Of a DNA stretch of 64,000 nucleotides, positions 1-64,000 are shown piece after piece. The notes beneath the pieces are model-generated. The model saw nothing but the letters and a program-made list of their open reading frames with translations, was not told the origin of the DNA and did not search any database. The stretch's first letter is position 1; the number at the start of each line of letters is the position of its first letter. The translations under genes and the position numbers were made by a program. The DNA comes from Ochrobactrum sp. Marseille-Q0166 (GTDB taxonomy: Bacteria > Pseudomonadota > Alphaproteobacteria > Rhizobiales > Rhizobiaceae): NCBI RefSeq assembly GCF_014397025.1, contig NZ_JACJUO010000001.1, positions 978,501 to 1,042,500 of the forward strand. Direction: 5' to 3'.

Positions 1-30
1 ATAGCCTGTTCCAAAAGCCGCCCTGATCGG

Positions 31-112
31 CTGCAAATGCGAATGTCCTGCGTCCGGTGCTCATGCACATTTAAGTACACTGCGCTCCGGTACTCGAAAA
101 CCACCATTTTCG
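31..112 (+). repeat. Dispersed intergenic repeat, family A, copy 1
   Basis: This stretch of about 82 bp matches two other intergenic stretches in the window, at 16942-17025 and 30886-30969. All begin with CTGCAAATG, share a central GTAC...AAGTACACT palindrome-like core followed by CTCGAAA, and end in CACCATTTTCG. The other two copies lie just 3' of plus-strand genes, so this one probably follows a gene ending left of the window. I see no open gene in 1-274 apart from this element and the leader of the next gene. Confidence 0.75.
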
Positions 113-274
113 TGCGCACATGCCGCATTTTGAATAAGGCTCTGAAGAATAAAGGCCATGCATTATCGAAGGCAACAAGTCCTTTTCTTGAAAAATTTAA
201 GCCATTGAAATTATGTGCTTTGAAACAGAAGTTTGTGATATATCGAACATCATAAACAATAAGGGGAACCGTCG

Positions 275-823
275 ATGAGCATCGATATCGGAGGCAGGCT
301 TCGCTATGTGCGCATGCGGCAGAATCTGTCTCAGCGAGAGCTTGCAAAACGTGCTGGCGTGACCAATTCCACCATATCGCTGATCGAAGCCAATCAGTCC
401 AATCCTTCGGTGGGTGCATTAAAGCGCATTCTGGATGGAATTCCTATCGGCATGGCCGAGTTTTTTGCTCTGGAGCCGGATGCACCGCACAAGGTCTTCT
501 ATCAGGCGGATGAGCTGGTGGAGATTGGCAAGGGGCCGATTTCCTATCGGCAGGTCGGCGATCACCTCTTTGCGCGTTCGCTGCAAATTCTCAAAGAGCG
601 CTACGAGCCGGGATCGGACACCGGCAAGGTTCTGCTGATGCATGAAGGCGAGGAGGGGGGCATCGTCATTTCCGGTCGCATCGAGGTGACGGTCGGCAGC
701 GAGCGCCGAATCCTTGGGCCGGGCGATGCCTATTATTTCTCCAGCAAGCTGCCGCATCGGTTCAAGTGCGTGGGGCCTGTTGCCTGCGAGGTGGTGAGCG
801 CCTGCACACCACCAAGTTTTTGA
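275..823 (+). CDS. XRE-family transcriptional regulator with C-terminal cupin domain (PuuR type)
   Basis: The 182-residue protein has an N-terminal XRE helix-turn-helix (about residues 7-60, with the LSQRELAKRAGVTNSTIS recognition region) and a C-terminal cupin barrel (about 105-175, with LHEGEEGG-like and PGDAYYF strands). This is the architecture of PuuR-type regulators, which sense small metabolites such as polyamines or amino acids. A good ribosome-binding site (AAGGGGAA) precedes the ATG. It converges on dadA with 11 bp between the stop codons, so it may relate to amino-acid metabolism, but its target cannot be read from the sequence. Confidence 0.85.
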   Translation: MSIDIGGRLRYVRMRQNLSQRELAKRAGVTNSTISLIEANQSNPSVGALKRILDGIPIGMAEFFALEPDAPHKVFYQADELVEIGKGPISYRQVGDHLFARSLQILKERYEPGSDTGKVLLMHEGEEGGIVISGRIEVTVGSERRILGPGDAYYFSSKLPHRFKCVGPVACEVVSACTPPSF

Positions 824-834
824 TAGCGTTAAGC

Positions 835-2085
835 TTATGAGTAGCGGGCGATGCTTAAATCGTCGGCCTGAATGTCTGGCTTATTGCCAGAGATAAGGTC
901 TGCGAGCAGTTTGCCGGAGCCGGGACCCATGGTCCAGCCAAGTGTGCCGTGGCCCGCATTGATAAACACATTGTCGTAGCGGGTTGCGCCGATGATCGGC
1001 GTTGAATCCGGCGTCATTGGGCGCAGGCCCGACCAGAAGGTTGCAGCCTTGAGATCGCCGCCCGGGAACAAATCGCTCACCGACAGATCAAGCGTTGCGC
1101 GACGTGCAGCCGGCAGGTCCTTGGTGAAGCCGGAGACTTCGGCCATTCCGCCCACACGGATGCGGTCGCCAAGACGGGTAATGGCAATCTTGTAACTTTC
1201 ATCAAGCACGGTCGAGACCGGCGCCAGTTCTTCATTAATGATCGGGGCGGTGATCGAATAGCCTTTCACCGGATAGATCGGAGCGTTCAGGCCAAGCGAC
1301 TTGACCAGAGCGGGCGTGTAGCTGCCGAGAGCCACGACATAGCGATCAGCCGTCAAGACGCCTTCCGACGTCTCAACGCCGGAGACTTTTCCACCTGTCA
1401 GCAGAAGCGATTTGATATCAACGCCGAAGCGGAACTTGACGCCGAGACCTTCGGCGATTTTCGCCAGTTCATTGGTGAATTTGAAACAGTCGCCGGTTTC
1501 ATCATGCGGCAGGCGCAGGCCGCCTACGAACTTGTCTCTGGCGCGCGCCAGAGCGGGCTCGACCCGCACGCAATCTTCGCGATCAAGCACTTCAAACGGC
1601 ACGCCATCCTGACGAAGAACTTCAATATCCTTGCCGATGCCGTCGAGCTGATACTGTTCTCGGAACAGCTGCAAAGTGCCCTGTGTGCGCTGGTCATACT
1701 GAATGCCGGTTTCTTCGCGCAACGCGACAAGGCAATCGCGGCTATATTCGGCCACCCGAACCATACGGGTCTTATTGATCTTGTAGCGGCTCTCGGTGCA
1801 GTTGGCGAGCATTTGCAGCAGCCAGCTATACTGTTTCGGATCAGTGGTCAGGCGCAGAACCAGCGGTGCATGTTTCTGAAACAGCCATTTGGCGGCTTTC
1901 AATGGAATGCCGGGGGCAGCCCAAGGTGACGCATAGCCGGGGGACACCTGTCCGGCATTGGCGAAGCTTGTTTCAAGAGCGGGGCCTTCTTCACGATCGA
2001 CGACAGTAACTTCGTGGCCGAGCTTGGCCAGATAATATGCCGTGGTGACGCCAATGACGCCGCTGCCGAGAATGGTGATCTGCAT
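835..2085 (-). CDS. dadA: D-amino acid dehydrogenase, small subunit type
   Basis: This 416-residue FAD flavoprotein oxidatively deaminates D-amino acids, mainly D-alanine, to the 2-oxoacid and ammonia and passes electrons to the respiratory chain at the inner membrane. The N-terminus carries the dinucleotide-binding fold [20 protein letters not shown] followed by an acidic residue (VVDRE). The C-terminus has the family signature around [18 protein letters not shown]. Length is normal for DadA (about 415-435). It lies 12 bp downstream of the alanine racemase gene on the same strand, so the pair forms an L-alanine to pyruvate operon like dadAX of enterobacteria and pseudomonads, with gene order reversed. 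Confidence 0.93.
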
Positions 2086-2097
2086 GTTCGCCTCTGT

Positions 2098-3240
2098 TTA
2101 TGCTTTTTCTTTTGATGTTTGGCCATCCACGTAAACACGCGCATAGCGGTGGCCCAACGAAGTCAGGATTTCATAGGGGATGGTTTCGCAATCACGTGCC
2201 ACATCTTCGAGCCGCTGGTGTGGGCCCACAAGTTCAACCAGACTGCCGAGTTTAAGCGTGCCTTCCGGCAGGGCCGTCACATCAAGCGTGATCGAATCCA
2301 TCGACACACGGCCGACAATCGGCAGACGCGTATCACCGTAAAAAGCGGAACCCTTATTGCTCAAAGCGCGGAACCAGCCATCGGCATATCCGACAGCGAT
2401 GGTTGCAATCCGCATGGGTTTTCTTGCGACGAACGTACCGCCATAGCCGACAGCTGCCCCCTTATCGATATCGCGCACCTGAATGACGCGCGCGGAGAGT
2501 TCCAGCACCGGCTTGATGGGGTTCTCGCCAATCTCCGGGCCAACGCCATAAAGAGCCACGCCCGGACGTGCGAGATTGTAGTGGTAAGTGTTTTCGAGAA
2601 AGCAGCCGCCGGAATTTGAAAATGCCACAGGCAGTTTTGGCAAACGTGCGAGCGCTGCATTCATGGCCGCGAGCTGGCGGGCATTGGCAGGATTTTCCGG
2701 CTCATCACCACTCGCCAGATGGCTGATGACAAATTTGATATCGATATGGTCAAGCAGGTGCTGGTCGTCGACCAGTTGATCAAGTTCTTTGGCCGACAGG
2801 CCAAGGCGCGACATGCCGGTATCGATCTGCAGAAGCGCGGGCAGTTTTTCATTCAGGCTTGCAGCAAGTGCCGACCAGTTCTCAATCTGCTCCAGCGAGT
2901 TGAGAACAGGCAGGACTTTTTCGCGTGCGCAGGCAGCTTCCGTGCCGGGCTGAAGGCCGTTGAGCACATAAAGCGTCGCATCAGGATTGAGAAAAGGGCG
3001 AAGCGTAATTGCTTCACCAAGATGGGCCACGAAGAAATCGCGGCAGCCGGCTTCATAAAAAGCCGGTGCGACACGGTTTGCTCCAAGACCGTAAGAATCA
3101 GCTTTCACAACAGCGGCTGCGCGGGTTGGTGCGATGCGCTTTGCGATGGTCGCATAATTGTGGCGCAGCGCTTCGAGGTCGATGGTCAGAACACCGCCTG
3201 CGGCGAGGTCTTGTTCAGTTTGAGAAAAATGCATCGACAT
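2098..3240 (-). CDS. alr: Alanine racemase (catabolic, DadX type)
   Basis: PLP-dependent alanine racemase interconverting L- and D-alanine. The PLP-lysine region AAVVKADSYGLGANRVAPA is present near the N-terminus, and the second catalytic region (GRVSMDSITLDVT) lies near the C-terminus. I start it at the ATG at 3240 (380 residues) because GGAA lies nine bases upstream. ATGs at 3249 and 3312 are also in frame, but the longest form has an atypical N-terminal extension. It is the promoter-proximal gene of the alr-dadA pair and divergent from an Lrp regulator, which points to a catabolic role supplying DadA. A role in D-Ala for peptidoglycan cannot be excluded. Confidence 0.93.
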   Translation of the reverse strand: MSMHFSQTEQDLAAGGVLTIDLEALRHNYATIAKRIAPTRAAAVVKADSYGLGANRVAPAFYEAGCRDFFVAHLGEAITLRPFLNPDATLYVLNGLQPGTEAACAREKVLPVLNSLEQIENWSALAASLNEKLPALLQIDTGMSRLGLSAKELDQLVDDQHLLDHIDIKFVISHLASGDEPENPANARQLAAMNAALARLPKLPVAFSNSGGCFLENTYHYNLARPGVALYGVGPEIGENPIKPVLELSARVIQVRDIDKGAAVGYGGTFVARKPMRIATIAVGYADGWFRALSNKGSAFYGDTRLPIVGRVSMDSITLDVTALPEGTLKLGSLVELVGPHQRLEDVARDCETIPYEILTSLGHRYARVYVDGQTSKEKA

Positions 3241-3480
3241 ATCGGTCATTTCCAGCGCACTCGGTTTGTTGGTGGGATGCTTGGAATTTAATCCGCTTCC
3301 TCCCAAAAGCACATTACTTTGGGGCAGACTTCGGCGATTGGCGGATCGCTATTTCTTGCTCCCAAGGTAATAGCGATCATGATAGTCGAAGACTATTCGA
3401 ATGTTTTTGCATTTTGTCGTAGATTATGCGAATTTTAGCATGATTTACGCACTTATTAGCTCATCATTCGAAGAATATTC

Positions 3481-3948
3481 ATGGCGACACTGGACAGCAT
3501 AGACCGCAATATCATCCGTTCGCTGCGGCGCGATGGCCGGATGACGAATAGCCAACTCGCAGCCGAGGTGGGGCTTTCACAGTCGGCCTGTCTCAGGCGC
3601 GTACAGATTCTCGAAGAAAGTGGTGTTATTCGCGGATATACGGCGATTGTTGGATCTTCCGGCGGGGATGAGCGGCTGGTGGCGATTGTTCGCATCACAC
3701 TGGACCGGCAGACGGAAGAATATCTCAACCGCTTTGAAGAGGCGGTGCGGCGCCATCCGGAAGTACAGGAATGTTACCTGATGACCGGCGATGCGGATTA
3801 TATTCTGCGGGTTGAGGCGGAGAATGCCGCTTCCTATGAAATCATCCATAAGGAGATTCTGTCGCGGTTGCCGGGCGTCGCGCGGATTCATTCGAGCTTT
3901 GCAATCAGAACCGTGCTGCTCTCGAAAGCACCGCCGCCGCGCGCATAG
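3481..3948 (+). CDS. Lrp/AsnC-family regulator of the alr-dadA operon
   Basis: A 155-residue Lrp/AsnC regulator. It has an N-terminal winged helix (LDSIDRNIIRSLRRDGRMTN, then SQLAAEVGLSQSACLRRVQ) and a C-terminal RAM/effector domain (VQECYLMTGDADYILRVE). It is divergent from alr-dadA across about 240 bp. Regulators of this family in this position (DadR, Lrp, BkdR types) activate D/L-alanine catabolism in response to amino acids, so DadR-like control is the natural inference. The intergenic DNA is AT-rich, as expected for Lrp-type binding. The start is the ATG at 3481, with a weak GAAGAA upstream. Confidence 0.88.
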   Translation: MATLDSIDRNIIRSLRRDGRMTNSQLAAEVGLSQSACLRRVQILEESGVIRGYTAIVGSSGGDERLVAIVRITLDRQTEEYLNRFEEAVRRHPEVQECYLMTGDADYILRVEAENAASYEIIHKEILSRLPGVARIHSSFAIRTVLLSKAPPPRA

Positions 3949-3950
3949 AA

Positions 3951-3977
3951 AAAAGCCCGGCAATTGACCGGACTTTT
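3951..3977 (+). terminator. Rho-independent terminator of the Lrp gene
   Basis: AAAAGCCCGG, a seven-base loop, then CCGGACTTTTATT. This is a ten-base-pair stem with one mismatch and a T tail, starting three bases after the Lrp stop codon. Confidence 0.75.
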
Positions 3978-4000
3978 ATTGTCATAACAGGAGCAGTCCT

Positions 4001-4104
4001 AGAGCATTTCCTGTTTAGATTGAGTCATTGGAAATGCTCTATCTATTTGTTTTTACGCACATCTTGTTCCGAAAACCGCTTCGCACTTTTCGGGATACGC
4101 TCTA
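4001..4104. repeat. Composite palindromic intergenic element (families B/C)
   Basis: An 11-bp perfect inverted repeat (AGAGCATTTCC at 4001-4011 and its complement at 4030-4040) is followed by a second hairpin-forming segment at 4056-4104. That segment is shared with 26791-26833 and 55853-55896. The total length of about 104 bp resembles the Bru-RS palindromic elements known in Brucella, but I cannot confirm identity. Its right end supplies the TAG stop codon of the outer-membrane protein gene on the minus strand. Confidence 0.65.
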
Positions 4105-4974
4105 GCGGAATTCGTAACGAAGACCGGCGCGGACGGTATGGATGTTAAAGCCGTTGTCCTTGGCCTGTGCGCCTGTTGCGCCCGGACCTTCAGCGCTGCC
4201 GTAGGGGTTTGTGCTGCGATCAGCAGCGTCATAACCATAGGCCTTGCCACCGTTGATACGCAGATAACGATAGCCCAGGTCAAATTTCAGCTGCTCGGTG
4301 AGGTCGTAGCTCACACCAGCCATCAGGCCCATGGCAAAACGCCAGCTGTCGAGGCCGCTTTTGTCTGACTGGTAATCGCAATCGCGAGTTGTGACACCGG
4401 AGCAGACCTGGCGCGTGTCCCAATTGCCGTATTTTACATAGGCTGCACCCAGACCGGCACCAAGATAAGGCGTGACCGCTCCGACTTTTGGCAGATCGAC
4501 ATAGGCATTGGCCATTGCCGTCCAGATATTTGCCGTTGAAGCGTCTTCATAATGGCAATTATCTTCGACCGGGTTGAGGCCGTGGGCGCTCTTTACATAA
4601 CTGGTGCAATTTGTCCGGCCATTAATATTGGCGCGGAAGAAATCCAGTGTCGCATCTGTGCGGAACATTTCGTTGAAACGATAGCCGACGCCAACGCCGT
4701 AGGATGCGCCACCTTTCAGCTTGAATTCGTCATATTTCAATGTGTCGTCAATGCCGCGATAGGGTGGATCAAATTGATTCCAAAAAGCCCAATTCCCATC
4801 CGTCTTGTTTTTGAAATTATAGCCAATATCGCCACGAATATACCAGCCGGAGGCGGCTAGAGGCGCAGGAGTCACCACGGGCGGCTCTTCATAAACAATG
4901 TCAGCTGCATGCGCTCCGTTTGCACCGATCAACATGCTGCATGTCATGAGCGCTATAGCGGAAACATATTTCAT
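4102..4974 (-). CDS. Outer-membrane beta-barrel protein (Omp25/Omp31-like porin family)
   Basis: A 290-residue exported protein. It has a clear signal peptide (positively charged MKYVS start, hydrophobic core, cleavage near ANGAHA|ADIVYEE) and a mature part rich in alternating amphipathic strands such as SGWYIRGDIGYNFKN and TPYLGAGLGAAYVKYGNW. It ends in TVRAGLRYEFR, a typical last strand with an aromatic near the C-terminus. This fits the eight-stranded surface-antigen-like proteins common in Rhizobiales. GGAG precedes the ATG. The specific function (porin, adhesin or structural) cannot be told. The stop codon lies inside a dispersed repeat, so the exact C-terminus may have been shaped by that insertion. 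Confidence 0.85.
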   Translation of the reverse strand: MKYVSAIALMTCSMLIGANGAHAADIVYEEPPVVTPAPLAASGWYIRGDIGYNFKNKTDGNWAFWNQFDPPYRGIDDTLKYDEFKLKGGASYGVGVGYRFNEMFRTDATLDFFRANINGRTNCTSYVKSAHGLNPVEDNCHYEDASTANIWTAMANAYVDLPKVGAVTPYLGAGLGAAYVKYGNWDTRQVCSGVTTRDCDYQSDKSGLDSWRFAMGLMAGVSYDLTEQLKFDLGYRYLRINGGKAYGYDAADRSTNPYGSAEGPGATGAQAKDNGFNIHTVRAGLRYEFR

Positions 4975-5121
4975 CTACCCAACTCCAACCGAAATAATTG
5001 CGGTTCCCGAACCGTTCGAAAAAGATGGTAAATGAATATGCTTAAGCTATCGTTACTTCTTATTAGCGAGCACTAAACTTGCGGTAGTATTTATCTTGAG
5101 AAGTGTCGTCTAACCGGGAAA

Positions 5122-5146
5122 GAAAAACCCGGCCTGAGCCGGGTTC
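5122..5146 (-). terminator. Terminator of lldD
   Basis: On the minus strand AACCCGGC, TCAG, GCCGGGTT followed by TTTCTTT, just downstream of the lldD stop codon. Confidence 0.85.
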
Positions 5147-5154
5147 TGCAATCT

Positions 5155-6303
5155 TTACTTGAAATCGATTGACTGTATGACGGACTGGTCGATATCGTTA
5201 ATGTTGCGCTTGCCACAGAGAGCCATCGTGATGTCGAGTTCTTTGCGGATGATCTCAAGTGCGAGTGTAACGCCTTCCTTACCCATGGCGCCAAGTCCGT
5301 ATAGGAACGGACGGCCGATGAATACGCCCTGCGCACCCAGCGCGCGCGCTTTCAGCACGTCTTGTCCCGACCGGACACCGCCATCCATATGGACTTCGAT
5401 TTTGTCGCCAACGGCATCGACAATTGGCTTGAGCATGGAGATGGAGGAGACCGCACCATCCAGCTGGCGCCCGCCGTGGTTGGATACGATAATCGCATCG
5501 GCACCGGTTTTCGCTGCCATCTGCGCATCTTCTTCGTCAAGGATGCCCTTGAGGATCAGCTTGCCGCCCCATTGTTCCTTGATCCATGCCACGTCGTGCC
5601 AGTTGAGCTGTGGATCGAACTGTTCTGCGGTCCATGCAGAAAGGGAGGACAGGTCGGTCACGTTTTTTGCGTGACCCGCAATATTGCGGAAGGTGCGACG
5701 CTGAGTGCCGAGCATTCCAAGGCACCAGCCCGGACGCGTGGCCATCTGCCAGATGTGCTTTGGAGTGAATTTTGGCGGGGCCGAAAGTCCGTTGCGTAAA
5801 TCTTTGTGCCGCTGCCCGAGAATTTGCAGATCAAGTGTCAGCACGAGAGCTGAACAGCCTGCCGCCTTGGCACGACTGATCAGGCTCTTTACGAATTCGC
5901 GGTCTTTCATCACATAGAGCTGGAACCAGAATGGCTTCTTTGTCACAGACGCCACGTCTTCGATTGAACAGATGCTCATGGTTGAAAGAGTGAACGGAAC
6001 TCCGGCGGCTTCGGCAGCCTGTGCAGCCAGCATTTCACCGTCTGCATGTTGCATGCCCGTGAGGCCCGTCGGGGCGAGGGCCACAGGCATCGAAACCTTT
6101 TGGCCGACCATCGTCGTTTCCAGCGAGCGATTGGTCATATCGACCAGAACGCGCTGGCGCAGCTTGATTTTGGAGAAATCGCTTTCATTGGCGCGATAAG
6201 TCGATTCCGTCCAGGCACCGGAATCCGCATAGTCGAAGAACATCTTCGGGACACGGCGTTTGGCCAATCGCTTCAGGTCAGCGATTTCGACGATTTTGGG
6301 CAT
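5155..6303 (-). CDS. lldD: FMN-dependent L-lactate dehydrogenase
   Basis: A 382-residue member of the FMN alpha-hydroxy-acid oxidase/dehydrogenase family. It oxidises L-lactate to pyruvate and passes electrons to quinones at the inner membrane. The family active-site signature is present (SNHGGRQLDGA, with the catalytic His and substrate-binding Arg). The N-terminal PKMFFDYADSGAWTEST region and the FMN-phosphate region MDGGVRSGQDVLKARALGAQ are also seen. Length matches LldD (380-396). No LldR-type regulator or lactate permease is adjacent, so control is unclear. Another alpha-hydroxy acid such as mandelate or glycolate remains possible. Confidence 0.9.
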   Translation of the reverse strand: MPKIVEIADLKRLAKRRVPKMFFDYADSGAWTESTYRANESDFSKIKLRQRVLVDMTNRSLETTMVGQKVSMPVALAPTGLTGMQHADGEMLAAQAAEAAGVPFTLSTMSICSIEDVASVTKKPFWFQLYVMKDREFVKSLISRAKAAGCSALVLTLDLQILGQRHKDLRNGLSAPPKFTPKHIWQMATRPGWCLGMLGTQRRTFRNIAGHAKNVTDLSSLSAWTAEQFDPQLNWHDVAWIKEQWGGKLILKGILDEEDAQMAAKTGADAIIVSNHGGRQLDGAVSSISMLKPIVDAVGDKIEVHMDGGVRSGQDVLKARALGAQGVFIGRPFLYGLGAMGKEGVTLALEIIRKELDITMALCGKRNINDIDQSVIQSIDFK

Positions 6304-6604
6304 TCTCCCACCCTTCGTGGTCAGTTTTCTTTACCAATCGCATGAAGGATTGTTTTGTTGAAATCAAGAGCTATCCGATGGTTGGCGGCTCATCACTCGC
6401 GGTAATTTGATCGTATGTCACTTCCAACTATACTATCCGGTGGTTTTGTGACCGAAATGTTGATGTCATATGCTATGAAGTGAACGGGACTTTGTGACGA
6501 TTAACGGCTACTTTAGACGCATATTGAAGATCAATAGCCTGAGAAAGTGGTATCGTTGCGTATAAATGGTTGGGCTGAAAGGCTGCGCAGTCGAGGATAG
6601 CAAA
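6304..6604. other. Divergent intergenic region between lldD and the YdeP-type gene
   Basis: About 300 bp holding the two divergent promoters. I see no repeat, RNA or convincing operator here. The only clear element is the GAGGA ribosome-binding site eight bases before the ATG at 6605. Confidence 0.5.
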
Positions 6605-8917
6605 ATGAGCAAAACTCACGACACTGGATTTATCGGCAAAAAGTCGAGTGCTGCGGGTGGATGGGGCGCGTTGAAAAGCTGTGGCAAGCAGTTGCTGGCT
6701 AGCGGTGCGCCACTGACGGGTGCGCGGACGCTGCTCAAAGCCAATCAGCCCGACGGTTTCGATTGCCCCGGCTGTGCCTGGGGAGATCCTGAGCATGGTT
6801 CTTCTTTCGAGTTTTGCGAAAACGGTGTGAAAGCTGTCGCCTGGGAAGCAACGGATCGACGCACGACGCCGAAGTTTTTTACCGAGCATACAGTTTCCGA
6901 ACTGCGCTCATGGACGGATTACGCGCTGGAGAATACTGGTCGCCTCACACATCCAATGCGCTACAATGCCGCGACCGATAAATATGAGGCCGTCGATTGG
7001 GATGAGGCTTTTGCGGTTATCGGCGAGATTCTGAAAGGGTTCGATACGCCGGACCGTGTCGAGTTTTATACATCGGGTCGCGCCTCCAATGAAGCCGCTT
7101 TCCTCTATCAGCTGTTTGTGCGTGCTTATGGCACCAATAATTTTCCTGATTGCTCGAACATGTGTCATGAAGCCAGCGGTGTGGCTCTGACGCAGTCGGT
7201 CGGTGTCGGCAAGGGAACCGTTTTGCTCGAGGATTTCGAGCACGCGGACGCCATTTTTGTCGTTGGTCAAAACCCCGGAACCAACCATCCGCGTATGCTG
7301 GGCGACCTTCGCCGCGCCGCTGAACGCGGGGCGAAAATCGTGGTTTTCAATCCGGTGCGTGAGCGCGGCCTTGAACGCTTTTCCGATCCTCAGAACAAGC
7401 TCGAAATGATGCATGGCGGAAGCGAAGCAATCGCCAGCGATTATTATCAGCCGCGCCTTGGCGGTGATCTGGCAGCGTTTCGCGGGATGGCAAAGGCTGT
7501 GTTTGCCGCCGATGATATCGCACTCGCAGCCGGCGAGCCGTCGGTTCTGGACCGCGAATTTCTGGCTGAGCACACGGTTGAGCTTGAAGCTTATCGCAAA
7601 GCCGTTGACGCTACGACATGGGAAGAGATCGAAGATCAATCGGGGCTTTTACGTGAGTCGCTTGAACATGCGGCGCGCATTTATATGAATGCGGGACGGG
7701 TCATCTGTACATGGGCGATGGGCATCACGCAGCATCGTCATTCCGTGATCATGATCCGTGAAATCACCAATTTCATGCTGCTACGCGGTAATATCGGCAA
7801 GCAAGGCGCGGGGCTTTGTCCGGTTCGCGGCCATTCCAATGTGCAGGGTGATCGCACGGTCGGTATTAATGAAAAGCCTTCAGCAACCTTTCTGGATGCG
7901 CTGGAAAAAGAATTTGGTTTCGATGCTCCGCGCACCCCAGGGCATAATGTGTTGGGCGCGATTGGCGCCATGCTCGATGGTTCGGCGAAAGCCTTTATCG
8001 GTCTTGGCGGAAATTTTGCGCGCGCGACGCCTGACAGCCCGATGATCGCCAAGGCTTTATCCGGTCAAAGGCTGACCGTACACATCGCGACCAAACTCAA
8101 CCATTCCCATCTTGTACCGGGTCAGGATTCTTTCATCCTTCCCTGCCTTGGGCGCACAGAGATCGATCTCAATTCCAAAGGCGTGGCACAGATTGTGACG
8201 GTTGAGGATTCGATGAGCATGGTGCATGGGTCTGGCGGCATCAATAAGCCTGCCTCGCCGTTGCTTCGCTCGGAAGTTTCAATCATCGCGCGTATGGCAA
8301 ATGCGACACTCGGTCCAAAGCCGGTCAACTGGCTGGCATTGGCCGATGATTACGATATCATTCGTGATCATATCGCGCGGGTTTTGCCGGATTTCTACGA
8401 TTTTAACACGCGTGTGCGGGTGCCGCGCGGGTTTCATCTGCGCAATTCGGCACGTGAACTCGAATGGCGCACGCCGAAAGGCAAGGCGACATTCTGGACA
8501 GGGGCACTGCCTGACGCAATTGAACATCAGCAGGCCCGCGGCAAGCCCGGACGTTACGTGTTGCAGACTTTCCGCAGCCATGATCAGTACAATACAACGA
8601 TTTATGGCATGGATGATCGCTATCGCGGCGTCTATGGCGAGCGTCAGGTCGTTTTCATGAATCCCGCCGATATGTCGGATATTGGTGTCGAGGCCGGGGA
8701 TCGTGCGGATATTGTCGGCGAATTCAATGATGGTATTGAACGTGTCGCTCGTGACTTCCGTTTTGTGCCTTACGATATTCCACGTGGTTGCATTGCTGGC
8801 TACTATCCAGAGATGAATGTTCTCGTGCCGCTTGGCAGCGCTGGTGAAGGCAGCGATACACCGACATCAAAATCGATTATCGTATCGTTTCGTCCGGTGC
8901 AGGCTTTGAGCGCGTGA
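6605..8917 (+). CDS. FdhF/YdeP-family molybdopterin oxidoreductase
   Basis: A 770-residue protein of the DMSO-reductase superfamily, in the FdhF/YdeP branch. Members look like formate dehydrogenase alpha subunits but lack a full N-terminal Fe-S ferredoxin domain. A short Cys motif, DGFDCPGCAWGDPEH, is near residue 50. The molybdenum-ligand region reads SNMCHEASGVALTQSVG, where Cys187 occupies the place of selenocysteine in E. coli FdhF. The C-terminal molybdopterin-dinucleotide-binding domain starts near LQTFRSHDQYNTTIYGMDDR. E. coli YdeP is linked to acid resistance; the substrate of this branch is not established. The ATG at 6605 is preferred for its GAGGA site. The stop overlaps the next gene by four bases. 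Confidence 0.85.
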   Translation: MSKTHDTGFIGKKSSAAGGWGALKSCGKQLLASGAPLTGARTLLKANQPDGFDCPGCAWGDPEHGSSFEFCENGVKAVAWEATDRRTTPKFFTEHTVSELRSWTDYALENTGRLTHPMRYNAATDKYEAVDWDEAFAVIGEILKGFDTPDRVEFYTSGRASNEAAFLYQLFVRAYGTNNFPDCSNMCHEASGVALTQSVGVGKGTVLLEDFEHADAIFVVGQNPGTNHPRMLGDLRRAAERGAKIVVFNPVRERGLERFSDPQNKLEMMHGGSEAIASDYYQPRLGGDLAAFRGMAKAVFAADDIALAAGEPSVLDREFLAEHTVELEAYRKAVDATTWEEIEDQSGLLRESLEHAARIYMNAGRVICTWAMGITQHRHSVIMIREITNFMLLRGNIGKQGAGLCPVRGHSNVQGDRTVGINEKPSATFLDALEKEFGFDAPRTPGHNVLGAIGAMLDGSAKAFIGLGGNFARATPDSPMIAKALSGQRLTVHIATKLNHSHLVPGQDSFILPCLGRTEIDLNSKGVAQIVTVEDSMSMVHGSGGINKPASPLLRSEVSIIARMANATLGPKPVNWLALADDYDIIRDHIARVLPDFYDFNTRVRVPRGFHLRNSARELEWRTPKGKATFWTGALPDAIEHQQARGKPGRYVLQTFRSHDQYNTTIYGMDDRYRGVYGERQVVFMNPADMSDIGVEAGDRADIVGEFNDGIERVARDFRFVPYDIPRGCIAGYYPEMNVLVPLGSAGEGSDTPTSKSIIVSFRPVQALSA

Positions 8918-9207
8918 CGCTGGAAGCCGATTATCTGACGCTGGTCGATGCGCTTGAGGCTCAATCGGGAAAGGTCTCGCGGCTGGGTGCCGGGATTATT
9001 GCCGCATTGGTGCTGGGTGCCGCGTCGGACAGTCGAAGTTTTGCAAGAATATTGGGCGTTGCTCATGCGCTCGTGTTGCGGGAAATTGCGGCTTTGAGTG
9101 CAGAAGGCGGTTATATTGATATTCGCAAAAGCGATGAGCGGACCCAGCGCAAATGGTATGATCTCAATAGTGCCGGAATTGAACTTGTTGAGGATACTCG
9201 CAGATAA
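8914..9207 (+). CDS. Small winged-helix-like protein coupled to the YdeP-type gene
   Basis: A 97-residue protein starting at GTG within a GTGA overlap with the preceding stop codon, so it is translationally coupled. Its pattern (FARILGVAHALVLREIAALS, then YIDIRKSDERTQRKWYDLN, then GIELVED) resembles a MarR-like winged helix with recognition helix and wing. No Cys cluster or enzyme motif is present. It may be a small DNA-binding or accessory protein dedicated to the oxidoreductase. I do not recognise a characterised homologue. Confidence 0.7.
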   Translation: MTLEADYLTLVDALEAQSGKVSRLGAGIIAALVLGAASDSRSFARILGVAHALVLREIAALSAEGGYIDIRKSDERTQRKWYDLNSAGIELVEDTRR

Positions 9208-9355
9208 TTTAATCTGCGCCTTGTTTTGTTGTCAGGCGCTTCCGATATTCCGTGAAATTCAGAAATGGCAGTTAATGATGTTTATAAGGCGCGCTTTTCT
9301 TAGCGCACGTTTAATAGCATTGTACGCGCCGTAGAAACAGGCGAGAACCGTTCGA

Positions 9356-10486
9356 ATGGCTATTAAAATTCCTCCTCTTATGCAGATAAGACAGGCTCGT
9401 TTTAGACTATTTGCGACGGCTTTTTTGATAGGTTCTGCAGTGGTGATGGCTGGATCGGCTGCCTATGCCGAAATGAGCGGCACGATTCCGGTTGCCGTTA
9501 TTGAAAGCGAGCTGGTCGATTACCAGCCGCAACTGACACTATCGGGGGCTATCGCAGCCCGCTCGCTTGTCAACATATCTTTCCGTGTGAATGGCCAAGT
9601 TGTTGAACGCCTTGTCGAAATTGGCCAGCATGTCAATAAAGGGGAATTGCTTGCACGCATTGATAATGCGGAGCAGCAGGCCAATATGCGGGTTGCGCAG
9701 GCATCGCTGGATGCGGCGCGCGCCCAGCTCGTGCAGGCCGAGGCAAGTTTCAAACGACAACAGGCTTTGCTTGATCAGGGGTTCACCACGCGCAGTCAGT
9801 TCGATCAGGCACAACAGATTTTACGTACCGCGCAAAGCACCGTTTCCAATGCTGAAAGCCAGCTGAGCAATGCACGGGATGAACTGTCTTATACCGAGCT
9901 TCGCGCCCCGGTCGCGGGTGTTGTGACGGCGCGGAATGTCGAAACTGGTCAGGTTGTACAGGCGGCACAGACGGCGTTCTCGATTGCGGAAGATGGTGCA
10001 CGTGATGCCATTTTCGATGTACAGGAAACATTGGTCAATCATGCGAAAATAGGCATGGGCGTTACACTCGGTCTGCTTTCCGATGAAGATATCAAGGCTG
10101 AGGGAAGCATTCGTGAAATCTCGCCCGTGGTTGATGCGAAGACTGGTACTGTACGCGTGAAGGTCGGTATTTCGGAAGTGCCACCGCAGATGGCGCTTGG
10201 CGCGATTGTTACCGGTACCGTTCACATGGGTGGCCAGAAGGTTTTTGTCCTTCCATGGAGTGCGCTCACCTCCGATTCGGGAAAGACGGCCGTCTGGAAG
10301 GTCGCCAAAGATACGAAGCTTGCAATGCTGGTGCCGGTTCAGGTGCTTGCATTCGAAAAAGAGCGCGTCATCGTTACTTCCGGTCTGAGTGCCGGTGATC
10401 TTGTGGTGACAAAGGGTGCGCAAATGCTGCGCGCAGGTGCGCAAACGCAAATTACGCAAGCTTATCAAGAGGCCGGCGCAAAATGA
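9356..10486 (+). CDS. RND efflux periplasmic adaptor, first of two (TriA-like)
   Basis: A 376-residue membrane-fusion protein that bridges an RND pump and an outer-membrane channel. It has an N-terminal signal sequence ending near SAAYA|EMSG. The biotinyl-lipoyl half-motif VNISFRVNGQVVERLVEIGQ follows, then an alpha-helical hairpin rich in Gln/Ala (about 95-175), the second lipoyl half (YTELRAPVAGVVTARNVETG) and beta-barrel domains. It overlaps the next adaptor gene by four bases (ATGA), so both adaptors and the pump are one operon. No local regulator is visible. Confidence 0.88.
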   Translation: MAIKIPPLMQIRQARFRLFATAFLIGSAVVMAGSAAYAEMSGTIPVAVIESELVDYQPQLTLSGAIAARSLVNISFRVNGQVVERLVEIGQHVNKGELLARIDNAEQQANMRVAQASLDAARAQLVQAEASFKRQQALLDQGFTTRSQFDQAQQILRTAQSTVSNAESQLSNARDELSYTELRAPVAGVVTARNVETGQVVQAAQTAFSIAEDGARDAIFDVQETLVNHAKIGMGVTLGLLSDEDIKAEGSIREISPVVDAKTGTVRVKVGISEVPPQMALGAIVTGTVHMGGQKVFVLPWSALTSDSGKTAVWKVAKDTKLAMLVPVQVLAFEKERVIVTSGLSAGDLVVTKGAQMLRAGAQTQITQAYQEAGAK

Positions 10487-11577
10487 AACTGCTGAAGAAA
10501 ACTCTGGGTCCGGTTGCCTTGGTTGCAGTGCTTGCCGCTGTTTCAGGGTGTGGTCAAGACGAGAGCAAATCGGCTGAGACTGAGCCCGCTCGCCCCGTGC
10601 TTTATACAATTGCCACGCCAAAAACCGCTGTTCAAACCAGTTTTGCAGGTACTATTGAGCCCCGTTACTCCACCGATCTTGCTTTTCGAGTCTTGGGGAG
10701 ACTGATCGCGCGCCCGGTTATCGTGGGAGATCTCGTCAAGAAAGGTGAGACGGTTGCAATGCTGGATCCCTCCGCGCTTGATCTTTCGGTGCAGTCAGCA
10801 AAAGCGGATCTTGCAAGCGCACAGGCGCAGTTTGCCAATGCTGCAGCCAGTGAAGAGCGTCTTAATATTCTGCTCAAAGGCAGCAATATCTCGCAAGCTG
10901 ATTACGATGCCGCAAAACAGGCGCGTGACAGTGCACAGGCCGGGCTTGAAAAAGCACAGGCCGGGTTGCGAAAGGCGCAGGACCAACGTGGTTATGCTGT
11001 TTTAAGTTCAGATTTCGATGGTGTTATTTCGGCTACCCATGCTGAAGTCGGTCAGGTTGTGGCGGCTGGGCAGGTTGTCATGACGATTGCTCGTCCTGAC
11101 ATCCGCGAAGCCGTTCTCGATATTCCTGATAATATGACGGACTATTTTGTCGCAGGAACACCCTTTCATGTTCAGCTTCAGGCAGACCCGAGCGTAACAG
11201 GACAAGGTACGGTGCGGGAAGTTGCCCCACAAGCGGACGCGCAGACCCGCACACGTCGCGTTCGAATTGCGCTTGAGAACCCGCCCGAAGGCTTTCGACT
11301 TGGTGCCACCATCCGTGCCGGTCGCTTACGCGCGCAAAAAGATCATGTCATCCTGCCGATGCAGGCCTTGTTGGAAAAAGACGGCAAAACCGCGATATGG
11401 GTTATCGACCCCAAAACACAAACTGTACGCCTTCACGATATTCAGGTCGTTGAACGCCGTAGTGACAGCTTTCTAGCCAACAATGTTGAGGTGGGAAGCT
11501 ATGTGGCGACGGCGGGTGTGAACGAGCTTGAAGAAGGCCAGAAAGTTCGACTGGATGCGAAGGGAAGCAGCCTGTGA
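10483..11577 (+). CDS. RND efflux adaptor lipoprotein, second of two (TriB-like)
   Basis: A 364-residue adaptor with a lipoprotein signal (lipobox VSGC, Cys23). The two lipoyl half-motifs (FRVLGRLIARPVIVGDLVKK and SSDFDGVISATHAEVGQVV) enclose a helical hairpin. It is distinct in sequence from the preceding adaptor, so this is not a recent duplication. Two adaptors with one RND pump is the TriABC arrangement of Pseudomonas aeruginosa, where both adaptors are needed. The TGA overlaps the GTG start of the pump gene by four bases. Confidence 0.88.
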   Translation: MKLLKKTLGPVALVAVLAAVSGCGQDESKSAETEPARPVLYTIATPKTAVQTSFAGTIEPRYSTDLAFRVLGRLIARPVIVGDLVKKGETVAMLDPSALDLSVQSAKADLASAQAQFANAAASEERLNILLKGSNISQADYDAAKQARDSAQAGLEKAQAGLRKAQDQRGYAVLSSDFDGVISATHAEVGQVVAAGQVVMTIARPDIREAVLDIPDNMTDYFVAGTPFHVQLQADPSVTGQGTVREVAPQADAQTRTRRVRIALENPPEGFRLGATIRAGRLRAQKDHVILPMQALLEKDGKTAIWVIDPKTQTVRLHDIQVVERRSDSFLANNVEVGSYVATAGVNELEEGQKVRLDAKGSSL

Positions 11578-14500
11578 AAAAGGGTTTCAATCTTTCTGAC
11601 TGGGCTTTGAACCATCGTTCGCTCGTTTGGTATTTCATGCTGGTGTTTCTGGTGGCCGGGTTTGTGTCCTATCTCGACCTTGGCCGTGCGGAAGACCCGG
11701 AATTCACGGTAAAGACGATGGTGGTTCAGGCAAGCTGGCCCGGTGCGTCCATTGATGAAACGATGAATCAAGTCACCGACCGGCTTGAAAAGAAGCTCGA
11801 AGAGCTTGATACGCTTGATTATACGCGCAGCGTAACCACGCCCGGCAAGTCGGTTGTGTTCGTGTTTCTAAAAGATACGGTGCGCAAGGAACAGGTGACA
11901 AAGGCGTGGTCTGACGTCCGGCACATGCTTGATGACATTAAGCCGAACCTGCCCGAAGGTGTTTATGGGCCGTATTATAACGATAAATTCGGGGATGTTT
12001 TCGGCAATATTTTTGCCTTCACATCGGATGGCCTGTCGATGCGTCAGTTGCGCGACTATGCCGAGGCAGTGCGCGCCAAAATTCTGACGATTCCAAGTGC
12101 CGGCAAAGTGGAGCTTATCGGTGCACAGGATGAGGCGATCTATCTTGAATTCTCAACGCGGCAGGTGGCGGCTCTTGGGCTTGATCAGCAGGCTATTCTG
12201 AAGGCACTTCAGGATCAGAACGCGATCACGCCCTCTGGTGTCGTGCAGGCTGGACCAGAGCGCATCAGCGTGCGGGTGAGCGGGCAGTTTGATTCTGAAG
12301 ACGATCTTCGCGCGGTTAATCTGCGCGTCAATGACCGCTTTTTCCGCCTGTCGGATGTTGCAACGATTACGCGCGGTTATGTTGATCCTCCTTCGACTAT
12401 TTTCCGCGTCAATGGGGTGGATGCGATCGGGCTTGGTATCGGTATGAAGCCGAATGGCAATCTGCTGGAATTTGGCGAAAAGCTGGATGCCATGATGCAG
12501 AAGGTGACGGCCGAACTGCCGGTTGGGGTCAATGTTTTCAAGGTTGCGGATCAGCCGGAAGTCGTTCAGGACGCGGTGTCAGGCTTTACCAAAGCGCTGT
12601 TTGAAGCGGTGGTCATTGTTCTTGCCGTGAGCTTTATCAGTCTTGGTTTACGGGCTGGATTTGTGGTTTCGCTGTCAATCCCGCTGGTTTTGGCCATCAC
12701 ATTTCTCGTCATGTCACTGATGGATATTTCGCTGCAACGCGTGTCTTTGGGGGCATTGATCATCTCGCTCGGCCTTCTGGTCGATGATGCGATGATTGCC
12801 GTCGAAATGATGGTCGCCCGGCTTGAACATGGTGATCCCATTCACAAGGCCGCAACCTACGTTTATTCGCACACGGCATTCCCGATGTTAACGGGGACGC
12901 TCGTAACCATCGCGGGCTTTATTCCGATCGGTCTCAATTCCAGTCAGGCGGGCGAATATACCTACACGCTTTTTGTGGTTATAGCGGTCTCGCTGATCGT
13001 TTCATGGGTGGTAGCAGTGTTGTTTGCTCCCCTTTTGGGCGTCACGGTGCTGCCCAAAAAGATGAAACACCATGAGGAAAAACGCGGCCGTTTTTTCCAG
13101 GCTTTCTCGAACACGCTGCTTCTGGCCATGCGTCACAAGTGGATTACAATCATCACAACAATTGCATTGTTTGTGGTCTCGGTTTTCGGAATGGGCTTCA
13201 TTGAGCGCCAGTTCTTCCCGGAATCGGATCGCCCGGAACTGGTGATTGACTGGACATTGCCACAAAACAGTTCGATTGCCGACACAAGAGAGCAGATGGA
13301 ACGGTTTGAGCAGACAATGCTCAAGGATAATCCCGACATTGACCACTGGAGCACTTATATTGGACAGAGTGCAATCCGCTTTATTCTGTCTTTCGATGTG
13401 CAGCCGGCCAACCCGTATTTCGGGCAGATGGTCGTCGTTGCCAAGGACGTTGAGGCGCGTGACCGTCTCAAAGCGAAATTCGATGAAGTTCTGCGCAGGG
13501 ATTATGTCGGCACCGATACGTTTGTAAAATTCCTCGAACTGGGACCGCCGGTTGGCCGCCCCGTGCAATATCGTATTTCCGGGCCTGATATTCAGGAGTT
13601 GCGCGGGATCGCTCAGGATTTTGCAGGTCTCATGAGCGCCGACAAGCGGTTGGGCGTTGTCAGCTATAACTGGAACGAACCGGGGAGGGTTATTCGTGTT
13701 GATGTGATGCAGGACAAGGCGCGTAAGCTTGGCATTTCATCCAAGGATATTGCCACGACGCTCAATGGTATTGTGGGTGGTATTCCCATTACGCAGGTGC
13801 GCGATTCGATCTATCTCATCGACGTCATCGTGCGCGCGCAAAAGCATGAGCGCGATTCCATCGACACGCTTCAGAGCCTGCAAATCGCGACTGGCAACGG
13901 CAGTTCCGTGCCGCTCGCAGCGATTGCGAATTTCCGCTACGAGTTGGAGCAGCCGGTGGTCTATCGCCGCTCGCGTATTCCGACCATTACGGTCGCGGCG
14001 GGTATCAACGACAACACGATGCCCGATACGATTGTGAGCGAATTAGAGCCTTCGGTGAAAACTTTCATCGAAAATCTGCCAGCAGGTTATTCTATCGTGA
14101 CAGCCGGTACGGTTGAGGAAAGCGGCAAGAGTCAGGGGCCTATCGCCGCCGTGGTGCCGCTGATGCTGTTTGTCATGGCAACTGTTCTGATGCTGCAATT
14201 GCAGAGCTTCCAGCGTCTGTTTCTCGTGGTCGCTGTCGCACCTTTGGGGCTGATCGGTGTGGTTGCGGCGCTGCTTCCAAGCGGGAAGCCGCTTGGTTTT
14301 GTTGCAATCCTCGGCGTGCTGGCGCTGATCGGCATTCTTATCCGTAACTCGGTTATTCTGATCGTGCAGGTGGAAGAACATATCAGTGAGGGCATGCATC
14401 CATGGGATTCGGTTGTGCAGGCAAGCCAGCATCGCATGCGGCCCATCGCATTGACCGCTGCGGCTGCAAGTCTGGCATTGATCCCGATCGCGCGGGAGGT

Positions 14501-14660
14501 GTTCTGGGGACCGATGGCCTATGCCATGATGGGCGGCATCATTGCCGGTACGGCGATTACGCTTCTGTTTTTGCCAGCGCTGTATGTTGCCTGGTTCCGT
14601 ATCAAGGAACCGGACGCGAAAAACACGCAAGCGACGGTGGAGCCACAACCGCAACATTGA
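11574..14660 (+). CDS. RND efflux pump inner-membrane permease (TriC-like)
   Basis: A 1,028-residue proton-driven drug/metabolite exporter of the HAE1-type RND family. The N-terminus runs into TM1 (SLVWYFMLVFLVAGFVSYLD) and then the porter-domain motif AEDPEFTVKTMVVQASWPGA. The TM4 proton-relay motif is clear (LGLLVDDAMIAVEMMVARLE, two adjacent Asp). TM7-12 follow a second periplasmic loop. It starts at GTG, coupled to the upstream adaptor. No outer-membrane channel gene is in the operon, so it must borrow a TolC-like protein from elsewhere, as TriABC borrows OpmH. The substrate is unknown. Confidence 0.92.
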   Translation: MKKGFNLSDWALNHRSLVWYFMLVFLVAGFVSYLDLGRAEDPEFTVKTMVVQASWPGASIDETMNQVTDRLEKKLEELDTLDYTRSVTTPGKSVVFVFLKDTVRKEQVTKAWSDVRHMLDDIKPNLPEGVYGPYYNDKFGDVFGNIFAFTSDGLSMRQLRDYAEAVRAKILTIPSAGKVELIGAQDEAIYLEFSTRQVAALGLDQQAILKALQDQNAITPSGVVQAGPERISVRVSGQFDSEDDLRAVNLRVNDRFFRLSDVATITRGYVDPPSTIFRVNGVDAIGLGIGMKPNGNLLEFGEKLDAMMQKVTAELPVGVNVFKVADQPEVVQDAVSGFTKALFEAVVIVLAVSFISLGLRAGFVVSLSIPLVLAITFLVMSLMDISLQRVSLGALIISLGLLVDDAMIAVEMMVARLEHGDPIHKAATYVYSHTAFPMLTGTLVTIAGFIPIGLNSSQAGEYTYTLFVVIAVSLIVSWVVAVLFAPLLGVTVLPKKMKHHEEKRGRFFQAFSNTLLLAMRHKWITIITTIALFVVSVFGMGFIERQFFPESDRPELVIDWTLPQNSSIADTREQMERFEQTMLKDNPDIDHWSTYIGQSAIRFILSFDVQPANPYFGQMVVVAKDVEARDRLKAKFDEVLRRDYVGTDTFVKFLELGPPVGRPVQYRISGPDIQELRGIAQDFAGLMSADKRLGVVSYNWNEPGRVIRVDVMQDKARKLGISSKDIATTLNGIVGGIPITQVRDSIYLIDVIVRAQKHERDSIDTLQSLQIATGNGSSVPLAAIANFRYELEQPVVYRRSRIPTITVAAGINDNTMPDTIVSELEPSVKTFIENLPAGYSIVTAGTVEESGKSQGPIAAVVPLMLFVMATVLMLQLQSFQRLFLVVAVAPLGLIGVVAALLPSGKPLGFVAILGVLALIGILIRNSVILIVQVEEHISEGMHPWDSVVQASQHRMRPIALTAAAASLALIPIAREVFWGPMAYAMMGGIIAGTAITLLFLPALYVAWFRIKEPDAKNTQATVEPQPQH

Positions 14661-14667
14661 TATGAAG

Positions 14668-14747
14668 AAGGTCTGCTAATTCTTGCTTTGCGCATTAGCC
14701 GAAGCACCTTTGCTGGAAATGCTTCGTGCAGACTTTTCTTTTTTTGG
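14668..14747 (+). terminator. Terminator-like structure abutting the SIS gene ribosome-binding site
   Basis: AAGGTCTGC (14668-14676) can pair with GCAGACTTT (14728-14736). Inside lies a perfect CGAAGCA/TGCTTCG hairpin (14700-14726). The structure is followed by TTTTCTTTTTTT, which runs straight into the GGAG of the next gene. It may end the RND operon or act as an attenuator for the SIS gene. Confidence 0.5.
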
Positions 14748-14756
14748 AGAATGAAC

Positions 14757-15785
14757 ATGCAAACTGCTCCGTCGCTTATGTTGCAGGAAACCGAACAGGC
14801 GCCGTCTGTCGTGGCGAAACTTCTTGCAGCAGAAGCCGGAGCGTTTGCTGAAATCGGTCGGCTGTTTGAAAAGTCACCCACAGTGATTACCACCGCTGCG
14901 CGTGGTTCGTCCGATCATGCGGCGACCTTTTTCAAATATCTGATGGAGATCGCCACCGGCATTCCAGTTGCCTCTATCGGACCATCGGTGGCTTCCGTTT
15001 ATGGCGCGAAGCTGAAACTCGAGGGTGGTCTGCATTTCACCGTGTCGCAATCGGGTGCAAGCCCGGACATTATCGCGGTGCAGGATGCAGCAAAACGGGG
15101 TGGGGCCGTGACGGTTGCCGTTGTTAACGTGACCGATAGTCCGCTTGCGAAGGGTGCCGACATTGTGCTCGCCCTTCATGCCGGCGAAGAGAAAAGCGTT
15201 GCCGCCACCAAGTCCTTCATTGCATCAGCTGCTGCACTTTCAGGCGTGGTGGCTGCCGCAAGCAACGACGTGCGGCTGAAAGATGGTTTGAGGCGCTTGC
15301 CGGAAGCCTTGGCTGCTACAAAGCCGGACGACCGCGAAGTGGTGGAAGACCTGTTGGTTGAGGCAAAGTCGCTGTTCACTGGCGGACGTGGCACGGCCTA
15401 TGCCATTTCCCTTGAAGCTGCACTCAAGGCCAAGGAAACCGCCAATATTCATGCGGAAGCATTCTCGCTTGCCGAGCTGATGCATGGACCGATGCGGCTG
15501 GTGGAAACCGGCTTCCCAATTCTGTCGTTCATTCCGCAGGATGAGGCGCTTGAAACAAGCATTCAGGCACTGGGCAGGCTTGGATCGTTCGGCGCAAACC
15601 TTGTCTCGTTTGGTGATGCTTCGGTGCCAGGCCATAGGGTGCCGTCTGCCAGCACCGGCAACGGCCATCTCGACCCGCTCGTTTCGCTTATCAACTATTA
15701 TCGGATCATCGAAACTGTCACGCGCCGCAAGGGCTACGATCCCGATAAGCCCCGTCATTTGAACAAGGTGACGTCGACGGTTTAA
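14757..15785 (+). CDS. SIS-domain sugar-phosphate protein (GlmS isomerase-domain/AgaS type)
   Basis: A 342-residue protein with two sugar-isomerase (SIS) domains and no N-terminal glutaminase. It therefore resembles AgaS/NagB-II deaminases or the isomerase half of GlmS. The first SIS domain has TAARGSSDHAATFFKY and TVSQSGASPDIIAV; the second has GGRGTAYAISLEAALKAKE followed by HAEAFSLAELMHGP. The likely reaction is deamination/isomerisation of glucosamine-6-phosphate or a related amino sugar phosphate. The ATG at 14757 is chosen because GGAG lies seven bases upstream. No nagA or sugar transporter is next to it. Confidence 0.85.
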   Translation: MQTAPSLMLQETEQAPSVVAKLLAAEAGAFAEIGRLFEKSPTVITTAARGSSDHAATFFKYLMEIATGIPVASIGPSVASVYGAKLKLEGGLHFTVSQSGASPDIIAVQDAAKRGGAVTVAVVNVTDSPLAKGADIVLALHAGEEKSVAATKSFIASAAALSGVVAAASNDVRLKDGLRRLPEALAATKPDDREVVEDLLVEAKSLFTGGRGTAYAISLEAALKAKETANIHAEAFSLAELMHGPMRLVETGFPILSFIPQDEALETSIQALGRLGSFGANLVSFGDASVPGHRVPSASTGNGHLDPLVSLINYYRIIETVTRRKGYDPDKPRHLNKVTSTV

Positions 15786-15963
15786 TTCGAGTTCTTTGAT
15801 CCTTCACGCATTATCGACTTGATAGCGCAATCCGGTCAGTGCATTACGCATTCTGGCATGGCTGGCGCTGGATCGTAGAGTAAAAAATTGCGATGTAGCT
15901 GCGCCTGCACGATAGATCTGTTCCGGTTATTGGAAACGTCAGAACTGCTCTATCGATTAGTAT

Positions 15964-16016
15964 TACGCATTATTCGACGCAAAATTGCTCCGCAGTTTTG
16001 GCTCGAAAATGCTTTA
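15964..16016. repeat. Palindromic intergenic repeat, family C, copy 1
   Basis: A 53-bp element of the form TACGCAttaTTCgACGCAAAAttGCTcCGCAgTTTTGgct...AATGCTTTA. It resembles 49698-49747 and, more loosely, 4051-4104. It ends directly against the ribosome-binding site of purU. The rest of 15786-15963 shows nothing I recognise. Confidence 0.6.
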
Positions 16017-16027
16017 AAGGAAGTCCG

Positions 16028-16912
16028 ATGCATAACTTTGTCCTGACCGTCACGTGCAAATCCACCCGCGGTATTGTTGCCGCCATTTCGGGTTATCTTT
16101 CGGGTAAAGGGTGCAATATCATCGACAGTGCCCAGTTCGACGATCTGGATACCGGTCGCTTCTTTATGCGCGTCAGCTTCATTTCTGAAGAGGGTGTCGC
16201 GCTCGAAGTTTTGCGCGATGGATTTGCGGCTGTTGCTGCACCTTTTGAGATGGATTTCGATTTCCACGACAATGCCCATCGCACAAAGACATTGCTGATG
16301 GTGTCGCGTTTTGGCCATTGCCTGAACGATCTTCTCTATCGCTGGAAAATCGGCGCTTTGCCAATCGATATCGTTGGCGTGGTGTCAAACCACTTCGATT
16401 ATCAGAAGGTCGTCGTCAATCACGACATTCCGTTCCATCATATCGCTGTAACCAAGGCCAATAAGCCGGAAGCCGAACAGCGTCTTCTGGATATCGTCGA
16501 GAATACGGGCACTGAGCTGGTGGTTCTTGCGCGCTATATGCAGGTTCTGTCTGATTCACTTTGCCAGAAAATGTCAGGCCGGATCATCAATATTCATCAC
16601 TCGTTCCTGCCATCATTTAAGGGGGCAAACCCTTACAAGCAGGCCTATGAGCGCGGTGTGAAGCTGATTGGCGCGACCGCACATTATGTGACCGCTGATC
16701 TCGATGAAGGTCCGATCATTGAACAGGATGTTGCGCGTGTGACGCACGCGCAGAGTGCGGCGGATTATGTGTCGATTGGCCGTGATGTGGAAGCACAGGT
16801 TCTGGCACGCGCTGTTCACGCGCATATTCACCACCGTTCATTCCTCAACGGCAATCGCACCGTCGTATTTCCTGCGTCGCCAGGGTCGTTCGCATCTGAG
16901 CGCATGGGCTGA
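16028..16912 (+). CDS. purU: Formyltetrahydrofolate deformylase
   Basis: Hydrolyses 10-formyl-THF to formate and THF, balancing one-carbon pools and supplying formate. The 294-residue protein has an N-terminal ACT domain (FVLTVTCKSTRGIVAAISGY, about 3-80) and a C-terminal formyltransferase fold. Catalytic signatures are visible: ISNHFDYQK-type VVSNHFDYQKVV, the NIHHSFLPSFKGANPYKQA region with active-site Asn/His, and DLDEGPIIEQDV with the catalytic Asp. The start at 16028 is favoured by AAAGGAAG and gives the family's usual length. It is followed by a family A repeat and a strong terminator. Confidence 0.95.
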   Translation: MHNFVLTVTCKSTRGIVAAISGYLSGKGCNIIDSAQFDDLDTGRFFMRVSFISEEGVALEVLRDGFAAVAAPFEMDFDFHDNAHRTKTLLMVSRFGHCLNDLLYRWKIGALPIDIVGVVSNHFDYQKVVVNHDIPFHHIAVTKANKPEAEQRLLDIVENTGTELVVLARYMQVLSDSLCQKMSGRIINIHHSFLPSFKGANPYKQAYERGVKLIGATAHYVTADLDEGPIIEQDVARVTHAQSAADYVSIGRDVEAQVLARAVHAHIHHRSFLNGNRTVVFPASPGSFASERMG

Positions 16913-16941
16913 TCGACCGCCGATATTGTCGCACTGACGGT

Positions 16942-17025
16942 CTGCAAATGGCGCCTTTCTGCGCTTCCGGTGCTCATGTACCTTAAGTACACTCCGCTCC
17001 GGTTCTCGAAAGATCACCATTTTCG
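16942..17025 (+). repeat. Dispersed intergenic repeat, family A, copy 2
   Basis: An 84-bp copy of the element at 31-112 and 30886-30969. It begins 29 bases after the purU stop codon and ends 47 bases before a terminator hairpin. The centre TGTACCTTAAGTACA is nearly palindromic. Confidence 0.8.
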
Positions 17026-17072
17026 CCACGTCATTGCGAAAATCTCAATCTGTCGATGCGTTGTGCCAATAA

Positions 17073-17100
17073 AAAACCCCGCTAAAAGCGGGGTTTTCTT
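17073..17100. terminator. Bidirectional terminator between purU and the ALDH7 gene
   Basis: AAAACCCCGCT, AAA, AGCGGGGTTTTC: a strong GC stem with A and T tails that can serve the convergent purU and ALDH genes. Confidence 0.88.
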
Positions 17101-17120
17101 TTGATCTTAAATCAGATCGA

Positions 17121-18653
17121 TTAGTCGATGTCGAAGGAAACGCCCTGTGCCAGCGGCAGAGCCTTCGAGTAGTTGATGGTGTTGGTTGCGCGGCGCATAT
17201 AGCCCTTCCACGCATCCGAACCCGATTCACGGCCGCCACCGGTTTCCTTTTCGCCGCCGAATGCGCCGCCGATTTCAGCACCCGAAGTACCGATATTGAC
17301 GTTTGCAATGCCGCAATCCGAACCTTCAACCGAAAGGAAGCGCTCTGCTTCCTGCAGGTTGAGTGTGAAGATCGACGAGGACAGGCCTGCGCCAACCTCG
17401 TTGTGGCTCGCCAGCACGTCGTCGAAGTCGGAATACTTCATGACGTAAAGGATCGGTGCGAAGGTTTCTTCGAGAACCGGGCCTTCCTGCTTTGGCATTT
17501 CAACGATAGCCGGACGCACATAGTAAGCGTTTTCATGGCCAGTTTCGACGCGTTCGCCGCCCTGTACCTTGCCGCCGTGAGCGGCTGCTTCCTTAAGTGC
17601 CTTCTGCATGTTGTCGAAAGCAATCTTGTCGATCAATGGACCAACCAGAGCTGTCGTTTCAAGTGGCGAACCAACGGTAACGCTGGCATATGCCTTCTGC
17701 AGACGTGGGACGAGTGCATCGTAAACGCTTTCATGCACGAACAGACGACGCAGCGTGGTGCAACGCTGACCAGCGGTGCCCATTGCACCGAAAGCGATTG
17801 CGCGCAGTGCCATGTCGAGATCTGCCGATGGGCAGACGATACCGGCATTGTTGCCGCCGAGTTCGAGGATTGCACGTGCGAAACGCTTTGCAAGCCGTGG
17901 ACCAACTTCGCGGCCCATGCGGGTCGAGCCGGTTGCCGAAACAACTGGAACCTTCGGGCTGTCAACGAGGACTTCACCAACTTCACGGTCGCCAAGCAGC
18001 AGCAGCGCAAGACCTTCTGGCGCTTCGCCAAAGCGCTTCAGGGCGCGCTGGAAGATCGCGTCGCAGGCAAGAGCGGTGAGCAGGGTCTTTTCCGAAGGCT
18101 TCCAGACAACCGAGTTGCCGCAAACGATGGCAAGTGCAGCATTCCACGACCAGACGGCAACAGGGAAGTTGAAGGCCGAGATAACGCCGACAACGCCAAG
18201 CGGATGCCAGGTTTCCATCATGCGATGGCCAGCGCGTTCGGTTGCGATGGTGAGACCGTAGAGCTGACGCGACAGACCGACTGCGAAATCGCAGATGTCG
18301 ATCATTTCCTGCACTTCGCCGAGGCCTTCTGAAGGGATCTTGCCAGCTTCGAGCGAAACGAGGCGGCCAAGATCTTCCTTGGAAGCGCGGAGTTCTTCAC
18401 CCAGGAGACGGATGAGTTCGCCGCGCTTTGGAGCTGGAACAGTGCGCCATGCGCGGAATGCTTCATCAGCCTTGTCGATGATCTTGACTGCATCGTCCTT
18501 GCTGTGGGTCTTGACCGAAGCGATCTGTTCACCGGAGACCGGGCTGAAACCAGCGAGGTCGCCCGACGTGTAAAGTGCTGCATCAACGCCAAGCTTGGAA
18601 AGCAGCTCAGCGGCTTCTTTTTTCACGTCGAGTTTTTTAACAGCGGTGTTCAT
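17121..18653 (-). CDS. amaB: L-aminoadipate-semialdehyde dehydrogenase (ALDH7/antiquitin family)
   Basis: A 510-residue NAD-dependent aldehyde dehydrogenase of the ALDH7A1/antiquitin type. It oxidises alpha-aminoadipate semialdehyde (in equilibrium with piperideine-6-carboxylate) to L-2-aminoadipate in lysine/pipecolate breakdown. The catalytic Cys lies in GTAGQRCTTLRRLF and the general-base Glu in AILELGGNNAGIV. The NAD-binding region includes VSATGSTRMGREVGP. The C-terminal GGAFGGEKETGGGRESGSDA stretch is typical of the family. Its neighbour hglS, 23 bp away on the same strand, acts later in the same pathway. The substrate is inferred from family and context. Confidence 0.85.
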   Translation of the reverse strand: MNTAVKKLDVKKEAAELLSKLGVDAALYTSGDLAGFSPVSGEQIASVKTHSKDDAVKIIDKADEAFRAWRTVPAPKRGELIRLLGEELRASKEDLGRLVSLEAGKIPSEGLGEVQEMIDICDFAVGLSRQLYGLTIATERAGHRMMETWHPLGVVGVISAFNFPVAVWSWNAALAIVCGNSVVWKPSEKTLLTALACDAIFQRALKRFGEAPEGLALLLLGDREVGEVLVDSPKVPVVSATGSTRMGREVGPRLAKRFARAILELGGNNAGIVCPSADLDMALRAIAFGAMGTAGQRCTTLRRLFVHESVYDALVPRLQKAYASVTVGSPLETTALVGPLIDKIAFDNMQKALKEAAAHGGKVQGGERVETGHENAYYVRPAIVEMPKQEGPVLEETFAPILYVMKYSDFDDVLASHNEVGAGLSSSIFTLNLQEAERFLSVEGSDCGIANVNIGTSGAEIGGAFGGEKETGGGRESGSDAWKGYMRRATNTINYSKALPLAQGVSFDID

Positions 18654-18676
18654 ATTTATCCTCTTAGCCTGCTTAA

Positions 18677-20077
18677 TTATTCTGCTGCTTCAAGGCCGCT
18701 CAAGCGGGCCTGTACAGCTTCGATGGATTCGCGTTCGATGCGAGCATAATGCTCGAATTCATTAAGAACCTTTGCACCAAGGTCTTCCTCGAAACGCTTC
18801 TGGTTCGGGCTTTCCACAAAATCCTGCGTTTCGTCATCGCCAAGGTTCGACTGGAAAATTCCAGCGGCACTGACCGGCAGGAAGTCTTCATAGGTAATTG
18901 GATCGAACTGGACAGCGCCACCTTCGATCAGAGTTTCAATATGGGTATCAGGTTTGAAAGCTGCAAGACGTGCGGCGTCCTTGACCGAATAGGCGAAATA
19001 GCCAAGGCCTTCTTCGCGAATACCTGCCCATGTGTCAGGGAAAGCGGCAAAGGTGTCACTCAGCGCCTTCACATATTCAGCCGAATTCGAACCATCCGGT
19101 GCCGGGCGCGCAACTGCGCGGGTGTCATTGAGCAGCTTGTCGTAAAGCGCACGGCCCTTTGGTGTGAGAGCGACGCCACGCTGTTCGATTTCACCGAAAC
19201 GGGCCGTGTGGGAGCCCGGGGTCCAGGTACCGTCTGCGCTAACGAACGAAACTTCTTCTTCCAGCGCCTTGAAAGAGGTCTGGCGCAGAAGGATCGGGCA
19301 TTTGCGGGTTGGTGGACCTTCGACAACAGCTTTCGGATTAATGCCGCGATCCGGCATTTGAGCCTGCACGGCGTCGATGTCGAGCGTGCGTGGTGTCAGA
19401 TGGTTGATGTGCGGACCCTTGAAGGAAACAACGTCGGCGATCAGGCGATGGGCATCGTGGAGGCGATGGTAAAGCTCGGCGCTGACATTGGCATGATCGT
19501 GCCAGCGGAAGGTTTCGAGCACTTCTGCAACGAAGGTTTTCGCGTCAGCTTCATCAAGGCCGCCATTGGCTTCGGCTTTCTCGACAAGCGCGATTGCGCC
19601 CGGCGTGAAGATGTTACGCTTCGCGAGAACTTCTTCCGATTCTTCGCGCAGCTTCGCGTCGGCGATCAGATCAAGACGCAGGAGCGAGGTGAAAACGCGG
19701 AACGGATTGTGCTTGAGCGCGCTATCGTCGATCGGGCGGAAGGCGGTGGAATGCACTGGTACGCCAGCGGCACTCAAATCGTAATAACCAACCGGGAACA
19801 TGCCCATGACCGAGAAAACGCGGCGCATCATGGATAGCTCAGCGGCTGTGCCCAAACGAATGGCACCGTGACGTTCTTCGGAAATGCGTTCGAGCGAATC
19901 TGTTTCCGTCAGACGCTCATGCAGATGCTTGTCGTCTGCGAGAACTTTTGCGTTCACATCGGAGACGAGTTCCATCAATGTGCCATAAGCAGGCACTTCT
20001 TCCTTATACATGGCCGACATGGCTGCCGAAAAGGCTGAGCGAATGGCGTCCGGTGAAACGAATTTCTGCGCGTTCAT
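18677..20077 (-). CDS. hglS: 2-oxoadipate dioxygenase/decarboxylase (HglS/YdcJ, DUF1338)
   Basis: A 466-residue DUF1338/YdcJ protein. The Pseudomonas putida member HglS is an Fe(II) enzyme converting 2-oxoadipate to D-2-hydroxyglutarate in lysine catabolism. The metal-binding vicinal-oxygen-chelate-like core is recognisable in FKGPHINHLTPRTLDID and in the downstream VEGPPTRKCPILLRQTSFKA segment. Length fits (about 450-470). It is the first gene of a minus-strand pair with the ALDH7 gene and is divergent from a LysR regulator, consistent with a regulated catabolic operon. The next step needs a D-2-hydroxyglutarate dehydrogenase encoded elsewhere. Confidence 0.87.
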   Translation of the reverse strand: MNAQKFVSPDAIRSAFSAAMSAMYKEEVPAYGTLMELVSDVNAKVLADDKHLHERLTETDSLERISEERHGAIRLGTAAELSMMRRVFSVMGMFPVGYYDLSAAGVPVHSTAFRPIDDSALKHNPFRVFTSLLRLDLIADAKLREESEEVLAKRNIFTPGAIALVEKAEANGGLDEADAKTFVAEVLETFRWHDHANVSAELYHRLHDAHRLIADVVSFKGPHINHLTPRTLDIDAVQAQMPDRGINPKAVVEGPPTRKCPILLRQTSFKALEEEVSFVSADGTWTPGSHTARFGEIEQRGVALTPKGRALYDKLLNDTRAVARPAPDGSNSAEYVKALSDTFAAFPDTWAGIREEGLGYFAYSVKDAARLAAFKPDTHIETLIEGGAVQFDPITYEDFLPVSAAGIFQSNLGDDETQDFVESPNQKRFEEDLGAKVLNEFEHYARIERESIEAVQARLSGLEAAE

Positions 20078-20116
20078 TGCAAGAGCTTCCGTAGAAGTTG
20101 GATCGTCTGCTTAACT

Positions 20117-20143
20117 GGTATGCGGGATAATAAAAAACATACC
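20117..20143. promoter_or_regulatory. Inverted repeat in the hglS/LysR divergent region
   Basis: GGTATG, fifteen bases, CATACC lies between the divergent hglS and LysR-type genes, 40 bp upstream of hglS. Spaced dyads in this position are typical LysR binding sites. This is a candidate operator only. Confidence 0.45.
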
Positions 20144-20225
20144 GCGATTATGATGAAAATGTATCATATCAGCGGTTTTGCCGTTATGATCGCGACGAAC
20201 GCAACTATGTTAATGCGAGATTGGA

Positions 20226-21131
20226 ATGAAGCTTAGCAGGAGACTGATCCCCGACATCGCCACGCTGCAAGCGTTTGAATGTGCGGCCCGCCATGGCAGT
20301 TTCACGCAGGCTGCCAACGAACTTAACCTCACGCAGAGCGCTGTCAGTCGGCAGATCAAGGATCTGGAAAGCCAGCTCGGTGTATTGCTGTTTGAGCGCA
20401 TTCGCCAGCGCATTCTGCTCTCTGATGCAGGGCGAAAATTCTTGCCGGAAGTGCGGCGTCTGCTCAACCAGACTGAGGATACGATGTTGCGCGCCATGGC
20501 GTCGGCGCAATCGACATCCTCGTTCAGCGTGGCCACCCTGCCGACATTCGGCACGCGCTGGCTGATGCCGCGTATTCCCGATTTCGTCGAAAAGCATCCG
20601 GGCATTGCCATCAATGTCGCGTCGCGGTCCGGCGTGTTCGACTTTGAAGAACAGCCTTTCGATCTTGCCATCCATTATGGCCAGCCCGTCTGGGCGCATG
20701 CGACCTGCACCTTCCTGTGCTCAGAGGTGATTGTGCCGGTGGCAAGCCCGCGCCTTCTGAAAACGCGCCATCCGGCAACCCCGGAAGAGCTGGAGAATGA
20801 GCCGCTGCTGCATCTGGCGACCAGGCCTAAAATGTGGGCGCAATGGTTTGAAAGCTGTGGCGTCGAGGGCAAATCGGCCTATCGTGGCCACCGTTTTGAT
20901 CAGTTTTCGATGGTGATCGGGGCCGCTCTCGCCGGCCTTGGCTTTGCATTGCTGCCGCTTTATCTGATCGAGCAGGAATTGCGTAACGGCGAACTGGTCA
21001 TGCTTTTCGAGCAGCCAATGCGGACCGAGAATGATTATTATCTGGTGGTTCCGGAAGGCAAGCTTGAGAACCCGTTGACACAGGTGTTCTGTCAGTGGAT
21101 CGCAGGACAGGTGGGGAATGTCGTTCTTTAG
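20226..21131 (+). CDS. LysR-family regulator of lysine/pipecolate catabolism
   Basis: A 301-residue LysR regulator, closest in style to the GcvA/AmpR branch. It has an N-terminal winged helix (IATLQAFECAARHGSFTQAA, then ELNLTQSAVSRQIKDLE) and a C-terminal periplasmic-binding-like effector domain (about 95-300). It is divergent from hglS-ALDH7 and upstream of the AmaA-like oxidase. Control of both flanking units in response to a lysine catabolite is a reasonable inference. Confidence 0.88.
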   Translation: MKLSRRLIPDIATLQAFECAARHGSFTQAANELNLTQSAVSRQIKDLESQLGVLLFERIRQRILLSDAGRKFLPEVRRLLNQTEDTMLRAMASAQSTSSFSVATLPTFGTRWLMPRIPDFVEKHPGIAINVASRSGVFDFEEQPFDLAIHYGQPVWAHATCTFLCSEVIVPVASPRLLKTRHPATPEELENEPLLHLATRPKMWAQWFESCGVEGKSAYRGHRFDQFSMVIGAALAGLGFALLPLYLIEQELRNGELVMLFEQPMRTENDYYLVVPEGKLENPLTQVFCQWIAGQVGNVVL

Positions 21132-21256
21132 TATAGGTCATTCCGAACCGGCATGAATTGTTGCGCAAATATTGCTGTCTTTGCGACTTCCACAGCGTGA
21201 AATAGCCAGGACGGCAATAGTCGCCGGTTTTTCATTATACGAAATGGTTGTCTTGA

Positions 21257-22540
21257 ATGTTGAACGATCCTCGCTCACATGGCCTTTGGGAAAAGACCGC
21301 TCCTGCCGCACCGAAGACCACGTCGCTGAATGGTGACCTGTCTGCCGATGTGGTGATCGTGGGCGGCGGATTTACCGGCCTTTCGACGGCTTTGCATCTG
21401 GCTGAGAAAGGCACCAACGCTGTCGTGCTGGAAGGCATCGAAATCGGCTATGGTGGTTCGGGCCGCAATGTTGGCCTTGTCAATGCTGGCATGTGGGTCA
21501 TGCCGGATGATCTGCCGGGCGTGCTTGGTCAGCAATATGGTGACCGCCTGCTCGACGTCCTCGGCAATGCGCCGAAGCTGGTTTTTGAAATCATCGAAAA
21601 ACACAAGATTTCCTGTGAAGTTGAAAAGCAGGGTACACTGCATTGCGCTGTCGGAAAAAAGGGTCTCAAGGAACTCGAAGAACGCTATGAGCAGTGGGCG
21701 CGGCGCGGTGCCAATGTGAAGCTGCTTGATGCCAGGGAAACCGAAGCCAAGGTCGGGACCAAGGCCTATTCAGGATCGCTGCTTGATCTGCGCGCGGGCA
21801 CCATTCAGCCGCTTGCCTATGTGCGCGGTCTGGCCCATGCAGCCATTGCTGCCGGTGCCCGGATCTTCACGCAAAGCCCTGTGATCGGCGCCAGCGAACA
21901 AAACGGAAAATGGGTGGTCAAGACTGCTTCCGGCACGGTTACGGCCGATTGGATCGTGGTTGCGACCAACGCCTATACCAATGTGCCATGGTCGGAAGTG
22001 CGCGCTGAGCTTGTGCATCTGCCTTATTTCAACATGGCGACAAAGCCGCTTTCAGACAATTTGCGAAAGAGCATTCTGCCGGAACGTCAGGGTGTGTGGG
22101 ACACGAAGGAAGTTCTGTCGTCTTTCCGCTTTGACCAACAAGGCCGTCTGGTGTTCGGTAGCGTCGGTGCGCTGCGCAACACGGGTGCGAGTGTGCACAA
22201 AGCATGGGCAAAAAAGTCGCTCAAGCGTCTCTTCCCACAAATCGGTGACGTGGAATTCGAATCGGAATGGTTTGGCAAGATCGGCATGACAAATGACAGT
22301 CTGCCGAAGTTCCATCGCCTCGCACGCAATGTCGTAGGCTTCTCCGGCTATAACGGACGCGGCATCGCGCCCGGAACAGTGTTTGGCAAGCATCTTGCGA
22401 AGCTGGTTTCAGGCGAGATTAATGAGGCCGATCTGCCGCTGCCGGTCAGTGATCCGAAGGAACAGAGTTTTCGTGGTCTGCGCGAAGCCTATTATGAAGC
22501 AGGCGCACAGGTTGCGCACGCCGCTGAGATAATTATTTGA
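21257..22540 (+). CDS. amaA: FAD-dependent oxidoreductase, L-pipecolate oxidase-like
   Basis: A 427-residue DAO-superfamily flavoprotein. The FAD-binding motif VVIVGGGFTGLSTALHLAEK starts near residue 32, and the C-terminal substrate region is GFSGYNGRGIAPGTVFGKHL. It resembles P. putida AmaA, which oxidises L-pipecolate to piperideine-6-carboxylate, the substrate of the nearby ALDH7 enzyme. The PuuB-like gamma-glutamylputrescine oxidases share this fold, so that is the main alternative. Context with ALDH7 and HglS favours pipecolate. Confidence 0.75.
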   Translation: MLNDPRSHGLWEKTAPAAPKTTSLNGDLSADVVIVGGGFTGLSTALHLAEKGTNAVVLEGIEIGYGGSGRNVGLVNAGMWVMPDDLPGVLGQQYGDRLLDVLGNAPKLVFEIIEKHKISCEVEKQGTLHCAVGKKGLKELEERYEQWARRGANVKLLDARETEAKVGTKAYSGSLLDLRAGTIQPLAYVRGLAHAAIAAGARIFTQSPVIGASEQNGKWVVKTASGTVTADWIVVATNAYTNVPWSEVRAELVHLPYFNMATKPLSDNLRKSILPERQGVWDTKEVLSSFRFDQQGRLVFGSVGALRNTGASVHKAWAKKSLKRLFPQIGDVEFESEWFGKIGMTNDSLPKFHRLARNVVGFSGYNGRGIAPGTVFGKHLAKLVSGEINEADLPLPVSDPKEQSFRGLREAYYEAGAQVAHAAEIII

Positions 22541-22964
22541 GACTGTCATATAATTGAAGCCTAAGCCGTTTATGGCATCCGCATCGCTTCCAGAGTGGAA
22601 GAGATGCGGAAGGCAAATGATCAGATGATCAATGCCCTTCTGCGGATCAAAAATCTGCCGCGCATCTGCGCGAAAATCGGTTTCGATTTTCGTAAAGCAC
22701 GATGCGCAAATTGAAATCATGAGAGCGACCTTTGTGCGTTCATAAGAACGCACGGCGCTCTCGGGGCATTTTGCTTTCTGAAATCAGTTCCGATTTGTAA
22801 GCAGATGTTTTAGAGGCTTGTTTGACAGGTGAGTCATGAACAGGAATGATCGCGCTTCTCGATATGACAGTATCTGCGCCATTTCAGCTCGTATGCAGCG
22901 CAATCACGCTGGAGCGGCAGCTCATGCTGCTGAAAACCACACAGAAATTCGAGGAGTAAACTCC
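22541..22964. repeat. Intergenic region with palindromic element upstream of the ABC transporter
   Basis: About 420 bp without a gene. Between about 22665 and 22765 lie several hairpins: AAAATCG..CGATTTT, GAGAGCG..CGCTCTC and a strong GTGCGTT/AACGCAC stem. They look like another short palindromic repeat type, but I see no second copy in the window. A possible promoter element TTTGACAGG lies near 22821. The gene begins after GAGGAG at 22951. Confidence 0.45.
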
Positions 22965-23945
22965 ATGACCAAGATGTTGAAGCGGGCTACGGCCATTCCA
23001 GCTCTTCTTGCTCTGTCCATGGCTGTCGCACAGGCCGACACGTTGACGCTTTACACCTCGCAGCCGGAAGCTGATGCAGCCAAGACGGTTGAAGCTTTCC
23101 GCAAGGCCAACCCGGATACGGATGTGCAGATTTTCCGTTCGGGGACGAGTGAACTCCTTACCAAGCTTGCCGCCGAGTTTTCGGCTGGCGCGCCACAGCC
23201 TGACGTGTTGCTGATCGCGGATGCGGTAACGATGGAAGGTCTCAAGAAGGACAAGCGTCTGCTCGCTTACACGGACGCCAAAGTCGATGGTTTTGCTGCG
23301 GATAGCTATGACACCGACAAGACCTATTTCGGCTCCAAGCTGATCACCACAGGGATTGCTTATAACACGGGTGCGGCTGAGAAGCCGGAGCATTGGTCCG
23401 ATCTTACCAAGACCGAGTATAAGGGTCAGGTTGTGATGCCCAACCCGCTTTACTCGGGTGCTGCGGCCTATCTCTTAAGCGGTTTCGCTCTCAACAAAGA
23501 TCTCGGCTGGGATTATTTCAAGAACCTCAAGACCAATGAACTGGCCAGTGTCAAAGGCAATGGCGCCGTGCTTAAATCTGTTGCGAGCGGTGAAAAGCCA
23601 TATGGCATTCTGGTTGACTTCATGGCGCTCAATGCCAAGGCCAAGGGTTCGCCGATCGAATTCGTGTTCCCGTCGGAAGGTGTGCCTGCCGTGACTGAAC
23701 CGGTTGCGATCATGGCGACCGCCAAGAACGTGGATGGCGCCAAGAAGTTCGTTGATTTTATCCTGTCGGATGACGGCCAGAAGCTGGCCCTTGAGCAGGG
23801 CTATCTGCCTGCCAAGCAAGGTGTCGGCCACCCTGCATGGCTGCCGGAAGGCACCAAGATCAACATCATGTCTATCGACACCCAGAAGGTTCTCGATCAG
23901 ACTGATGGCGACAAGAAGCAGTTCTCCGAACTGTTTGGCGGATAA
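22965..23945 (+). CDS. ABC transporter substrate-binding protein (FbpA/AfuA family)
   Basis: A 326-residue periplasmic binding protein with a signal peptide (MTKMLKRATAIPALLALSMA, cleaved near AVAQA|DTLTLY). The mature N-terminus TLTLYTSQPEADAAKTVEAF is typical of the iron/sugar-phosphate/aminoethylphosphonate cluster of binding proteins. GAGGAG is nine bases before the ATG at 22965; longer in-frame starts give an implausible N-terminus. It is the first gene of a three-gene transporter. The family annotation is usually Fe(III), but the ligand cannot be read, and position beside pipecolate genes leaves an organic ligand open. Confidence 0.82.
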   Translation: MTKMLKRATAIPALLALSMAVAQADTLTLYTSQPEADAAKTVEAFRKANPDTDVQIFRSGTSELLTKLAAEFSAGAPQPDVLLIADAVTMEGLKKDKRLLAYTDAKVDGFAADSYDTDKTYFGSKLITTGIAYNTGAAEKPEHWSDLTKTEYKGQVVMPNPLYSGAAAYLLSGFALNKDLGWDYFKNLKTNELASVKGNGAVLKSVASGEKPYGILVDFMALNAKAKGSPIEFVFPSEGVPAVTEPVAIMATAKNVDGAKKFVDFILSDDGQKLALEQGYLPAKQGVGHPAWLPEGTKINIMSIDTQKVLDQTDGDKKQFSELFGG

Positions 23946-23953
23946 AGTCTAAA

Positions 23954-25654
23954 ATGCAGATTTTCCGAGATATTCAGGGCCGTGATACGGCCCTGATTGT
24001 TGGTGTAACGTTGATTGTTGCGGTTTTGTCGCTGCTTCCGATGGCGCGATTGCTTGTTGAGCTTGTTGCGCCACAAGGACAGTTTTCGACATCCGTTCTG
24101 TCAGAAACGCTTAGCAGTCGCTCGACATGGATTGCCACATGGCATTCCCTGCAGATCGGTATTGGCGGTACGCTGCTGGCGCTGGTGTTTGGCATTGTGG
24201 CGGCATTGCTCGTTGGCCTCACGGACATGCGCGGGCGCAATGTCTTTGTGCTTTTTTACGTAACGCCGCTACTGATCGCCCCACAGGTAACAGCCTTGGC
24301 CTGGCTCCAGCTTTTCGGACCTTCCAGTCAATTCCTCAAGATCATCGGCATGGCGCCGCCACTGGGAAGCCGCAATCCGCTTTATTCCGTCTGGGGCATT
24401 ATCTTTCTGCTCGGCGTACAATATGGGCCGCTGGTCTTTCTGATCGTAAGGGCGGGCCTGCGCAAACTCCCGCGCGAACTGGTGGAAGCAGGTCTGAGTG
24501 CCGGTGCCAGCAAATGGACCGTTCTGCGCACCATTATTCTGCCGCTGATGACGCCATCGATCATCGGTGCTGCCGCCTTGGCTTTCGTATCGTGCGTTGG
24601 CAATTTTGGTATCCCCGCCTTCCTGGGGATTCCATCGAATTATCTCGTTCTGCCAACGCTGATTTATCAGCGTCTTGCTGGCGGAGGGCCGGCTGTTCTC
24701 TCCAGTGTTGCAGTGCTTTCAGTGCTGATTGGTCTGATCGCCATGGCAGGAATTGCTGCGCAGGATTATGCCTCTCGCCGCCGCGATTTCCGCATTGTTT
24801 CGACGTCACTTCCCGCAGCACCTTTTTCGCTTGGCGTATGGCGCCTTTGGGCGGAACTGGCAGCATGGCTGTTGATCGTAATCGTATTGTTTCTGCCGCT
24901 CATTGGCCTGACGCTTTCAGCACTGGTTCCAGCATATGGCGTGCCGCTTACATTTGCGACGGCCACGCTTGAAAATTTCCGCTTTGTCATGCTTGAACAC
25001 AGCGGTTCGGCCCGCGCTTTTGGCAACAGCATTCTGCTTTCGGTTGTGACGGCGGGTTTTGCGGTGGTGATTGCGGTTCCGCTTGCCTATATGCTCGCAT
25101 GGCGCAAACGGCGCTGGACGCCGATCCTCAATTTTGCTGCCGAGATGCCCTATGCGTTACCGGGTGTCGTGCTGGCCATCGCCTGTCTGCTGATGTTCTT
25201 AAAACCGCTGCCAGTGGTGGGTGTCAGCCTCTATAATACGCTCTGGATCATCTTGTTTGCTTATCTCGCACGCTTCTTCGTGCTGGCGCTGCGGCCAACG
25301 GTTGCTGGTCTGCATCAGATTGACCGTGCGCTGGAAGAAGCCGCGCGAATTGCAGGCGCTGGCCTTTTCTATCGGCTCAGGACCATTATATTTCCTCTGG
25401 TCGCACCAGCGACGCTTGCAGGCGGCGTGCTCATTTTCATGACCGCATTCTGCGAGCTGACGGTTTCAGCGCTTCTCTGGGCGTCGGGATCGGAAACGCT
25501 GGGCGTGGTGATGTTTTCTTTTGAACAGGCGGGCGATTCCGCCTATGCGGCTGCCATATCCATTCTGGCCGTTGCGGTAACATTCATACTGATGCTTGCA
25601 ACAAATCTGTTTGCGCGGCGTCTTCCAAACGGGGTGCTGCCATGGCGCGACTGA
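23954..25654 (+). CDS. ABC transporter permease, fused two-domain (FbpB type)
   Basis: A 566-residue inner-membrane permease made of two homologous halves of about six transmembrane helices each, as in FbpB/SfuB iron(III) permeases. The EAA-type loops are recognisable: LVEAGLSAGASKWTVLRTII in the first half and LEEAARIAGAGLFYRLRTII in the second. It starts 8 bp after the binding-protein gene and overlaps the ATPase gene by 13 bp. Confidence 0.88.
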   Translation: MQIFRDIQGRDTALIVGVTLIVAVLSLLPMARLLVELVAPQGQFSTSVLSETLSSRSTWIATWHSLQIGIGGTLLALVFGIVAALLVGLTDMRGRNVFVLFYVTPLLIAPQVTALAWLQLFGPSSQFLKIIGMAPPLGSRNPLYSVWGIIFLLGVQYGPLVFLIVRAGLRKLPRELVEAGLSAGASKWTVLRTIILPLMTPSIIGAAALAFVSCVGNFGIPAFLGIPSNYLVLPTLIYQRLAGGGPAVLSSVAVLSVLIGLIAMAGIAAQDYASRRRDFRIVSTSLPAAPFSLGVWRLWAELAAWLLIVIVLFLPLIGLTLSALVPAYGVPLTFATATLENFRFVMLEHSGSARAFGNSILLSVVTAGFAVVIAVPLAYMLAWRKRRWTPILNFAAEMPYALPGVVLAIACLLMFLKPLPVVGVSLYNTLWIILFAYLARFFVLALRPTVAGLHQIDRALEEAARIAGAGLFYRLRTIIFPLVAPATLAGGVLIFMTAFCELTVSALLWASGSETLGVVMFSFEQAGDSAYAAAISILAVAVTFILMLATNLFARRLPNGVLPWRD

Positions 25655-26757
25655 AAATCGCTTCTGTTTCCAAAGTTTTCAACGAATTTCAGGCCCTGTC
25701 TGAAGTGTCTCTCGATGTGAAGGACGGCGAGTTCGTTGCCATTCTCGGACCATCCGGCTGCGGCAAGACCACGCTGCTGCGGATGATTGCAGGCTTTGAA
25801 GATGTTGACGGCGGCGAAATCCACATTGGTGACAGCCGTGTTTCCCATGTTGACGGCAGCGTGCCACCGGAAAAGCGACAGGTCGGTATCGTCTTCCAGA
25901 ATTATGCGCTCTGGCCGCATATGACGGTTGCCGAAAATGTCGGCTATAGCCTGCGGGTGGCGAAGGTTGCCAAAGCTGAGCGCGAGTCCCGCGTCAAAGA
26001 AGCACTGGCTCTGGTCGATCTGGATGGTTTCGGTGATCGTCGTCCGGCCAATCTTTCGGGTGGTCAGCGGCAGCGCGTGGCTTTGGCCCGTTGTCTGGTA
26101 GCAGCCCCTTCGCTGGTCTTGTTTGACGAACCGCTTGCCAATCTCGACGTGCATTTGCGTGCTTCAATGGAAGACGAATTTGCGGCTTTCCACAAGCGCA
26201 CCGGTACGACGATTATCTACATCACGCATGATCAGGCCGAGGCCATGGCGCTTGCTGACCGGATTGCGGTTCTTGATCACGGCAAGCTTCAGCAGTTTGA
26301 TACGCCGCGCAAGCTTTACGAAGAACCGGCCAGCGAAATGGTCGCTTCCTTCATTGCGCACGGCATGGTTCTGCCTGCAGAGGTTGTGTCCTTTGCGAAA
26401 GCGGGACATTGCGAGGCGCTGGTGCTGGGAAGCCGCGCAGAGGTGCGCTGTTCCGGCATCGAAGTGCCGCGTGCCCATGCGCAACTCTGCGTTCGCGCAG
26501 AAGATCTGGTATTGACCGAGGCCGGTGGCATCCCCGTGCGGGTCAAGCGTTCAGTCTATCGCGGTGGCGGTTCGCGCATCGAGGCACATCCGCTCACCAA
26601 GCCGGATATTCACCTGCATTTTGAAGTGCGCGATCCGGTAAGACTGGAAGAAGGCGATGAGGTTCGCGTTGCTATTCGCGGTGGCTGGATCATTCCAACC
26701 GATGAGATACCGGTGAGAAAAGTCTCAACCGGCTTTCCAATCGGCAACAAGATCTGA
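25642..26757 (+). CDS. ABC transporter ATP-binding protein (FbpC type)
   Basis: A 371-residue ATPase with Walker A GPSGCGKTT, Q-loop VFQNYALWPHM, signature LSGGQRQRVALARC, Walker B LVLFDEPLANLD and the His switch IYITHDQAEAMA. A C-terminal TOBE-like extension (about 240-371) is typical of the FbpC/PotA/MalK class. It energises import through the upstream fused permease. A 43-bp perfect-stem repeat follows shortly after the stop codon. Confidence 0.9.
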   Translation: MARLKIASVSKVFNEFQALSEVSLDVKDGEFVAILGPSGCGKTTLLRMIAGFEDVDGGEIHIGDSRVSHVDGSVPPEKRQVGIVFQNYALWPHMTVAENVGYSLRVAKVAKAERESRVKEALALVDLDGFGDRRPANLSGGQRQRVALARCLVAAPSLVLFDEPLANLDVHLRASMEDEFAAFHKRTGTTIIYITHDQAEAMALADRIAVLDHGKLQQFDTPRKLYEEPASEMVASFIAHGMVLPAEVVSFAKAGHCEALVLGSRAEVRCSGIEVPRAHAQLCVRAEDLVLTEAGGIPVRVKRSVYRGGGSRIEAHPLTKPDIHLHFEVRDPVRLEEGDEVRVAIRGGWIIPTDEIPVRKVSTGFPIGNKI

Positions 26758-26790
26758 ATGTGAAAACGGCTCTCTAAAAGTCTGTTTTAA

Positions 26791-26833
26791 CGCGCATCCC
26801 GAAAACCGTTTCACACTTTTCGGGATGCGCTCT
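26791..26833. repeat. Palindromic repeat, family B, copy 2
   Basis: CGCATCCCGAAAA, a short loop containing CCGTTTCACAC, and TTTTCGGGATGCG give a perfect 13-bp stem. Near-identical copies lie at 55853-55896 and, diverged, at 4056-4104. It sits in the convergent gap between the ABC ATPase and tex and may stabilise or end either transcript. Confidence 0.75.
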
Positions 26834-26850
26834 GCGAGCCGCCCTTATTC

Positions 26851-29163
26851 TTATTTCTTCTTCATCGCTTCCAGAAGGGCTGCGCCGAAACCGCCGGTTG
26901 ATGGTTGTTCCGGTTTGCGCGGGGCAAAGTTCTGCTTCTGTGCAGGTTTCGTGTCGCGCTGCGCATTGTTGCGCGGGGCAGGAGCATCGCCGCCGTCCTT
27001 GCGCATTGTAAGGCCGATGCGCTTGCGTGGCACATCCACTTCCGTCACGCGCACCTTCACCACATCGCCAGCCTTGACCACTTCATGCGGGTCTTTGACA
27101 AATTTATCGGCAAGCTGCGAAACATGGACAAGCCCGTCCTGATGCACACCGATATCGACGAAGGCACCAAAGGCAGCAACGTTTGTGACTGTGCCTTCCA
27201 GCATCATGCCGGATTTCAGGTCCTTGATGTCATCGATGCCATCGGCGAAGGTTGCGGTCTTGAACTCAGGGCGCGGATCGCGGCCCGGCTTGTCCAGCTC
27301 GGCAATAATGTCGCGCACGGTTGGCAGACCAAAACGCTCATCGACAAAGACGCGCGGATCGAGGCTTTTAAGTGCTGCGCTATCACCCATGAGGCTGCGC
27401 ACATCGCGGCCGCAGGCGGCAACGATCTTCTTGGCAACACCATAGGCTTCCGGGTGAACGGAGGACGCATCAAGTGGCTCGGTGCCGTTAGCGATACGCA
27501 GAAAGCCTGCGCATTGTTCAAAAGCGCGGTTGCCGAGGCGGGCGACTTTCAGAAGTTCCTTGCGGTTCTTGAAAGCACCGGCGTCGTCGCGATGCGCAAC
27601 AATTGCTTCGGCCAAAGACTTTCCCAGACCCGATACGCGCGCCAGCAGTGAGGCGGATGCCGTGTTGAGATCAACGCCGACAGCGTTCACTGCATCTTCG
27701 ACCACTGCATCGAGCGAACGCGCCAGACGCGACTGATCGACATCATGCTGATACTGGCCAACGCCGATGGACTTCGGTTCGATCTTGACGAGTTCTGCCA
27801 GCGGGTCCTGCAGGCGGCGGGCGATGGAAACGGCACCGCGCAGCGATACGTCGAGCTGCGGAAATTCGGTGGCTGCGGCTTCGGATGCGGAATAGACTGA
27901 TGCACCTGCTTCCGACACGATGACTTTGAGCGGCTTTGGCGCTGGCATGTCGTTGAGCATATCCACGACAAGACGTTCGGTTTCGCGGCTGCCTGTGCCG
28001 TTGCCAATCGCTATCAGCTCGATCTTGTGTTTGCGGATCAGGCTTGCAAGTTCGGCCTGGGTGCCGCGAACATCGTTCTTTGGCGGAAACGGATAAACCG
28101 TTGTTGTGTCGAGCAGTTTGCCGGTGCCATCGACGATTGCGACCTTGACGCCGGTGCGGATGCCCGGATCAAGGCCCATGGTGGCGCGCGAACCGGCAGG
28201 CGCCGCCAATAGCAGGTCCTTGAGATTGCGGGCGAAGACGTTGATCGCTTCTTCCTCGGCGCGTTCACGCAGGTCGCGCATGAGGTCGAGTGACAAGGAG
28301 AGCGAGAGCTTGACGCGCCATGCCCAGCCTGCAACTTCCATCAGCCAGCGGTCGCCGGGAAGCGTTGCGCCGATATTATAGGCTGCTGCAATTTTGCGTT
28401 CGACGGGTTTGACAGGCGAGGTATCATCGGCGTCGATTTCAATGTCGAGAGACAGAAAATCCTCATTGCGACCGCGCAGCATGGCCAGAGCGCGGTGGCC
28501 TGCAACGTTTGCCCAGCGTTCGGAATGGTCAAAATAATCGGAGAATTTTGCGCCTGCCTCCTGTTTGCCATCGACAACGCGCGAGCGTAGAACGGCGCGT
28601 TCTTTGAGATAGTTGCGAAGATTGCCGATCAGTTCGGCATTTTCTGCAAAGCCTTCAGCGATGATGTCGCGCGCGCCATCAAGGGCTGCCTTCACATCGG
28701 CAACATCTCCGGTGACATATTGCGCAGCAATTTCTGTGGGGACCAGTCTGCGGTCGGCGAGAATCGCTTCGGCAAGCGGTCCAAGACCGCGTTCGCGGGC
28801 GATCTGCGCTTTGGTGCGGCGCTTGGGCTTGTAGGGAAGATAAAGGTCTTCAAGCTCGGCCTTGGTCTGGACACCTGCGATTTTCAGTTCCAGTTCCGGT
28901 GTGAGCTTGTTCTGGCCGCGGATCGATTCGAGAATGGAGCTGCGGCGTGCTTCGAGTTCGCGCAAGTAGGCGAGGCGCTCTGAAAGCTGGCGCAGTTGCG
29001 TATCATCAAGGCCGCCGGTGACTTCCTTGCGATAACGGGCGACGAATGGCACGGTTGAGCCTTCGTCCAGCAAGCCAATAGCGGCGATTGCCTGTTCGGG
29101 CTTTGCATTGATCTCGAGCGCTATAATCCCGGCAATGCGCTTAATATCGTTGGCCATATTCAT
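26851..29163 (-). CDS. tex: RNA-binding transcription accessory protein Tex
   Basis: A 770-residue Tex protein, the usual length. It has the N-terminal helical region ([20 protein letters not shown]), the YqgF/RuvX-like nuclease-fold domain ([20 protein letters not shown]), helix-hairpin-helix segments ([20 protein letters not shown]) and a C-terminal S1 RNA-binding domain ([20 protein letters not shown]). A basic, low-complexity tail rich in Arg, Pro, Gln and Asn follows. Tex affects transcription and RNA metabolism and virulence-gene expression in several bacteria. It appears monocistronic. Confidence 0.95.
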
Positions 29164-29359
29164 TCCAATCTCAAATCTTTACGGCGAACATAGTCGGATG
29201 CCCGTTTGACGCAATCAAGGCCGATATAGTGGTCCACAGGAAAACAGCGATGATTGCCATTCACGCGCATGTGAACGGCATGGACCTTTTTAAATCGGAT
29301 TTGAGCGATACATATATCGTGAAATGACGATATGAAGGAAGATCAGCGAGGTGACCGTG

Positions 29360-29692
29360 ATGTCGGACATTCAATCTGTAGCACAGTCTGCTTCATTGGC
29401 TATGCCGTTGGACGAGATACTCAAGGTGCTTGGCCATCCAGTTCGACTCGACATTTTAAGCTGGCTCAAGCAGCCGGAGAAGCATTTCTCCGCGCAGCAC
29501 ATGCCCCTGGAGATGGGTGTGTGCGCCGGTCAGTTCGAGCGGTGCGGCCTCTCCCAGTCCACCGTTTCGGCTCATTTGTCCGTGCTGACGAAAGCGGGGC
29601 TGATTACGCCTCACCGCGTCGGCCAATGGACCTTCTACAAGCGCGATGAGGCGGCGATTGCCGCCTTGCTCAAATCACTGTCCGATCTTTAA
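29360..29692 (+). CDS. ArsR-family repressor upstream of nemA
   Basis: A 110-residue ArsR/SmtB winged-helix protein with LGHPVRLDILSWLKQ and the recognition helix LSQSTVSAHLSVLTKAGLI. Two cysteines (Cys55 and Cys62 in MGVCAGQFERCG) precede the recognition helix. They are well placed to react with electrophiles or bind metal. GAGGTGA favours the ATG at 29360 over a GTG nine bases earlier. It lies 49 bp before nemA on the same strand, so it likely autoregulates the pair. The inducer is not known from sequence. Confidence 0.88.
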   Translation: MSDIQSVAQSASLAMPLDEILKVLGHPVRLDILSWLKQPEKHFSAQHMPLEMGVCAGQFERCGLSQSTVSAHLSVLTKAGLITPHRVGQWTFYKRDEAAIAALLKSLSDL

Positions 29693-29693
29693 T

Positions 29694-29728
29694 CCAATCT
29701 TTCCCATTTGCCCAATCTTTCCCATTTG
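29694..29728 (+). repeat. 18-bp tandem direct repeat between arsR and nemA
   Basis: CCAATCTTTCCCATTTG occurs twice with an 18-bp period, directly after the arsR stop codon and before the nemA ribosome-binding site. It could be a slipped duplication or a regulatory element. Confidence 0.8.
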
Positions 29729-29741
29729 AAGGAATGTATCT

Positions 29742-30857
29742 ATGGCCACATTGTTCGATCCAGTCACAGTCGGCGATATCAAGCTTGCCAACCGCATCGT
29801 TATGGCACCGCTGACGCGCAATCGCTCGCCCCGCGCTGTGCCAAACGACCTCAACGTCACCTATTATGAACAGCGCGCAAGTGCTGGTCTCATCATCACC
29901 GAGGCAACGCCGATCAGCCATCAGGGGCAGGGCTATGCCGATGTGCCGGGCCTTTACTCCGATGAGCAGCTTGCCGGCTGGAAGCGCGTAACTGATGCGG
30001 TTCACAGCGCAGGCGGCAAGATCGTCGTGCAGATGTGGCATGTGGGTCGTATTTCGCACAACAGCCTGCAGCCAAATGGCGGCAAGCCTGTCGCACCTTC
30101 GGCCATCACCGCCAAGTCGAAGACCTATCTCGTGCATCCCGACGGCACCGGCGAATTTGCGCCAACCTCGGAGCCACGCGCACTTGAAAAGAGCGAGCTG
30201 CCGGAAATCGCGGCCACCTATGCCAAGGCTGCAAAGAATGCTGTGGAGGTAGCCGGGTTTGACGGCGTCGAAATTCACGCGGCAAACGGCTATCTGATCG
30301 ATCAGTTCCTGCGTTCAGGCAGCAACCACCGCACTGACGAATATGGCGGCTCCATCGAAAACCGCGCGCGCTTTTTGTTTGAAGTGGTGGATGCGATTAC
30401 CAAGTCGGTTGCACCGGGCAAGGTTGGTATTCGTCTTTCGCCGGTCACGCCTGCCAATGACGCATCGGATCCGGATCCACAGCCGCTGTTTGACTATGTG
30501 CTCGAAAAGCTTGCCTCTTACGGTCTTGCATATATTCACATCATCGAAGGCGCGACCGGCGGTCCACGCGATTTCCAGCAGGGTCCGCAGCCATTTGATT
30601 ATGCGCGTCTCAAGCAGGTTTATCGCGATGCCGGTGGCAAAGCGGCCTGGATGGTCAATAATGGCTATGATCGCGACCTTGCTGAACAGGAAATTGAAAG
30701 CGGCCGTGCCGATGTGGTTGCCTTCGGCAAGCCATTCATCTCCAATCCTGATCTCGTGCGTCGTTTGAAAGAAAATGCGCCGCTCAATGAGCTGGATCAG
30801 CAACATATGTATGGCGGCGGCGCCAAGGGTTACACGGATTATCCAACCCTCGCCTGA
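29742..30857 (+). CDS. nemA: Alkene reductase, Old Yellow Enzyme family (NemA)
   Basis: A 371-residue FMN-dependent ene-reductase that reduces alpha,beta-unsaturated carbonyls, maleimides and nitro-esters with NAD(P)H. OYE hallmarks are visible: IVMAPLTRNRS at the N-terminus, MWHVGRISHNSLQPNGG, the substrate-binding HAANGYLIDQFLRSGSNHRT, EYGGSIENRARF, and the FMN-binding C-terminal GRADVVAFGKPFISNPDLV. It is the second gene after an ArsR repressor. A family A repeat and a terminator follow. Confidence 0.94.
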   Translation: MATLFDPVTVGDIKLANRIVMAPLTRNRSPRAVPNDLNVTYYEQRASAGLIITEATPISHQGQGYADVPGLYSDEQLAGWKRVTDAVHSAGGKIVVQMWHVGRISHNSLQPNGGKPVAPSAITAKSKTYLVHPDGTGEFAPTSEPRALEKSELPEIAATYAKAAKNAVEVAGFDGVEIHAANGYLIDQFLRSGSNHRTDEYGGSIENRARFLFEVVDAITKSVAPGKVGIRLSPVTPANDASDPDPQPLFDYVLEKLASYGLAYIHIIEGATGGPRDFQQGPQPFDYARLKQVYRDAGGKAAWMVNNGYDRDLAEQEIESGRADVVAFGKPFISNPDLVRRLKENAPLNELDQQHMYGGGAKGYTDYPTLA

Positions 30858-30885
30858 TAGAAGTGAAAAAAGCCGCCATGCCGGT

Positions 30886-30969
30886 CTGCAAATGGCAATT
30901 TGTCTGCGTTCCGATGCTCATGTACCCAAAAGTACACTCCGCTTCGGTACTCGAAAATCACCATTTTCG
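30886..30969 (+). repeat. Dispersed intergenic repeat, family A, copy 3
   Basis: An 84-bp copy starting 28 bases after the nemA stop codon and ending about 42 bases before a terminator. This is nearly the same placement as the copy after purU. The central core reads TGTACCCAAAAGTACA. Confidence 0.8.
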
Positions 30970-31010
30970 CCAAGGCCTGCCGCTTTTTAATTCCGGCACT
31001 TACTCATAAA

Positions 31011-31042
31011 TAAAAAGCCCGGCCATGAGCCGGGCTTTTTTA
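31011..31042. terminator. Bidirectional terminator between nemA and the AsnC gene
   Basis: AAAAAGCCCGGC, CATGA, GCCGGGCTTTTTTA: a strong symmetrical hairpin between convergent genes. Confidence 0.9.
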
Positions 31043-31480
31043 TTACAGACGTGCGCGCGTTGAGCGCGGTGTTGCCAACAGCAGATTGGTTTCGCTGGCC
31101 TTGATCCCCGGCACAAGTCGGATGCGGCGCAGCACGGCATCAAAATCGGTCAGCGTTGCGGCACCCAGTTCCACCACCAGATCGAAACGACCATTTGTGG
31201 TGTGGATGGCTGAAATTTCGGAGAAACCGCCGAGCGCCTTGACCACCCGGTCGGCGACATGGCCTTCGATTTCGATCATCATGATACCGCGCACCGGCAG
31301 ATCAACTGCGTCAGAGCGCAGGATCACCGTATAGCCGATGATGTCGCCAGATTGTTCCAGACGTTCCATGCGCGAACGGACGGTCGCGCGCGAAACGCCG
31401 AGATCAATCGCAACATCCGATATGCTGCGTCGGCCATTGTGACGTAAAAGCGTGATAAGCTTTTCATCCAGATCGTCCAT
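31043..31480 (-). CDS. Lrp/AsnC-family regulator of arginine catabolism
   Basis: A 145-residue Lrp/AsnC protein with helix-turn-helix (LDEKLITLLRHNGRRSISDV, then IDLGVSRATVRSRME) and a C-terminal effector domain (HTTNGRFDLVVELGAATLTD). GGAG nine bases upstream selects the ATG at 31480 over a longer start at 31525. It is divergent from arginase and ornithine cyclodeaminase. This AsnC-arginase-OCD arrangement is common in Rhizobiales, where the regulator controls arginine/ornithine use. Confidence 0.88.
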   Translation of the reverse strand: MDDLDEKLITLLRHNGRRSISDVAIDLGVSRATVRSRMERLEQSGDIIGYTVILRSDAVDLPVRGIMMIEIEGHVADRVVKALGGFSEISAIHTTNGRFDLVVELGAATLTDFDAVLRRIRLVPGIKASETNLLLATPRSTRARL

Positions 31481-31611
31481 GTTTTCTCCATTTTGAAAAG
31501 CCAATCCGACATTCTGATAAACCAAACCGTTAAAATTGCCAATCCGGTTGCTTCACTTCGCCAAGCTTAAATGGTCAATCTAAGACAATAATTTCTCAGG
31601 AGTAGCACTTT

Positions 31612-32532
31612 ATGCATTGCAAGATTTTGGGATTGCCGGTTCAGGAAGGTACGGGACGTCTGGGTTGCAATATGGGGCCCGATGGTTATCGCGCCGCTGG
31701 CATCGCGGATGCAATTCGCGAACTTGGCCACGCGTATACGGATCTCGGCAATCTGGCACCGGCTAAGTTGCGCCCGCTGACCCACCCCAATCCTGCGATC
31801 AAGGCTTTGCCGCAGGCTGTCGCCTGGATCGAAGCGATCAGTGAAGCCGCTTATCGTGAGAGTGAAGAAGGTTTCCCGATCTTCCTTGGTGGCGATCATC
31901 TGCTTGCAGCAGGCACTGTTCCCGGCATTGCACGCCGCGCAGCTGAAAAAGGTCGTAAGCAATTTGTGCTCTGGCTTGATGCCCATACGGATTTCCATAC
32001 GCTGGAAACAACGGGCAGCGGCAATCTGCATGGTACGCCTGTGGCCTATTACACGGGCCAGAAGGGGTTTGAAGGCTATTTCCCGGCATTGGCAGCGCCG
32101 ATCGATCCCGCCAATGTCTGCATGATGGGTATTCGCAGTGTTGATCCGGCTGAACGCGATGCGATCCAGAAAACTGCGGTGTCTGTCTTTGATATGCGCC
32201 TTATCGATGAGCATGGTGTGGCAGCGCTGCTGCGCCGCTTTCTCCAGCGTGTGAAGGACGAAAACGGCCTTCTGCATGTGAGCCTTGATGTTGATTTCCT
32301 TGAGCCGTCGATTGCGCCAGCAGTCGGCACCACGGTTCCGGGCGGAGCGACCTTCCGTGAAGCACATCTCATCATGGAAATGCTGCATGACAGCGATCTC
32401 GTGACAAGCCTCGATCTGGTTGAACTTAACCCGTTTCTCGATGAACGCGGACGCACTGCAACCGTGATGGTTGACCTGATGGCGAGCCTTTTGGGGCGCA
32501 GCGTCATGGATAGACCGACCATCAATTATTGA
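31612..32532 (+). CDS. rocF: Arginase
   Basis: A 306-residue Mn-dependent ureohydrolase splitting L-arginine to ornithine and urea. Metal-ligand motifs are all present: FLGGDHLLAAG, WLDAHTDFHT and SLDVDFLEPS. The substrate-specificity stretch GTTVPGGATFREAH follows. It is followed 110 bp later by ornithine cyclodeaminase, which uses its product. Together they give arginine to proline plus ammonia and urea. Confidence 0.94.
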   Translation: MHCKILGLPVQEGTGRLGCNMGPDGYRAAGIADAIRELGHAYTDLGNLAPAKLRPLTHPNPAIKALPQAVAWIEAISEAAYRESEEGFPIFLGGDHLLAAGTVPGIARRAAEKGRKQFVLWLDAHTDFHTLETTGSGNLHGTPVAYYTGQKGFEGYFPALAAPIDPANVCMMGIRSVDPAERDAIQKTAVSVFDMRLIDEHGVAALLRRFLQRVKDENGLLHVSLDVDFLEPSIAPAVGTTVPGGATFREAHLIMEMLHDSDLVTSLDLVELNPFLDERGRTATVMVDLMASLLGRSVMDRPTINY

Positions 32533-32642
32533 ACCCAGGTAGCGGCACCGAGGTTTTCGGGAGGCGCTTTAGTCTTTGTTTTAAAACATGTGTTTGACGG
32601 AAAATCATATCTGCTTTTCCGCGACATGCTTGAGGAGTAATC

Positions 32643-33719
32643 ATGACCCAACCGAACCTTAATATCGTCCCCTTCGTCAGTGTCGATCATATGATGAAGC
32701 TGGTGCTATCCGTCGGCGTCGAGACCTTCCTCAAGGAGCTTGCCGATTATCTGGAAGAGGATTTCCGCCGCTGGGAGCGCTTCGACAAGACGCCGCGTGT
32801 GGCTTCGCATTCCGATGAAGGCGTGATCGAACTGATGCCGACAAGCGACGGTACGATGTACGGCTTCAAATATGTCAACGGTCATCCGAAGAATACGCGC
32901 GATGGACTGCAGACCGTTACGGCATTTGGCGTTCTTTCAGATGTTGGCAGTGGCTATCCGATGCTTCTGACCGAAATGACCATTCTGACGGCGCTGCGCA
33001 CGGCTGCAACTTCGGCCGTTGCCGCCAAGCATCTTGCACCAAAGAATGCACGCACGATGGCGATTATCGGCAATGGCGCACAGAGTGAATTTCAGGCTCT
33101 GGCATTCAAGGCAATTCTCGGTATCGACAAGCTGCGTCTATACGATATTGACCAAACTGCTTCTGAAAAATGCGTGCGCAATCTTGAAGGCGCAGGCTTT
33201 GACATTGTGATCTGCAAGAATGTCGAAGAAGTGGTCGAGGGTGCGGATATCATCACGACGGTTACTGCCGACAAGCTCAATGCAACGATCCTGACCGACA
33301 ACATGGTTGGCGCGGGCGTGCATATCAATGCGGTTGGCGGCGATTGCCCCGGCAAGACAGAACTGCACGGCGATATTCTCCGCCGCTCGGACATCTTCGT
33401 CGAATATCCACCGCAGACCCGCATCGAAGGCGAAATCCAGCAGCTTCCGGAAGATTATCCCGTTCATGAATTGTGGGAAGTGATTACCGGCAAGACTGAA
33501 GGTCGCAAGGATGCGCGTCAGATTACGCTGTTCGATTCGGTGGGTTTTGCAACCGAAGACTTTTCGGCTCTGCGTTATGTTCGCGACAAGCTTCAGGATA
33601 CGGGCTTTTATGAAGAGCTTGATCTTCTGGCAGACCCGGATGAGCCACGCGATCTTTACGGCATGTTGCTGCGACACAAGCAGCAACTTGCAGCAGAAAA
33701 GTCCAAGCCTGCCGCATAA
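32643..33719 (+). CDS. arcB: Ornithine cyclodeaminase
   Basis: A 358-residue member of the ornithine cyclodeaminase/mu-crystallin family, converting L-ornithine to L-proline and ammonia with bound NAD. The dinucleotide-binding segment is AIIGNGAQSEFQALAFKAIL, and the active-site region includes NAVGGDCPGKTELHGDILRR with the catalytic Asp. Length matches the plasmid/Brucella-type enzymes (about 350). It forms an operon with arginase. The intervening 110 bp contain no clear terminator. A good GAGGAG site precedes the ATG. Confidence 0.93.
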   Translation: MTQPNLNIVPFVSVDHMMKLVLSVGVETFLKELADYLEEDFRRWERFDKTPRVASHSDEGVIELMPTSDGTMYGFKYVNGHPKNTRDGLQTVTAFGVLSDVGSGYPMLLTEMTILTALRTAATSAVAAKHLAPKNARTMAIIGNGAQSEFQALAFKAILGIDKLRLYDIDQTASEKCVRNLEGAGFDIVICKNVEEVVEGADIITTVTADKLNATILTDNMVGAGVHINAVGGDCPGKTELHGDILRRSDIFVEYPPQTRIEGEIQQLPEDYPVHELWEVITGKTEGRKDARQITLFDSVGFATEDFSALRYVRDKLQDTGFYEELDLLADPDEPRDLYGMLLRHKQQLAAEKSKPAA

Positions 33720-33724
33720 AAATG

Positions 33725-33759
33725 AAACGCCTGCTGCTCAATGAGTGGCAGGCGTTTTT
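33725..33759. terminator. Terminator after ornithine cyclodeaminase
   Basis: AAACGCCTGC pairs with GCAGGCGTTT across a loop that itself holds CTCA/TGAG, with a T run. It overlaps the last codons of the convergent haemoglobin gene. Confidence 0.8.
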
Positions 33760-34177
33760 ATAATGGTTTACGCGAATGGCGGGGGGCGGAAATCTTGCCG
33801 CCATGTGTTGCAATTGCCATTTCAAAACTATCGGCGATGCGCCGGGCGCGATCAATAAAAACAATGGCGCCCTCGGGCGGAAAAATCTCGCGTGCCGTCT
33901 GTTCAAACAGCTCCAGCCACCGGTCGAAATGATCGCCTCTCAAGCCAAGCCGCAGATGCGGCGGCATGGGACGGCCTTCGTAGCTGCCGGTTTTCAGAAT
34001 GACCGATGACCAGAATTCCGTGATCTGATCAAGATGGTGATTCCAATCTGCAACGGCTTGCGTGAAGATTGGGCCTATGACCGCGTCCTCGCGCGCACGC
34101 CCATAAAATGTATCCACCAGCTGCTTGATGGACGCCTTGTCGATGGAGGGATGAGGCTGATTGATAAGAACAGTCAT
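33758..34177 (-). CDS. Group III truncated haemoglobin
   Basis: A 139-residue globin of the group III (P-type) truncated class. The helix B/E-type pattern VDTFYGRAREDAVIGPIFTQ and the proximal-heme region PPHLRLGLRGDHFDRWLELF (with a His likely to bind heme iron) are characteristic. Members are linked to microaerobic or nitrosative stress, but roles vary. I choose the ATG at 34177 since it gives the family's length; a longer frame to 34276 adds an unlikely leader. It is convergent with ornithine cyclodeaminase and sits at the edge of the AT-rich region. Confidence 0.87.
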   Translation of the reverse strand: MTVLINQPHPSIDKASIKQLVDTFYGRAREDAVIGPIFTQAVADWNHHLDQITEFWSSVILKTGSYEGRPMPPHLRLGLRGDHFDRWLELFEQTAREIFPPEGAIVFIDRARRIADSFEMAIATHGGKISAPRHSRKPL

Positions 34178-34572
34178 TTTCTTTGCCGGTTTGATTTGTG
34201 AGGCAAATAGTGCCTTCGTGCTTGATATAGTCCTGCAGTTTCTCTGATGCCAGAGCAGCTTGACCGCAAACGCCACGGGATGATGAGTTTATCTATTAGA
34301 ATGATCTCAAATTAAATTATAGCTCTAACCAATTGATTATTCTTTTATATTAAAAAATTTATACAGCTATTAAGACATAGAAGTGTGCATATTTAAAATG
34401 ATATTTTTTACATTTCGTATTAAATTTTTCTAAATAGATAGGTTTCTTTAAATTAGGTTTTATTCAGATTAATTCTTTTGGATGCTATTCGTAGAGTATC
34501 CGAATGCATTTGATTTTTTTTAAATATTATTAAATTATATAAATACAACGTATACATGATATGGGGGTGTGT
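34178..34572. other. AT-rich intergenic region at the edge of the adhesin locus
   Basis: Nearly 400 bp with no gene. From about 34300 to 34560 the DNA is strikingly AT-rich (roughly one quarter GC by eye), unlike the backbone on either side. It contains many short A and T tracts. It marks the left edge of the AraC/adhesin/secretion locus and looks like DNA that an H-NS-like silencer such as MucR would bind. I see no integrase, transposase or direct repeat here. Confidence 0.7.
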
Positions 34573-35475
34573 ATGCCAAATTCTACAGCAGATTTGGTTC
34601 CATTTCATAATATAAGTTCCATCGAAGCTATTGAAATAACAAAGACAAGCTTGGAAAGTGGATGGACGAACCTATATGCCTCGATCGTGAGAGTGCAGCC
34701 TTTTAGTTCCTCATTTTCTTCCGTTGATTCGCTGCTTATTTCCATGGTTCTTAAGGGACAGTCACGTGCAAGGTGGGAGGTGGATGGCGAGCTATCGGAA
34801 ATAGTTCTTGAGCCTGGAGCAATAATTATTCTTCCTCCAGGAGCTCCAATTGAAGTAAATATTAAAGATCCTGTTGAATTCATAAACATTTATATATCTA
34901 AAAATTTATTTAATGATGTCATAATAGAGTTTTCTTCTTATACTAGTAGTATATTGCGTCTAGATAATTTTATTTTTTTGTTTGATGATTTTATTGAGAA
35001 TATAATAAAATCATTGATAGATATACTATATGTTGGAGGAAGGTTCTCTTGTATGGAAGCGCAATATATAGTTCGTGTTTTAGTGGCGCGCGTTGTATCG
35101 AAATACTCCGAGAGCACTTCTAAAGATCTGAATATGGATGCGGGATTGTCGGTCCCTGTTCTTCAAAGGACATTCAATTTTATTGATGAAAATCTTCATA
35201 GGCGGATTGTAATTGAACGATTAGCTGAAACTGCGGGCGTCGGGGCGGCTCAATTTGCAAGATTGTTCAAGCGAGCAACCAATGTCACCCTTCATCAGTA
35301 CATTATTAAACGCAGAGTGGAGCGAGCGCGTCACCTCTTGATGGAAACGCATATGTCGATAGCAGAGATTGCGCACGAGTGTGGCTTTGCGGATCAGGTT
35401 CATCTAACGCGCTTTTTCGGGCGTATAATCGGAACAAGTCCAGCGTCATTCAGAAAAAAAGAACGCAGGATTTAA
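34573..35475 (+). CDS. AraC-family transcriptional regulator of the adhesin locus
   Basis: A 300-residue AraC/XylS regulator. The C-terminal 100 residues carry two helix-turn-helix motifs (IVIERLAETAGVGAAQFARL and MSIAEIAHECGFADQVHLTR) and the family tail FFGRIIGTSPASFRK. The N-terminal 200 residues form a poorly conserved sensor domain. The N-terminal half has AT-rich codons (runs of Ile, Asn, Phe, Lys), while the C-terminal half is near backbone composition. GGGGGTG favours the ATG at 34573 over the one at 34561. It lies just upstream of the giant adhesin gene in the same direction, so local control of adhesin expression is likely but unproven. Confidence 0.85.
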   Translation: MPNSTADLVPFHNISSIEAIEITKTSLESGWTNLYASIVRVQPFSSSFSSVDSLLISMVLKGQSRARWEVDGELSEIVLEPGAIIILPPGAPIEVNIKDPVEFINIYISKNLFNDVIIEFSSYTSSILRLDNFIFLFDDFIENIIKSLIDILYVGGRFSCMEAQYIVRVLVARVVSKYSESTSKDLNMDAGLSVPVLQRTFNFIDENLHRRIVIERLAETAGVGAAQFARLFKRATNVTLHQYIIKRRVERARHLLMETHMSIAEIAHECGFADQVHLTRFFGRIIGTSPASFRKKERRI

Positions 35476-35796
35476 TAATTCAAAAATAACTTTATTAGAA
35501 ATTTTGTAATTATCAGCCTAAGATGGTCGATATCAGCATAGACAAAATAATTCCGATCAAGAAATCTCATGATGGGTAGTCATCGTTTTTGAGGGGGATC
35601 GATTCAGCATATATTATGAAATGCAGATTTCTGACATATTTCGCGGAAATGAATATTTCTTGCTGCGGACTGTTCTGTATAAATTTTTTAGATGATTTTC
35701 TTTTGTAATGACCATGTCAGCTGATCTTATTTCATAAGTGCCTGAAATCGATAGTCATTGACCCTCGAAACTCATTCGCGAATTGAGGAGAGAGTC
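35476..35796 (+). promoter_or_regulatory. Leader/promoter region of the adhesin gene
   Basis: About 320 bp of AT-rich DNA without a gene. A possible promoter is CTGACA at 35631-35636, 17 bases, then TATTTC at 35654-35659. GAGGAGAGA precedes the ATG at 35797. No terminator follows the AraC gene, so read-through into the adhesin is possible. Confidence 0.4.
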
Positions 35797-38700
35797 ATGG
35801 TTGCAGTTGTCACGAATAAAGCGAGTGGTAGTTCGCGAACTATATCTGGAAATAATATTGTTTTATCTGCTCCAAGCATCGTAAAAATTTACATGGATCC
35901 GAAATCTGTTTCGGAATATCAACGAATAGGTGACGATCTCCTCATTAGACTGCATAATGGCGAAGCAATTCGCATTGTTAACTATTATGCCCACTATAAT
36001 AATGGCCAAGACAGCGATCTCGTCTTTGAAGATGGAAACGGTAAGCTATGGGCCGGCCATCATAGTGATGGGCTTGCCGATTTTAATTTTTCGGAAATTC
36101 AGGGTGTAGATCAGCTTGCAGGCGGCGGCGATCTGGGGCCGATTTTGTTAGGTTTGGCTGGCTTGGGCGCGATAGGCGGAGCGATAGGCGCGTCTTCCCG
36201 GGATCATGACGATGATACTGATGCAGACGCGGATGCCGATGCAGATGCAGATGCTGATGCTGATGCAGACGCGGATGCCGATGCTGATGCAGACGCTGAT
36301 GCGGATGCCGATGCAGATGCAGATGCTGATGCAGACGCTGATGCGGATGCCGATGCAGACGCTGACGCAGATGCGGATGCCGATGCAGATGCTGATGCTG
36401 ATGCAGACGCTGACGCTGATGCGGATGCTGATGCTGATGCAGACGCTGATGCGGATGCCGATGCAGACGCTGACGCAGATGCGGATGCCGATGCAGATGC
36501 TGATGCAGACGCTGATGCGGATGCTGATGCGGATGCCGATGCAGATGCAGACGCTGACGCAGATGCGGATGCTCCAGATGCTCCCGAAGTGACGCTTGGA
36601 ACAGATGGTCGAACGCTGACGATCACGGGCGAGCCGGGTTCGACAGCGACGATCCGTGGCCCGGATGGAGGGGTCCTTGGCAGCGTTGTTATTTCGGACG
36701 AAGGGACTGCGACGTTTACGCTTGATCCAAGCGATGGTCAGAATGTGACTGTCACGCTGACGGATGATGCGGGTAACGAGTCGGAAGAAACATCTATAGT
36801 TGTTCCGGATACGCTTGCACCGGATGCTGCGACGGTTGCTGTTGATGAGGATGGCTTAACGCTGACGATCACGGGCGAGCCGGGTTCGACAGCGACGATC
36901 CGTGGCCCGGATGGAGGGGTCCTTGGCAGCGTTGTTATTTCGGACGAAGGGACTGCGACGTTTACGCTTGATCCAAGCGATGGTCAGAATGTGACTGTCA
37001 CGCTGACGGATGATGCGGGTAACGAGTCGGTAGAAACATCTATAGCTGTTCCGGATACGCTTGCACCGGATGCTGCGACGGTTGCTGTTGATGAGGATGG
37101 CTTAACGCTGACGATCACGGGCGAGCCGGGTTCGACAGCGACGATCCGTGGCCCGGATGGAGGGGTCCTTGGCAGCGTTGTTATTTCGGACGAAGGGACT
37201 GCGACGTTTACGCTTGATCCAAGCGATGGTCAGAATGTGACTGTCACGCTGACGGATGATGCGGGTAACGAGTCGGAAGAAACATCTATAGTTGTTCCGG
37301 ATACGCTTGCACCGGATGCTGCGACGGTTGCTGTTGATGAGGATGGCTTAACGCTGACGATCACGGGCGAGCCGGGTTCGACAGCAACGATCCGTGGCCC
37401 GGATGGAGGGGTCCTTGGCAGCGTTGTTATTTCGGACGAAGGGACTGCGACGTTTACGCTTGATCCAAGCGATGGTCAGAATGTGACTGTCACGCTGACG
37501 GATGATGCGGGTAACGAGTCGGTAGAAACATCTATAGCCGTTCCGGATACGCTTGCACCGGATGCTGCGACGGTTACTGTTGATGAGGATGGCTTAACGC
37601 TGACGATCACGGGCGAGCCGGGTTCGACAGCGACGATCCGTGGCCCGGATGGAGGGGTCCTTGGCAGCGTTGTTATTTCGGACGAAGGGACTGCGACGTT
37701 TACGCTTGATCCAAGCGATGGTCAGAATGTGACTGTCACGCTGACGGATGATGCGGGTAACGAGTCGGAAGAACAGCTTGTTGAATTGCCTGATACGCTC
37801 GCTCCTGCCGCGCCAATCGACTTGAGTGTGAGCTCTGATGGAACGACACTCACTGGTAAGGGCGAGGTTGGCGCAAAGGTAATAGTGCGTGATTCCAATG
37901 AAAATATCATTGGCGAAGGCCTTGTTGGCGACGATGGTGAATTTGAGATTACATTAAATCCCGCACAGACTGAAGGTGGAGAGCTTTCTGTTACTCTTGA
38001 AGACGCCGCAGAAAATGTATCTGGGCCGGGCCTCATAACTGCTCCTATTATTGATGATGGTGATGCAGACGCGGACGCTGACGCAGATGCCGATGCGGAT
38101 GCCGACGCAGATGCTGACGCAGATGCGGATGCTGATGCCGACGCCGACGCCGACGCTGATGCCGACGCTGATGCTGACGCAGATGCTGATGCTGACGCTG
38201 ACGCGGATGCAGATGCTGATGCCGATGCTGATGCTGATGCCGATGCTGACGCTGACGCGGATGCCGACGCTGATGCTGACGCCGATGCTGACGCGGATGC
38301 CGATGCTGATGCTGACGCAGATGCCGACGCCGATGCTGACGCGGATGCTGATGCTGATGCTGACGCTGACGCAGATGCCGACGCCGACGCCGATGCGGAT
38401 GCGGATGCTGACGCAGATGCAGATGCTGACGCAGATGCCGATGCTGATGCTGACGCTGACGCGGATGCCGACGCTGATGCTGACGCCGATGCTGACGCTG
38501 ACGCGGATGCCGATGCGGATGCCGACGCAGATGCTGATGCCGACGCTGATGCTGACGCAGATGCAGATGCTGACGCAGATGCCGATGCTGATGCCGACGC
38601 TGATGCTGACGCAGATGCAGATGCTGACGCAGATGCCGACGCGGATGCTGATGCTGATGCTGACGCAGATGCTGATGCTGATGCTGACGCTGACGCAGAT

Positions 38701-41448
38701 GCCGACGCCGACGCCGATGCGGATGCGGATGCGGATGCGGATGCTGACGCTGATGCTGACGCAGATGCAGATGCTGACGCAGATGCCGACGCGGATGCTG
38801 ATGCTGATGCTGACGCAGATGCTGATGCCGATGCCGACGCCGACGCCGATGCGGATGCGGATGCTGATGCCGACGCCGATGCTGACGCGGATGCTGATGC
38901 TGACGCTGACGCAGATGCCGACGCCGACGCCGATGCGGATGCGGATGCGGATGCGGATGCTGACGCTGATGCCGATGCGGATGCGGATGCTGACGCTGAT
39001 GCCGATGCTGACGCCGATGCCGATGCCGACGCAGATACGGAATCGCCAGATGCTCCAGGCGTCACTGTCGGTCAAGATGGTCGTACACTCACGATAACTG
39101 GTGAGCCAAATACGACTGCGACGATCTATAACTCTATCGGTGGGATCATTGGTACTGTTGCTCTCTCAGATGAGGGTACTGCCAACTTCACTCTTGAACG
39201 CAGCAACGGACAGAATGTCCTGGTCACGCTCGAGGATGCTGCGGGCAATGAGTCCGAGGCAAGCTCAGCCACGGTACCTGATACTCTGGCGCCTCTGGCA
39301 CCAACAGATATTACCGTCACACCTGATGGTGGCACGATTAATGGTAAGGGTGAGCCAGATACCAAAGTTGTTATCCGGGACTCTGATGACAATATTGTCG
39401 GGGAAGGAACTGTTGGACCTGATGGTAATTTCCAAGTTGGTCTTGTTCCTCCACAGCGCGACGGTGGGCAGCTTTCTGTTACACTTGAGGATGCGGCTGA
39501 AAATGTATCAGAGCCGGGTTCTGCAACTGCGCCGATAATTGATCCAGATAGCACAATACCGGTTGATGATAATGTTACCGCGGGCGTGGTCGTACAGCCT
39601 ACAGAGACACCAGTTAGTTATCCGGGTGCTTCCTATCTGGCTCTCATTGGGCTTCTTGGGCTTGATCTGCGTGTGCTCAGTGTTAACTCGGTTGATTTCA
39701 CTGTTGCTCAGGGACACCAGCAGAATTTGCAGCTTAGTTATTCGCAAGCTGTAGGTTTGGATTTGGCCGGTGGCACATCGATCATTATCCAGAAACTGAT
39801 GCCAGATGGTACGTGGTCTTCAGTAGACGGAAGTGGTGATGCGACGTTGCTCTCGCTTACATTGCTTGGCAATCGTGCAGAAGCCAGTGCGCTTTTGGGT
39901 GAGGGAACCTATCGAGCTTTTGCAGCGGTACAAAACACCGTTAGCGTTGGTTTGCTGGGTAACTTGCAGGTATCGGGAACTGACCTCAATTACCAAGAAC
40001 CGGCAGGTGTTCAGGTCTCCGCCATTCAGGGTAACATTCTGACCAATGACGGTGGATCAGTGGATGCTGATCATATTGTGACCAATGTTTCCGTGGGTGG
40101 TACTCCACATGCGGTTGTTGCGGGCGCGCAGGGTACGACGATTGATGGTCTGTACGGTACGCTCATCATCCATCAGGATGGTTCCTATACCTACACGCCG
40201 AATGCAACTCTCGCGAACATCGGCAAGGTGGATCAGTTTACCTACACGAAATACGATCCGCTGACTCAGACAAGTACGACAGCTGAATTGAACATCAGAA
40301 TTAACAGTGATGGTCAAGGTCTTGTCTGGAATGACGACAACTTTGGAGAAGATGCAACTTACGACTTCGCTGCTACAGATGATGTCAACGGTGCAGGTAT
40401 CGCCTGGACAAATGTGGTGAATAATAATTTCCACAATTATACGCAAACCGTCAGTGCGCTCTTAGGAGGAGGGCAAGGAGACAGTACCCCATTCACTATC
40501 GGCAGCAATATGGATGCCTTTGGTACCATTACCGTTTCGGTCAATCTTGCGGCCGCTGCGACGGGTACCGTTGGTCTGCAGCGACTGGTTGGGGGTTCCT
40601 GGCAGAATGTCGGTACGCCTGAATCCTTCCAGATGACCGTCGGTTTGCTGGGTACGATTAAGACCATCGATATTGGCAGCCTCGATCTGCCAGCTGGACA
40701 GTATCGCGTTCACACCACGCTGAGTGGCTTGGCGGGATCGGTCAATACGGTAACAGATGTCAAGGTTATCTACACAGATCTGCACGTCATTCAGAACAAT
40801 CCTGGTGTCGAAGGCAATCTGTTTGAAAATGACGGTAATTTGCCTCTTTCTGCTAAGTTGCAGGTTGAGGGTACGAGTGGCTTTGTAACAATCAGTGCTG
40901 CTGGGACAATTATTGAAGGCGTTTATGGCGATCTGACTATCTACAGCAATGGTGAGTACAAGTATCAGCCGCACTCTAATCTGGCCTATGCGGATCGTGA
41001 GGAGTCTGACACGTTCACTTATAAGATCGTGCTGCCAAACGGTCATGAATCTACAGCAGAGCTGACGATCAATCTTGAAGAAGGCCTGATGATATCTCGG
41101 ATGAGCCTCTCTGAAGATGTTGTCGGTGATGCAACTGGCGCAGAGTATGCTGCAAGCGACGTCATACCACTGGGAGATCATTCTGATCCGAATGATGCAA
41201 ACACTGATGATCAGGACAGTTCCGAGCATAATCTGACGGAAGCTCTGCTTTTGGATGATGGAATCGGCGAAGTGACACTGCCATTTGGCGAAGACGAAAC
41301 CTCTGATGAGGAAAGCTTCGTCTCCGCATCGATAACGAATGGCTCAGCTACTTCCGCAGATCCGATCCTTTCGGATGATCCATTGTCTCATCTTGTCCCC
41401 GATCCACTCTTACAAGAGGATGACCTCAATACCACGCATTCGGTCTGA
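35797..41448 (+). CDS. Giant BapA-like repeat adhesin with Asp-Ala dipeptide stalks
   Basis: A 1,883-residue predicted surface adhesin exported by the downstream type I system. Order: a BapA/Bap-type N-terminal prefix domain (residues 1-110); a Gly-rich hydrophobic stretch (LLGLAGLGAIGGAIGASS, 117-134); an uninterrupted Asp-Ala tract of 59 units (142-259); five near-identical 82-residue Ig-like repeats (260-669); a diverged Ig-like domain (670-755); a second Asp-Ala tract of 162 units (756-1079); two more Ig-like domains (1084-1250); two copies of a large C-terminal module with VCBS-like strands ending YTYTP/YKYQP (about 1270-1510 and 1535-1765); and an acidic tail. There is no Sec signal and I see no GGxGxD RTX repeats. 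Secretion is inferred from the tolC-ABC-HlyD genes behind it. The Asp-Ala tracts are analogous in form to staphylococcal Ser-Asp stalks but use a different dipeptide. The ATG at 35797 has a strong GAGGAGA site. Confidence 0.88.
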   Translation: MVAVVTNKASGSSRTISGNNIVLSAPSIVKIYMDPKSVSEYQRIGDDLLIRLHNGEAIRIVNYYAHYNNGQDSDLVFEDGNGKLWAGHHSDGLADFNFSEIQGVDQLAGGGDLGPILLGLAGLGAIGGAIGASSRDHDDDTDADADADADADADADADADADADADADADADADADADADADADADADADADADADADADADADADADADADADADADADADADADADADADADADADADADADADADADADADADADAPDAPEVTLGTDGRTLTITGEPGSTATIRGPDGGVLGSVVISDEGTATFTLDPSDGQNVTVTLTDDAGNESEETSIVVPDTLAPDAATVAVDEDGLTLTITGEPGSTATIRGPDGGVLGSVVISDEGTATFTLDPSDGQNVTVTLTDDAGNESVETSIAVPDTLAPDAATVAVDEDGLTLTITGEPGSTATIRGPDGGVLGSVVISDEGTATFTLDPSDGQNVTVTLTDDAGNESEETSIVVPDTLAPDAATVAVDEDGLTLTITGEPGSTATIRGPDGGVLGSVVISDEGTATFTLDPSDGQNVTVTLTDDAGNESVETSIAVPDTLAPDAATVTVDEDGLTLTITGEPGSTATIRGPDGGVLGSVVISDEGTATFTLDPSDGQNVTVTLTDDAGNESEEQLVELPDTLAPAAPIDLSVSSDGTTLTGKGEVGAKVIVRDSNENIIGEGLVGDDGEFEITLNPAQTEGGELSVTLEDAAENVSGPGLITAPIIDDGDADADADADADADADADADADADADADADADADADADADADADADADADADADADADADADADADADADADADADADADADADADADADADADADADADADADADADADADADADADADADADADADADADADADADADADADADADADADADADADADADADADADADADADADADADADADADADADADADADADADADADADADADADADADADADADADADADADADADADADADADADADADADADADADADADADADADADADADADADADADADADADADADADADADADADADADADADADADADADADADADADADTESPDAPGVTVGQDGRTLTITGEPNTTATIYNSIGGIIGTVALSDEGTANFTLERSNGQNVLVTLEDAAGNESEASSATVPDTLAPLAPTDITVTPDGGTINGKGEPDTKVVIRDSDDNIVGEGTVGPDGNFQVGLVPPQRDGGQLSVTLEDAAENVSEPGSATAPIIDPDSTIPVDDNVTAGVVVQPTETPVSYPGASYLALIGLLGLDLRVLSVNSVDFTVAQGHQQNLQLSYSQAVGLDLAGGTSIIIQKLMPDGTWSSVDGSGDATLLSLTLLGNRAEASALLGEGTYRAFAAVQNTVSVGLLGNLQVSGTDLNYQEPAGVQVSAIQGNILTNDGGSVDADHIVTNVSVGGTPHAVVAGAQGTTIDGLYGTLIIHQDGSYTYTPNATLANIGKVDQFTYTKYDPLTQTSTTAELNIRINSDGQGLVWNDDNFGEDATYDFAATDDVNGAGIAWTNVVNNNFHNYTQTVSALLGGGQGDSTPFTIGSNMDAFGTITVSVNLAAAATGTVGLQRLVGGSWQNVGTPESFQMTVGLLGTIKTIDIGSLDLPAGQYRVHTTLSGLAGSVNTVTDVKVIYTDLHVIQNNPGVEGNLFENDGNLPLSAKLQVEGTSGFVTISAAGTIIEGVYGDLTIYSNGEYKYQPHSNLAYADREESDTFTYKIVLPNGHESTAELTINLEEGLMISRMSLSEDVVGDATGAEYAASDVIPLGDHSDPNDANTDDQDSSEHNLTEALLLDDGIGEVTLPFGEDETSDEESFVSASITNGSATSADPILSDDPLSHLVPDPLLQEDDLNTTHSV
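36220..36573 (+). repeat. Asp-Ala coding hexamer tract 1 (59 units)
   Basis: 354 bp of pure GAY-GCN hexamers encoding 59 Asp-Ala dipeptides. Asp and Ala codons vary in the third base (GAT/GAC; GCA, GCC, GCG and GCT), so the DNA is less uniform than the protein. Confidence 0.97.
36574..37803 (+). repeat. Five tandem 246-bp Ig-like repeats
   Basis: Five exact-length units begin at 36574, 36820, 37066, 37312 and 37558. Each encodes 82 residues with the core LTITGEPGSTATIRGPDGG. They are nearly identical in DNA. Copies 1 and 3 share the linker variant EETSIVV, and copies 2 and 4 share VETSIAV, which points to duplication of a two-unit block. Copy 5 has its own linker (EEQLVEL). Confidence 0.95.
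38062..39033 (+). repeat. Asp-Ala coding hexamer tract 2 (162 units)
   Basis: 972 bp of pure GAY-GCN hexamers encoding 162 Asp-Ala dipeptides. Longer exact duplications are embedded: 38596-38678 equals 38746-38828 (83 bp, offset 150). The motif GCCGACGCCGACGCCGATGC recurs at 38377, 38701, 38833 and 38917. Other frames and the opposite strand stay open across the tract only because of the repeat. Confidence 0.97.
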
Positions 41449-41463
41449 TGCGTCAGCTTTCAC

Positions 41464-41494
41464 CCTTCGCCACTGACTTAATCGGTGGCGAAGG
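41464..41494 (+). terminator. Stem-loop between the adhesin and secretion genes
   Basis: CCTTCGCCACTGA, a five-base loop, then TCGGTGGCGAAGG: a 13-bp stem with one mismatch and no T run, 15 bases after the adhesin stop. It probably lowers read-through or protects the adhesin mRNA rather than fully terminating. Confidence 0.65.
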
Positions 41495-41541
41495 TTCAAA
41501 GGACAGATTCCGGTTTGTTGGCCTGTCATAATGGATAATAG

Positions 41542-43005
41542 ATGCGAAAAATCCGGATTTTAAGACGTTTCGCTGCAATATCAATTACTTCATGCCTTTT
41601 GGCTGCGTGCCAGATGTCTGCTGACAATCTCGCTTTGGGCGAAAAAACGCTCAAGCAAACGAAGAATTCCGAGGCCCCTCGGCCCCTGTCGATGGCGGGT
41701 TCCACCCCCGTGCCTGCTGTTGACAGGGTCAATGTGACAGCTTCTGTCACTCCCAAGACGTCGGATCACGGTTCCCTGACCATGGAAGCCGCGGTCCGGC
41801 GGGCCGTGAATTGGCATCCCGTTGTGGAAGAAGCGACAGGCAGAATCTATCAAGCCGATGAGAGAATACGTGTAGCGCAGGCTGGATATTACCCCAAGCT
41901 CAATGCTGGAGTGAATTCTGGCTACCAAAGCAATAACCGTGAAGGTTGGCGCCCGCAGTTTAATGTTGGTGCATCGCAATTGCTTTATGACTTTGGAAAA
42001 GTTGCAAGCTCGGTTGATGCCGAGCGGGCAGGGAAAGCAATTTATCACGCACGACTGCTTCTGGCCGTCGATAACCTGTCACGCGATACCGCGAACGCCC
42101 TTATTGAAGTGCAGCGCTATCGCAAACTTTCGGTCGTTGCGCAGCAACAAGTTGAAGGCGTAAAGCGTATTTCAGCGCTTGTTAAAGAGAGGACGGACAA
42201 AGGTGCGAGTACCATGTCCGACAAGGTGCAGGCGGATGCACGTGTCGAATCTGCTTTAGCGACGCAATGGCAATATCAGTCTGAGCTCAATCGCTGGGAA
42301 GTTGCACTAGCCGCTTTGATTGGTGGCAGCAAGCCAAACCCAACGAATGAAGTGCCCACATGGCTTGGCAAGTCATGCGATGTGGCTGTGCCTGACTGGG
42401 AGGAAGTGCCCGCTATGCTTCAGGCGAAAGCCGAAAAGGAAGAAGCAAAGGCACAGCTCGCTGCTAGCAAAGCAGAAGCCTTTCCCACCGTTTCGCTTGA
42501 AGCTTCGACGGGCTACGACCTTAACGCGTCGCGCGATAACACCACCAGCAACGACCGTCAGCCGGAATATTCCTTGGGCGTCAACGTGTCATCCAGCCTC
42601 TATAATGGTGGGCAGACACGCGCGCGAAAGCGTGCAGCCATTTATGGGCTTCAATCTGCGGAAGCGGCAATCAGTACAGCACGCGTCGATATGGAGCGAA
42701 ACCTACTGGAATCGCGAAGCCAAATTGGCACCTTGAGCCGCTTGATGGGGTCGTTAGAGCTTCGCGCAGAAATGATGGTCAAAACGCGTGACCTTTATCG
42801 CGAGCAATATGTTGAGCTGGGTACTCGCACTTTGCTGGACTTGCTCAATGCTGAGCAGGAACTGCATGAAGCACGTTTTCAAAGCGCAAATACAGTTCAC
42901 GATATTCGTCGGCTCAATCTGAATTGCCTCTATAGCTCAGGCAAGATGCGGCAGAGCTTTGGTCTTCATACAGCAATGCTGACGGGAAGGTGGACAGCTC
43001 AATGA
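41542..43005 (+). CDS. TolC-family outer-membrane channel of the type I secretion system (lipoprotein)
   Basis: A 487-residue TolC/LapE/AggA-type outer-membrane efflux protein with a lipoprotein signal (lipobox LLAAC, Cys23). The mature protein shows the family's repeated helical/strand pattern, including MEAAVRRAVNWHPVVEEATG near the N-terminus and the second-half repeat YSLGVNVSSSLYNGGQTRAR. It would form the outer-membrane exit for the adhesin. GGA seven bases before the ATG serves as ribosome-binding site. The stop overlaps the next start (ATGA). Confidence 0.9.
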   Translation: MRKIRILRRFAAISITSCLLAACQMSADNLALGEKTLKQTKNSEAPRPLSMAGSTPVPAVDRVNVTASVTPKTSDHGSLTMEAAVRRAVNWHPVVEEATGRIYQADERIRVAQAGYYPKLNAGVNSGYQSNNREGWRPQFNVGASQLLYDFGKVASSVDAERAGKAIYHARLLLAVDNLSRDTANALIEVQRYRKLSVVAQQQVEGVKRISALVKERTDKGASTMSDKVQADARVESALATQWQYQSELNRWEVALAALIGGSKPNPTNEVPTWLGKSCDVAVPDWEEVPAMLQAKAEKEEAKAQLAASKAEAFPTVSLEASTGYDLNASRDNTTSNDRQPEYSLGVNVSSSLYNGGQTRARKRAAIYGLQSAEAAISTARVDMERNLLESRSQIGTLSRLMGSLELRAEMMVKTRDLYREQYVELGTRTLLDLLNAEQELHEARFQSANTVHDIRRLNLNCLYSSGKMRQSFGLHTAMLTGRWTAQ

Positions 43006-45218
43006 AGCCAAATGACACACATTCAACCCTAGAAACGCCACTTGATGCAGCATTGATAAGTGGTCAGCAAGCGCTTGAAGCGGCTGAGGACTTTAAACGG
43101 GAGGAGTGGCTTGAGGCCCTGCACATTATAGCAAAGCATTATCGGATACCGATTTCGGTACAAGGTACAAAGCTTGCTGCTGCTGCAGATCAGAATACTG
43201 ATAACGCAATGCGCATACGTGCAATGGCGCGACATATGGGATTGGGTATCAGATTAGTTGATTCGCAGAAAATTACCCTTTCGACATGGCATGTGCCGTT
43301 TATTTTGGCGCTTAGTAACGGCCAGCTTGCCGTCGTTCGTACGATATCTAAAAATGGAGATGCCAGCGTATGGCTCAGTGGAGAGAAAGGGCTGGAGCAA
43401 CCTTTTCAACTGCAAGAGCTGTTGGCGGAAACTAAAGAAGTCGTTCTGGCGCGCCCATCCAAAACAGTGCCTGATGCGCGTGTAGATGCCTATATCCAGC
43501 CTTATGAAGAGAACTGGCTACGTCGAATTTTATTTCGCGACCTTGGCTCTTATGGGCATGTTCTCATTGCTTCGCTGGTTGCTAACACACTCGGCCTGGC
43601 AGGGATTTTATTCTCTATGCAGGTTTATGATAGAGTGGTGCCAGCGCAGTCATTTAATACGCTTTACGTATTATTCAGCGGTGTTCTGCTGGCCATACTC
43701 TTCGATTTTCTGATGCGGCGTGCCCGTATGGGCATCATCGATGTGCTGGGTAAGCAAACAGATCTACAGATGTCTGATGTCGTTTTTGGACACGCGCTGC
43801 GAGTTAGAAATCAGGCGCGCCCAACCTCGACGGGTTCGTTTATCGCACAGTTGCGCGATATTGATCAGGTTCGGGAGTTGCTGACTTCAACAACGGTAGC
43901 AGCGCTGGCCGACTTGCCGTTCTTCCTGTTGTTTTTGCTCATTTATTGGCTACTCGTCGGGCCCTTGGTTTTTATACCGCTTGGTGCGCTCGTCCTGCTC
44001 ATCTTGCCTGGACTCTTCTTACAAAGACGCCTACGCAAATATGCCAATGAAGCGATGCGTGAGGCATCCTTGCGCAATGCAATGCTTGTAGAAACGGTGC
44101 AAGGCATCGAAGACATCAAGTCGCTACAAGCTGAAGATCACTTTCAGCAGCAGTGGAACCATTTTAATGCGGTCACAGGTGAAGCGCAGATCAGGCTGCG
44201 CTCGCTTACAAACAGCCTGAGTGTATGGACACAGAATGTACAGGGGGGTGTTTATGCGCTTACAGTTTTTGTCGGTGCGCCGCTAATCATTGAAGGTGAC
44301 ATGACGACGGGTGCGCTTGTGGGCGCTTCGATCCTCGGCTCTCGTATGCTGGCACCCATGGGACAATTGTCGCAAATCATGGGTCGCTTACAACATGCGC
44401 GCATTGCGAAGAAGGGCCTGGACCAGCTTATGAAAATGCCGGTCGATCACCCGGAAAGTGAGACCCGCATTCATTGCCCAAAAATTGACGGATCCTATAA
44501 GCTGAAGGCCGCAGTCTATCGGTATGGTGACGAAAAGTTAGCCCCCGTACTTCTGGTCAAAGATATGAAGATTTCGTCCGGTGAACGCATCGCCGTTTTG
44601 GGGCGCAATGGTGCTGGCAAGTCAACTCTATTGCTTGCACTGTCAGGGTTGATGGAGCCTTCTGAAGGGGAGGTTTTGCTTGATGATTTGGCTTTGTCGC
44701 AGATCGATCCTGCTGATGTGAGGCGAGATATCGGCTTATTGACGCAAAATTCACGCCTGTTTTTTGGCTCGTTGCGCGACAACATCACGATGGGTGCGCC
44801 TGATGCTTCTGACGCTGAAATTCAGCGGGTATTGGCCATGGTGGGCGCGGATGCCTTTGTTCGCGGACTGCAAAAAGGGTTGGAGCATGTGGTGCAGGAA
44901 GGCGGTGGTGGGCTTTCCGGCGGGCAAAAGCAGGCAATTTTGCTGGCGCGTCTTCTTATTCGCGATCCTTCCGTTGTGTTGCTTGATGAGCCAACCTCAT
45001 CAATGGATGAAGCAACTGAACGCCATTTCATAGCGCAGTTTGCAAAATGGAGCGCTGGTCGCACTGTTGTTATCGCAACGCATCGCATGCGGGTGCTTGA
45101 GCTGGTTCAACGAATGATCGTGATTGAGAACGGTCAGGTGGCACTTGATGACGGCAAGGAACGGGGATTGCAAACCCTGCTCGGCATGAGCAAGGTAGAA
45201 GCACCTAAGCAGGCGTGA
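43002..45218 (+). CDS. Type I secretion ABC transporter with degenerate C39-like domain (LapB type)
   Basis: A 738-residue exporter ATPase. Residues about 1-150 form a C39 peptidase-like domain with no catalytic Cys, so it probably recognises rather than cleaves the substrate, as in LapB/HlyB. A six-helix membrane domain follows (about 175-440), then the nucleotide-binding domain with Walker A GRNGAGKSTLLLAL, signature GGLSGGQKQAILLARL, Walker B SVVLLDEPTSSMDEA and His switch VVIATHRMRVLEL. The ATG at 43002 overlaps the tolC stop; a GTG at 42990 is less likely because its purine-rich site is too close. Confidence 0.92.
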   Translation: MKPNDTHSTLETPLDAALISGQQALEAAEDFKREEWLEALHIIAKHYRIPISVQGTKLAAAADQNTDNAMRIRAMARHMGLGIRLVDSQKITLSTWHVPFILALSNGQLAVVRTISKNGDASVWLSGEKGLEQPFQLQELLAETKEVVLARPSKTVPDARVDAYIQPYEENWLRRILFRDLGSYGHVLIASLVANTLGLAGILFSMQVYDRVVPAQSFNTLYVLFSGVLLAILFDFLMRRARMGIIDVLGKQTDLQMSDVVFGHALRVRNQARPTSTGSFIAQLRDIDQVRELLTSTTVAALADLPFFLLFLLIYWLLVGPLVFIPLGALVLLILPGLFLQRRLRKYANEAMREASLRNAMLVETVQGIEDIKSLQAEDHFQQQWNHFNAVTGEAQIRLRSLTNSLSVWTQNVQGGVYALTVFVGAPLIIEGDMTTGALVGASILGSRMLAPMGQLSQIMGRLQHARIAKKGLDQLMKMPVDHPESETRIHCPKIDGSYKLKAAVYRYGDEKLAPVLLVKDMKISSGERIAVLGRNGAGKSTLLLALSGLMEPSEGEVLLDDLALSQIDPADVRRDIGLLTQNSRLFFGSLRDNITMGAPDASDAEIQRVLAMVGADAFVRGLQKGLEHVVQEGGGGLSGGQKQAILLARLLIRDPSVVLLDEPTSSMDEATERHFIAQFAKWSAGRTVVIATHRMRVLELVQRMIVIENGQVALDDGKERGLQTLLGMSKVEAPKQA

Positions 45219-45233
45219 TGCGGGAGATACAGC

Positions 45234-46424
45234 ATGTCAGCCATCGGCGGAGACTTTGGTGCCTGGGTCACTGGAAGTGAGCAAGGGCAGCGCCTCAAGA
45301 AAAAGAAGCGTTTTGTCAGGCTGGTGTTCGTCTTTTTCATTGTTCTTGTGGTGTGGTCTTATCTTGCCTTGTTGGACGAAGTTTCCAACGGGACTGGCAA
45401 GGTTGTGCCGACATCGCAAGAGCAGGTTATTCAATCACTTGAAGGTGGTGTTGTCGCAAGTCTCATGGTGCGTCAGGACGATGTTGTAGAGCCGGGGCAG
45501 ATATTGGCCCAACTTGATCCGACGGTTACCGAGTCCAGCGTGCAGGAGAGCGCAGCAAAATATCGGGCCGCTCTTGCAAGCTCAGCACGGCTGAGTGCAG
45601 AAGTTAGTCAGGCCGAATTGAAGTTCTCACCTGAGCTTGATGGGTTTCCCTTGCTTAAGGCCTCAGAAATACAATTGTTCGAAGCACGCAAACAAAGTCT
45701 TATGGAGGCTTTGTCTTGGATCACAGAATCCAAGCAGTTGGTTCAGGATGAATTGAACATCAGTCAGTCGCTGACGAAAATGGGCGCAGCCAGCAATGTT
45801 GAAGTTATTCGTTTGAAGCGGCAGCTTGTCGAATTGCAGCTCAAGGAAACAGAGATTCGGTCGGATTACATTGTTCAGGCGCGTGAAGAGCTTGCCAAAG
45901 CAAATGCGGAAGTTGAATCGCTTTCATCTGTCATTCGAGGCCGTACCGATGCCCTCACGCGTCTAACATTACGCTCACCGGTACGCGGTATCGTCAAGAA
46001 TATTGAAGTGGCCACTATTGGAGGCGTTGTGCCGCCGAATGGTAAACTGATGGTGATTGTGCCGCTGGATGAACAATTGCTGATAGAGACGCGCATTTCG
46101 CCACGGGACATTGCATATATTCATCCAGATCAGCGTGCGACTGTTAAGATTACGGCTTATGATTATTCAATCTACGGTGGCCTCGAAGGGAAGGTAGTCA
46201 GCATTTCCGCAGATACGATCCAAGACGAGACCAAGCCTGAGAACTATTACTACCGCGTTTTCATTAAGACCGAAAAAGACGCGCTTCTAAACAAGAACGA
46301 GCAACGCTTTCCGATCGTTCCCGGCATGGTGGCGACAGTAGACATTCACACTGGAAGCAAGACGGTCTTTGATTATCTGGTTAAGCCATTGAACAGAGCA
46401 AGCGAGGCTCTTCGAGAGCGATAA
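45234..46424 (+). CDS. Type I secretion membrane-fusion protein (HlyD/LapC family)
   Basis: A 396-residue HlyD-type adaptor. A short basic cytoplasmic N-terminus (KKKKRFVRLV) precedes one transmembrane helix (about 27-45). The lipoyl half-motif VIQSLEGGVVASLMVRQDD follows, then a long coiled-coil (about 90-230, Glu/Lys/Leu-rich), the second half (LTLRSPVRGIVKNIEVATIG) and a beta-barrel ending PGMVATVDIHTGSKTVFDYL. It completes the tolC-ABC-MFP export set for the adhesin. GGGAG precedes the ATG. Confidence 0.93.
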   Translation: MSAIGGDFGAWVTGSEQGQRLKKKKRFVRLVFVFFIVLVVWSYLALLDEVSNGTGKVVPTSQEQVIQSLEGGVVASLMVRQDDVVEPGQILAQLDPTVTESSVQESAAKYRAALASSARLSAEVSQAELKFSPELDGFPLLKASEIQLFEARKQSLMEALSWITESKQLVQDELNISQSLTKMGAASNVEVIRLKRQLVELQLKETEIRSDYIVQAREELAKANAEVESLSSVIRGRTDALTRLTLRSPVRGIVKNIEVATIGGVVPPNGKLMVIVPLDEQLLIETRISPRDIAYIHPDQRATVKITAYDYSIYGGLEGKVVSISADTIQDETKPENYYYRVFIKTEKDALLNKNEQRFPIVPGMVATVDIHTGSKTVFDYLVKPLNRASEALRER

Positions 46425-46446
46425 GGAAAGCGACGCCAAACTAAGA

Positions 46447-46638
46447 TTATCTATTCTTCCACTCGTGGCGAATAACCAGATAAACGAGGGCGATAAAGGC
46501 AACCACAGCGAAAATGCTCGACGTGTAGAGCATCACGATGGCGTCGCCGATGCGTTCATTTGCCATCATCCAGCTTGCGAGTGACAGACCGCAAGCTAGG
46601 CCGAAAATCCACGTAATGAATATGATCAGTGCTTTCAT
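46447..46638 (-). CDS. Small two-helix membrane protein
   Basis: A 63-residue protein with two hydrophobic segments (about 3-24 and 34-57) and a charged C-terminus (RHEWKNR). GGAG with good spacing precedes the ATG. It lies convergent with the secretion operon, 22 bp from the HlyD gene. I do not recognise a family. Confidence 0.6.
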   Translation of the reverse strand: MKALIIFITWIFGLACGLSLASWMMANERIGDAIVMLYTSSIFAVVAFIALVYLVIRHEWKNR

Positions 46639-46694
46639 TTCGGCTCCACAATGTTGCGCTGCTGCGAAGATGAACCTGCAAATCAGCGGGCTAT

Positions 46695-47012
46695 TTATAG
46701 CGACATCAGATTTTGTACGATGTTGAGAACATAAACAGCGGCTTGTGCCAAGGCAGCAATAGCCGCTGCGGTCGCTGCGGCTTTGTTGAACTGCGTTGCC
46801 TTCACCCAGCCTTTATGATGCGAATCGAGGTTCGTTGCGACCTCATTGACCCATTCTTCAGATACTGTCCCGTCGGGCTTTCGCAGCTTTCTCGATGGTT
46901 TAATCGCAGGTACGTCAACACCTGCAGATCGCATCCAGAGAATACCCGCGGCGACGCCGGTTATAACAGACACCAGATGAAGGATGAGGAAAACAAAATT
47001 TAGATAAATCAT
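46695..47012 (-). CDS. Hypothetical membrane protein
   Basis: A 105-residue protein with an N-terminal hydrophobic helix (about 5-27), a polar middle (KPSRKLRKPDGTVSEEWVNE) and an Ala-rich C-terminal helix (about 78-103). It is on the same strand as the 63-residue gene, 56 bp upstream of it, and they may be co-transcribed. GGTGGT precedes the ATG. No known motif is seen. Its position between the secretion locus and the tRNA gene leaves an accessory origin possible. Confidence 0.6.
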   Translation of the reverse strand: MIYLNFVFLILHLVSVITGVAAGILWMRSAGVDVPAIKPSRKLRKPDGTVSEEWVNEVATNLDSHHKGWVKATQFNKAAATAAAIAALAQAAVYVLNIVQNLMSL

Positions 47013-47109
47013 ACCACCAACTCAGAACTCTCGTTGAGAGTTATAATAGTGCGATTGCTATATTGAGATTAAACTTTTCTCATAGCGGCGATATTTCGCA
47101 GGGGAAAGT

Positions 47110-47186
47110 TGGTAGCGGAGGACGGATTCGAACCGCCGACACAAGGATTATGATTCCTCTGCTCTAACCTACTGAGCTACTCCGCC
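47110..47186 (-). tRNA. tRNA-Met (anticodon CAU, elongator type)
   Basis: Read on the minus strand, a 77-base cloverleaf starts GGCGGAGTAGCTCAG. It has a D-arm AGCTCAGTAGGTTAGAGC, an anticodon loop ATCATAA (anticodon CAT), a T-arm with GGTTCGAATCC, a closing acceptor CTCCGCT and an encoded ACCA 3' end. The acceptor is paired G1-U72 and does not resemble the initiator. Ile2(CAU) genes start differently in this group. Confidence 0.95.
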
Positions 47187-47368
47187 ACACATTGCAGTGA
47201 AACAGTTTACAGCGCCGTTTCCAGCGTTTCCAGAACTGTGTTCTTGCAAGGAATGGCGGCGGTATATGTGGGGAATGAAACCCTGTCAAGCACTCTTCGC
47301 ATAGCTTTCGTCTTGTTTTCCACGTTTTGCGTAGATAAGTAACTAGCGGAAAGCAAAGGCTTAAGTTT

Positions 47369-48325
47369 ATGGCACCTCGTATTGCGGTTTTGGGTTGTGG
47401 CTATTGGGGCGGCAACCATATTCGTACCTTGAAGAGCCTCGGTGTGCTTCAGGGTGTTTCTGACGCCAATCCACAGAACGCGGAACGATTCGCTTCTGAG
47501 TTCGGTGTTCCCAACATTCCGGTCGATGAACTCTTCTCGCATCCTGATATTGATGGCATCGTTTTGGCGCTGCCTGCGCAGTTTCATGCGCAATATGCGA
47601 TCAGAGCCGTGAAGAATGGCAAAGACGTTCTGGTTGAAAAGCCGATCGCCCTGGAAGTTACTGACGCGGAAGCAGAGGTTGCAGCCGCACGCGAAAATGG
47701 TCGCGTTTTCATGGTCGGGCACATTCTGCGCTTCCATCCAGCGTTTGAAAAGCTGCTCGATATGGTGAAAAGCGGTGAGATTGGCGATGTTCGCTATGTA
47801 CATTCGCACCGTGTCGGTTTCGGCAAGTTCCATGACAAGTTCGATGCGCTCTGGGATCTCGCCCCCCACGACCTTTCGATGATCCTTGCCATCACCGGCG
47901 AAGAACCCTCGGCAGTTCGCGGCGAAGGTACAGCGATCATCGACAAGATCAGCGATTTTGCGCATGTACATCTCGAATTTCCGAGCGGCATTCGCGGACA
48001 TCTCTTCGCTTCCCGAATGAATTCTTATCGCGAGCGTCGTCTGAGTGTGACCGGAACCAAGGGTATGCTGGTCTTTGACGATGCCGAGCCCTGGGATCGC
48101 AAGCTTGCATTCTACAAGCACGAAGTCTGGCGCGAGAACGATCAGTGGGCGTTCAAATCGGTCGATCCGGTTTATATTCCCGTCGAAGAAGGGATGCCGC
48201 TGACGCGTGAATTGCAGCATTTCCTGCACTGTATCGAAACGCGCGAAAACCCGCGCACCGATGGGCAGGAAGCGATCAACGTATTGCGTATTCTGACCGA
48301 AGGATCGGTTAATCATTCCAGATAA
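47369..48325 (+). CDS. Gfo/Idh/MocA-family sugar-nucleotide oxidoreductase
   Basis: A 318-residue NAD(P)-dependent dehydrogenase. The Rossmann motif AVLGCGYWGGNHIRTLKSLG is at the N-terminus, the EKP motif in VLVEKPIALEV, and a C-terminal Gfo/Idh substrate domain with HDLSMILAITGE. Together with the downstream aminotransferase it resembles WbpB-WbpE pairs, which turn a UDP-N-acetylglucosaminuronate 3-OH into a 3-amino group. A cell-envelope sugar role is inferred. No acetyltransferase (WbpD) lies beside it. Confidence 0.85.
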   Translation: MAPRIAVLGCGYWGGNHIRTLKSLGVLQGVSDANPQNAERFASEFGVPNIPVDELFSHPDIDGIVLALPAQFHAQYAIRAVKNGKDVLVEKPIALEVTDAEAEVAAARENGRVFMVGHILRFHPAFEKLLDMVKSGEIGDVRYVHSHRVGFGKFHDKFDALWDLAPHDLSMILAITGEEPSAVRGEGTAIIDKISDFAHVHLEFPSGIRGHLFASRMNSYRERRLSVTGTKGMLVFDDAEPWDRKLAFYKHEVWRENDQWAFKSVDPVYIPVEEGMPLTRELQHFLHCIETRENPRTDGQEAINVLRILTEGSVNHSR

Positions 48326-48476
48326 TGCGCCTTTGACGGAAAACTCTGTCAAGCGGTGTTACGGGAATAGCAAAACTTTGAACGCTCCACCCATGGCAGA
48401 GCGGGGCGTGAAGGAATAAGAGAATTGTCGTGGATTCGCTGAGCATTCTCAGCAAACCAGATAAATTGGAGCCAAC

Positions 48477-49595
48477 ATGCAGTTCATTGATCTTGGAGCG
48501 CAACGCGCGCGTATCGAAGACCGTCTTAATGCCGCCGTTTCCAAGGTTGTTGCGGAAGGCCGTTATATTCTCGGTCCTGAAGTGGCGGAATTTGAAAAGA
48601 AGCTGGGTGAGTATCTGGGCGTGGAACATGTGATTGCCTGCGCCAACGGCACCGATGCGCTTCAGATGCCTTTGATGGCGCGCGGCATCGGCCCGGGCCA
48701 TGCGGTTTTCGTTCCGTCGTTCACGTTCGCTGCAACCGCTGAAGTTGTTGCCCTTGTCGGCGCAGAGCCGGTTTTCGTCGATGTCGATGCTGACACATAC
48801 AACATGAATGTGGAGCAGCTTGAAGCCGCCATTGCAGCTGTGCGCAAGGAAGGCCGTCTTGAGCCAAAGGCAATCATTCCCGTTGATCTGTTCGGTCTTG
48901 CTGCCGATTACAACCGCATCACTGCAGTTGCTGATCGCGAAGGCCTGTTTGTGATCGAAGATGCTGCACAGTCGATTGGCGGCAAGCGCGACAATGTCAT
49001 GTGCGGTGCTTTCGGACATGTCGGTGCGACGAGCTTCTATCCTGCCAAGCCGCTCGGCTGCTATGGCGATGGTGGTGCAATGTTCACCAATGACGCCGAA
49101 CTGGCTGACACGCTGCGCTCGGTGCTGTTCCACGGCAAGGGCGAAACGCAGTATGACAATGTTCGTATTGGCATCAATTCGCGTCTCGATACCATTCAGG
49201 CCGCTATTTTGCTGGAAAAGTTGGCGATCCTTGAAGACGAAGTGGAAGCGCGCGACCGTATTGCCAAGCGCTACAATGAGTTGCTCAAGGATGTGGTCAA
49301 GGTTCCGGGTCTGCCTGCTGGCAACCGTTCGGCCTGGGCACAGTATTCGATTGAAAGTGAAAACCGTGATGGTTTGAAGGCGCATCTTCAGGCATCTGGC
49401 GTTCCGTCGGTCATCTACTATGTGAAGCCGCTGCATCTGCAGACAGCGTACAAGCATTATCCGGTCGCACCGGGCGGCCTGCCTGTTTCGGAGGCGCTGC
49501 CTGAACGCATCCTCAGCCTGCCGATGCATCCTTATCTTTCGGAAGAAGATCAGGACAAGATCATTGGTGCGATCCGTGGTTTCCACGGCAAATAA
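48477..49595 (+). CDS. DegT/DnrJ/EryC1/StrS-family sugar aminotransferase
   Basis: A 372-residue PLP-dependent aminotransferase acting on a nucleotide keto-sugar (WbpE-like). Motifs include ACANGTDALQMPLMARGIGP for cofactor phosphate binding, IEDAAQSIGGKRDN, and the PLP-lysine region SFYPAKPLGCYGDGG. It begins about 150 bp after the oxidoreductase gene on the same strand. The acceptor sugar cannot be identified; UDP-2,3-diamino-type sugars are likely. A good GGAG site precedes the ATG, and a strong terminator follows. Confidence 0.9.
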   Translation: MQFIDLGAQRARIEDRLNAAVSKVVAEGRYILGPEVAEFEKKLGEYLGVEHVIACANGTDALQMPLMARGIGPGHAVFVPSFTFAATAEVVALVGAEPVFVDVDADTYNMNVEQLEAAIAAVRKEGRLEPKAIIPVDLFGLAADYNRITAVADREGLFVIEDAAQSIGGKRDNVMCGAFGHVGATSFYPAKPLGCYGDGGAMFTNDAELADTLRSVLFHGKGETQYDNVRIGINSRLDTIQAAILLEKLAILEDEVEARDRIAKRYNELLKDVVKVPGLPAGNRSAWAQYSIESENRDGLKAHLQASGVPSVIYYVKPLHLQTAYKHYPVAPGGLPVSEALPERILSLPMHPYLSEEDQDKIIGAIRGFHGK

Positions 49596-49616
49596 GCCTG
49601 ATTTATCAGGGATTGA

Positions 49617-49643
49617 GAAAAGCCCGGCGCAAGCCGGGTTTTT
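49617..49643. terminator. Terminator after the DegT aminotransferase
   Basis: AAAAGCCCGGC, GCAA, GCCGGGTTTTTCT directly downstream of the aminotransferase gene. Confidence 0.88.
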
Positions 49644-49697
49644 CTATTGGAGTGTCCTTTGGGTCTCCAACAGGGCACACGCCGCTCTAATGGTTTT

Positions 49698-49747
49698 TTC
49701 GCACTATTCTACGCAAAGGCGCTACGCAGTTTTGCTGGAAGTGCTTT
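49698..49747. repeat. Palindromic repeat, family C, copy 2
   Basis: About 50 bp of the form CGCACTATTCTACGCAAAGGCG...GCAGTTTTGCTGGAAGTGCTTT, related to 15964-16016. It overlaps the 3' end of the AbrB-family gene, providing its stop codon and the last residues (TSSKTA). Confidence 0.6.
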
Positions 49748-50849
49748 GCCGTTTCGCAATGCGGGAAGCAACGAAACGGGCAATTGCCGGACCAGCAAGC
49801 AGCACGATGAAAAAGCGGCTGGTTTGCATGGCGATGATAAACGGCAGGTCAACATTGCTCGATGCTGCAATAATGGCCACGGTGTCTGCACCACCGGGAC
49901 TGGTGGCGAGGTAAGCGGTGAGGGGATCAAGGTCCAGCACATGCCCAAGTGCCATGCCGAACAATCCGCAGACGGCTATCAGAACAAGGGTTGACCCAAG
50001 CACTGCAGGGAAGGCGCGTGCTGCGTGTGCAATGATTGTGCGCGTAAAGCCAAGACCTATGCGCCAGCCAATGGAGATATAGCTTCCTGCCAGCAACCAT
50101 GGCGGCAGATCAATCACCATCAGGCCCAAATCTTGCAACAAGGCACCAAGCGCGAGTGGCACGAGCATTGATCCGGTTGGAATGCGTGATATTTGGCCGA
50201 GATAAGCACCGCAGACGATCAAGGCGAGTGTCGGGCCGAGTGTGTTCCAGTGAATTGCAGGAAACCACTCTACGGCGGCGGGAGCAACCGTTTTGATATC
50301 GGCGGTAAACATGACCACAAGCGAAGCGGTCGTTGCCACCAGCACCACACGCAAATATTGCATGAAGGCGATCAGCCGTGCATCAGACCCGAAGGATTCG
50401 GCCATAAGCACGATTGCCGTTGCAGCTCCCGGCGAAACACCCCAGACGGCGGTTGTCCCAGGCAGAACGCGGAAACGGGCCAGAGAATAACCGATTGTAG
50501 TGCTGGCGAGCAGCGTAAAGCCTGTCGAAAACAGGATGATCGGCAGATGTTGTCCCATATTGCTGAAGAATTCAGCCGTCATGGCACGCGCGATCAAAAG
50601 ACCGACAATTGCCTGTGCAAGAAGCGAGAAATGCTTGTGAACCTTAATCGCGCTTTCGCGTGACGCCAGCGTAATCGCTCCAAGCATCGCGCCGAGAAGA
50701 AACGCAGCCGGCAGCCCCAGCCATTCGCCGATAAAGATGAAAAAGGCAGATGCTATCAGCAGCAAGCCCCATTGGACTGGCTTTGGGATATGACTGACCG
50801 TATATTTATCGCGGGTCTTTTCGTGCCCGGGGAGAACGGGTTTTTGCAT
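49722..50849 (-). CDS. AbrB-family (PF05145) membrane transporter/regulator
   Basis: A 375-residue integral membrane protein with about ten hydrophobic helices in two similar halves. It is the 'AbrB duplication' family sometimes labelled ammonia monooxygenase. Characteristic segments are LPAAFLLGAMLGAITLASRE and ATSPGGADTVAIIAASSNVD (the second-half PGG motif), with the first-half counterpart VWGVSPGAATAIVLMAESFG. Function in this group is poorly established; transport of small organic compounds is suspected. Its C-terminus lies in a family C repeat. Confidence 0.85.
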   Translation of the reverse strand: MQKPVLPGHEKTRDKYTVSHIPKPVQWGLLLIASAFFIFIGEWLGLPAAFLLGAMLGAITLASRESAIKVHKHFSLLAQAIVGLLIARAMTAEFFSNMGQHLPIILFSTGFTLLASTTIGYSLARFRVLPGTTAVWGVSPGAATAIVLMAESFGSDARLIAFMQYLRVVLVATTASLVVMFTADIKTVAPAAVEWFPAIHWNTLGPTLALIVCGAYLGQISRIPTGSMLVPLALGALLQDLGLMVIDLPPWLLAGSYISIGWRIGLGFTRTIIAHAARAFPAVLGSTLVLIAVCGLFGMALGHVLDLDPLTAYLATSPGGADTVAIIAASSNVDLPFIIAMQTSRFFIVLLAGPAIARFVASRIAKRQSTSSKTA

Positions 50850-50945
50850 CGCGCTTTTTCCCTACAACCAGTAAAGGTGAGAATGCAAACGCGTTTTTCC
50901 CTGGGGCATATATGCCGCGAGAAGAAACTCTCGCGGCGGATGCCA

Positions 50946-51539
50946 TCAGAGGATGGTTCCGAATTCCATGCTGACAGGTTCGATCAAAGACAGAAATGCA
51001 TCGCAGTCCGCATTACCGTGCCAGTTTGCGCAGATTTCGCTTGCGGTGGTCTGGTTGTCGGCGAAGGCCAGATCAACAAATGTTCCATCCGCGAGCTTAA
51101 CGAGGTGCTGTGCTTGCCAACCCGCTTGAAGCGAAAGGTGGTTGCTCACCATCGCTGTATAGGCGTCTCGCATGGCTTGTTCGTCTGCACCCGATTTCAA
51201 TCGGAAGTGCCCGAGCTCTAAGCCGTTGCCTGATGAGGCCATCTGCGGCGGCGTCATGGCTTTGTAATGGCCTATCGAAACCATCTGTTTCAAGGTTGCT
51301 CTAAAGGCGGCAAATTCAGGTGCCGTGCCAACGAGTTTTGCTGCGGCCTGCGCATCATCCAGCGTTAACCACGAAACAAGATCAACCCGATCATCTGCAT
51401 CCGTTGTGCCGGTAAATGGCATCCAGGCGATGAAGCCAGGAAGGGCGCTGATTTGTTCACGTGCACGCGCGCGCTCTTTGTCGGCGCTGGTTATGTCATT
51501 GACCTTGTAGGTGACGATTTCGAAGTATGGTGCGTTCAC
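50946..51539 (-). CDS. Two-domain dimeric alpha/beta-barrel protein (NIPSNAP/ABM-like)
   Basis: A 197-residue protein with two related ferredoxin-like halves. The first begins APYFEIVTYKVNDITSADKE and the second GNGLELGHFRLKSGADEQAM. Such barrels occur in ABM/NIPSNAP/stress-response families. I place the start at a GTG at 51539 because AGGAG lies upstream and the protein proper starts there; the longer frame is an artefact. It is divergent from a WYL regulator across 85 bp, which probably controls it. The function is unknown. Confidence 0.75.
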   Translation of the reverse strand: MNAPYFEIVTYKVNDITSADKERARAREQISALPGFIAWMPFTGTTDADDRVDLVSWLTLDDAQAAAKLVGTAPEFAAFRATLKQMVSIGHYKAMTPPQMASSGNGLELGHFRLKSGADEQAMRDAYTAMVSNHLSLQAGWQAQHLVKLADGTFVDLAFADNQTTASEICANWHGNADCDAFLSLIEPVSMEFGTIL

Positions 51540-51624
51540 GAAAAAAACTCCTGTGTGTTTGGCGTGTTGCACATACACGAAACCCCTGACAGTTTTTGTC
51601 AGGGGTGTGCTATAGGCTTGGCGC

Positions 51625-52302
51625 ATGAAAACACTGCGCCTCTTTTCTCTGCTCGATAGACTTCGTTCCGCTTCCATGCCTGTTTCGGCGGAGGCACTTG
51701 CTGCCATGCTGGAAGTGTCACCGCGCACGATTTACCGGGATATGGCGACGCTGGCCGCAATGGGTGCGCCGGTCAGAGGCGAAGCGGGATTGGGCTATCA
51801 GCTTGAGAAGGGGTACTTTCTGCCGCCGCTTCACTTTGATGCGGATGAGCTGGAAGCCATCATGCTTGGTGTCAGACTGGTTATGGCGCGCGGTGATGGT
51901 GATCTTAGCGCGGCAGCCCAACGCGTCTCGGGGAAAATCAGTTCAACGATGCAGGCCGAAGCAGGTGACCGCTATAAAACCCTGCCGCTGAGAGCTGTAT
52001 CGAAAATGACCGAGGAAAACAGCAAGGCTAACCTGCATCTCTCATTTTTGCGGCGCGCGGTTCGTGATCGTGTGGTTGTCAAACTGGAATATAAGGACTT
52101 GCGGGATAAAACGACCGAACGAAGCGTGAGGCCGCTTGGACTAACCATGTTTGATGCCGTCTGGCTTTTGACCGGATGGTGTGAAAACCGTAACGATTTC
52201 AGAAATTTCCGTCTCGACCGGATCAGTAAGGTCGAAGCGGCCGGCCGGGTGTTTCGACATCAGAAGGGGCAGCGCTTCGAGGACTATCTGCTAACGCTTT
52301 AA
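51625..52302 (+). CDS. YafY-type HTH/WYL-domain transcriptional regulator
   Basis: A 225-residue regulator with an N-terminal HTH_11 domain (LAAMLEVSPRTIYRDMATLA, about 20-50) and a C-terminal WYL-type ligand-binding domain. The classic WYL triad is weakly present, but the segment EYKDLRDKTTERSVRPLGLT and the RNFRLDRI motif fit the family. It lies divergent from the barrel-protein gene, the common arrangement for YafY regulators and their target. The intervening 85 bp hold an 8-base dyad CCCTGACA/TGTCAGGGG near 51586-51607. Confidence 0.87.
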   Translation: MKTLRLFSLLDRLRSASMPVSAEALAAMLEVSPRTIYRDMATLAAMGAPVRGEAGLGYQLEKGYFLPPLHFDADELEAIMLGVRLVMARGDGDLSAAAQRVSGKISSTMQAEAGDRYKTLPLRAVSKMTEENSKANLHLSFLRRAVRDRVVVKLEYKDLRDKTTERSVRPLGLTMFDAVWLLTGWCENRNDFRNFRLDRISKVEAAGRVFRHQKGQRFEDYLLTL

Positions 52303-52316
52303 AAATAGAAAAGGCG

Positions 52317-52352
52317 CGGCCTCCTCTCGGAAAGCCGGGCCTTTCAAATGAA
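52317..52352 (+). terminator. Terminator-like stem after the WYL regulator
   Basis: AAAGGCGCGGC and GCCGGGCCTTT can pair with one mismatch, about 10 bases after the stop codon. The remaining 120 bp before fliJ hold nothing recognisable. Confidence 0.55.
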
Positions 52353-52470
52353 TTTCGGCTGTCTTTTATCCAAGACGGCTCAAGATGCTAACGCATTACG
52401 CCTTGAAAAAGTTCAATCCCCAAATGGACTTAACCAAAGCTCCATGAGTCGGCCTCATAGGGGTTTGATA

Positions 52471-52863
52471 TTAGCCAATCATCGCACGACGATGGTTGAG
52501 CGGGCGCTCGACGATTTCGCGGGGTGCCTTGACGCCGTCACGTTCTTCCAGCGCTTCTGCTTTGGCGAGGTCCGCCTCGGCGACAACCAGTTCTGCTTCG
52601 GCGGCTTCTTTCTGCTGCATCAGATCGCGAATCGAACCAAAAAGATTGTCGCGACGCTGACGTGCAGCCTTCGCAAAGGTCGGATAGGCGAAATGATTGA
52701 TGTCAGTGATGCCTGCCTTCTTTTCTTCCGACAGAATTTGGGCGTCGAGTTCTCCGGCCATTCGTTCGAACTCACCCATCATCAGATCAAGTTGACCCAG
52801 TTGACGGCGCTTTTCCTTCACCTGGAACAATTTCAGCCTGACGAGGCTTTCACGTGGCTTCAT
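52471..52863 (-). CDS. fliJ: Flagellar export chaperone FliJ
   Basis: A 130-residue, almost fully helical, charged coiled-coil protein with KPRESLVRLKLFQVKEKRRQ at the N-terminus and a Glu/Ala-rich C-terminal helix. This matches the alphaproteobacterial FliJ, which couples export substrates and the FliI ATPase in the flagellar type III apparatus. AAGGAG with eight-base spacing selects the ATG at 52863 over longer frames. It is divergent from ctrA, as known in Rhizobiales, far from other flagellar genes. Its promoter shares the ctrA upstream region, so cell-cycle control is plausible. Confidence 0.82.
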   Translation of the reverse strand: MKPRESLVRLKLFQVKEKRRQLGQLDLMMGEFERMAGELDAQILSEEKKAGITDINHFAYPTFAKAARQRRDNLFGSIRDLMQQKEAAEAELVVAEADLAKAEALEERDGVKAPREIVERPLNHRRAMIG

Positions 52864-53395
52864 ACGCAATACTCCTTGAACACCAACCAGCTTTCTAAAT
52901 GTTGGGGCGTTCCCCCCGACTTTATTAACAGGCATATATGCGAGCGATTTTCCCGCATTATGCCGTGAAATCCGTTGCATTGCCTGGCTTTTCAGGGCTT
53001 CGGCTCTGCCACCAATTTTAAGAACAGCCTCAATAAGCGAAACAAAAAGTTAAGATTTCGCCCTTTTGGTAACCATTCCTTTACCGGCAACGTTAATCAT
53101 ACGCATTAGGAATTAAGGCTCGGTAAATATGGTGTGGTTTTTGAGTAACAGGTGAAAGCTAGAGTCAAATGAATCACTTAAGACATTTTCTTAATGTGAT
53201 TCATGAGTATCGAGTGAGTACAAGAATTGCTTATGATTCAGTTGGATATGGTTTTTTTCTCATACGTTAAGAATTAGGCTTGCCAACCGGAATCATATTT
53301 TGTTAACCATTTGCAGGCACCTTCATATTCAGGCAACGACAGTTCCGTCAGCTGCCGTGAGGGAAAACTGGTCAGCGGCGGAAAGGGGATAAGAT
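52864..53395. promoter_or_regulatory. fliJ/ctrA divergent regulatory region with GANTC cluster
   Basis: A 532-bp gene-free region. Five GANTC (CcrM methylation) sites occur at 53162, 53171, 53198, 53235 and 53290, far more than the about one per 256 bp expected by chance. A TTAACCAT CtrA half-site is at 53303-53310, and TTAA-N7-TAAA lies at 53113-53127. An inverted repeat AATCAC..TTAA/TTAA..GTGATT spans 53172-53201. All this suggests methylation- and CtrA-dependent promoters, as known for Caulobacter ctrA. Confidence 0.7.
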
Positions 53396-54097
53396 ATGCG
53401 CGTCCTTTTGATTGAAGACGACAGTGCTATCGCACAAAGCATTGAACTAATGCTTAAGTCCGAGAGCTTCAATGTTTACACCACCGATCTGGGTGAAGAA
53501 GGCATCGATCTCGGCAAGCTTTATGATTATGACATCATCTTGCTGGACCTGAACTTGCCGGATATGTCCGGTTATGAAGTTCTGCGTACCTTGCGCCTTT
53601 CAAAGGTCAAGACGCCAATCCTCATTCTTTCCGGCATGGCTGGTATTGAGGACAAGGTTCGCGGACTGGGCTTCGGCGCAGACGACTATATGACGAAGCC
53701 GTTCCACAAGGACGAGCTGATCGCCCGCATTCATGCCATCGTTCGTCGTTCCAAGGGGCATGCCCAGTCGGTTATCACCACTGGCGATCTGATTGTTAAC
53801 CTCGACGCGAAAACCGTTGAAGTTGGCGGCCAGCGCGTTCACCTGACCGGCAAAGAATATCAGATGCTTGAGCTTCTTTCGCTTCGTAAGGGTACGACGC
53901 TCACCAAGGAAATGTTCCTTAACCACCTTTACGGCGGTATGGACGAGCCTGAGCTCAAAATCATCGACGTGTTTATCTGCAAATTGCGCAAGAAGCTCGA
54001 TGCCGTCTCTGGCAGCCAGAGCTACATCGAAACCGTTTGGGGTCGCGGCTATGTGCTGCGTGAGCCAGATGGCAGTGAATTGCGCGAGATCGCATAA
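53396..54097 (+). CDS. ctrA: Cell-cycle response regulator CtrA
   Basis: A 233-residue OmpR/PhoB-type response regulator and master cell-cycle regulator of alphaproteobacteria. The receiver domain (1-120) begins [20 protein letters not shown] and contains phospho-acceptor Asp51 in [16 protein letters not shown] and the conserved Lys in [13 protein letters not shown]. The DNA-binding winged helix ends [15 protein letters not shown]. CtrA binds TTAA-N7-TTAA sites to control division, replication and flagella. Its phosphotransferase chpT and inhibitor sciP lie nearby. GGGGATAAG precedes the ATG. Confidence 0.98.
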
Positions 54098-54120
54098 GCA
54101 GTTTGAATTGCTCTTCAATA

Positions 54121-54147
54121 AGGCCCCGCTCAAGCGGGGCTTTGTTT
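54121..54147 (+). terminator. ctrA terminator
   Basis: GCCCCGCT, CAA, GCGGGGC, TTTGTTTT follows shortly after the ctrA stop codon. Confidence 0.88.
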
Positions 54148-54204
54148 TATGCGTATCTTTTCCGAACGCTGTTGCGCAGTTTTCAGGATGTTTGCTGAAC
54201 CAAC

Positions 54205-54236
54205 AAAAAAGCGCAGCTTACGCTGCGCTTTTTTGT
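54205..54236. terminator. Second, bidirectional terminator between ctrA and chpT
   Basis: AAAAAAGCGCAGC, TTAC, GCTGCGCTTTTTT is perfectly symmetrical and serves the convergent chpT gene. Between the two hairpins is a diverged family B/C-like stretch (54157-54190). Confidence 0.9.
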
Positions 54237-54254
54237 TTATCTGCCGATGTGATC

Positions 54255-54884
54255 TTATTCGGCTGAGAAGACGATATCTTCTGCCGTTGCATGGATAGAG
54301 ATGGTCATACCTGCTTCTTCCGCAAGCAGCAGCGTGTAGTATGGCTGCACCGAATGCGCATCGATGGGCTCTTCCGGCTCTGCTCCTGAATGAAGTTCAA
54401 GGAATTTCGGCGGGACACGCAGCATACGCCCCTTCACGGTGACGACGAAACGCGGATCAGTATCGCCATTTTCCAATCGTACAGCCAGCGAACCACCACG
54501 CGGGATAGCGGCATTGCCGATCAGAAGCATATTGAGCAGAAGCTTCACCTTGTTCTTAGGCAGGAGAACGCGTGCGCCTTCCCATGTCAATTCGGGCTTT
54601 TCATTCGCGAAATATTGTGTCGCGACGTGCTGAGCATCGCCGGTATCGATTTGCACGCCTGCGGAACCGGCAGCACCAAATGCGATGCGGGCGAACTGGA
54701 GCCGCGCCGAGGCATTACGGGCGCTTGATTTGATAAGCGCCATCGCATCCTCATCTGCGCCGCCTTCTTCGAGCAGCTCGAGACCATTGTTGATGGCGCC
54801 GACCGGTGAGATGATATCATGACAGATCCGGCTGCACAGAAGCGCACCAAGATCGAGCGCGGAAAGGGTGACGGGCAATGGCAT
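54255..54884 (-). CDS. chpT: Histidine phosphotransferase ChpT
   Basis: A 209-residue ChpT protein (DUF2328/HisKA-like dimerisation with a degenerate ATPase-like domain). It passes phosphate from CckA to CtrA and CpdR. The phospho-acceptor His is in CSRICHDIISPVGAINNGLE near residue 23. The start at 54884 is chosen for CTGGAG nine bases upstream; a longer frame to 54947 lacks one. Its neighbour ctrA is convergent, and the eipA gene is divergent across a 312-bp gap. The cluster order ctrA-chpT-eipA is as in Brucella abortus. Confidence 0.93.
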   Translation of the reverse strand: MPLPVTLSALDLGALLCSRICHDIISPVGAINNGLELLEEGGADEDAMALIKSSARNASARLQFARIAFGAAGSAGVQIDTGDAQHVATQYFANEKPELTWEGARVLLPKNKVKLLLNMLLIGNAAIPRGGSLAVRLENGDTDPRFVVTVKGRMLRVPPKFLELHSGAEPEEPIDAHSVQPYYTLLLAEEAGMTISIHATAEDIVFSAE

Positions 54885-55196
54885 GGTGTTTTCTCCAGGC
54901 GCGAACCGGCTCTGCTGGTCGACCTTTGGTCGAATATCAGGCGGCAATCAGTTGATGAGCATAAACCCCGACGAATCACCATCGGGAACCTTGAGAATCT
55001 GGATACACGCGACGTCCTGTTGCCGCAAGAAAGCTGTTTTTGCCGCCATTCTAAAGCCAATTTCAGCACATAAAGAATTAGACAAGAATTTCGCGGTTAG
55101 AATGAGCGCGATTCGGTGAAAGCGTTCATAAGAAGCGCATCCAAAGCTTTTAACAGGGCGTCAGACAGAGAAGCTGGTAGGCAAAAGGAATTATAA
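54885..55196. promoter_or_regulatory. chpT/eipA divergent promoter region
   Basis: A 312-bp gene-free gap. One GANTC site is at 55110-55114. No full TTAA-N7-TTAA box is seen, but EipA in Brucella is reported as CtrA-linked, so weaker sites may exist. Confidence 0.45.
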
Positions 55197-55799
55197 ATGG
55201 CCATACCGTCCCTGTCGCAGATCAGGCTCCGCAACGCGGCATATAGTTTAGCGTTTATTGCGGCTTTTCTGATCTCCATCATCGCGGTGCCGCACAATGC
55301 GCTGGCACAAAGCAGCAACACATATTCGTCTCAGGAAATCGTTGATTCCGGGCACAGATTTTTTGGCTCCACGTCTGGCGGTATCGCCAGTGCTGTCGAA
55401 AAAGCATTTCAGAGCTTTGGCCTCCCTAATGGGTATATTCTCGGCGAAGAAGGCTCTGGCGCATTTATTGGCGGACTGACCTACGGGGAGGGCACGCTTT
55501 ATACAAAGAATGCCGGGGATCATCGTACATTCTGGCAGGGCCCATCGCTCGGCTGGGATTTCGGCGGGCAGGGCTCGCGCGTTATGATGCTTGTTTACAA
55601 TCTCGACGACATTCAGAGCCTTTATGGCCGTTATGCCGGCGTTGCAGGCTCAGCTTATGTTATCGCTGGCGTGGGCTTTAATGTGCTTAAACGCCAGAAC
55701 ATCATGCTGGTCCCCATCCGTACGGGGGTCGGTGCACGACTGGGTGTCAATATCGGTTACTTGAAGCTTTCCGCTTCGCCGACCTGGAACCCATTTTGA
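55197..55799 (+). CDS. eipA: Envelope integrity protein EipA (DUF1134)
   Basis: A 200-residue periplasmic protein of the DUF1134 family. It has a signal peptide (hydrophobic core AAYSLAFIAAFLISIIAV, cleavage near ALAQ|SSNTY). The mature part shows the small beta-barrel pattern with Gly-rich turns such as EEGSGAFIGGLTYGEGTLYT and PSLGWDFGGQGSR, and ends SPTWNPF, conserved in the family. In Brucella abortus EipA supports envelope integrity and virulence and is linked to CtrA. It sits directly beside chpT, as in Brucella. Confidence 0.92.
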   Translation: MAIPSLSQIRLRNAAYSLAFIAAFLISIIAVPHNALAQSSNTYSSQEIVDSGHRFFGSTSGGIASAVEKAFQSFGLPNGYILGEEGSGAFIGGLTYGEGTLYTKNAGDHRTFWQGPSLGWDFGGQGSRVMMLVYNLDDIQSLYGRYAGVAGSAYVIAGVGFNVLKRQNIMLVPIRTGVGARLGVNIGYLKLSASPTWNPF

Positions 55800-55852
55800 T
55801 CCTGACGATCAACGAGTGCCCGTCATCGCTATGGCTGGCGCTTTCTTTTAAA

Positions 55853-55896
55853 CGCACATCCCGAAAACCGTTTCACACTTTTCGGGATGTGCTCTA
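55853..55896. repeat. Palindromic repeat, family B, copy 3
   Basis: CACATCCCGAAAA, a short loop containing CCGTTTCACAC, and TTTTCGGGATGTG form a perfect 13-bp stem. It is nearly identical to 26791-26833 and ends 13 bases before the GTG start of the next gene. Confidence 0.75.
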
Positions 55897-55909
55897 ACGT
55901 GAAAAAGCT

Positions 55910-56845
55910 GTGATTCAATCTGCGCTCATTTTCATACTTGGCGTGCTTGTGGCGGTTTTCGTCGTGGTTCTGCTTGGGCCAACGGTCTGGCGCCGTGCTT
56001 TTTTTCTGGCGCGTCGACAGGTTCAAGCTGAACTTCCGATAACGCTCGCCGAAATCAGGGCTGATCGAGATGGGCTGCGTGCAGAACATGCCGTTAATAC
56101 AAGCCGGCTTGAGCAACGGCTGAAACTTGAACGCGAAAAGACATCTGCGCAGCTTATCAGGCTTGGGCAGCTGCATGACGACCTGAAGCAGTATTCGACA
56201 TTAGAGACCGACATGACTGCGCTTCGGGAAATGCTTGGGGCGCGTGACAAGCTGATTGAAGAGATCACAAACGAGCGCGATAATTTTGCGGAAAAAGCGG
56301 AAATTGTTGCAGCTGAAGTGGATCGGCTTAAAAAACACCTTTCATCTCTTCAGGAACTAGCCGATACGCTTCGTATCGAGTTAAGTGCCAAGGAGGCCGA
56401 CTACGGCCGTCTGGCAAATGAGATGAGTGAATTGCGGCGTGAACGTAAAGATGCATCTGTCCGCTATAATGAGGTTTCGACGCAATTGACTGCCGCACAG
56501 ACTGAACTCAAAACTGAGAAGCGCCGTAATACAGAATTGCAGCAGAAGCTCGATAAATTGATTGCCGATTTTTCTGATGCGCAGGAAAGGCTCGAGCGCC
56601 ATGCTCGCATTGGCTCATCAGTGAGCACCGCATCAGGTGACATTCTCAAAGAAAATGCCATGCTGCGAGAAGAAATGTCCGTCCTTGCAGCGAAGGTGGT
56701 CGCAGCAACGGCAATGCATGAAGGCGATTCTTCACCTATTCATAAGCTGCTTGAAGCGGAAGAAACAAAAAACAGTGCCTCTCGCCCCAAAAGTCTCGCA
56801 AGCCGAATTCGTGAGCTGCGCGAGAACGGATCCCGAAAAGAGTGA
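55910..56845 (+). CDS. Membrane-anchored coiled-coil protein of unknown function
   Basis: A 311-residue protein starting at GTG. One N-terminal transmembrane helix (about residues 5-25, ALIFILGVLVAVFVVVLLGP) is followed by basic residues and a long helical, heptad-like region (about 45-230) rich in Glu, Leu, Arg and Lys, and a charged C-terminal tail. It is likely an envelope-spanning or scaffold protein. No conserved catalytic motif is visible. Its position after eipA suggests co-transcription and an envelope role, though a family B repeat lies between them. Confidence 0.7.
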   Translation: MIQSALIFILGVLVAVFVVVLLGPTVWRRAFFLARRQVQAELPITLAEIRADRDGLRAEHAVNTSRLEQRLKLEREKTSAQLIRLGQLHDDLKQYSTLETDMTALREMLGARDKLIEEITNERDNFAEKAEIVAAEVDRLKKHLSSLQELADTLRIELSAKEADYGRLANEMSELRRERKDASVRYNEVSTQLTAAQTELKTEKRRNTELQQKLDKLIADFSDAQERLERHARIGSSVSTASGDILKENAMLREEMSVLAAKVVAATAMHEGDSSPIHKLLEAEETKNSASRPKSLASRIRELRENGSRKE

Positions 56846-56886
56846 AACGACCGGGACCAGATCAATACACGCAGAACACGTACGCT

Positions 56887-57189
56887 CTACGCGTTAGCCT
56901 CTGAAATAACATCCGACCATTCGGTATGGCGTTTCACCTGCACCTGCATGAAACTGCATCGCGGTATAATCTTCCATCCGACCTTACGGGCATCTTCGAC
57001 TGCATGAAGCGCAAGCGCCTGTGCAACGCCTTTACCGCGCATCGAGTCGGGTACAAATGTGTGGTCAATGGAAATCAGCGCCGGGCCTAATTTCGTATAA
57101 GTCATTTCTGCTTCATCACCATCAATTCTGACGAAGTATCGGCCATTTTCAGCTGAGTCGAATTTCTTGATTTCGATATTTCCGACCAT
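56887..57189 (-). CDS. GNAT-family N-acetyltransferase (YidJ/YjdJ type)
   Basis: A 100-residue short GNAT protein. The acetyl-CoA loop region is SIDHTFVPDSMRGKGVAQAL with the Q/R-x-x-G-x-G/A consensus (RGKGVA), and the C-terminus has IIPRCSFMQVQVKRH. Small members of this branch (COG2388) are of unknown substrate. It lies between the coiled-coil gene and sciP on the minus strand. Confidence 0.85.
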   Translation of the reverse strand: MVGNIEIKKFDSAENGRYFVRIDGDEAEMTYTKLGPALISIDHTFVPDSMRGKGVAQALALHAVEDARKVGWKIIPRCSFMQVQVKRHTEWSDVISEANA

Positions 57190-57246
57190 ATCAAGCCTCT
57201 CTGATGTGCGTGCCTTAAGCCTGAATATAGTTCAGCTCGATAAAAG

Positions 57247-57279
57247 AAAAACCCCGGCCAGTGAACCGGCCGGGGTTTG
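57247..57279 (-). terminator. sciP terminator
   Basis: On the minus strand AAACCCCGGCC, GGTTCACT, GGCCGGGGTTTTTCTTTT, directly downstream of the sciP stop codon. Confidence 0.9.
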
Positions 57280-57316
57280 ATTTTGTATCTTCCTGTCTCA
57301 AAGAGACAGCAAGAGT

Positions 57317-57592
57317 TTAGTGTCTATATTGCTGGATACGGGTCGTCCTGAGACCGGCGAGACCATGCTCGTCGATTGAGGACTGCCATCCCAGAAATTC
57401 CTCCACCGTCAATGTATAACGCTGGCATGCCTCCTCCAGGCTGAGAAGCCCGCCGCGAACAGCAGCAACAACTTCAGCCTTTCGGCGAATGACCCAGCGC
57501 CGTGTACTGGCGGGGGGGAGGTCGGCGATGGTCAGCGGGCTGCCATCGGGACCGATAACATACTTTATACGCGGTCTTGTCAGATCGGTCAT
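57317..57592 (-). CDS. sciP: CtrA inhibitor SciP (DUF1153)
   Basis: A 91-residue DUF1153 helix-turn-helix protein. It matches the Caulobacter SciP family (KYVIGPDGSPLTIADLPP, then RRKAEVVAAVRGGLLSLEEA, then LTVEEFLGWQSSIDEHGLAG). SciP binds CtrA and blocks its activation of target promoters in G1. It sits close to ctrA and chpT here, so one chromosomal cluster encodes the regulator, its phosphodonor and its inhibitor. A near-consensus CtrA box lies upstream. Confidence 0.93.
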   Translation of the reverse strand: MTDLTRPRIKYVIGPDGSPLTIADLPPASTRRWVIRRKAEVVAAVRGGLLSLEEACQRYTLTVEEFLGWQSSIDEHGLAGLRTTRIQQYRH

Positions 57593-57649
57593 TGTACTCT
57601 CTACACAACACTCAAGGACCTAATCGAGACCGAGACTAACCGCACAGCT

Positions 57650-57664
57650 TTAAGAATTACCTAA
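57650..57664 (-). promoter_or_regulatory. Candidate CtrA box upstream of sciP
   Basis: TTAA-GAATTAC-CTAA matches the TTAA-N7-TTAA consensus at seven of eight positions and lies 58 bp upstream of the sciP start. In Caulobacter sciP is activated by CtrA. Confidence 0.55.
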
Positions 57665-57724
57665 ACAGGCGGTAACTATCTGGTAACACTTGCAAAAAAA
57701 TGCCTTATTTAGAGAGGAAGTCAT

Positions 57725-57757
57725 AAAAAAACCCGGATCTCCGGGCATTTTTTTTAT
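57725..57757. terminator. Orphan bidirectional terminator between sciP and mnmA
   Basis: CCCGGA TC TCCGGG flanked by seven As and eight Ts lies in the 311-bp gap between the divergent sciP and mnmA genes, where no coding region ends. It implies a short transcript on one strand or the other. Confidence 0.75.
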
Positions 57758-57903
57758 TATCTCACGCGAAATTGTGGCGCAATTGCTGCAAAATGAGCGA
57801 TGTTTTTGCTGCGACATCTTGGCAAATACCCATTGTGTGACCTATATAGGGCGCAAATCTAAACTTTGAGAAGCAGGGCTATGCCCGGAAGCTGGATTCA
57901 ATC

Positions 57904-59100
57904 ATGAGCCTGAACAGCCTCGATCTGCCGGGAAAGCCGGAAGACACGCGCGTTGTCGTCGCCATGTCTGGTGGCGTCGATTCCTCTGTTGTGGCCGGCA
58001 TCCTCAAACGTGAGGGCTATGATGTTGTTGGCGTGACGCTACAGCTTTATGACCACGGTGCGGCAGTGCATCGCGCCGGTTCATGCTGCGCGGGTCAGGA
58101 CATCGAAGACGCCCGCCGCGTTTCGGAAAGCCTGGGCATTCCGCATTACGTTCTCGATTACGAAGCACGATTCCGCGAAGCTGTGATCGACACTTTTGCA
58201 AATTCTTATGTCAGCGGCGAAACGCCGATTCCTTGTGTGTCGTGTAATCAGACCGTCAAGTTTGCTGATCTTTTGCAGACGGCGCGGGAATTGGGCGCTG
58301 ATGCGCTGGCGACTGGTCATTATATCCGCAGTGGTTTGAATGGCGAACATCGCGCCATGTTCCGCCCGGAGGATTCTGATCGCGATCAGAGCTATTTCCT
58401 GTTTGCGACCACGCAGGAACAGATGGACTATCTGCGTTTTCCGCTTGGGCATCTGCCAAAGGCGCGCGTGCGTGAGATCGCGGAAGAAATGGGACTGACT
58501 GTTGCCAAAAAGCAGGACAGTCAGGACATCTGCTTTGTTCCGCAGGGAAAATATACCGACATTATTTCCAAGCTGAAGCCGGAAGCGGCAACACCGGGTG
58601 ATATTGTTCATATTGACGGGCGTGTTCTTGGACGTCATGACGGCATTGTCCATTACACCGTTGGTCAGCGCCGCGGGATTGGCGTGGCCACAGGCGATCC
58701 TCTTTATGTTGTGCATCTTGATGCTGCCAATACACGGGTTATTGTTGGACCACGCGAAGCGCTTGAAACGCATAAGGTATTTTTACGTGATGTGAACTGG
58801 CTCGGCGATCAAGCGCTTGATGCGCTGCCGGAAGGCGGCGTCGAAGTGTTTGCCAAGGTTCGCTCAACGCGTCCGCCACGTCCAGCTGTTCTGCATCATG
58901 CTGACGGCAAAACATGGGTAGAGCTGGTCGATGGCGAAAGTGGTATCGCACCGGGACAGGCCTGTGTGCTTTATTCTGATAACAGCAATACGGCTCGTGT
59001 TTTCGGTGGCGGGTTTATTGCGCGTTCCGAACGCGAACCACGCGCTGAAGAAATGCTGCGCCGCCTCGTCACTGGCGCTGCCAGCGCTTCGGTGGCTTGA
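57904..59100 (+). CDS. mnmA: tRNA-specific 2-thiouridylase MnmA
   Basis: A 398-residue enzyme that thiolates U34 of tRNA Lys, Glu and Gln. It has the PP-loop [15 protein letters not shown] near residue 20. The catalytic Cys pair is in [15 protein letters not shown] (first Cys) and [13 protein letters not shown] (second). The C-terminal RNA-binding barrel includes [20 protein letters not shown]. Length is typical. The start at 57904 follows the tail of a long leader. It is monocistronic with a terminator after it. Confidence 0.96.
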
Positions 59101-59128
59101 GACAGCGCACCATTAAGAATAAGTATAG

Positions 59129-59161
59129 AGAAAGCCTTCAGCCTGTGCTGGAGGCTTTTTT
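59129..59161. terminator. Terminator between mnmA and the RNA methyltransferase
   Basis: AAAGCCTTCAGC, CTGT, GCTGGAGGCTTTTTT with one mismatch, between convergent genes. Confidence 0.85.
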
Positions 59162-59162
59162 G

Positions 59163-59996
59163 TCATCCGTTAAACTTACTGAAACGGGATAGCGCAATGC
59201 CCGATGCCGTAGCGACATTGAGGCTATCAAACTGCGATGACATGGGAATGCGCGCTCCGGTGAGTTGTGTGAGCAGATGCGCTGGAAGCCCTTCGCCTTC
59301 AGTCCCTAATAGCAGCGCCTGACGCTTATTGCGTGCTGCTTGATAGATATTTAGTTCTGATGAGGGACTGAGAGCCAATATGTTAAATTCGGCTGCTTGA
59401 AGTTCTGCCACAATCGTCTCGATGTTTGAACCGTGAAAATACGGGACTTTCAGTGTCGCGCCGACAGAAACGCGGATGGCTTTTCGGTAAAGCGGGTCGC
59501 AGCATGTTTTATCCATAAATACACAATCGGCTTCAAAAGCTGCCGCATTGCGAAAGATCGATCCAACATTGTCGTGATTGGAAATCCCGCACAAAACAAC
59601 CACGAGAGCGGTTTCAGGCAATCGTGTGATCACGTCTGCGAGTTCTGGCTGTGGTTTGCGTCGGCCGACAGCAAGGATGCCACGATGGACATGAAAGCCC
59701 GCGACCTCATCAATGACCGATTGCGGCACGGAATAGACTTCTACGCCGGATGGTAAATGTGCAAGCTGGTCTTGCAGGCCATTCAGACGGTTTTCCAGAA
59801 TGAGAAGGGATTCCGTTTCAAAGCGTGTGGCTTCCGAAAAAAGAACATTGAGGACGACTTTTCCCTCAGCGATAAAGCGCTGTTGCCGCCCGACCAGATC
59901 TTTTTCCCGGATATTTTTGTACGCTGCAAGGCGCTGATCGTTTGAGTCAGCAATTTCGACGACAAAGTCGTGCGATCGGGTGGTTTGCTCCTTCAT
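59163..59996 (-). CDS. SpoU/TrmH-family RNA 2'-O-methyltransferase
   Basis: A 277-residue SPOUT methyltransferase. An N-terminal substrate-binding domain (NIREKDLVGRQQRFIAEGKV) precedes the knotted SAM-binding domain with motif 1 LCGISNHDNVGSIFRNAAAF, motif 2 LLLGTEGEGLP and motif 3 IPMSSQFDSLNVATASGIAL. It modifies rRNA or tRNA ribose. Which nucleotide cannot be told from sequence. It converges on mnmA. Confidence 0.92.
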   Translation of the reverse strand: MKEQTTRSHDFVVEIADSNDQRLAAYKNIREKDLVGRQQRFIAEGKVVLNVLFSEATRFETESLLILENRLNGLQDQLAHLPSGVEVYSVPQSVIDEVAGFHVHRGILAVGRRKPQPELADVITRLPETALVVVLCGISNHDNVGSIFRNAAAFEADCVFMDKTCCDPLYRKAIRVSVGATLKVPYFHGSNIETIVAELQAAEFNILALSPSSELNIYQAARNKRQALLLGTEGEGLPAHLLTQLTGARIPMSSQFDSLNVATASGIALSRFSKFNG

Positions 59997-60024
59997 CGCA
60001 CGACTTATGCCTCATGATATGTGG

Positions 60025-60372
60025 TTACTGATGTAGCACCGCCGCCATTTCGCGTCGACGCGGAGTTGGACTCATATAGAGACTTGAAAGTGTAGACAAC
60101 ATCAACTCGATATGTGGTGATGAAACAATATAATAAATAGTCTGCGCATCGCGTCGTGTTGATACCAGATCAAGCGCTCTCAGCTTCGCAAGATGTTGTG
60201 ATAAAGCGGATTGACTGAGATCGATTGCTTTTGCAAGTGCGCCAACAGACATCTCATTATTTAGTAATTTACAAAGAATGAGGAGCCTCTTGTTATTTGC
60301 TAATGCGGACAAAAAATCCGCTGCGGAATCAACATTTTCAACTAAATCAAAAAAATTATTTTCGTTAGACAT
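60025..60372 (-). CDS. ArsR-family regulator (NolR-like)
   Basis: A 115-residue ArsR-type winged helix protein with ALANNKRLLILCKLLNNEMS and the recognition helix LSQSALSQHLAKLRALDLVS, ending YYIVSSPHIELMLSTLSSLY. It resembles rhizobial NolR and HlyU-type regulators, which lack metal ligands. It lies 28 bp upstream of the RNA methyltransferase gene and on the same strand, so a joint transcript is possible. No metal-binding Cys pair is seen. Confidence 0.85.
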   Translation of the reverse strand: MSNENNFFDLVENVDSAADFLSALANNKRLLILCKLLNNEMSVGALAKAIDLSQSALSQHLAKLRALDLVSTRRDAQTIYYIVSSPHIELMLSTLSSLYMSPTPRRREMAAVLHQ

Positions 60373-60951
60373 TTGCAGTCATACCCCCGTAAGACAGCAT
60401 AAGGTTAAAATCGCCCGGCTTCATTTTTGAGCGGGCGTAAAAAAATTAATACTATATGCTAAAATTTAAAAGAGCTTGCTTATATGTTCCAGCATAAAAA
60501 TATAGGGTTTTTGTCCCAAAAAATATGGTTATTTGTTTCAGGGGGCTATTTTGCGTTAGTGAATGGACATTTTTGAGTTGTTTTTTGAACTCGTCTGCGG
60601 GAGAGCGAAGTTTCTAACGTGGTCCTTCATCTGCGCATGTAGTGACATTTGGTCTGTTCGCGTAAGCGGGAGTTTTCAGAGCAAGTCTTTTTTAATCTTA
60701 GGGAGCTGAGAGCCAAAAACGCGGCAGCAGATTATCTGCAAATAATATTATAATTAGGCGCCTCTTAGCGCAATTTTCTAGAAACATTATTTTTAATGGA
60801 ATAAAAAACTAAAAAAATGTCAGGATATCCGTTGAGAATATGACCAGATTCTAAAAATTGCACTTGCATTGTTATGCGTCACACGTTTCGATAAGCGCCA
60901 ATTGCGTGCTTAGGGTGCGCGCAATAATATTTCCGTGGAGGCGGGCACTAA
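60373..60951. other. AT-rich intergenic region before dppA
   Basis: A 579-bp gap without a gene, AT-rich between about 60430 and 60860. It separates the divergent ArsR and dppA genes and must hold both promoters. I see no clear hairpin, riboswitch or consensus promoter by eye. GTGGAGG lies 10-15 bases before the dppA ATG. Confidence 0.5.
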
Positions 60952-62547
60952 ATGAAATTCTATAAAACACTTCTTGCTGCTACGGCAGTTGTCGCTTTGA
61001 TGAGCGGCGCGGCCTCGGCAAAGACCTTTGTCTATTGTTCGCCAGCATCGCCTGAGGGTTTTGATCCTGCAGCTTATACCGGTGGTGACACGTTTGATGC
61101 GTCCGCGCATCCGGTTTACAACCGCCTTGCAGAATTTAAAAATGGCACAACGGAAGTTGTCCCGGGTCTTGCTGAAAGCTGGACCGTTTCAGACGATGGT
61201 AAGGAATACACCTTCAAGCTTCGCACCGGCGTCAAGTTCCATTCGAGCGACAATTTCACGCCAAGCCGTGATTTCAACGCCGACGATGTGATCTTCTCGT
61301 TTGATCGCATGGGCAACAAGGAAAACCCATGGCACGAATATACGTCGGGCATTTCCTATGAATATTTCGATTCCATGGAAATGGGTTCGCTGATCAAGGA
61401 AATCCAGAAGATTGACGATAATACCGTCAAGTTCATTCTGACCCGCCCAGAAGCTGCATTCCTCGCAAATATTTCGATGCCTTTCGCTTCGATCATTTCG
61501 AAGGAATACACCGACAAGCTCGCAGCGGATGGCAAGCAGTCCGATCTTAACCAGTTCCCGGTTGGTACAGGTCCTTTCCAGTTCGTTGCTTACCAGAAAG
61601 ACGCAGTTGTTCGCTTCAAGGCCAACCCGGACTATTGGGGTGACAAGCCGAAGATCGACGATCTGGTTTTTGCAATCACCACTGACCCGGCTGTGCGCGC
61701 ACAGAAGCTCAAGGCTGGTGAATGCCACCTGATGTCTTACCCGGCACCAGCTGACATTAAGGGTCTTCAGGCCGATTCCAACCTCAAGGTTGACGAACAG
61801 GCTGGCCTGAATGTTGCGTATTTCGCTTATAATACGCTCAAGGCGCCATTCGATAAGCCGGAAGTTCGCAAGGCACTCAATCAGGCTGTTAACAAGCAGG
61901 CGATTGTCGATGGCGTTTATGAAGGTCAGGGTCAGGTTGCAAAGAACCCGATTCCACCGACAATGTGGAGCTACAACGACAAGATCGAAGACGACAAGTA
62001 CGATCCGGAAGCAGCCAAAGCAGCTCTCGAAGCTGCTGGCGTCAAGGATCTGAAGATGAAGCTGTGGGCAATGCCTGTCAGCCGTCCTTACATGCCCAAT
62101 GCACGTCGTACGGCTGAACTGATGCAGTCAGATCTTGCCAAGGTTGGTGTAAACGCTGAAATCGTTTCGATGGAATGGGGTGAGTACCTCAAGAAGTCGG
62201 GCGAAAAGGACCGCGACGGTGCAGTCATTCTCGGCTGGACCGGTGACAATGGTGATCCGGACAACTTCCTCGGCACGCTTCTGGGCTGCGCAGGCGTTGG
62301 TTCGAACAACCGCGCACAGTGGTGCTACCAGCCATTCGAAGACCTGATCCAGAAGGCCAAGGTTTCGACAAGCCATGACGAACGCGTCAAGCTTTACGAA
62401 GAAGCACAGGTGATCTTCAAGGAGCAGGCTCCTTGGAACACGATTGCTCACTCGACCGTTTTTGTGCCGATGTCGGCCAAGGTAACGGGCTTCAAGCAGA
62501 GCCCGCTTGGTGACTATCGCTTCGAAGAAGTCGATATTAGCGAGTAA
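60952..62547 (+). CDS. dppA: Dipeptide ABC transporter substrate-binding protein
   Basis: A 531-residue family 5 solute-binding protein. Signal peptide MKFYKTLLAATAVVALMSGA is cleaved near ASA|KTFVY. The mature start FVYCSPASPEGFDPAAYTGG and the motifs VKFHSSDNFTPSRDFNADDV and PFQFVAYQKDAVVRFKANPD match DppA-type dipeptide/heme-binding proteins. It delivers peptides to DppBC permeases encoded next. A strong hairpin lies between it and dppB, which lets the binding protein be made in excess. Confidence 0.93.
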   Translation: MKFYKTLLAATAVVALMSGAASAKTFVYCSPASPEGFDPAAYTGGDTFDASAHPVYNRLAEFKNGTTEVVPGLAESWTVSDDGKEYTFKLRTGVKFHSSDNFTPSRDFNADDVIFSFDRMGNKENPWHEYTSGISYEYFDSMEMGSLIKEIQKIDDNTVKFILTRPEAAFLANISMPFASIISKEYTDKLAADGKQSDLNQFPVGTGPFQFVAYQKDAVVRFKANPDYWGDKPKIDDLVFAITTDPAVRAQKLKAGECHLMSYPAPADIKGLQADSNLKVDEQAGLNVAYFAYNTLKAPFDKPEVRKALNQAVNKQAIVDGVYEGQGQVAKNPIPPTMWSYNDKIEDDKYDPEAAKAALEAAGVKDLKMKLWAMPVSRPYMPNARRTAELMQSDLAKVGVNAEIVSMEWGEYLKKSGEKDRDGAVILGWTGDNGDPDNFLGTLLGCAGVGSNNRAQWCYQPFEDLIQKAKVSTSHDERVKLYEEAQVIFKEQAPWNTIAHSTVFVPMSAKVTGFKQSPLGDYRFEEVDISE

Positions 62548-62567
62548 AATCCCGACAACACCAGCGG

Positions 62568-62600
62568 CCGGGTGTGGAGGTTTCCTCCGCACCCGGTCGG
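62568..62600 (+). terminator. Strong stem-loop between dppA and dppB
   Basis: CCGGGTGTGGAGG, TTT, CCTCCGCACCCGG is a 13-bp stem with one G-U pair, 20 bases after dppA and 13 before the dppB start. It likely protects the dppA mRNA 3' end and partly stops transcription, a usual feature of binding-protein operons. Confidence 0.8.
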
Positions 62601-62609
62601 AGTTTTTAT

Positions 62610-63617
62610 ATGTTTCGTTTTATATTAAACAAACTCCTCTATCTGATACCGACTTTTATCGGCATCACGATTGTCGCTTTCGCCTTTGTGCGCGTGCTGC
62701 CGGGAGACCCCGTTCTTCTGATGGCGGGCGAACGCGGCGTCAGTCCTGAGCGCCATGCACAATTGCTGGCCCAGCTCGGCTTTGACCGTCCATTGTGGGA
62801 GCAGTACCTCCATTATGTGGGAAATCTTCTGCACGGCGATTTCGGTCAGTCGCTGGTAACCAAAAAGCCAGTTATCGACGAATTTTTTGCTCTGTTCCCG
62901 GCAACGGTTGAACTGGCATTCTGTGCAATCATTCTGGCTATTCTTGTCGGCATCCCCGCAGGTGTTATTGCTGCTGTAAAGCGCGGCTCCTGGTTTGATC
63001 AGGGACTGATGGGCATCTCACTGGTTGGCTATTCCATGCCGATTTTCTGGTGGGCCTTGCTGCTGATCATTCTGTTCTCGGGCATTATGCAACTCACGCC
63101 TGTTTCAGGCCGTATATCGTTGCTTTATTACTTCCCGCCAGTGACAGGCTTCATGCTGATCGACAGTCTGTTATCTGGTCAGAAAGGCGCGTTTTCTTCC
63201 GCCTTGTCGCATCTGATCCTGCCGACCATTGTGCTGGCGACGATTCCGCTTGCGGTGATCGCTCGTCAGACGCGTTCGGCCATGCTTGAAGTGCTCGGCG
63301 AAGATTATGTGCGCACCGCACGGGCCAAGGGCTTACCGCTCCGTCGTGTCATTGGTCTTCATGCGCTGCGCAATGCGATGATCCCGGTGATCACGACCAT
63401 CGGTCTTCAGGTCGGTGTGCTTATGGCCGGTGCTATCCTGACGGAAACGATCTTCTCATGGCCGGGTATTGGCAAGTGGATGCTCGATTCTATTTCGCGC
63501 CGCGACTATCCGGTCGTTCAGAGCGGATTGCTGATCATTGCGTTCATTATCATGGTCGTCAATCTGATCGTTGATCTGCTTTACGGCTTGATCAATCCGC
63601 GCATCCGGCACAAGTGA
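62610..63617 (+). CDS. dppB: Dipeptide ABC transporter permease DppB
   Basis: A 335-residue permease with six transmembrane helices. It starts MFRFILNKLLYLIPTFIGI, typical of the DppB/OppB class, and has the PGDPVLLMAGERG region. The EAA loop YVRTARAKGLPLRRVIGLHA contacts the ATPase. CGGAG eight bases upstream selects the ATG at 62610 over a longer frame. It is followed 7 bp later by dppC. Confidence 0.94.
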   Translation: MFRFILNKLLYLIPTFIGITIVAFAFVRVLPGDPVLLMAGERGVSPERHAQLLAQLGFDRPLWEQYLHYVGNLLHGDFGQSLVTKKPVIDEFFALFPATVELAFCAIILAILVGIPAGVIAAVKRGSWFDQGLMGISLVGYSMPIFWWALLLIILFSGIMQLTPVSGRISLLYYFPPVTGFMLIDSLLSGQKGAFSSALSHLILPTIVLATIPLAVIARQTRSAMLEVLGEDYVRTARAKGLPLRRVIGLHALRNAMIPVITTIGLQVGVLMAGAILTETIFSWPGIGKWMLDSISRRDYPVVQSGLLIIAFIIMVVNLIVDLLYGLINPRIRHK

Positions 63618-63624
63618 GGGTATC

Positions 63625-64000
63625 ATGACACACTCAGCCATTCAGCCGGAAGCCGCCAATGAAGTCGGGAAACTCCGGGCTTTGAAGGATTTCTGGTTTT
63701 ATTTCAGCGTCAATCGCGGCGCTGTCATCGGTCTTTTTGTATTTCTTGCGATCATTCTGGTGGCGATTTTTGCGCCGCTCATTGCACCGCATAATCCTAT
63801 CGAGCAATATCGTGATTTCGTGAAGGTGCCTCCGTTCTGGCAGCAGGGGGGCAGCACGCAGTTCATCTTGGGAACGGATGCGGTTGGCCGTGATATTCTG
63901 TCCCGCCTGATTTACGGTGCGCAATATTCGCTGCTCGTGGGCTTTGTTATCGTTGTTATTTCGATGTGCCTTGGCATCACGATTGGCGTTATTTCGGGTT
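63625..64000 (+). CDS. dppC: Dipeptide ABC transporter permease DppC (cut by window end)
   Basis: The first 125 codons of a DppC/OppC-type permease; the frame stays open to the last base. The OppC N-terminal domain with a first helix (GAVIGLFVFLAIILVAIFAP) is followed by LIAPHNPIEQYRDFVKVPPF, LGTDAVGRDILSRLIYGAQY and a second helix. It starts seven bases after dppB with GAGGG upstream. ATPase genes probably follow outside the window. Confidence 0.9.
   Translation, partial: MTHSAIQPEAANEVGKLRALKDFWFYFSVNRGAVIGLFVFLAIILVAIFAPLIAPHNPIEQYRDFVKVPPFWQQGGSTQFILGTDAVGRDILSRLIYGAQYSLLVGFVIVVISMCLGITIGVISG

What the first reader, a model, noticed from the sequence alone, without database searches (positions are those of the whole stretch)
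35797..41448. Giant adhesin whose stalks are pure Asp-Ala dipeptide tracts
Two perfect Asp-Ala runs (118 and 324 residues) make up about a quarter of the 1,883-residue protein and flank a stack of Ig-like domains. Long simple dipeptide stalks are known in Gram-positive Ser-Asp (Sdr) adhesins. I know of no described Gram-negative BapA-type adhesin with Asp-Ala stalks. Such a run would carry one negative charge every second residue and could be a salt- or calcium-responsive spacer, or helical or extended depending on ions. Combined with a dedicated exporter this may be an undescribed adhesin class.
Basis: partly seen in the sequence, partly recalled or inferred. Interest (0 to 1): 0.9.

Follow-up and report, generated by a model that had tools for sequence, protein, structure and literature searches.

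The report
BapA-type adhesin with Asp-Ala spacers
This bacterium encodes a large, probably exported surface adhesin with two long stretches of strictly alternating aspartate and alanine; the feature is real, but adhesins of this kind are already published, so it is a new member of a known family and not a new class.

Summary
The ORF 35797-41448 (1883 aa) holds two perfect Asp-Ala runs (118 and 324 aa, about 23.5%) around six Ig-like domains. It has a BapA prefix domain, a BapA/Bap/LapF-type C-terminal region and an adjacent type I secretion operon. The claim of an undescribed class fails. Paracoccus denitrificans BapA, a published alphaproteobacterial adhesin with 891 Asp-Ala repeats beside its exporter, is needed for biofilm, and calcium stimulates attachment there (PMC5588039). 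Hybrid Acinetobacter BAPs with 148 AD pairs are published too (PMC4647330). The genome appears to be Brucella in the broad, Ochrobactrum-including sense. In that genus 12 of 17 BapA_N copies carry runs. Codons suggest selection for aspartate: purines at 0 of 221 Asp wobble sites against 84 of 221 Ala wobble sites. Best reading: an exported, N-terminally tethered adhesin with length-variable polyanionic spacers; export, tethering and adhesion are inferred.

The parts
34561..35475 (+). AraC-family regulator upstream of the adhesin
   Evidence: Pfam HTH_18 86.1 bits, cut-off 33.6; a homologue lies upstream of the BapA_N gene in 9 of 13 genus loci examined that include the gene's start, in one of them (G001) split and on the other strand
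35797..41448 (+). BapA/Bap/LapF-family adhesin, 1883 aa
   Evidence: translation, Pfam, NCBIfam
35806..36123 (+). BapA_N prefix domain, aa 4-109
   Evidence: PF22783 93 bits, cut-off 27; NF033677 59.8 bits, cut-off 35; confident, mostly beta model over about aa 1-90
36133..36192 (+). hydrophobic Gly/Ala/Leu-rich segment, aa 113-132
   Evidence: sequence; seen in the aligned genus members and in BapA_N proteins of other taxa
36220..36573 (+). Asp-Ala run 1, 118 aa, in the linker slot between the hydrophobic segment and the first Ig-like domain
36574..38046 (+). six Ig-like (Big_6) domains, aa 260-750; the first four 246-bp units are 98-100% identical to each other, the fifth about 83%
38062..39036 (+). 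Asp-Ala run 2, 324 aa plus one Asp, aa 756-1080
39046..39531 (+). two further Ig-like domains, about aa 1084-1245
39697..41079 (+). C-terminal adhesin region, aa 1301-1761
   Evidence: NF045619 345.1 bits, cut-off 180
41080..41445 (+). acidic C-terminal tail, presumed to hold the type I secretion signal
   Evidence: sequence; similar C-terminal end in G012 and G022 and a looser one in P. denitrificans L041; role inferred
41542..43005 (+). TolC-type outer-membrane channel
   Evidence: TIGR01844 242.6 bits, cut-off 225.15
42990..45218 (+). type I secretion ABC transporter, LssB type
   Evidence: TIGR03375 776.2 bits, cut-off 693.1
45234..46424 (+). HlyD-type periplasmic adaptor
   Evidence: TIGR01843 308.5 bits, cut-off 208.65

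Best explanation
The gene encodes a BapA-family surface adhesin exported by the TolC-ABC-HlyD type I system encoded directly downstream. Most likely the protein leaves the cell C-terminus first, and its N-terminal BapA prefix domain with the hydrophobic segment stays behind and tethers it in or under the outer-membrane channel. Asp-Ala run 1 takes the place of the short polar linker that other BapA_N proteins have there. Run 2 separates the Ig-like stack from the C-terminal region. Both runs act as extended, strongly negative, length-variable spacers (59 and 163 Asp; roughly 40 and 110 nm if fully extended) that hold the C-terminal part away from the cell; divalent cations may compact or cross-link them. 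Shown here: domain content, operon, codon-level constraint on the runs and length variation among relatives. Inferred: export, tethering, adhesion, extended shape and ion response, partly by analogy with the published P. denitrificans BapA experiments.
For: Domains and operon: BapA_N, 8 Big_6 stretches, NF045619, and TolC, ABC and HlyD models, each over its curated cut-off. Constraint: purines at 0 of 221 Asp wobble sites and 84 of 221 Ala wobble sites. Slot: in 21 of the 29 census loci with a BapA_N match, the first run of at least 15 pairs starts 26-62 aa after that match. Spacing: of 89 proteins with a BapA_N match (window's own included) 3 were dropped because the match lay beyond residue 200; in the other 86 the shortest distance from the end of BapA_N to the first Ig-like domain is 42 aa, median 87. 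Length variability in the genus: 34, 68, 166, 180, 414, 458 and 1190 aa, plus 62 in a truncated and 374 in a broken copy, plus runs cut by contig ends. Precedent: in P. denitrificans Pd1222 the exporter deletion is almost completely, and the bapA deletion severely, deficient in biofilm, and 10 mM calcium stimulates attachment (PMC5588039 passages). Contigs of P. denitrificans DSM 413 (another strain) fetched here carry PF22783 at 69.9 bits (L059), an NF045619 match (L041) and neighbouring ABC and HlyD genes at 54% and 57% identity.
Against: No PDB sequence matches the N-terminal 138 aa at E <= 0.1 and the AlphaFold model finds no PDB fold at E <= 0.001, so its role as a tether has no structural support; aa 110-136, with the hydrophobic segment, are modelled with pLDDT below 50. 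A LapD N-terminal domain was found in 0 of 15 genus genomes searched, own included (none of the 14 control genomes rang either, though 2 of 25 searched genomes did). Five of 17 BapA_N copies in the genus show no run, one of them (G022) seen only in part. In G007 and G026 the run lies further inside the protein, not in the linker slot. None of the 120 listed homologues has a run of 16 aa or more. Run 1 keeps a duplication signal slightly above all 200 shuffles. The P. denitrificans C-terminal piece scores 167.1 bits, under the NF045619 cut-off of 180. Expression, export and adhesion of this protein are untested.
Confidence: 0.85

Rival explanations
1. The Asp-Ala runs are largely neutral products of replication slippage; the protein works through its Ig-like and C-terminal domains alone.
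For: Run length ranges from 34 to 1190 aa in the genus and 5 of 17 BapA_N copies show no run. Duplication traces exist: tandem arrays at 79-83% matches over the runs, in-frame 60-bp words that recur (6 in run 1, 18 in run 2), and a best third-position lag identity of 0.622 in run 1 against a maximum of 0.617 in 200 shuffles.
Against: Purines at 0 of 221 Asp wobble sites against 84 of 221 Ala wobble sites, and no other residue within either run. In run 2 the best lag, 0.481, is inside the shuffle range (mean 0.471, maximum 0.511), and no 90-bp word recurs in frame in either run, so the runs are not recent copies of one unit.
Confidence: 0.12
2. The runs are primarily a calcium-binding or mineral-nucleating polyanion and not a mechanical spacer.
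For: Kumar and Spiro propose calcium-mineral nucleation or a calcium-induced change for P. denitrificans BapA and report calcium-stimulated attachment (PMC5588039 passages).
Against: Calcium could act through the folded domains: the Ig region here matches the Ca_tandemer model at 110.6 bits, cut-off 50. Nothing in the passages I read separates the run from the domains.
Confidence: 0.25
3. The run lengths, or the two-run layout, are assembly artefacts.
For: Long repeats are collapse-prone; here the 246-bp Ig units at 98-100% identity are the likelier place. PMC4647330 warns that assembled BAP repeat regions may be wrong (Discussion).
Against: The frame is open through both runs, synonymous codons are mixed and no 90-bp word recurs in frame, and assemblies of other genus members carry in-frame runs.
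Confidence: 0.05

Closest known systems
Paracoccus denitrificans BapA with BapBCD (Kumar and Spiro 2017, PMC5588039, abstract and passages; Yoshida et al. 2017 seen only as its citation)
   Same: Alphaproteobacterial adhesin with BapA_N, a hydrophobic segment followed by pure Asp-Ala runs, an NF045619-like C-terminal region and an adjacent type I exporter
   Different: Far longer run (891 pairs, 1782 of 2211 aa); no Ig-like stack in the passages or pieces seen; exporter order on L041 is ABC, HlyD, TolC, here TolC, ABC, HlyD
Acinetobacter hybrid alpha/beta (type-8) and beta BAPs (De Gregorio et al. 2015, PMC4647330)
   Same: Long tracts of alternating residues in BAPs, 148 AD pairs in A. haemolyticus TG19602; 38-aa NH2-region insertion made mostly of DA repeats; beta genes flanked by lapEBC exporter genes in two strains
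   Different: Other genus and COOH regions; most dipeptide tracts reported there are SD; in the two Acinetobacter sequences printed here (P0057, P0121) the short D[AS] insertion precedes the hydrophobic segment
Staphylococcal Sdr/Clf proteins
   Same: Long acidic dipeptide stalk; the Sdr and Clf models match the runs by composition
   Different: Ser-Asp instead of Asp-Ala, sortase-anchored (recalled); scores far below the curated cut-offs
Other BapA_N adhesins listed from Salmonella, Sphingomonas, Pseudomonas and others
   Same: BapA_N, hydrophobic segment, linker, Ig-like array
   Different: Mixed polar linker; no DA run of 16 aa or more in the 120 homologues listed

Membership tests
BapA/Bap/LapF large adhesin | BapA prefix domain at the N-terminus | tested here: met
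   PF22783 93 bits (cut-off 27), NF033677 59.8 (cut-off 35)
BapA/Bap/LapF large adhesin | NF045619 C-terminal region | tested here: met
   345.1 bits, cut-off 180, aa 1301-1761
BapA/Bap/LapF large adhesin | Tandem Ig-like domains | tested here: met
   PF17936 8 stretches, 450.5 bits; Ig region matches the PDB chain 7dm0_A, biofilm-associated surface protein, E 2e-9
BapA/Bap/LapF large adhesin | Type I exporter next to the gene | tested here: met
   TolC, ABC and HlyD models over cut-off at 41542-46424
Asp-Ala BapA (P. denitrificans type) | Long perfect Asp-Ala run between N- and C-terminal domains | tested here: met
   118 and 324 aa; P. denitrificans L059 shows runs of 242 and 714 aa before its contig ends
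Asp-Ala BapA (P. denitrificans type) | Homologous N-terminus | tested here: met
   L059 PF22783 69.9 bits, 35% identity to the window N-terminus
Asp-Ala BapA (P. denitrificans type) | Homologous C-terminus | tested here: met
   L041 against the window C-terminal region, phmmer E 3.1e-18; NF045619 167.1 bits, under its cut-off of 180
Asp-Ala BapA (P. denitrificans type) | Needed for biofilm; attachment stimulated by calcium | not testable with these tools
   needs experiments; published for P. denitrificans
Acinetobacter type-8 hybrid BAP | Long alternating-residue tracts in a hybrid alpha/beta BAP | tested here: met
   Ig-like domains plus DA runs against the description; no sequence comparison made
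Acinetobacter type-8 hybrid BAP | Type-1-like COOH region | not tested
   no A. haemolyticus type-8 sequence was fetched
Staphylococcal Sdr | Ser-Asp dipeptide run | tested here: not met
   the runs are Asp-Ala only
Staphylococcal Sdr | C-terminal LPXTG sorting signal | tested here: not met
   none seen by reading the C-terminus in the translation
LapA-type releasable adhesin | LapD partner in the genome | tested here: not met
   PF16448 in 0 of 15 genus genomes incl. own; weak control, as 0 of 14 control genomes rang. PF06035 occurs in 39 of 40 genomes and so does not discriminate
RTX protein | RTX nonapeptide (PF00353) repeats | tested here: not met
   no such match at E 0.001

The most novel reading that the evidence does not exclude
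In BapA_N adhesins the stretch from the prefix domain to the first folded domain would be the part that threads the TolC channel and needs a minimum length of about 42 residues. Asp-Ala runs would be an expandable form of this thread, and elsewhere of the stalk, which a genus tunes from tens to more than a thousand residues while selection fixes an aspartate at every second position. That would make reach and ionic response of one adhesin evolvable by simple repeat length.
Probability: 0.25. Interest if true: 0.5.

Novelty: new member of a known kind. Interest (0 to 1): 0.22.

Why it matters
It corrects a claim of novelty: Asp-Ala adhesins are published, and such runs occur in many genera. What it adds is a natural series inside one genus, one adhesin type with runs from absent to 1190 aa, which could help to separate the role of the run from that of the folded domains, and codon-level evidence that the aspartates are under selection.

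Tried and rejected
Staphylococcal Sdr membership: rejected, as the matches are compositional, far below cut-off, and no LPXTG is seen. LapG/LapD control: not supported. Fold of the N-terminal domain: no PDB match at E <= 0.001, no sequence match at E <= 0.1. Growth of the runs from one recently copied unit: not supported for run 2 (best lag within shuffles); run 1 slightly exceeds all 200 shuffles, so older or partial duplication is likely. Protein homologue search: 311 hits, 120 listed, none but the window's own with a DA run of 16 aa or more, which alone would have suggested rarity; the DNA scan showed otherwise. In one search, 17 of 60 relative genomes match the whole protein, but several weak ones match mostly within the runs, so I count genus members by PF22783 instead.

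Literature searches. Only (terms ochrobactrum, bapa, adhesin; 2 papers listed, neither opened) was aimed at this genus, so absence there is weak evidence. Seen: PMC4647330 outline with abstract, passages, section 8 and Discussion; PMC5588039 outline with abstract, and passages; PMC13235738 passages. All other papers only as search listings.

Full report
Observation. The ORF 35797-41448 on the + strand translates to 1883 aa. It contains 59 Asp-Ala pairs at aa 142-259 and 162 pairs plus one Asp at aa 756-1080, in all 443 residues or 23.5%. The order is BapA_N (aa 4-109), a hydrophobic Gly/Ala/Leu segment (aa 113-132), run 1, six Ig-like domains, run 2, two Ig-like domains, the NF045619 region (aa 1301-1761) and an acidic tail. 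Downstream lie TolC (41542-43005), an LssB-type ABC exporter (42990-45218) and a HlyD adaptor (45234-46424), each above its NCBIfam cut-off. An AraC-type regulator lies upstream. By sequence the Ig region matches the PDB chain 7dm0_A, a biofilm-associated surface protein (E 2e-9), and the part after run 2 matches 9y9w_A, a cadherin domain protein (E 4.5e-11), and 7dm0_A (E 3.5e-8).

Selection on the runs. In the 221 GAYGCN hexamers of the two runs the first two positions of every codon are invariant, while third positions vary. At Ala wobble sites, where any base is silent, 84 of 221 are purines; at Asp wobble sites, where a purine would give Glu, 0 of 221 are. This indicates that the protein sequence is kept. 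Substitutions spread by duplication are not independent, so I give no probability. Duplication has left traces: in-frame 60-bp words recur in both runs, tandem arrays are found at 79-83% matches, and in run 1 the best third-position lag (0.622 at 108 bp) is just above the highest of 200 shuffles (0.617); in run 2 it is inside the shuffle range (0.481; maximum 0.511). The first four Ig units, at 98-100% identity, look more recently copied than the runs.

Which organism. The relative G007 carries the adhesin on a contig of 446,874 bases at 365,195-369,019; a contig of the same length with Asp-Ala matches in its stretch 360,001-368,000 is Brucella rhizosphaerae PR17 in the named collection (L098). 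I infer that G007 is that species and that the window lies in Brucella in the broad sense that includes Ochrobactrum (the merger is recalled). No call names the species of the window.

Within the genus. PF22783 occurs in 13 of 35 genus genomes, in 17 copies. Twelve copies carry a run of at least 16 aa: the window, G001, G002, G007, G008 (two), G013, G014, G025, G026 (C3) and G033 (two). Five show none: G012, G016, G008 C3, G026 C4 and G022; the G022 gene is split over two contig ends and its middle was not seen. Run lengths are 1190 aa in G014, 458 in G008, 414 in G033, 180 in G007, 166 in G026, 68 in G002, 34 in the second G033 copy, 62 in the truncated second G008 copy, 374 and 102 in the broken G001 copy, and at least 48 (G013) and 164 and 122 (G025) where contigs end. 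In G026 and G007 the run lies further inside the protein (from ORF positions 334 and 428). The ornithine cyclodeaminase beside the locus is present in 21 of 21 genus genomes searched. The adhesin lies near it in the window's genome and in G002, G007, G026 and G033 (in G033 the contig ends before an exporter could be seen). In G008 only a 227-codon frame that ends soon after a 62-aa run is at that site, with no exporter match in the 12 kb, while a full copy with exporter is on another contig. In G010 no adhesin, AraC or exporter match was found in the 12 kb around the cyclodeaminase. The gene thus looks accessory within the genus (inference). An AraC homologue lies upstream of the BapA_N gene in 9 of 13 fetched genus loci that include its start, in G001 split and on the other strand; loci L157-L159 were not examined for it.

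Outside the genus. These are stretches, not species: some records give two, and one (L098) is the congener B. rhizosphaerae. In 29 of 118 the frame with the run has a BapA_N match, in 24 a match to this C-terminal region, in 41 at least one of these, in 47 one of these or an exporter component in the stretch; 8 have LPXTG in the last 120 residues of the frame. The stretches are at most 8 kb and many frames are cut (only 83 of 118 have their upstream end and 69 their downstream end inside), so these are lower limits; the other 71 stretches, which hold at least six of the LPXTG cases, were not classed further. In 32 of 118 a run is 324 aa or longer. In 21 of the 29 BapA_N cases the first run of at least 15 pairs begins 26-62 aa after the BapA_N match; in the other 8 it begins 70-308 aa after it.

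Prior art. Kumar and Spiro 2017 (PMC5588039; abstract and passages) report that P. denitrificans BapA has 2211 residues with 891 Asp-Ala repeats, is encoded next to the type I genes bapBCD, was identified by mass spectrometry as a very large envelope protein, and that the bapBCD deletion is almost completely and the bapA deletion severely deficient in biofilm; 10 mM calcium strongly stimulates attachment. They discuss calcium-mineral nucleation and calcium-induced change and compare BapA with SdrC. De Gregorio et al. 2015 (PMC4647330; section 8 and Discussion) report hybrid alpha/beta BAPs with 79 SD or 148 AD pairs in two A. haemolyticus strains, long SD tracts in beta BAPs, and a 38-aa insertion mostly of DA repeats in the NH2 region of A. 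baumannii and A. haemolyticus BAPs. Two contigs of P. denitrificans DSM 413 in the census match the window at the two ends: BapA_N 69.9 bits; C-terminal phmmer E 3.1e-18 and NF045619 167.1 bits, under its cut-off of 180; ABC, HlyD and TolC at 54%, 57% and 27% identity in the order ABC, HlyD, TolC. Both contigs end inside the run, so its whole length was not measured here.

Mechanism. Shown: domains, operon, codon-level constraint, length variation. Inferred: export C-terminus first, N-terminal tether, run 1 as the segment leaving the channel, run 2 as a stalk. One quantitative hint: of 89 proteins with a BapA_N match (window's own included), 3 were dropped because the match lay beyond residue 200; in the other 86 the distance from the end of BapA_N to the first Ig-like domain is at least 42 aa, median 87. 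Fully extended, 42 residues are about 14-15 nm, close to the length of TolC (recalled). Many of the 86 are near relatives (Salmonella, Acinetobacter) and the Ig profile misses other folds, so this is only suggestive. The BapA_N model is confident and mostly beta over about aa 1-90, with no PDB fold match at E <= 0.001. A LapD domain was found in 0 of 15 genus genomes.

Verdict. It is a new member of a known kind.

Noticed in passing
L152 (G014), ORF 7418-13553: A congener encodes an uninterrupted Asp-Ala run of 1190 aa in a 2045-codon frame, longer than the longest run seen in the 118-stretch census (1044 aa, L022, in a frame cut by the stretch end).
   Followed up: partly
L147 (G008), 6179-6860: A truncated adhesin frame of 227 codons ending soon after a 62-aa Asp-Ala run sits at the cyclodeaminase site without exporter match; a full copy with exporter is on another contig (L146).
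   Followed up: partly
L149 (G001): BapA_N, C-terminal, AraC, TolC and ABC matches are each split in this assembly (listed at 85% completeness and 7% contamination); described only.
   Followed up: no
L157 (G016), L158 (G008), L159 (G026): Another kind of BapA_N protein, 3054-3476 codons, without Asp-Ala runs; in G016 and G008 an ABC exporter of about 50% identity to the window's lies next to it.
   Followed up: partly
L038, L064, L066, L090, L093, L094, L107, L115: Frames with LPXTG near the C-terminus and runs of at least 30 Asp-Ala pairs in Listeria, Staphylococcus, Salinicoccus, Jeotgalicoccus and Phytoactinopolyspora, which suggests convergent use of such a stalk.
   Followed up: no
window 36612-37595: Four Ig-like units of 246 bp at 98-100% identity, a likelier place for assembly collapse than the Asp-Ala runs.
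   Followed up: no
G000, three places on C1: Three PF06035 peptidase matches in the window's genome and in 20 of 24 genus genomes searched, own included, although no LapD domain was found.
   Followed up: no
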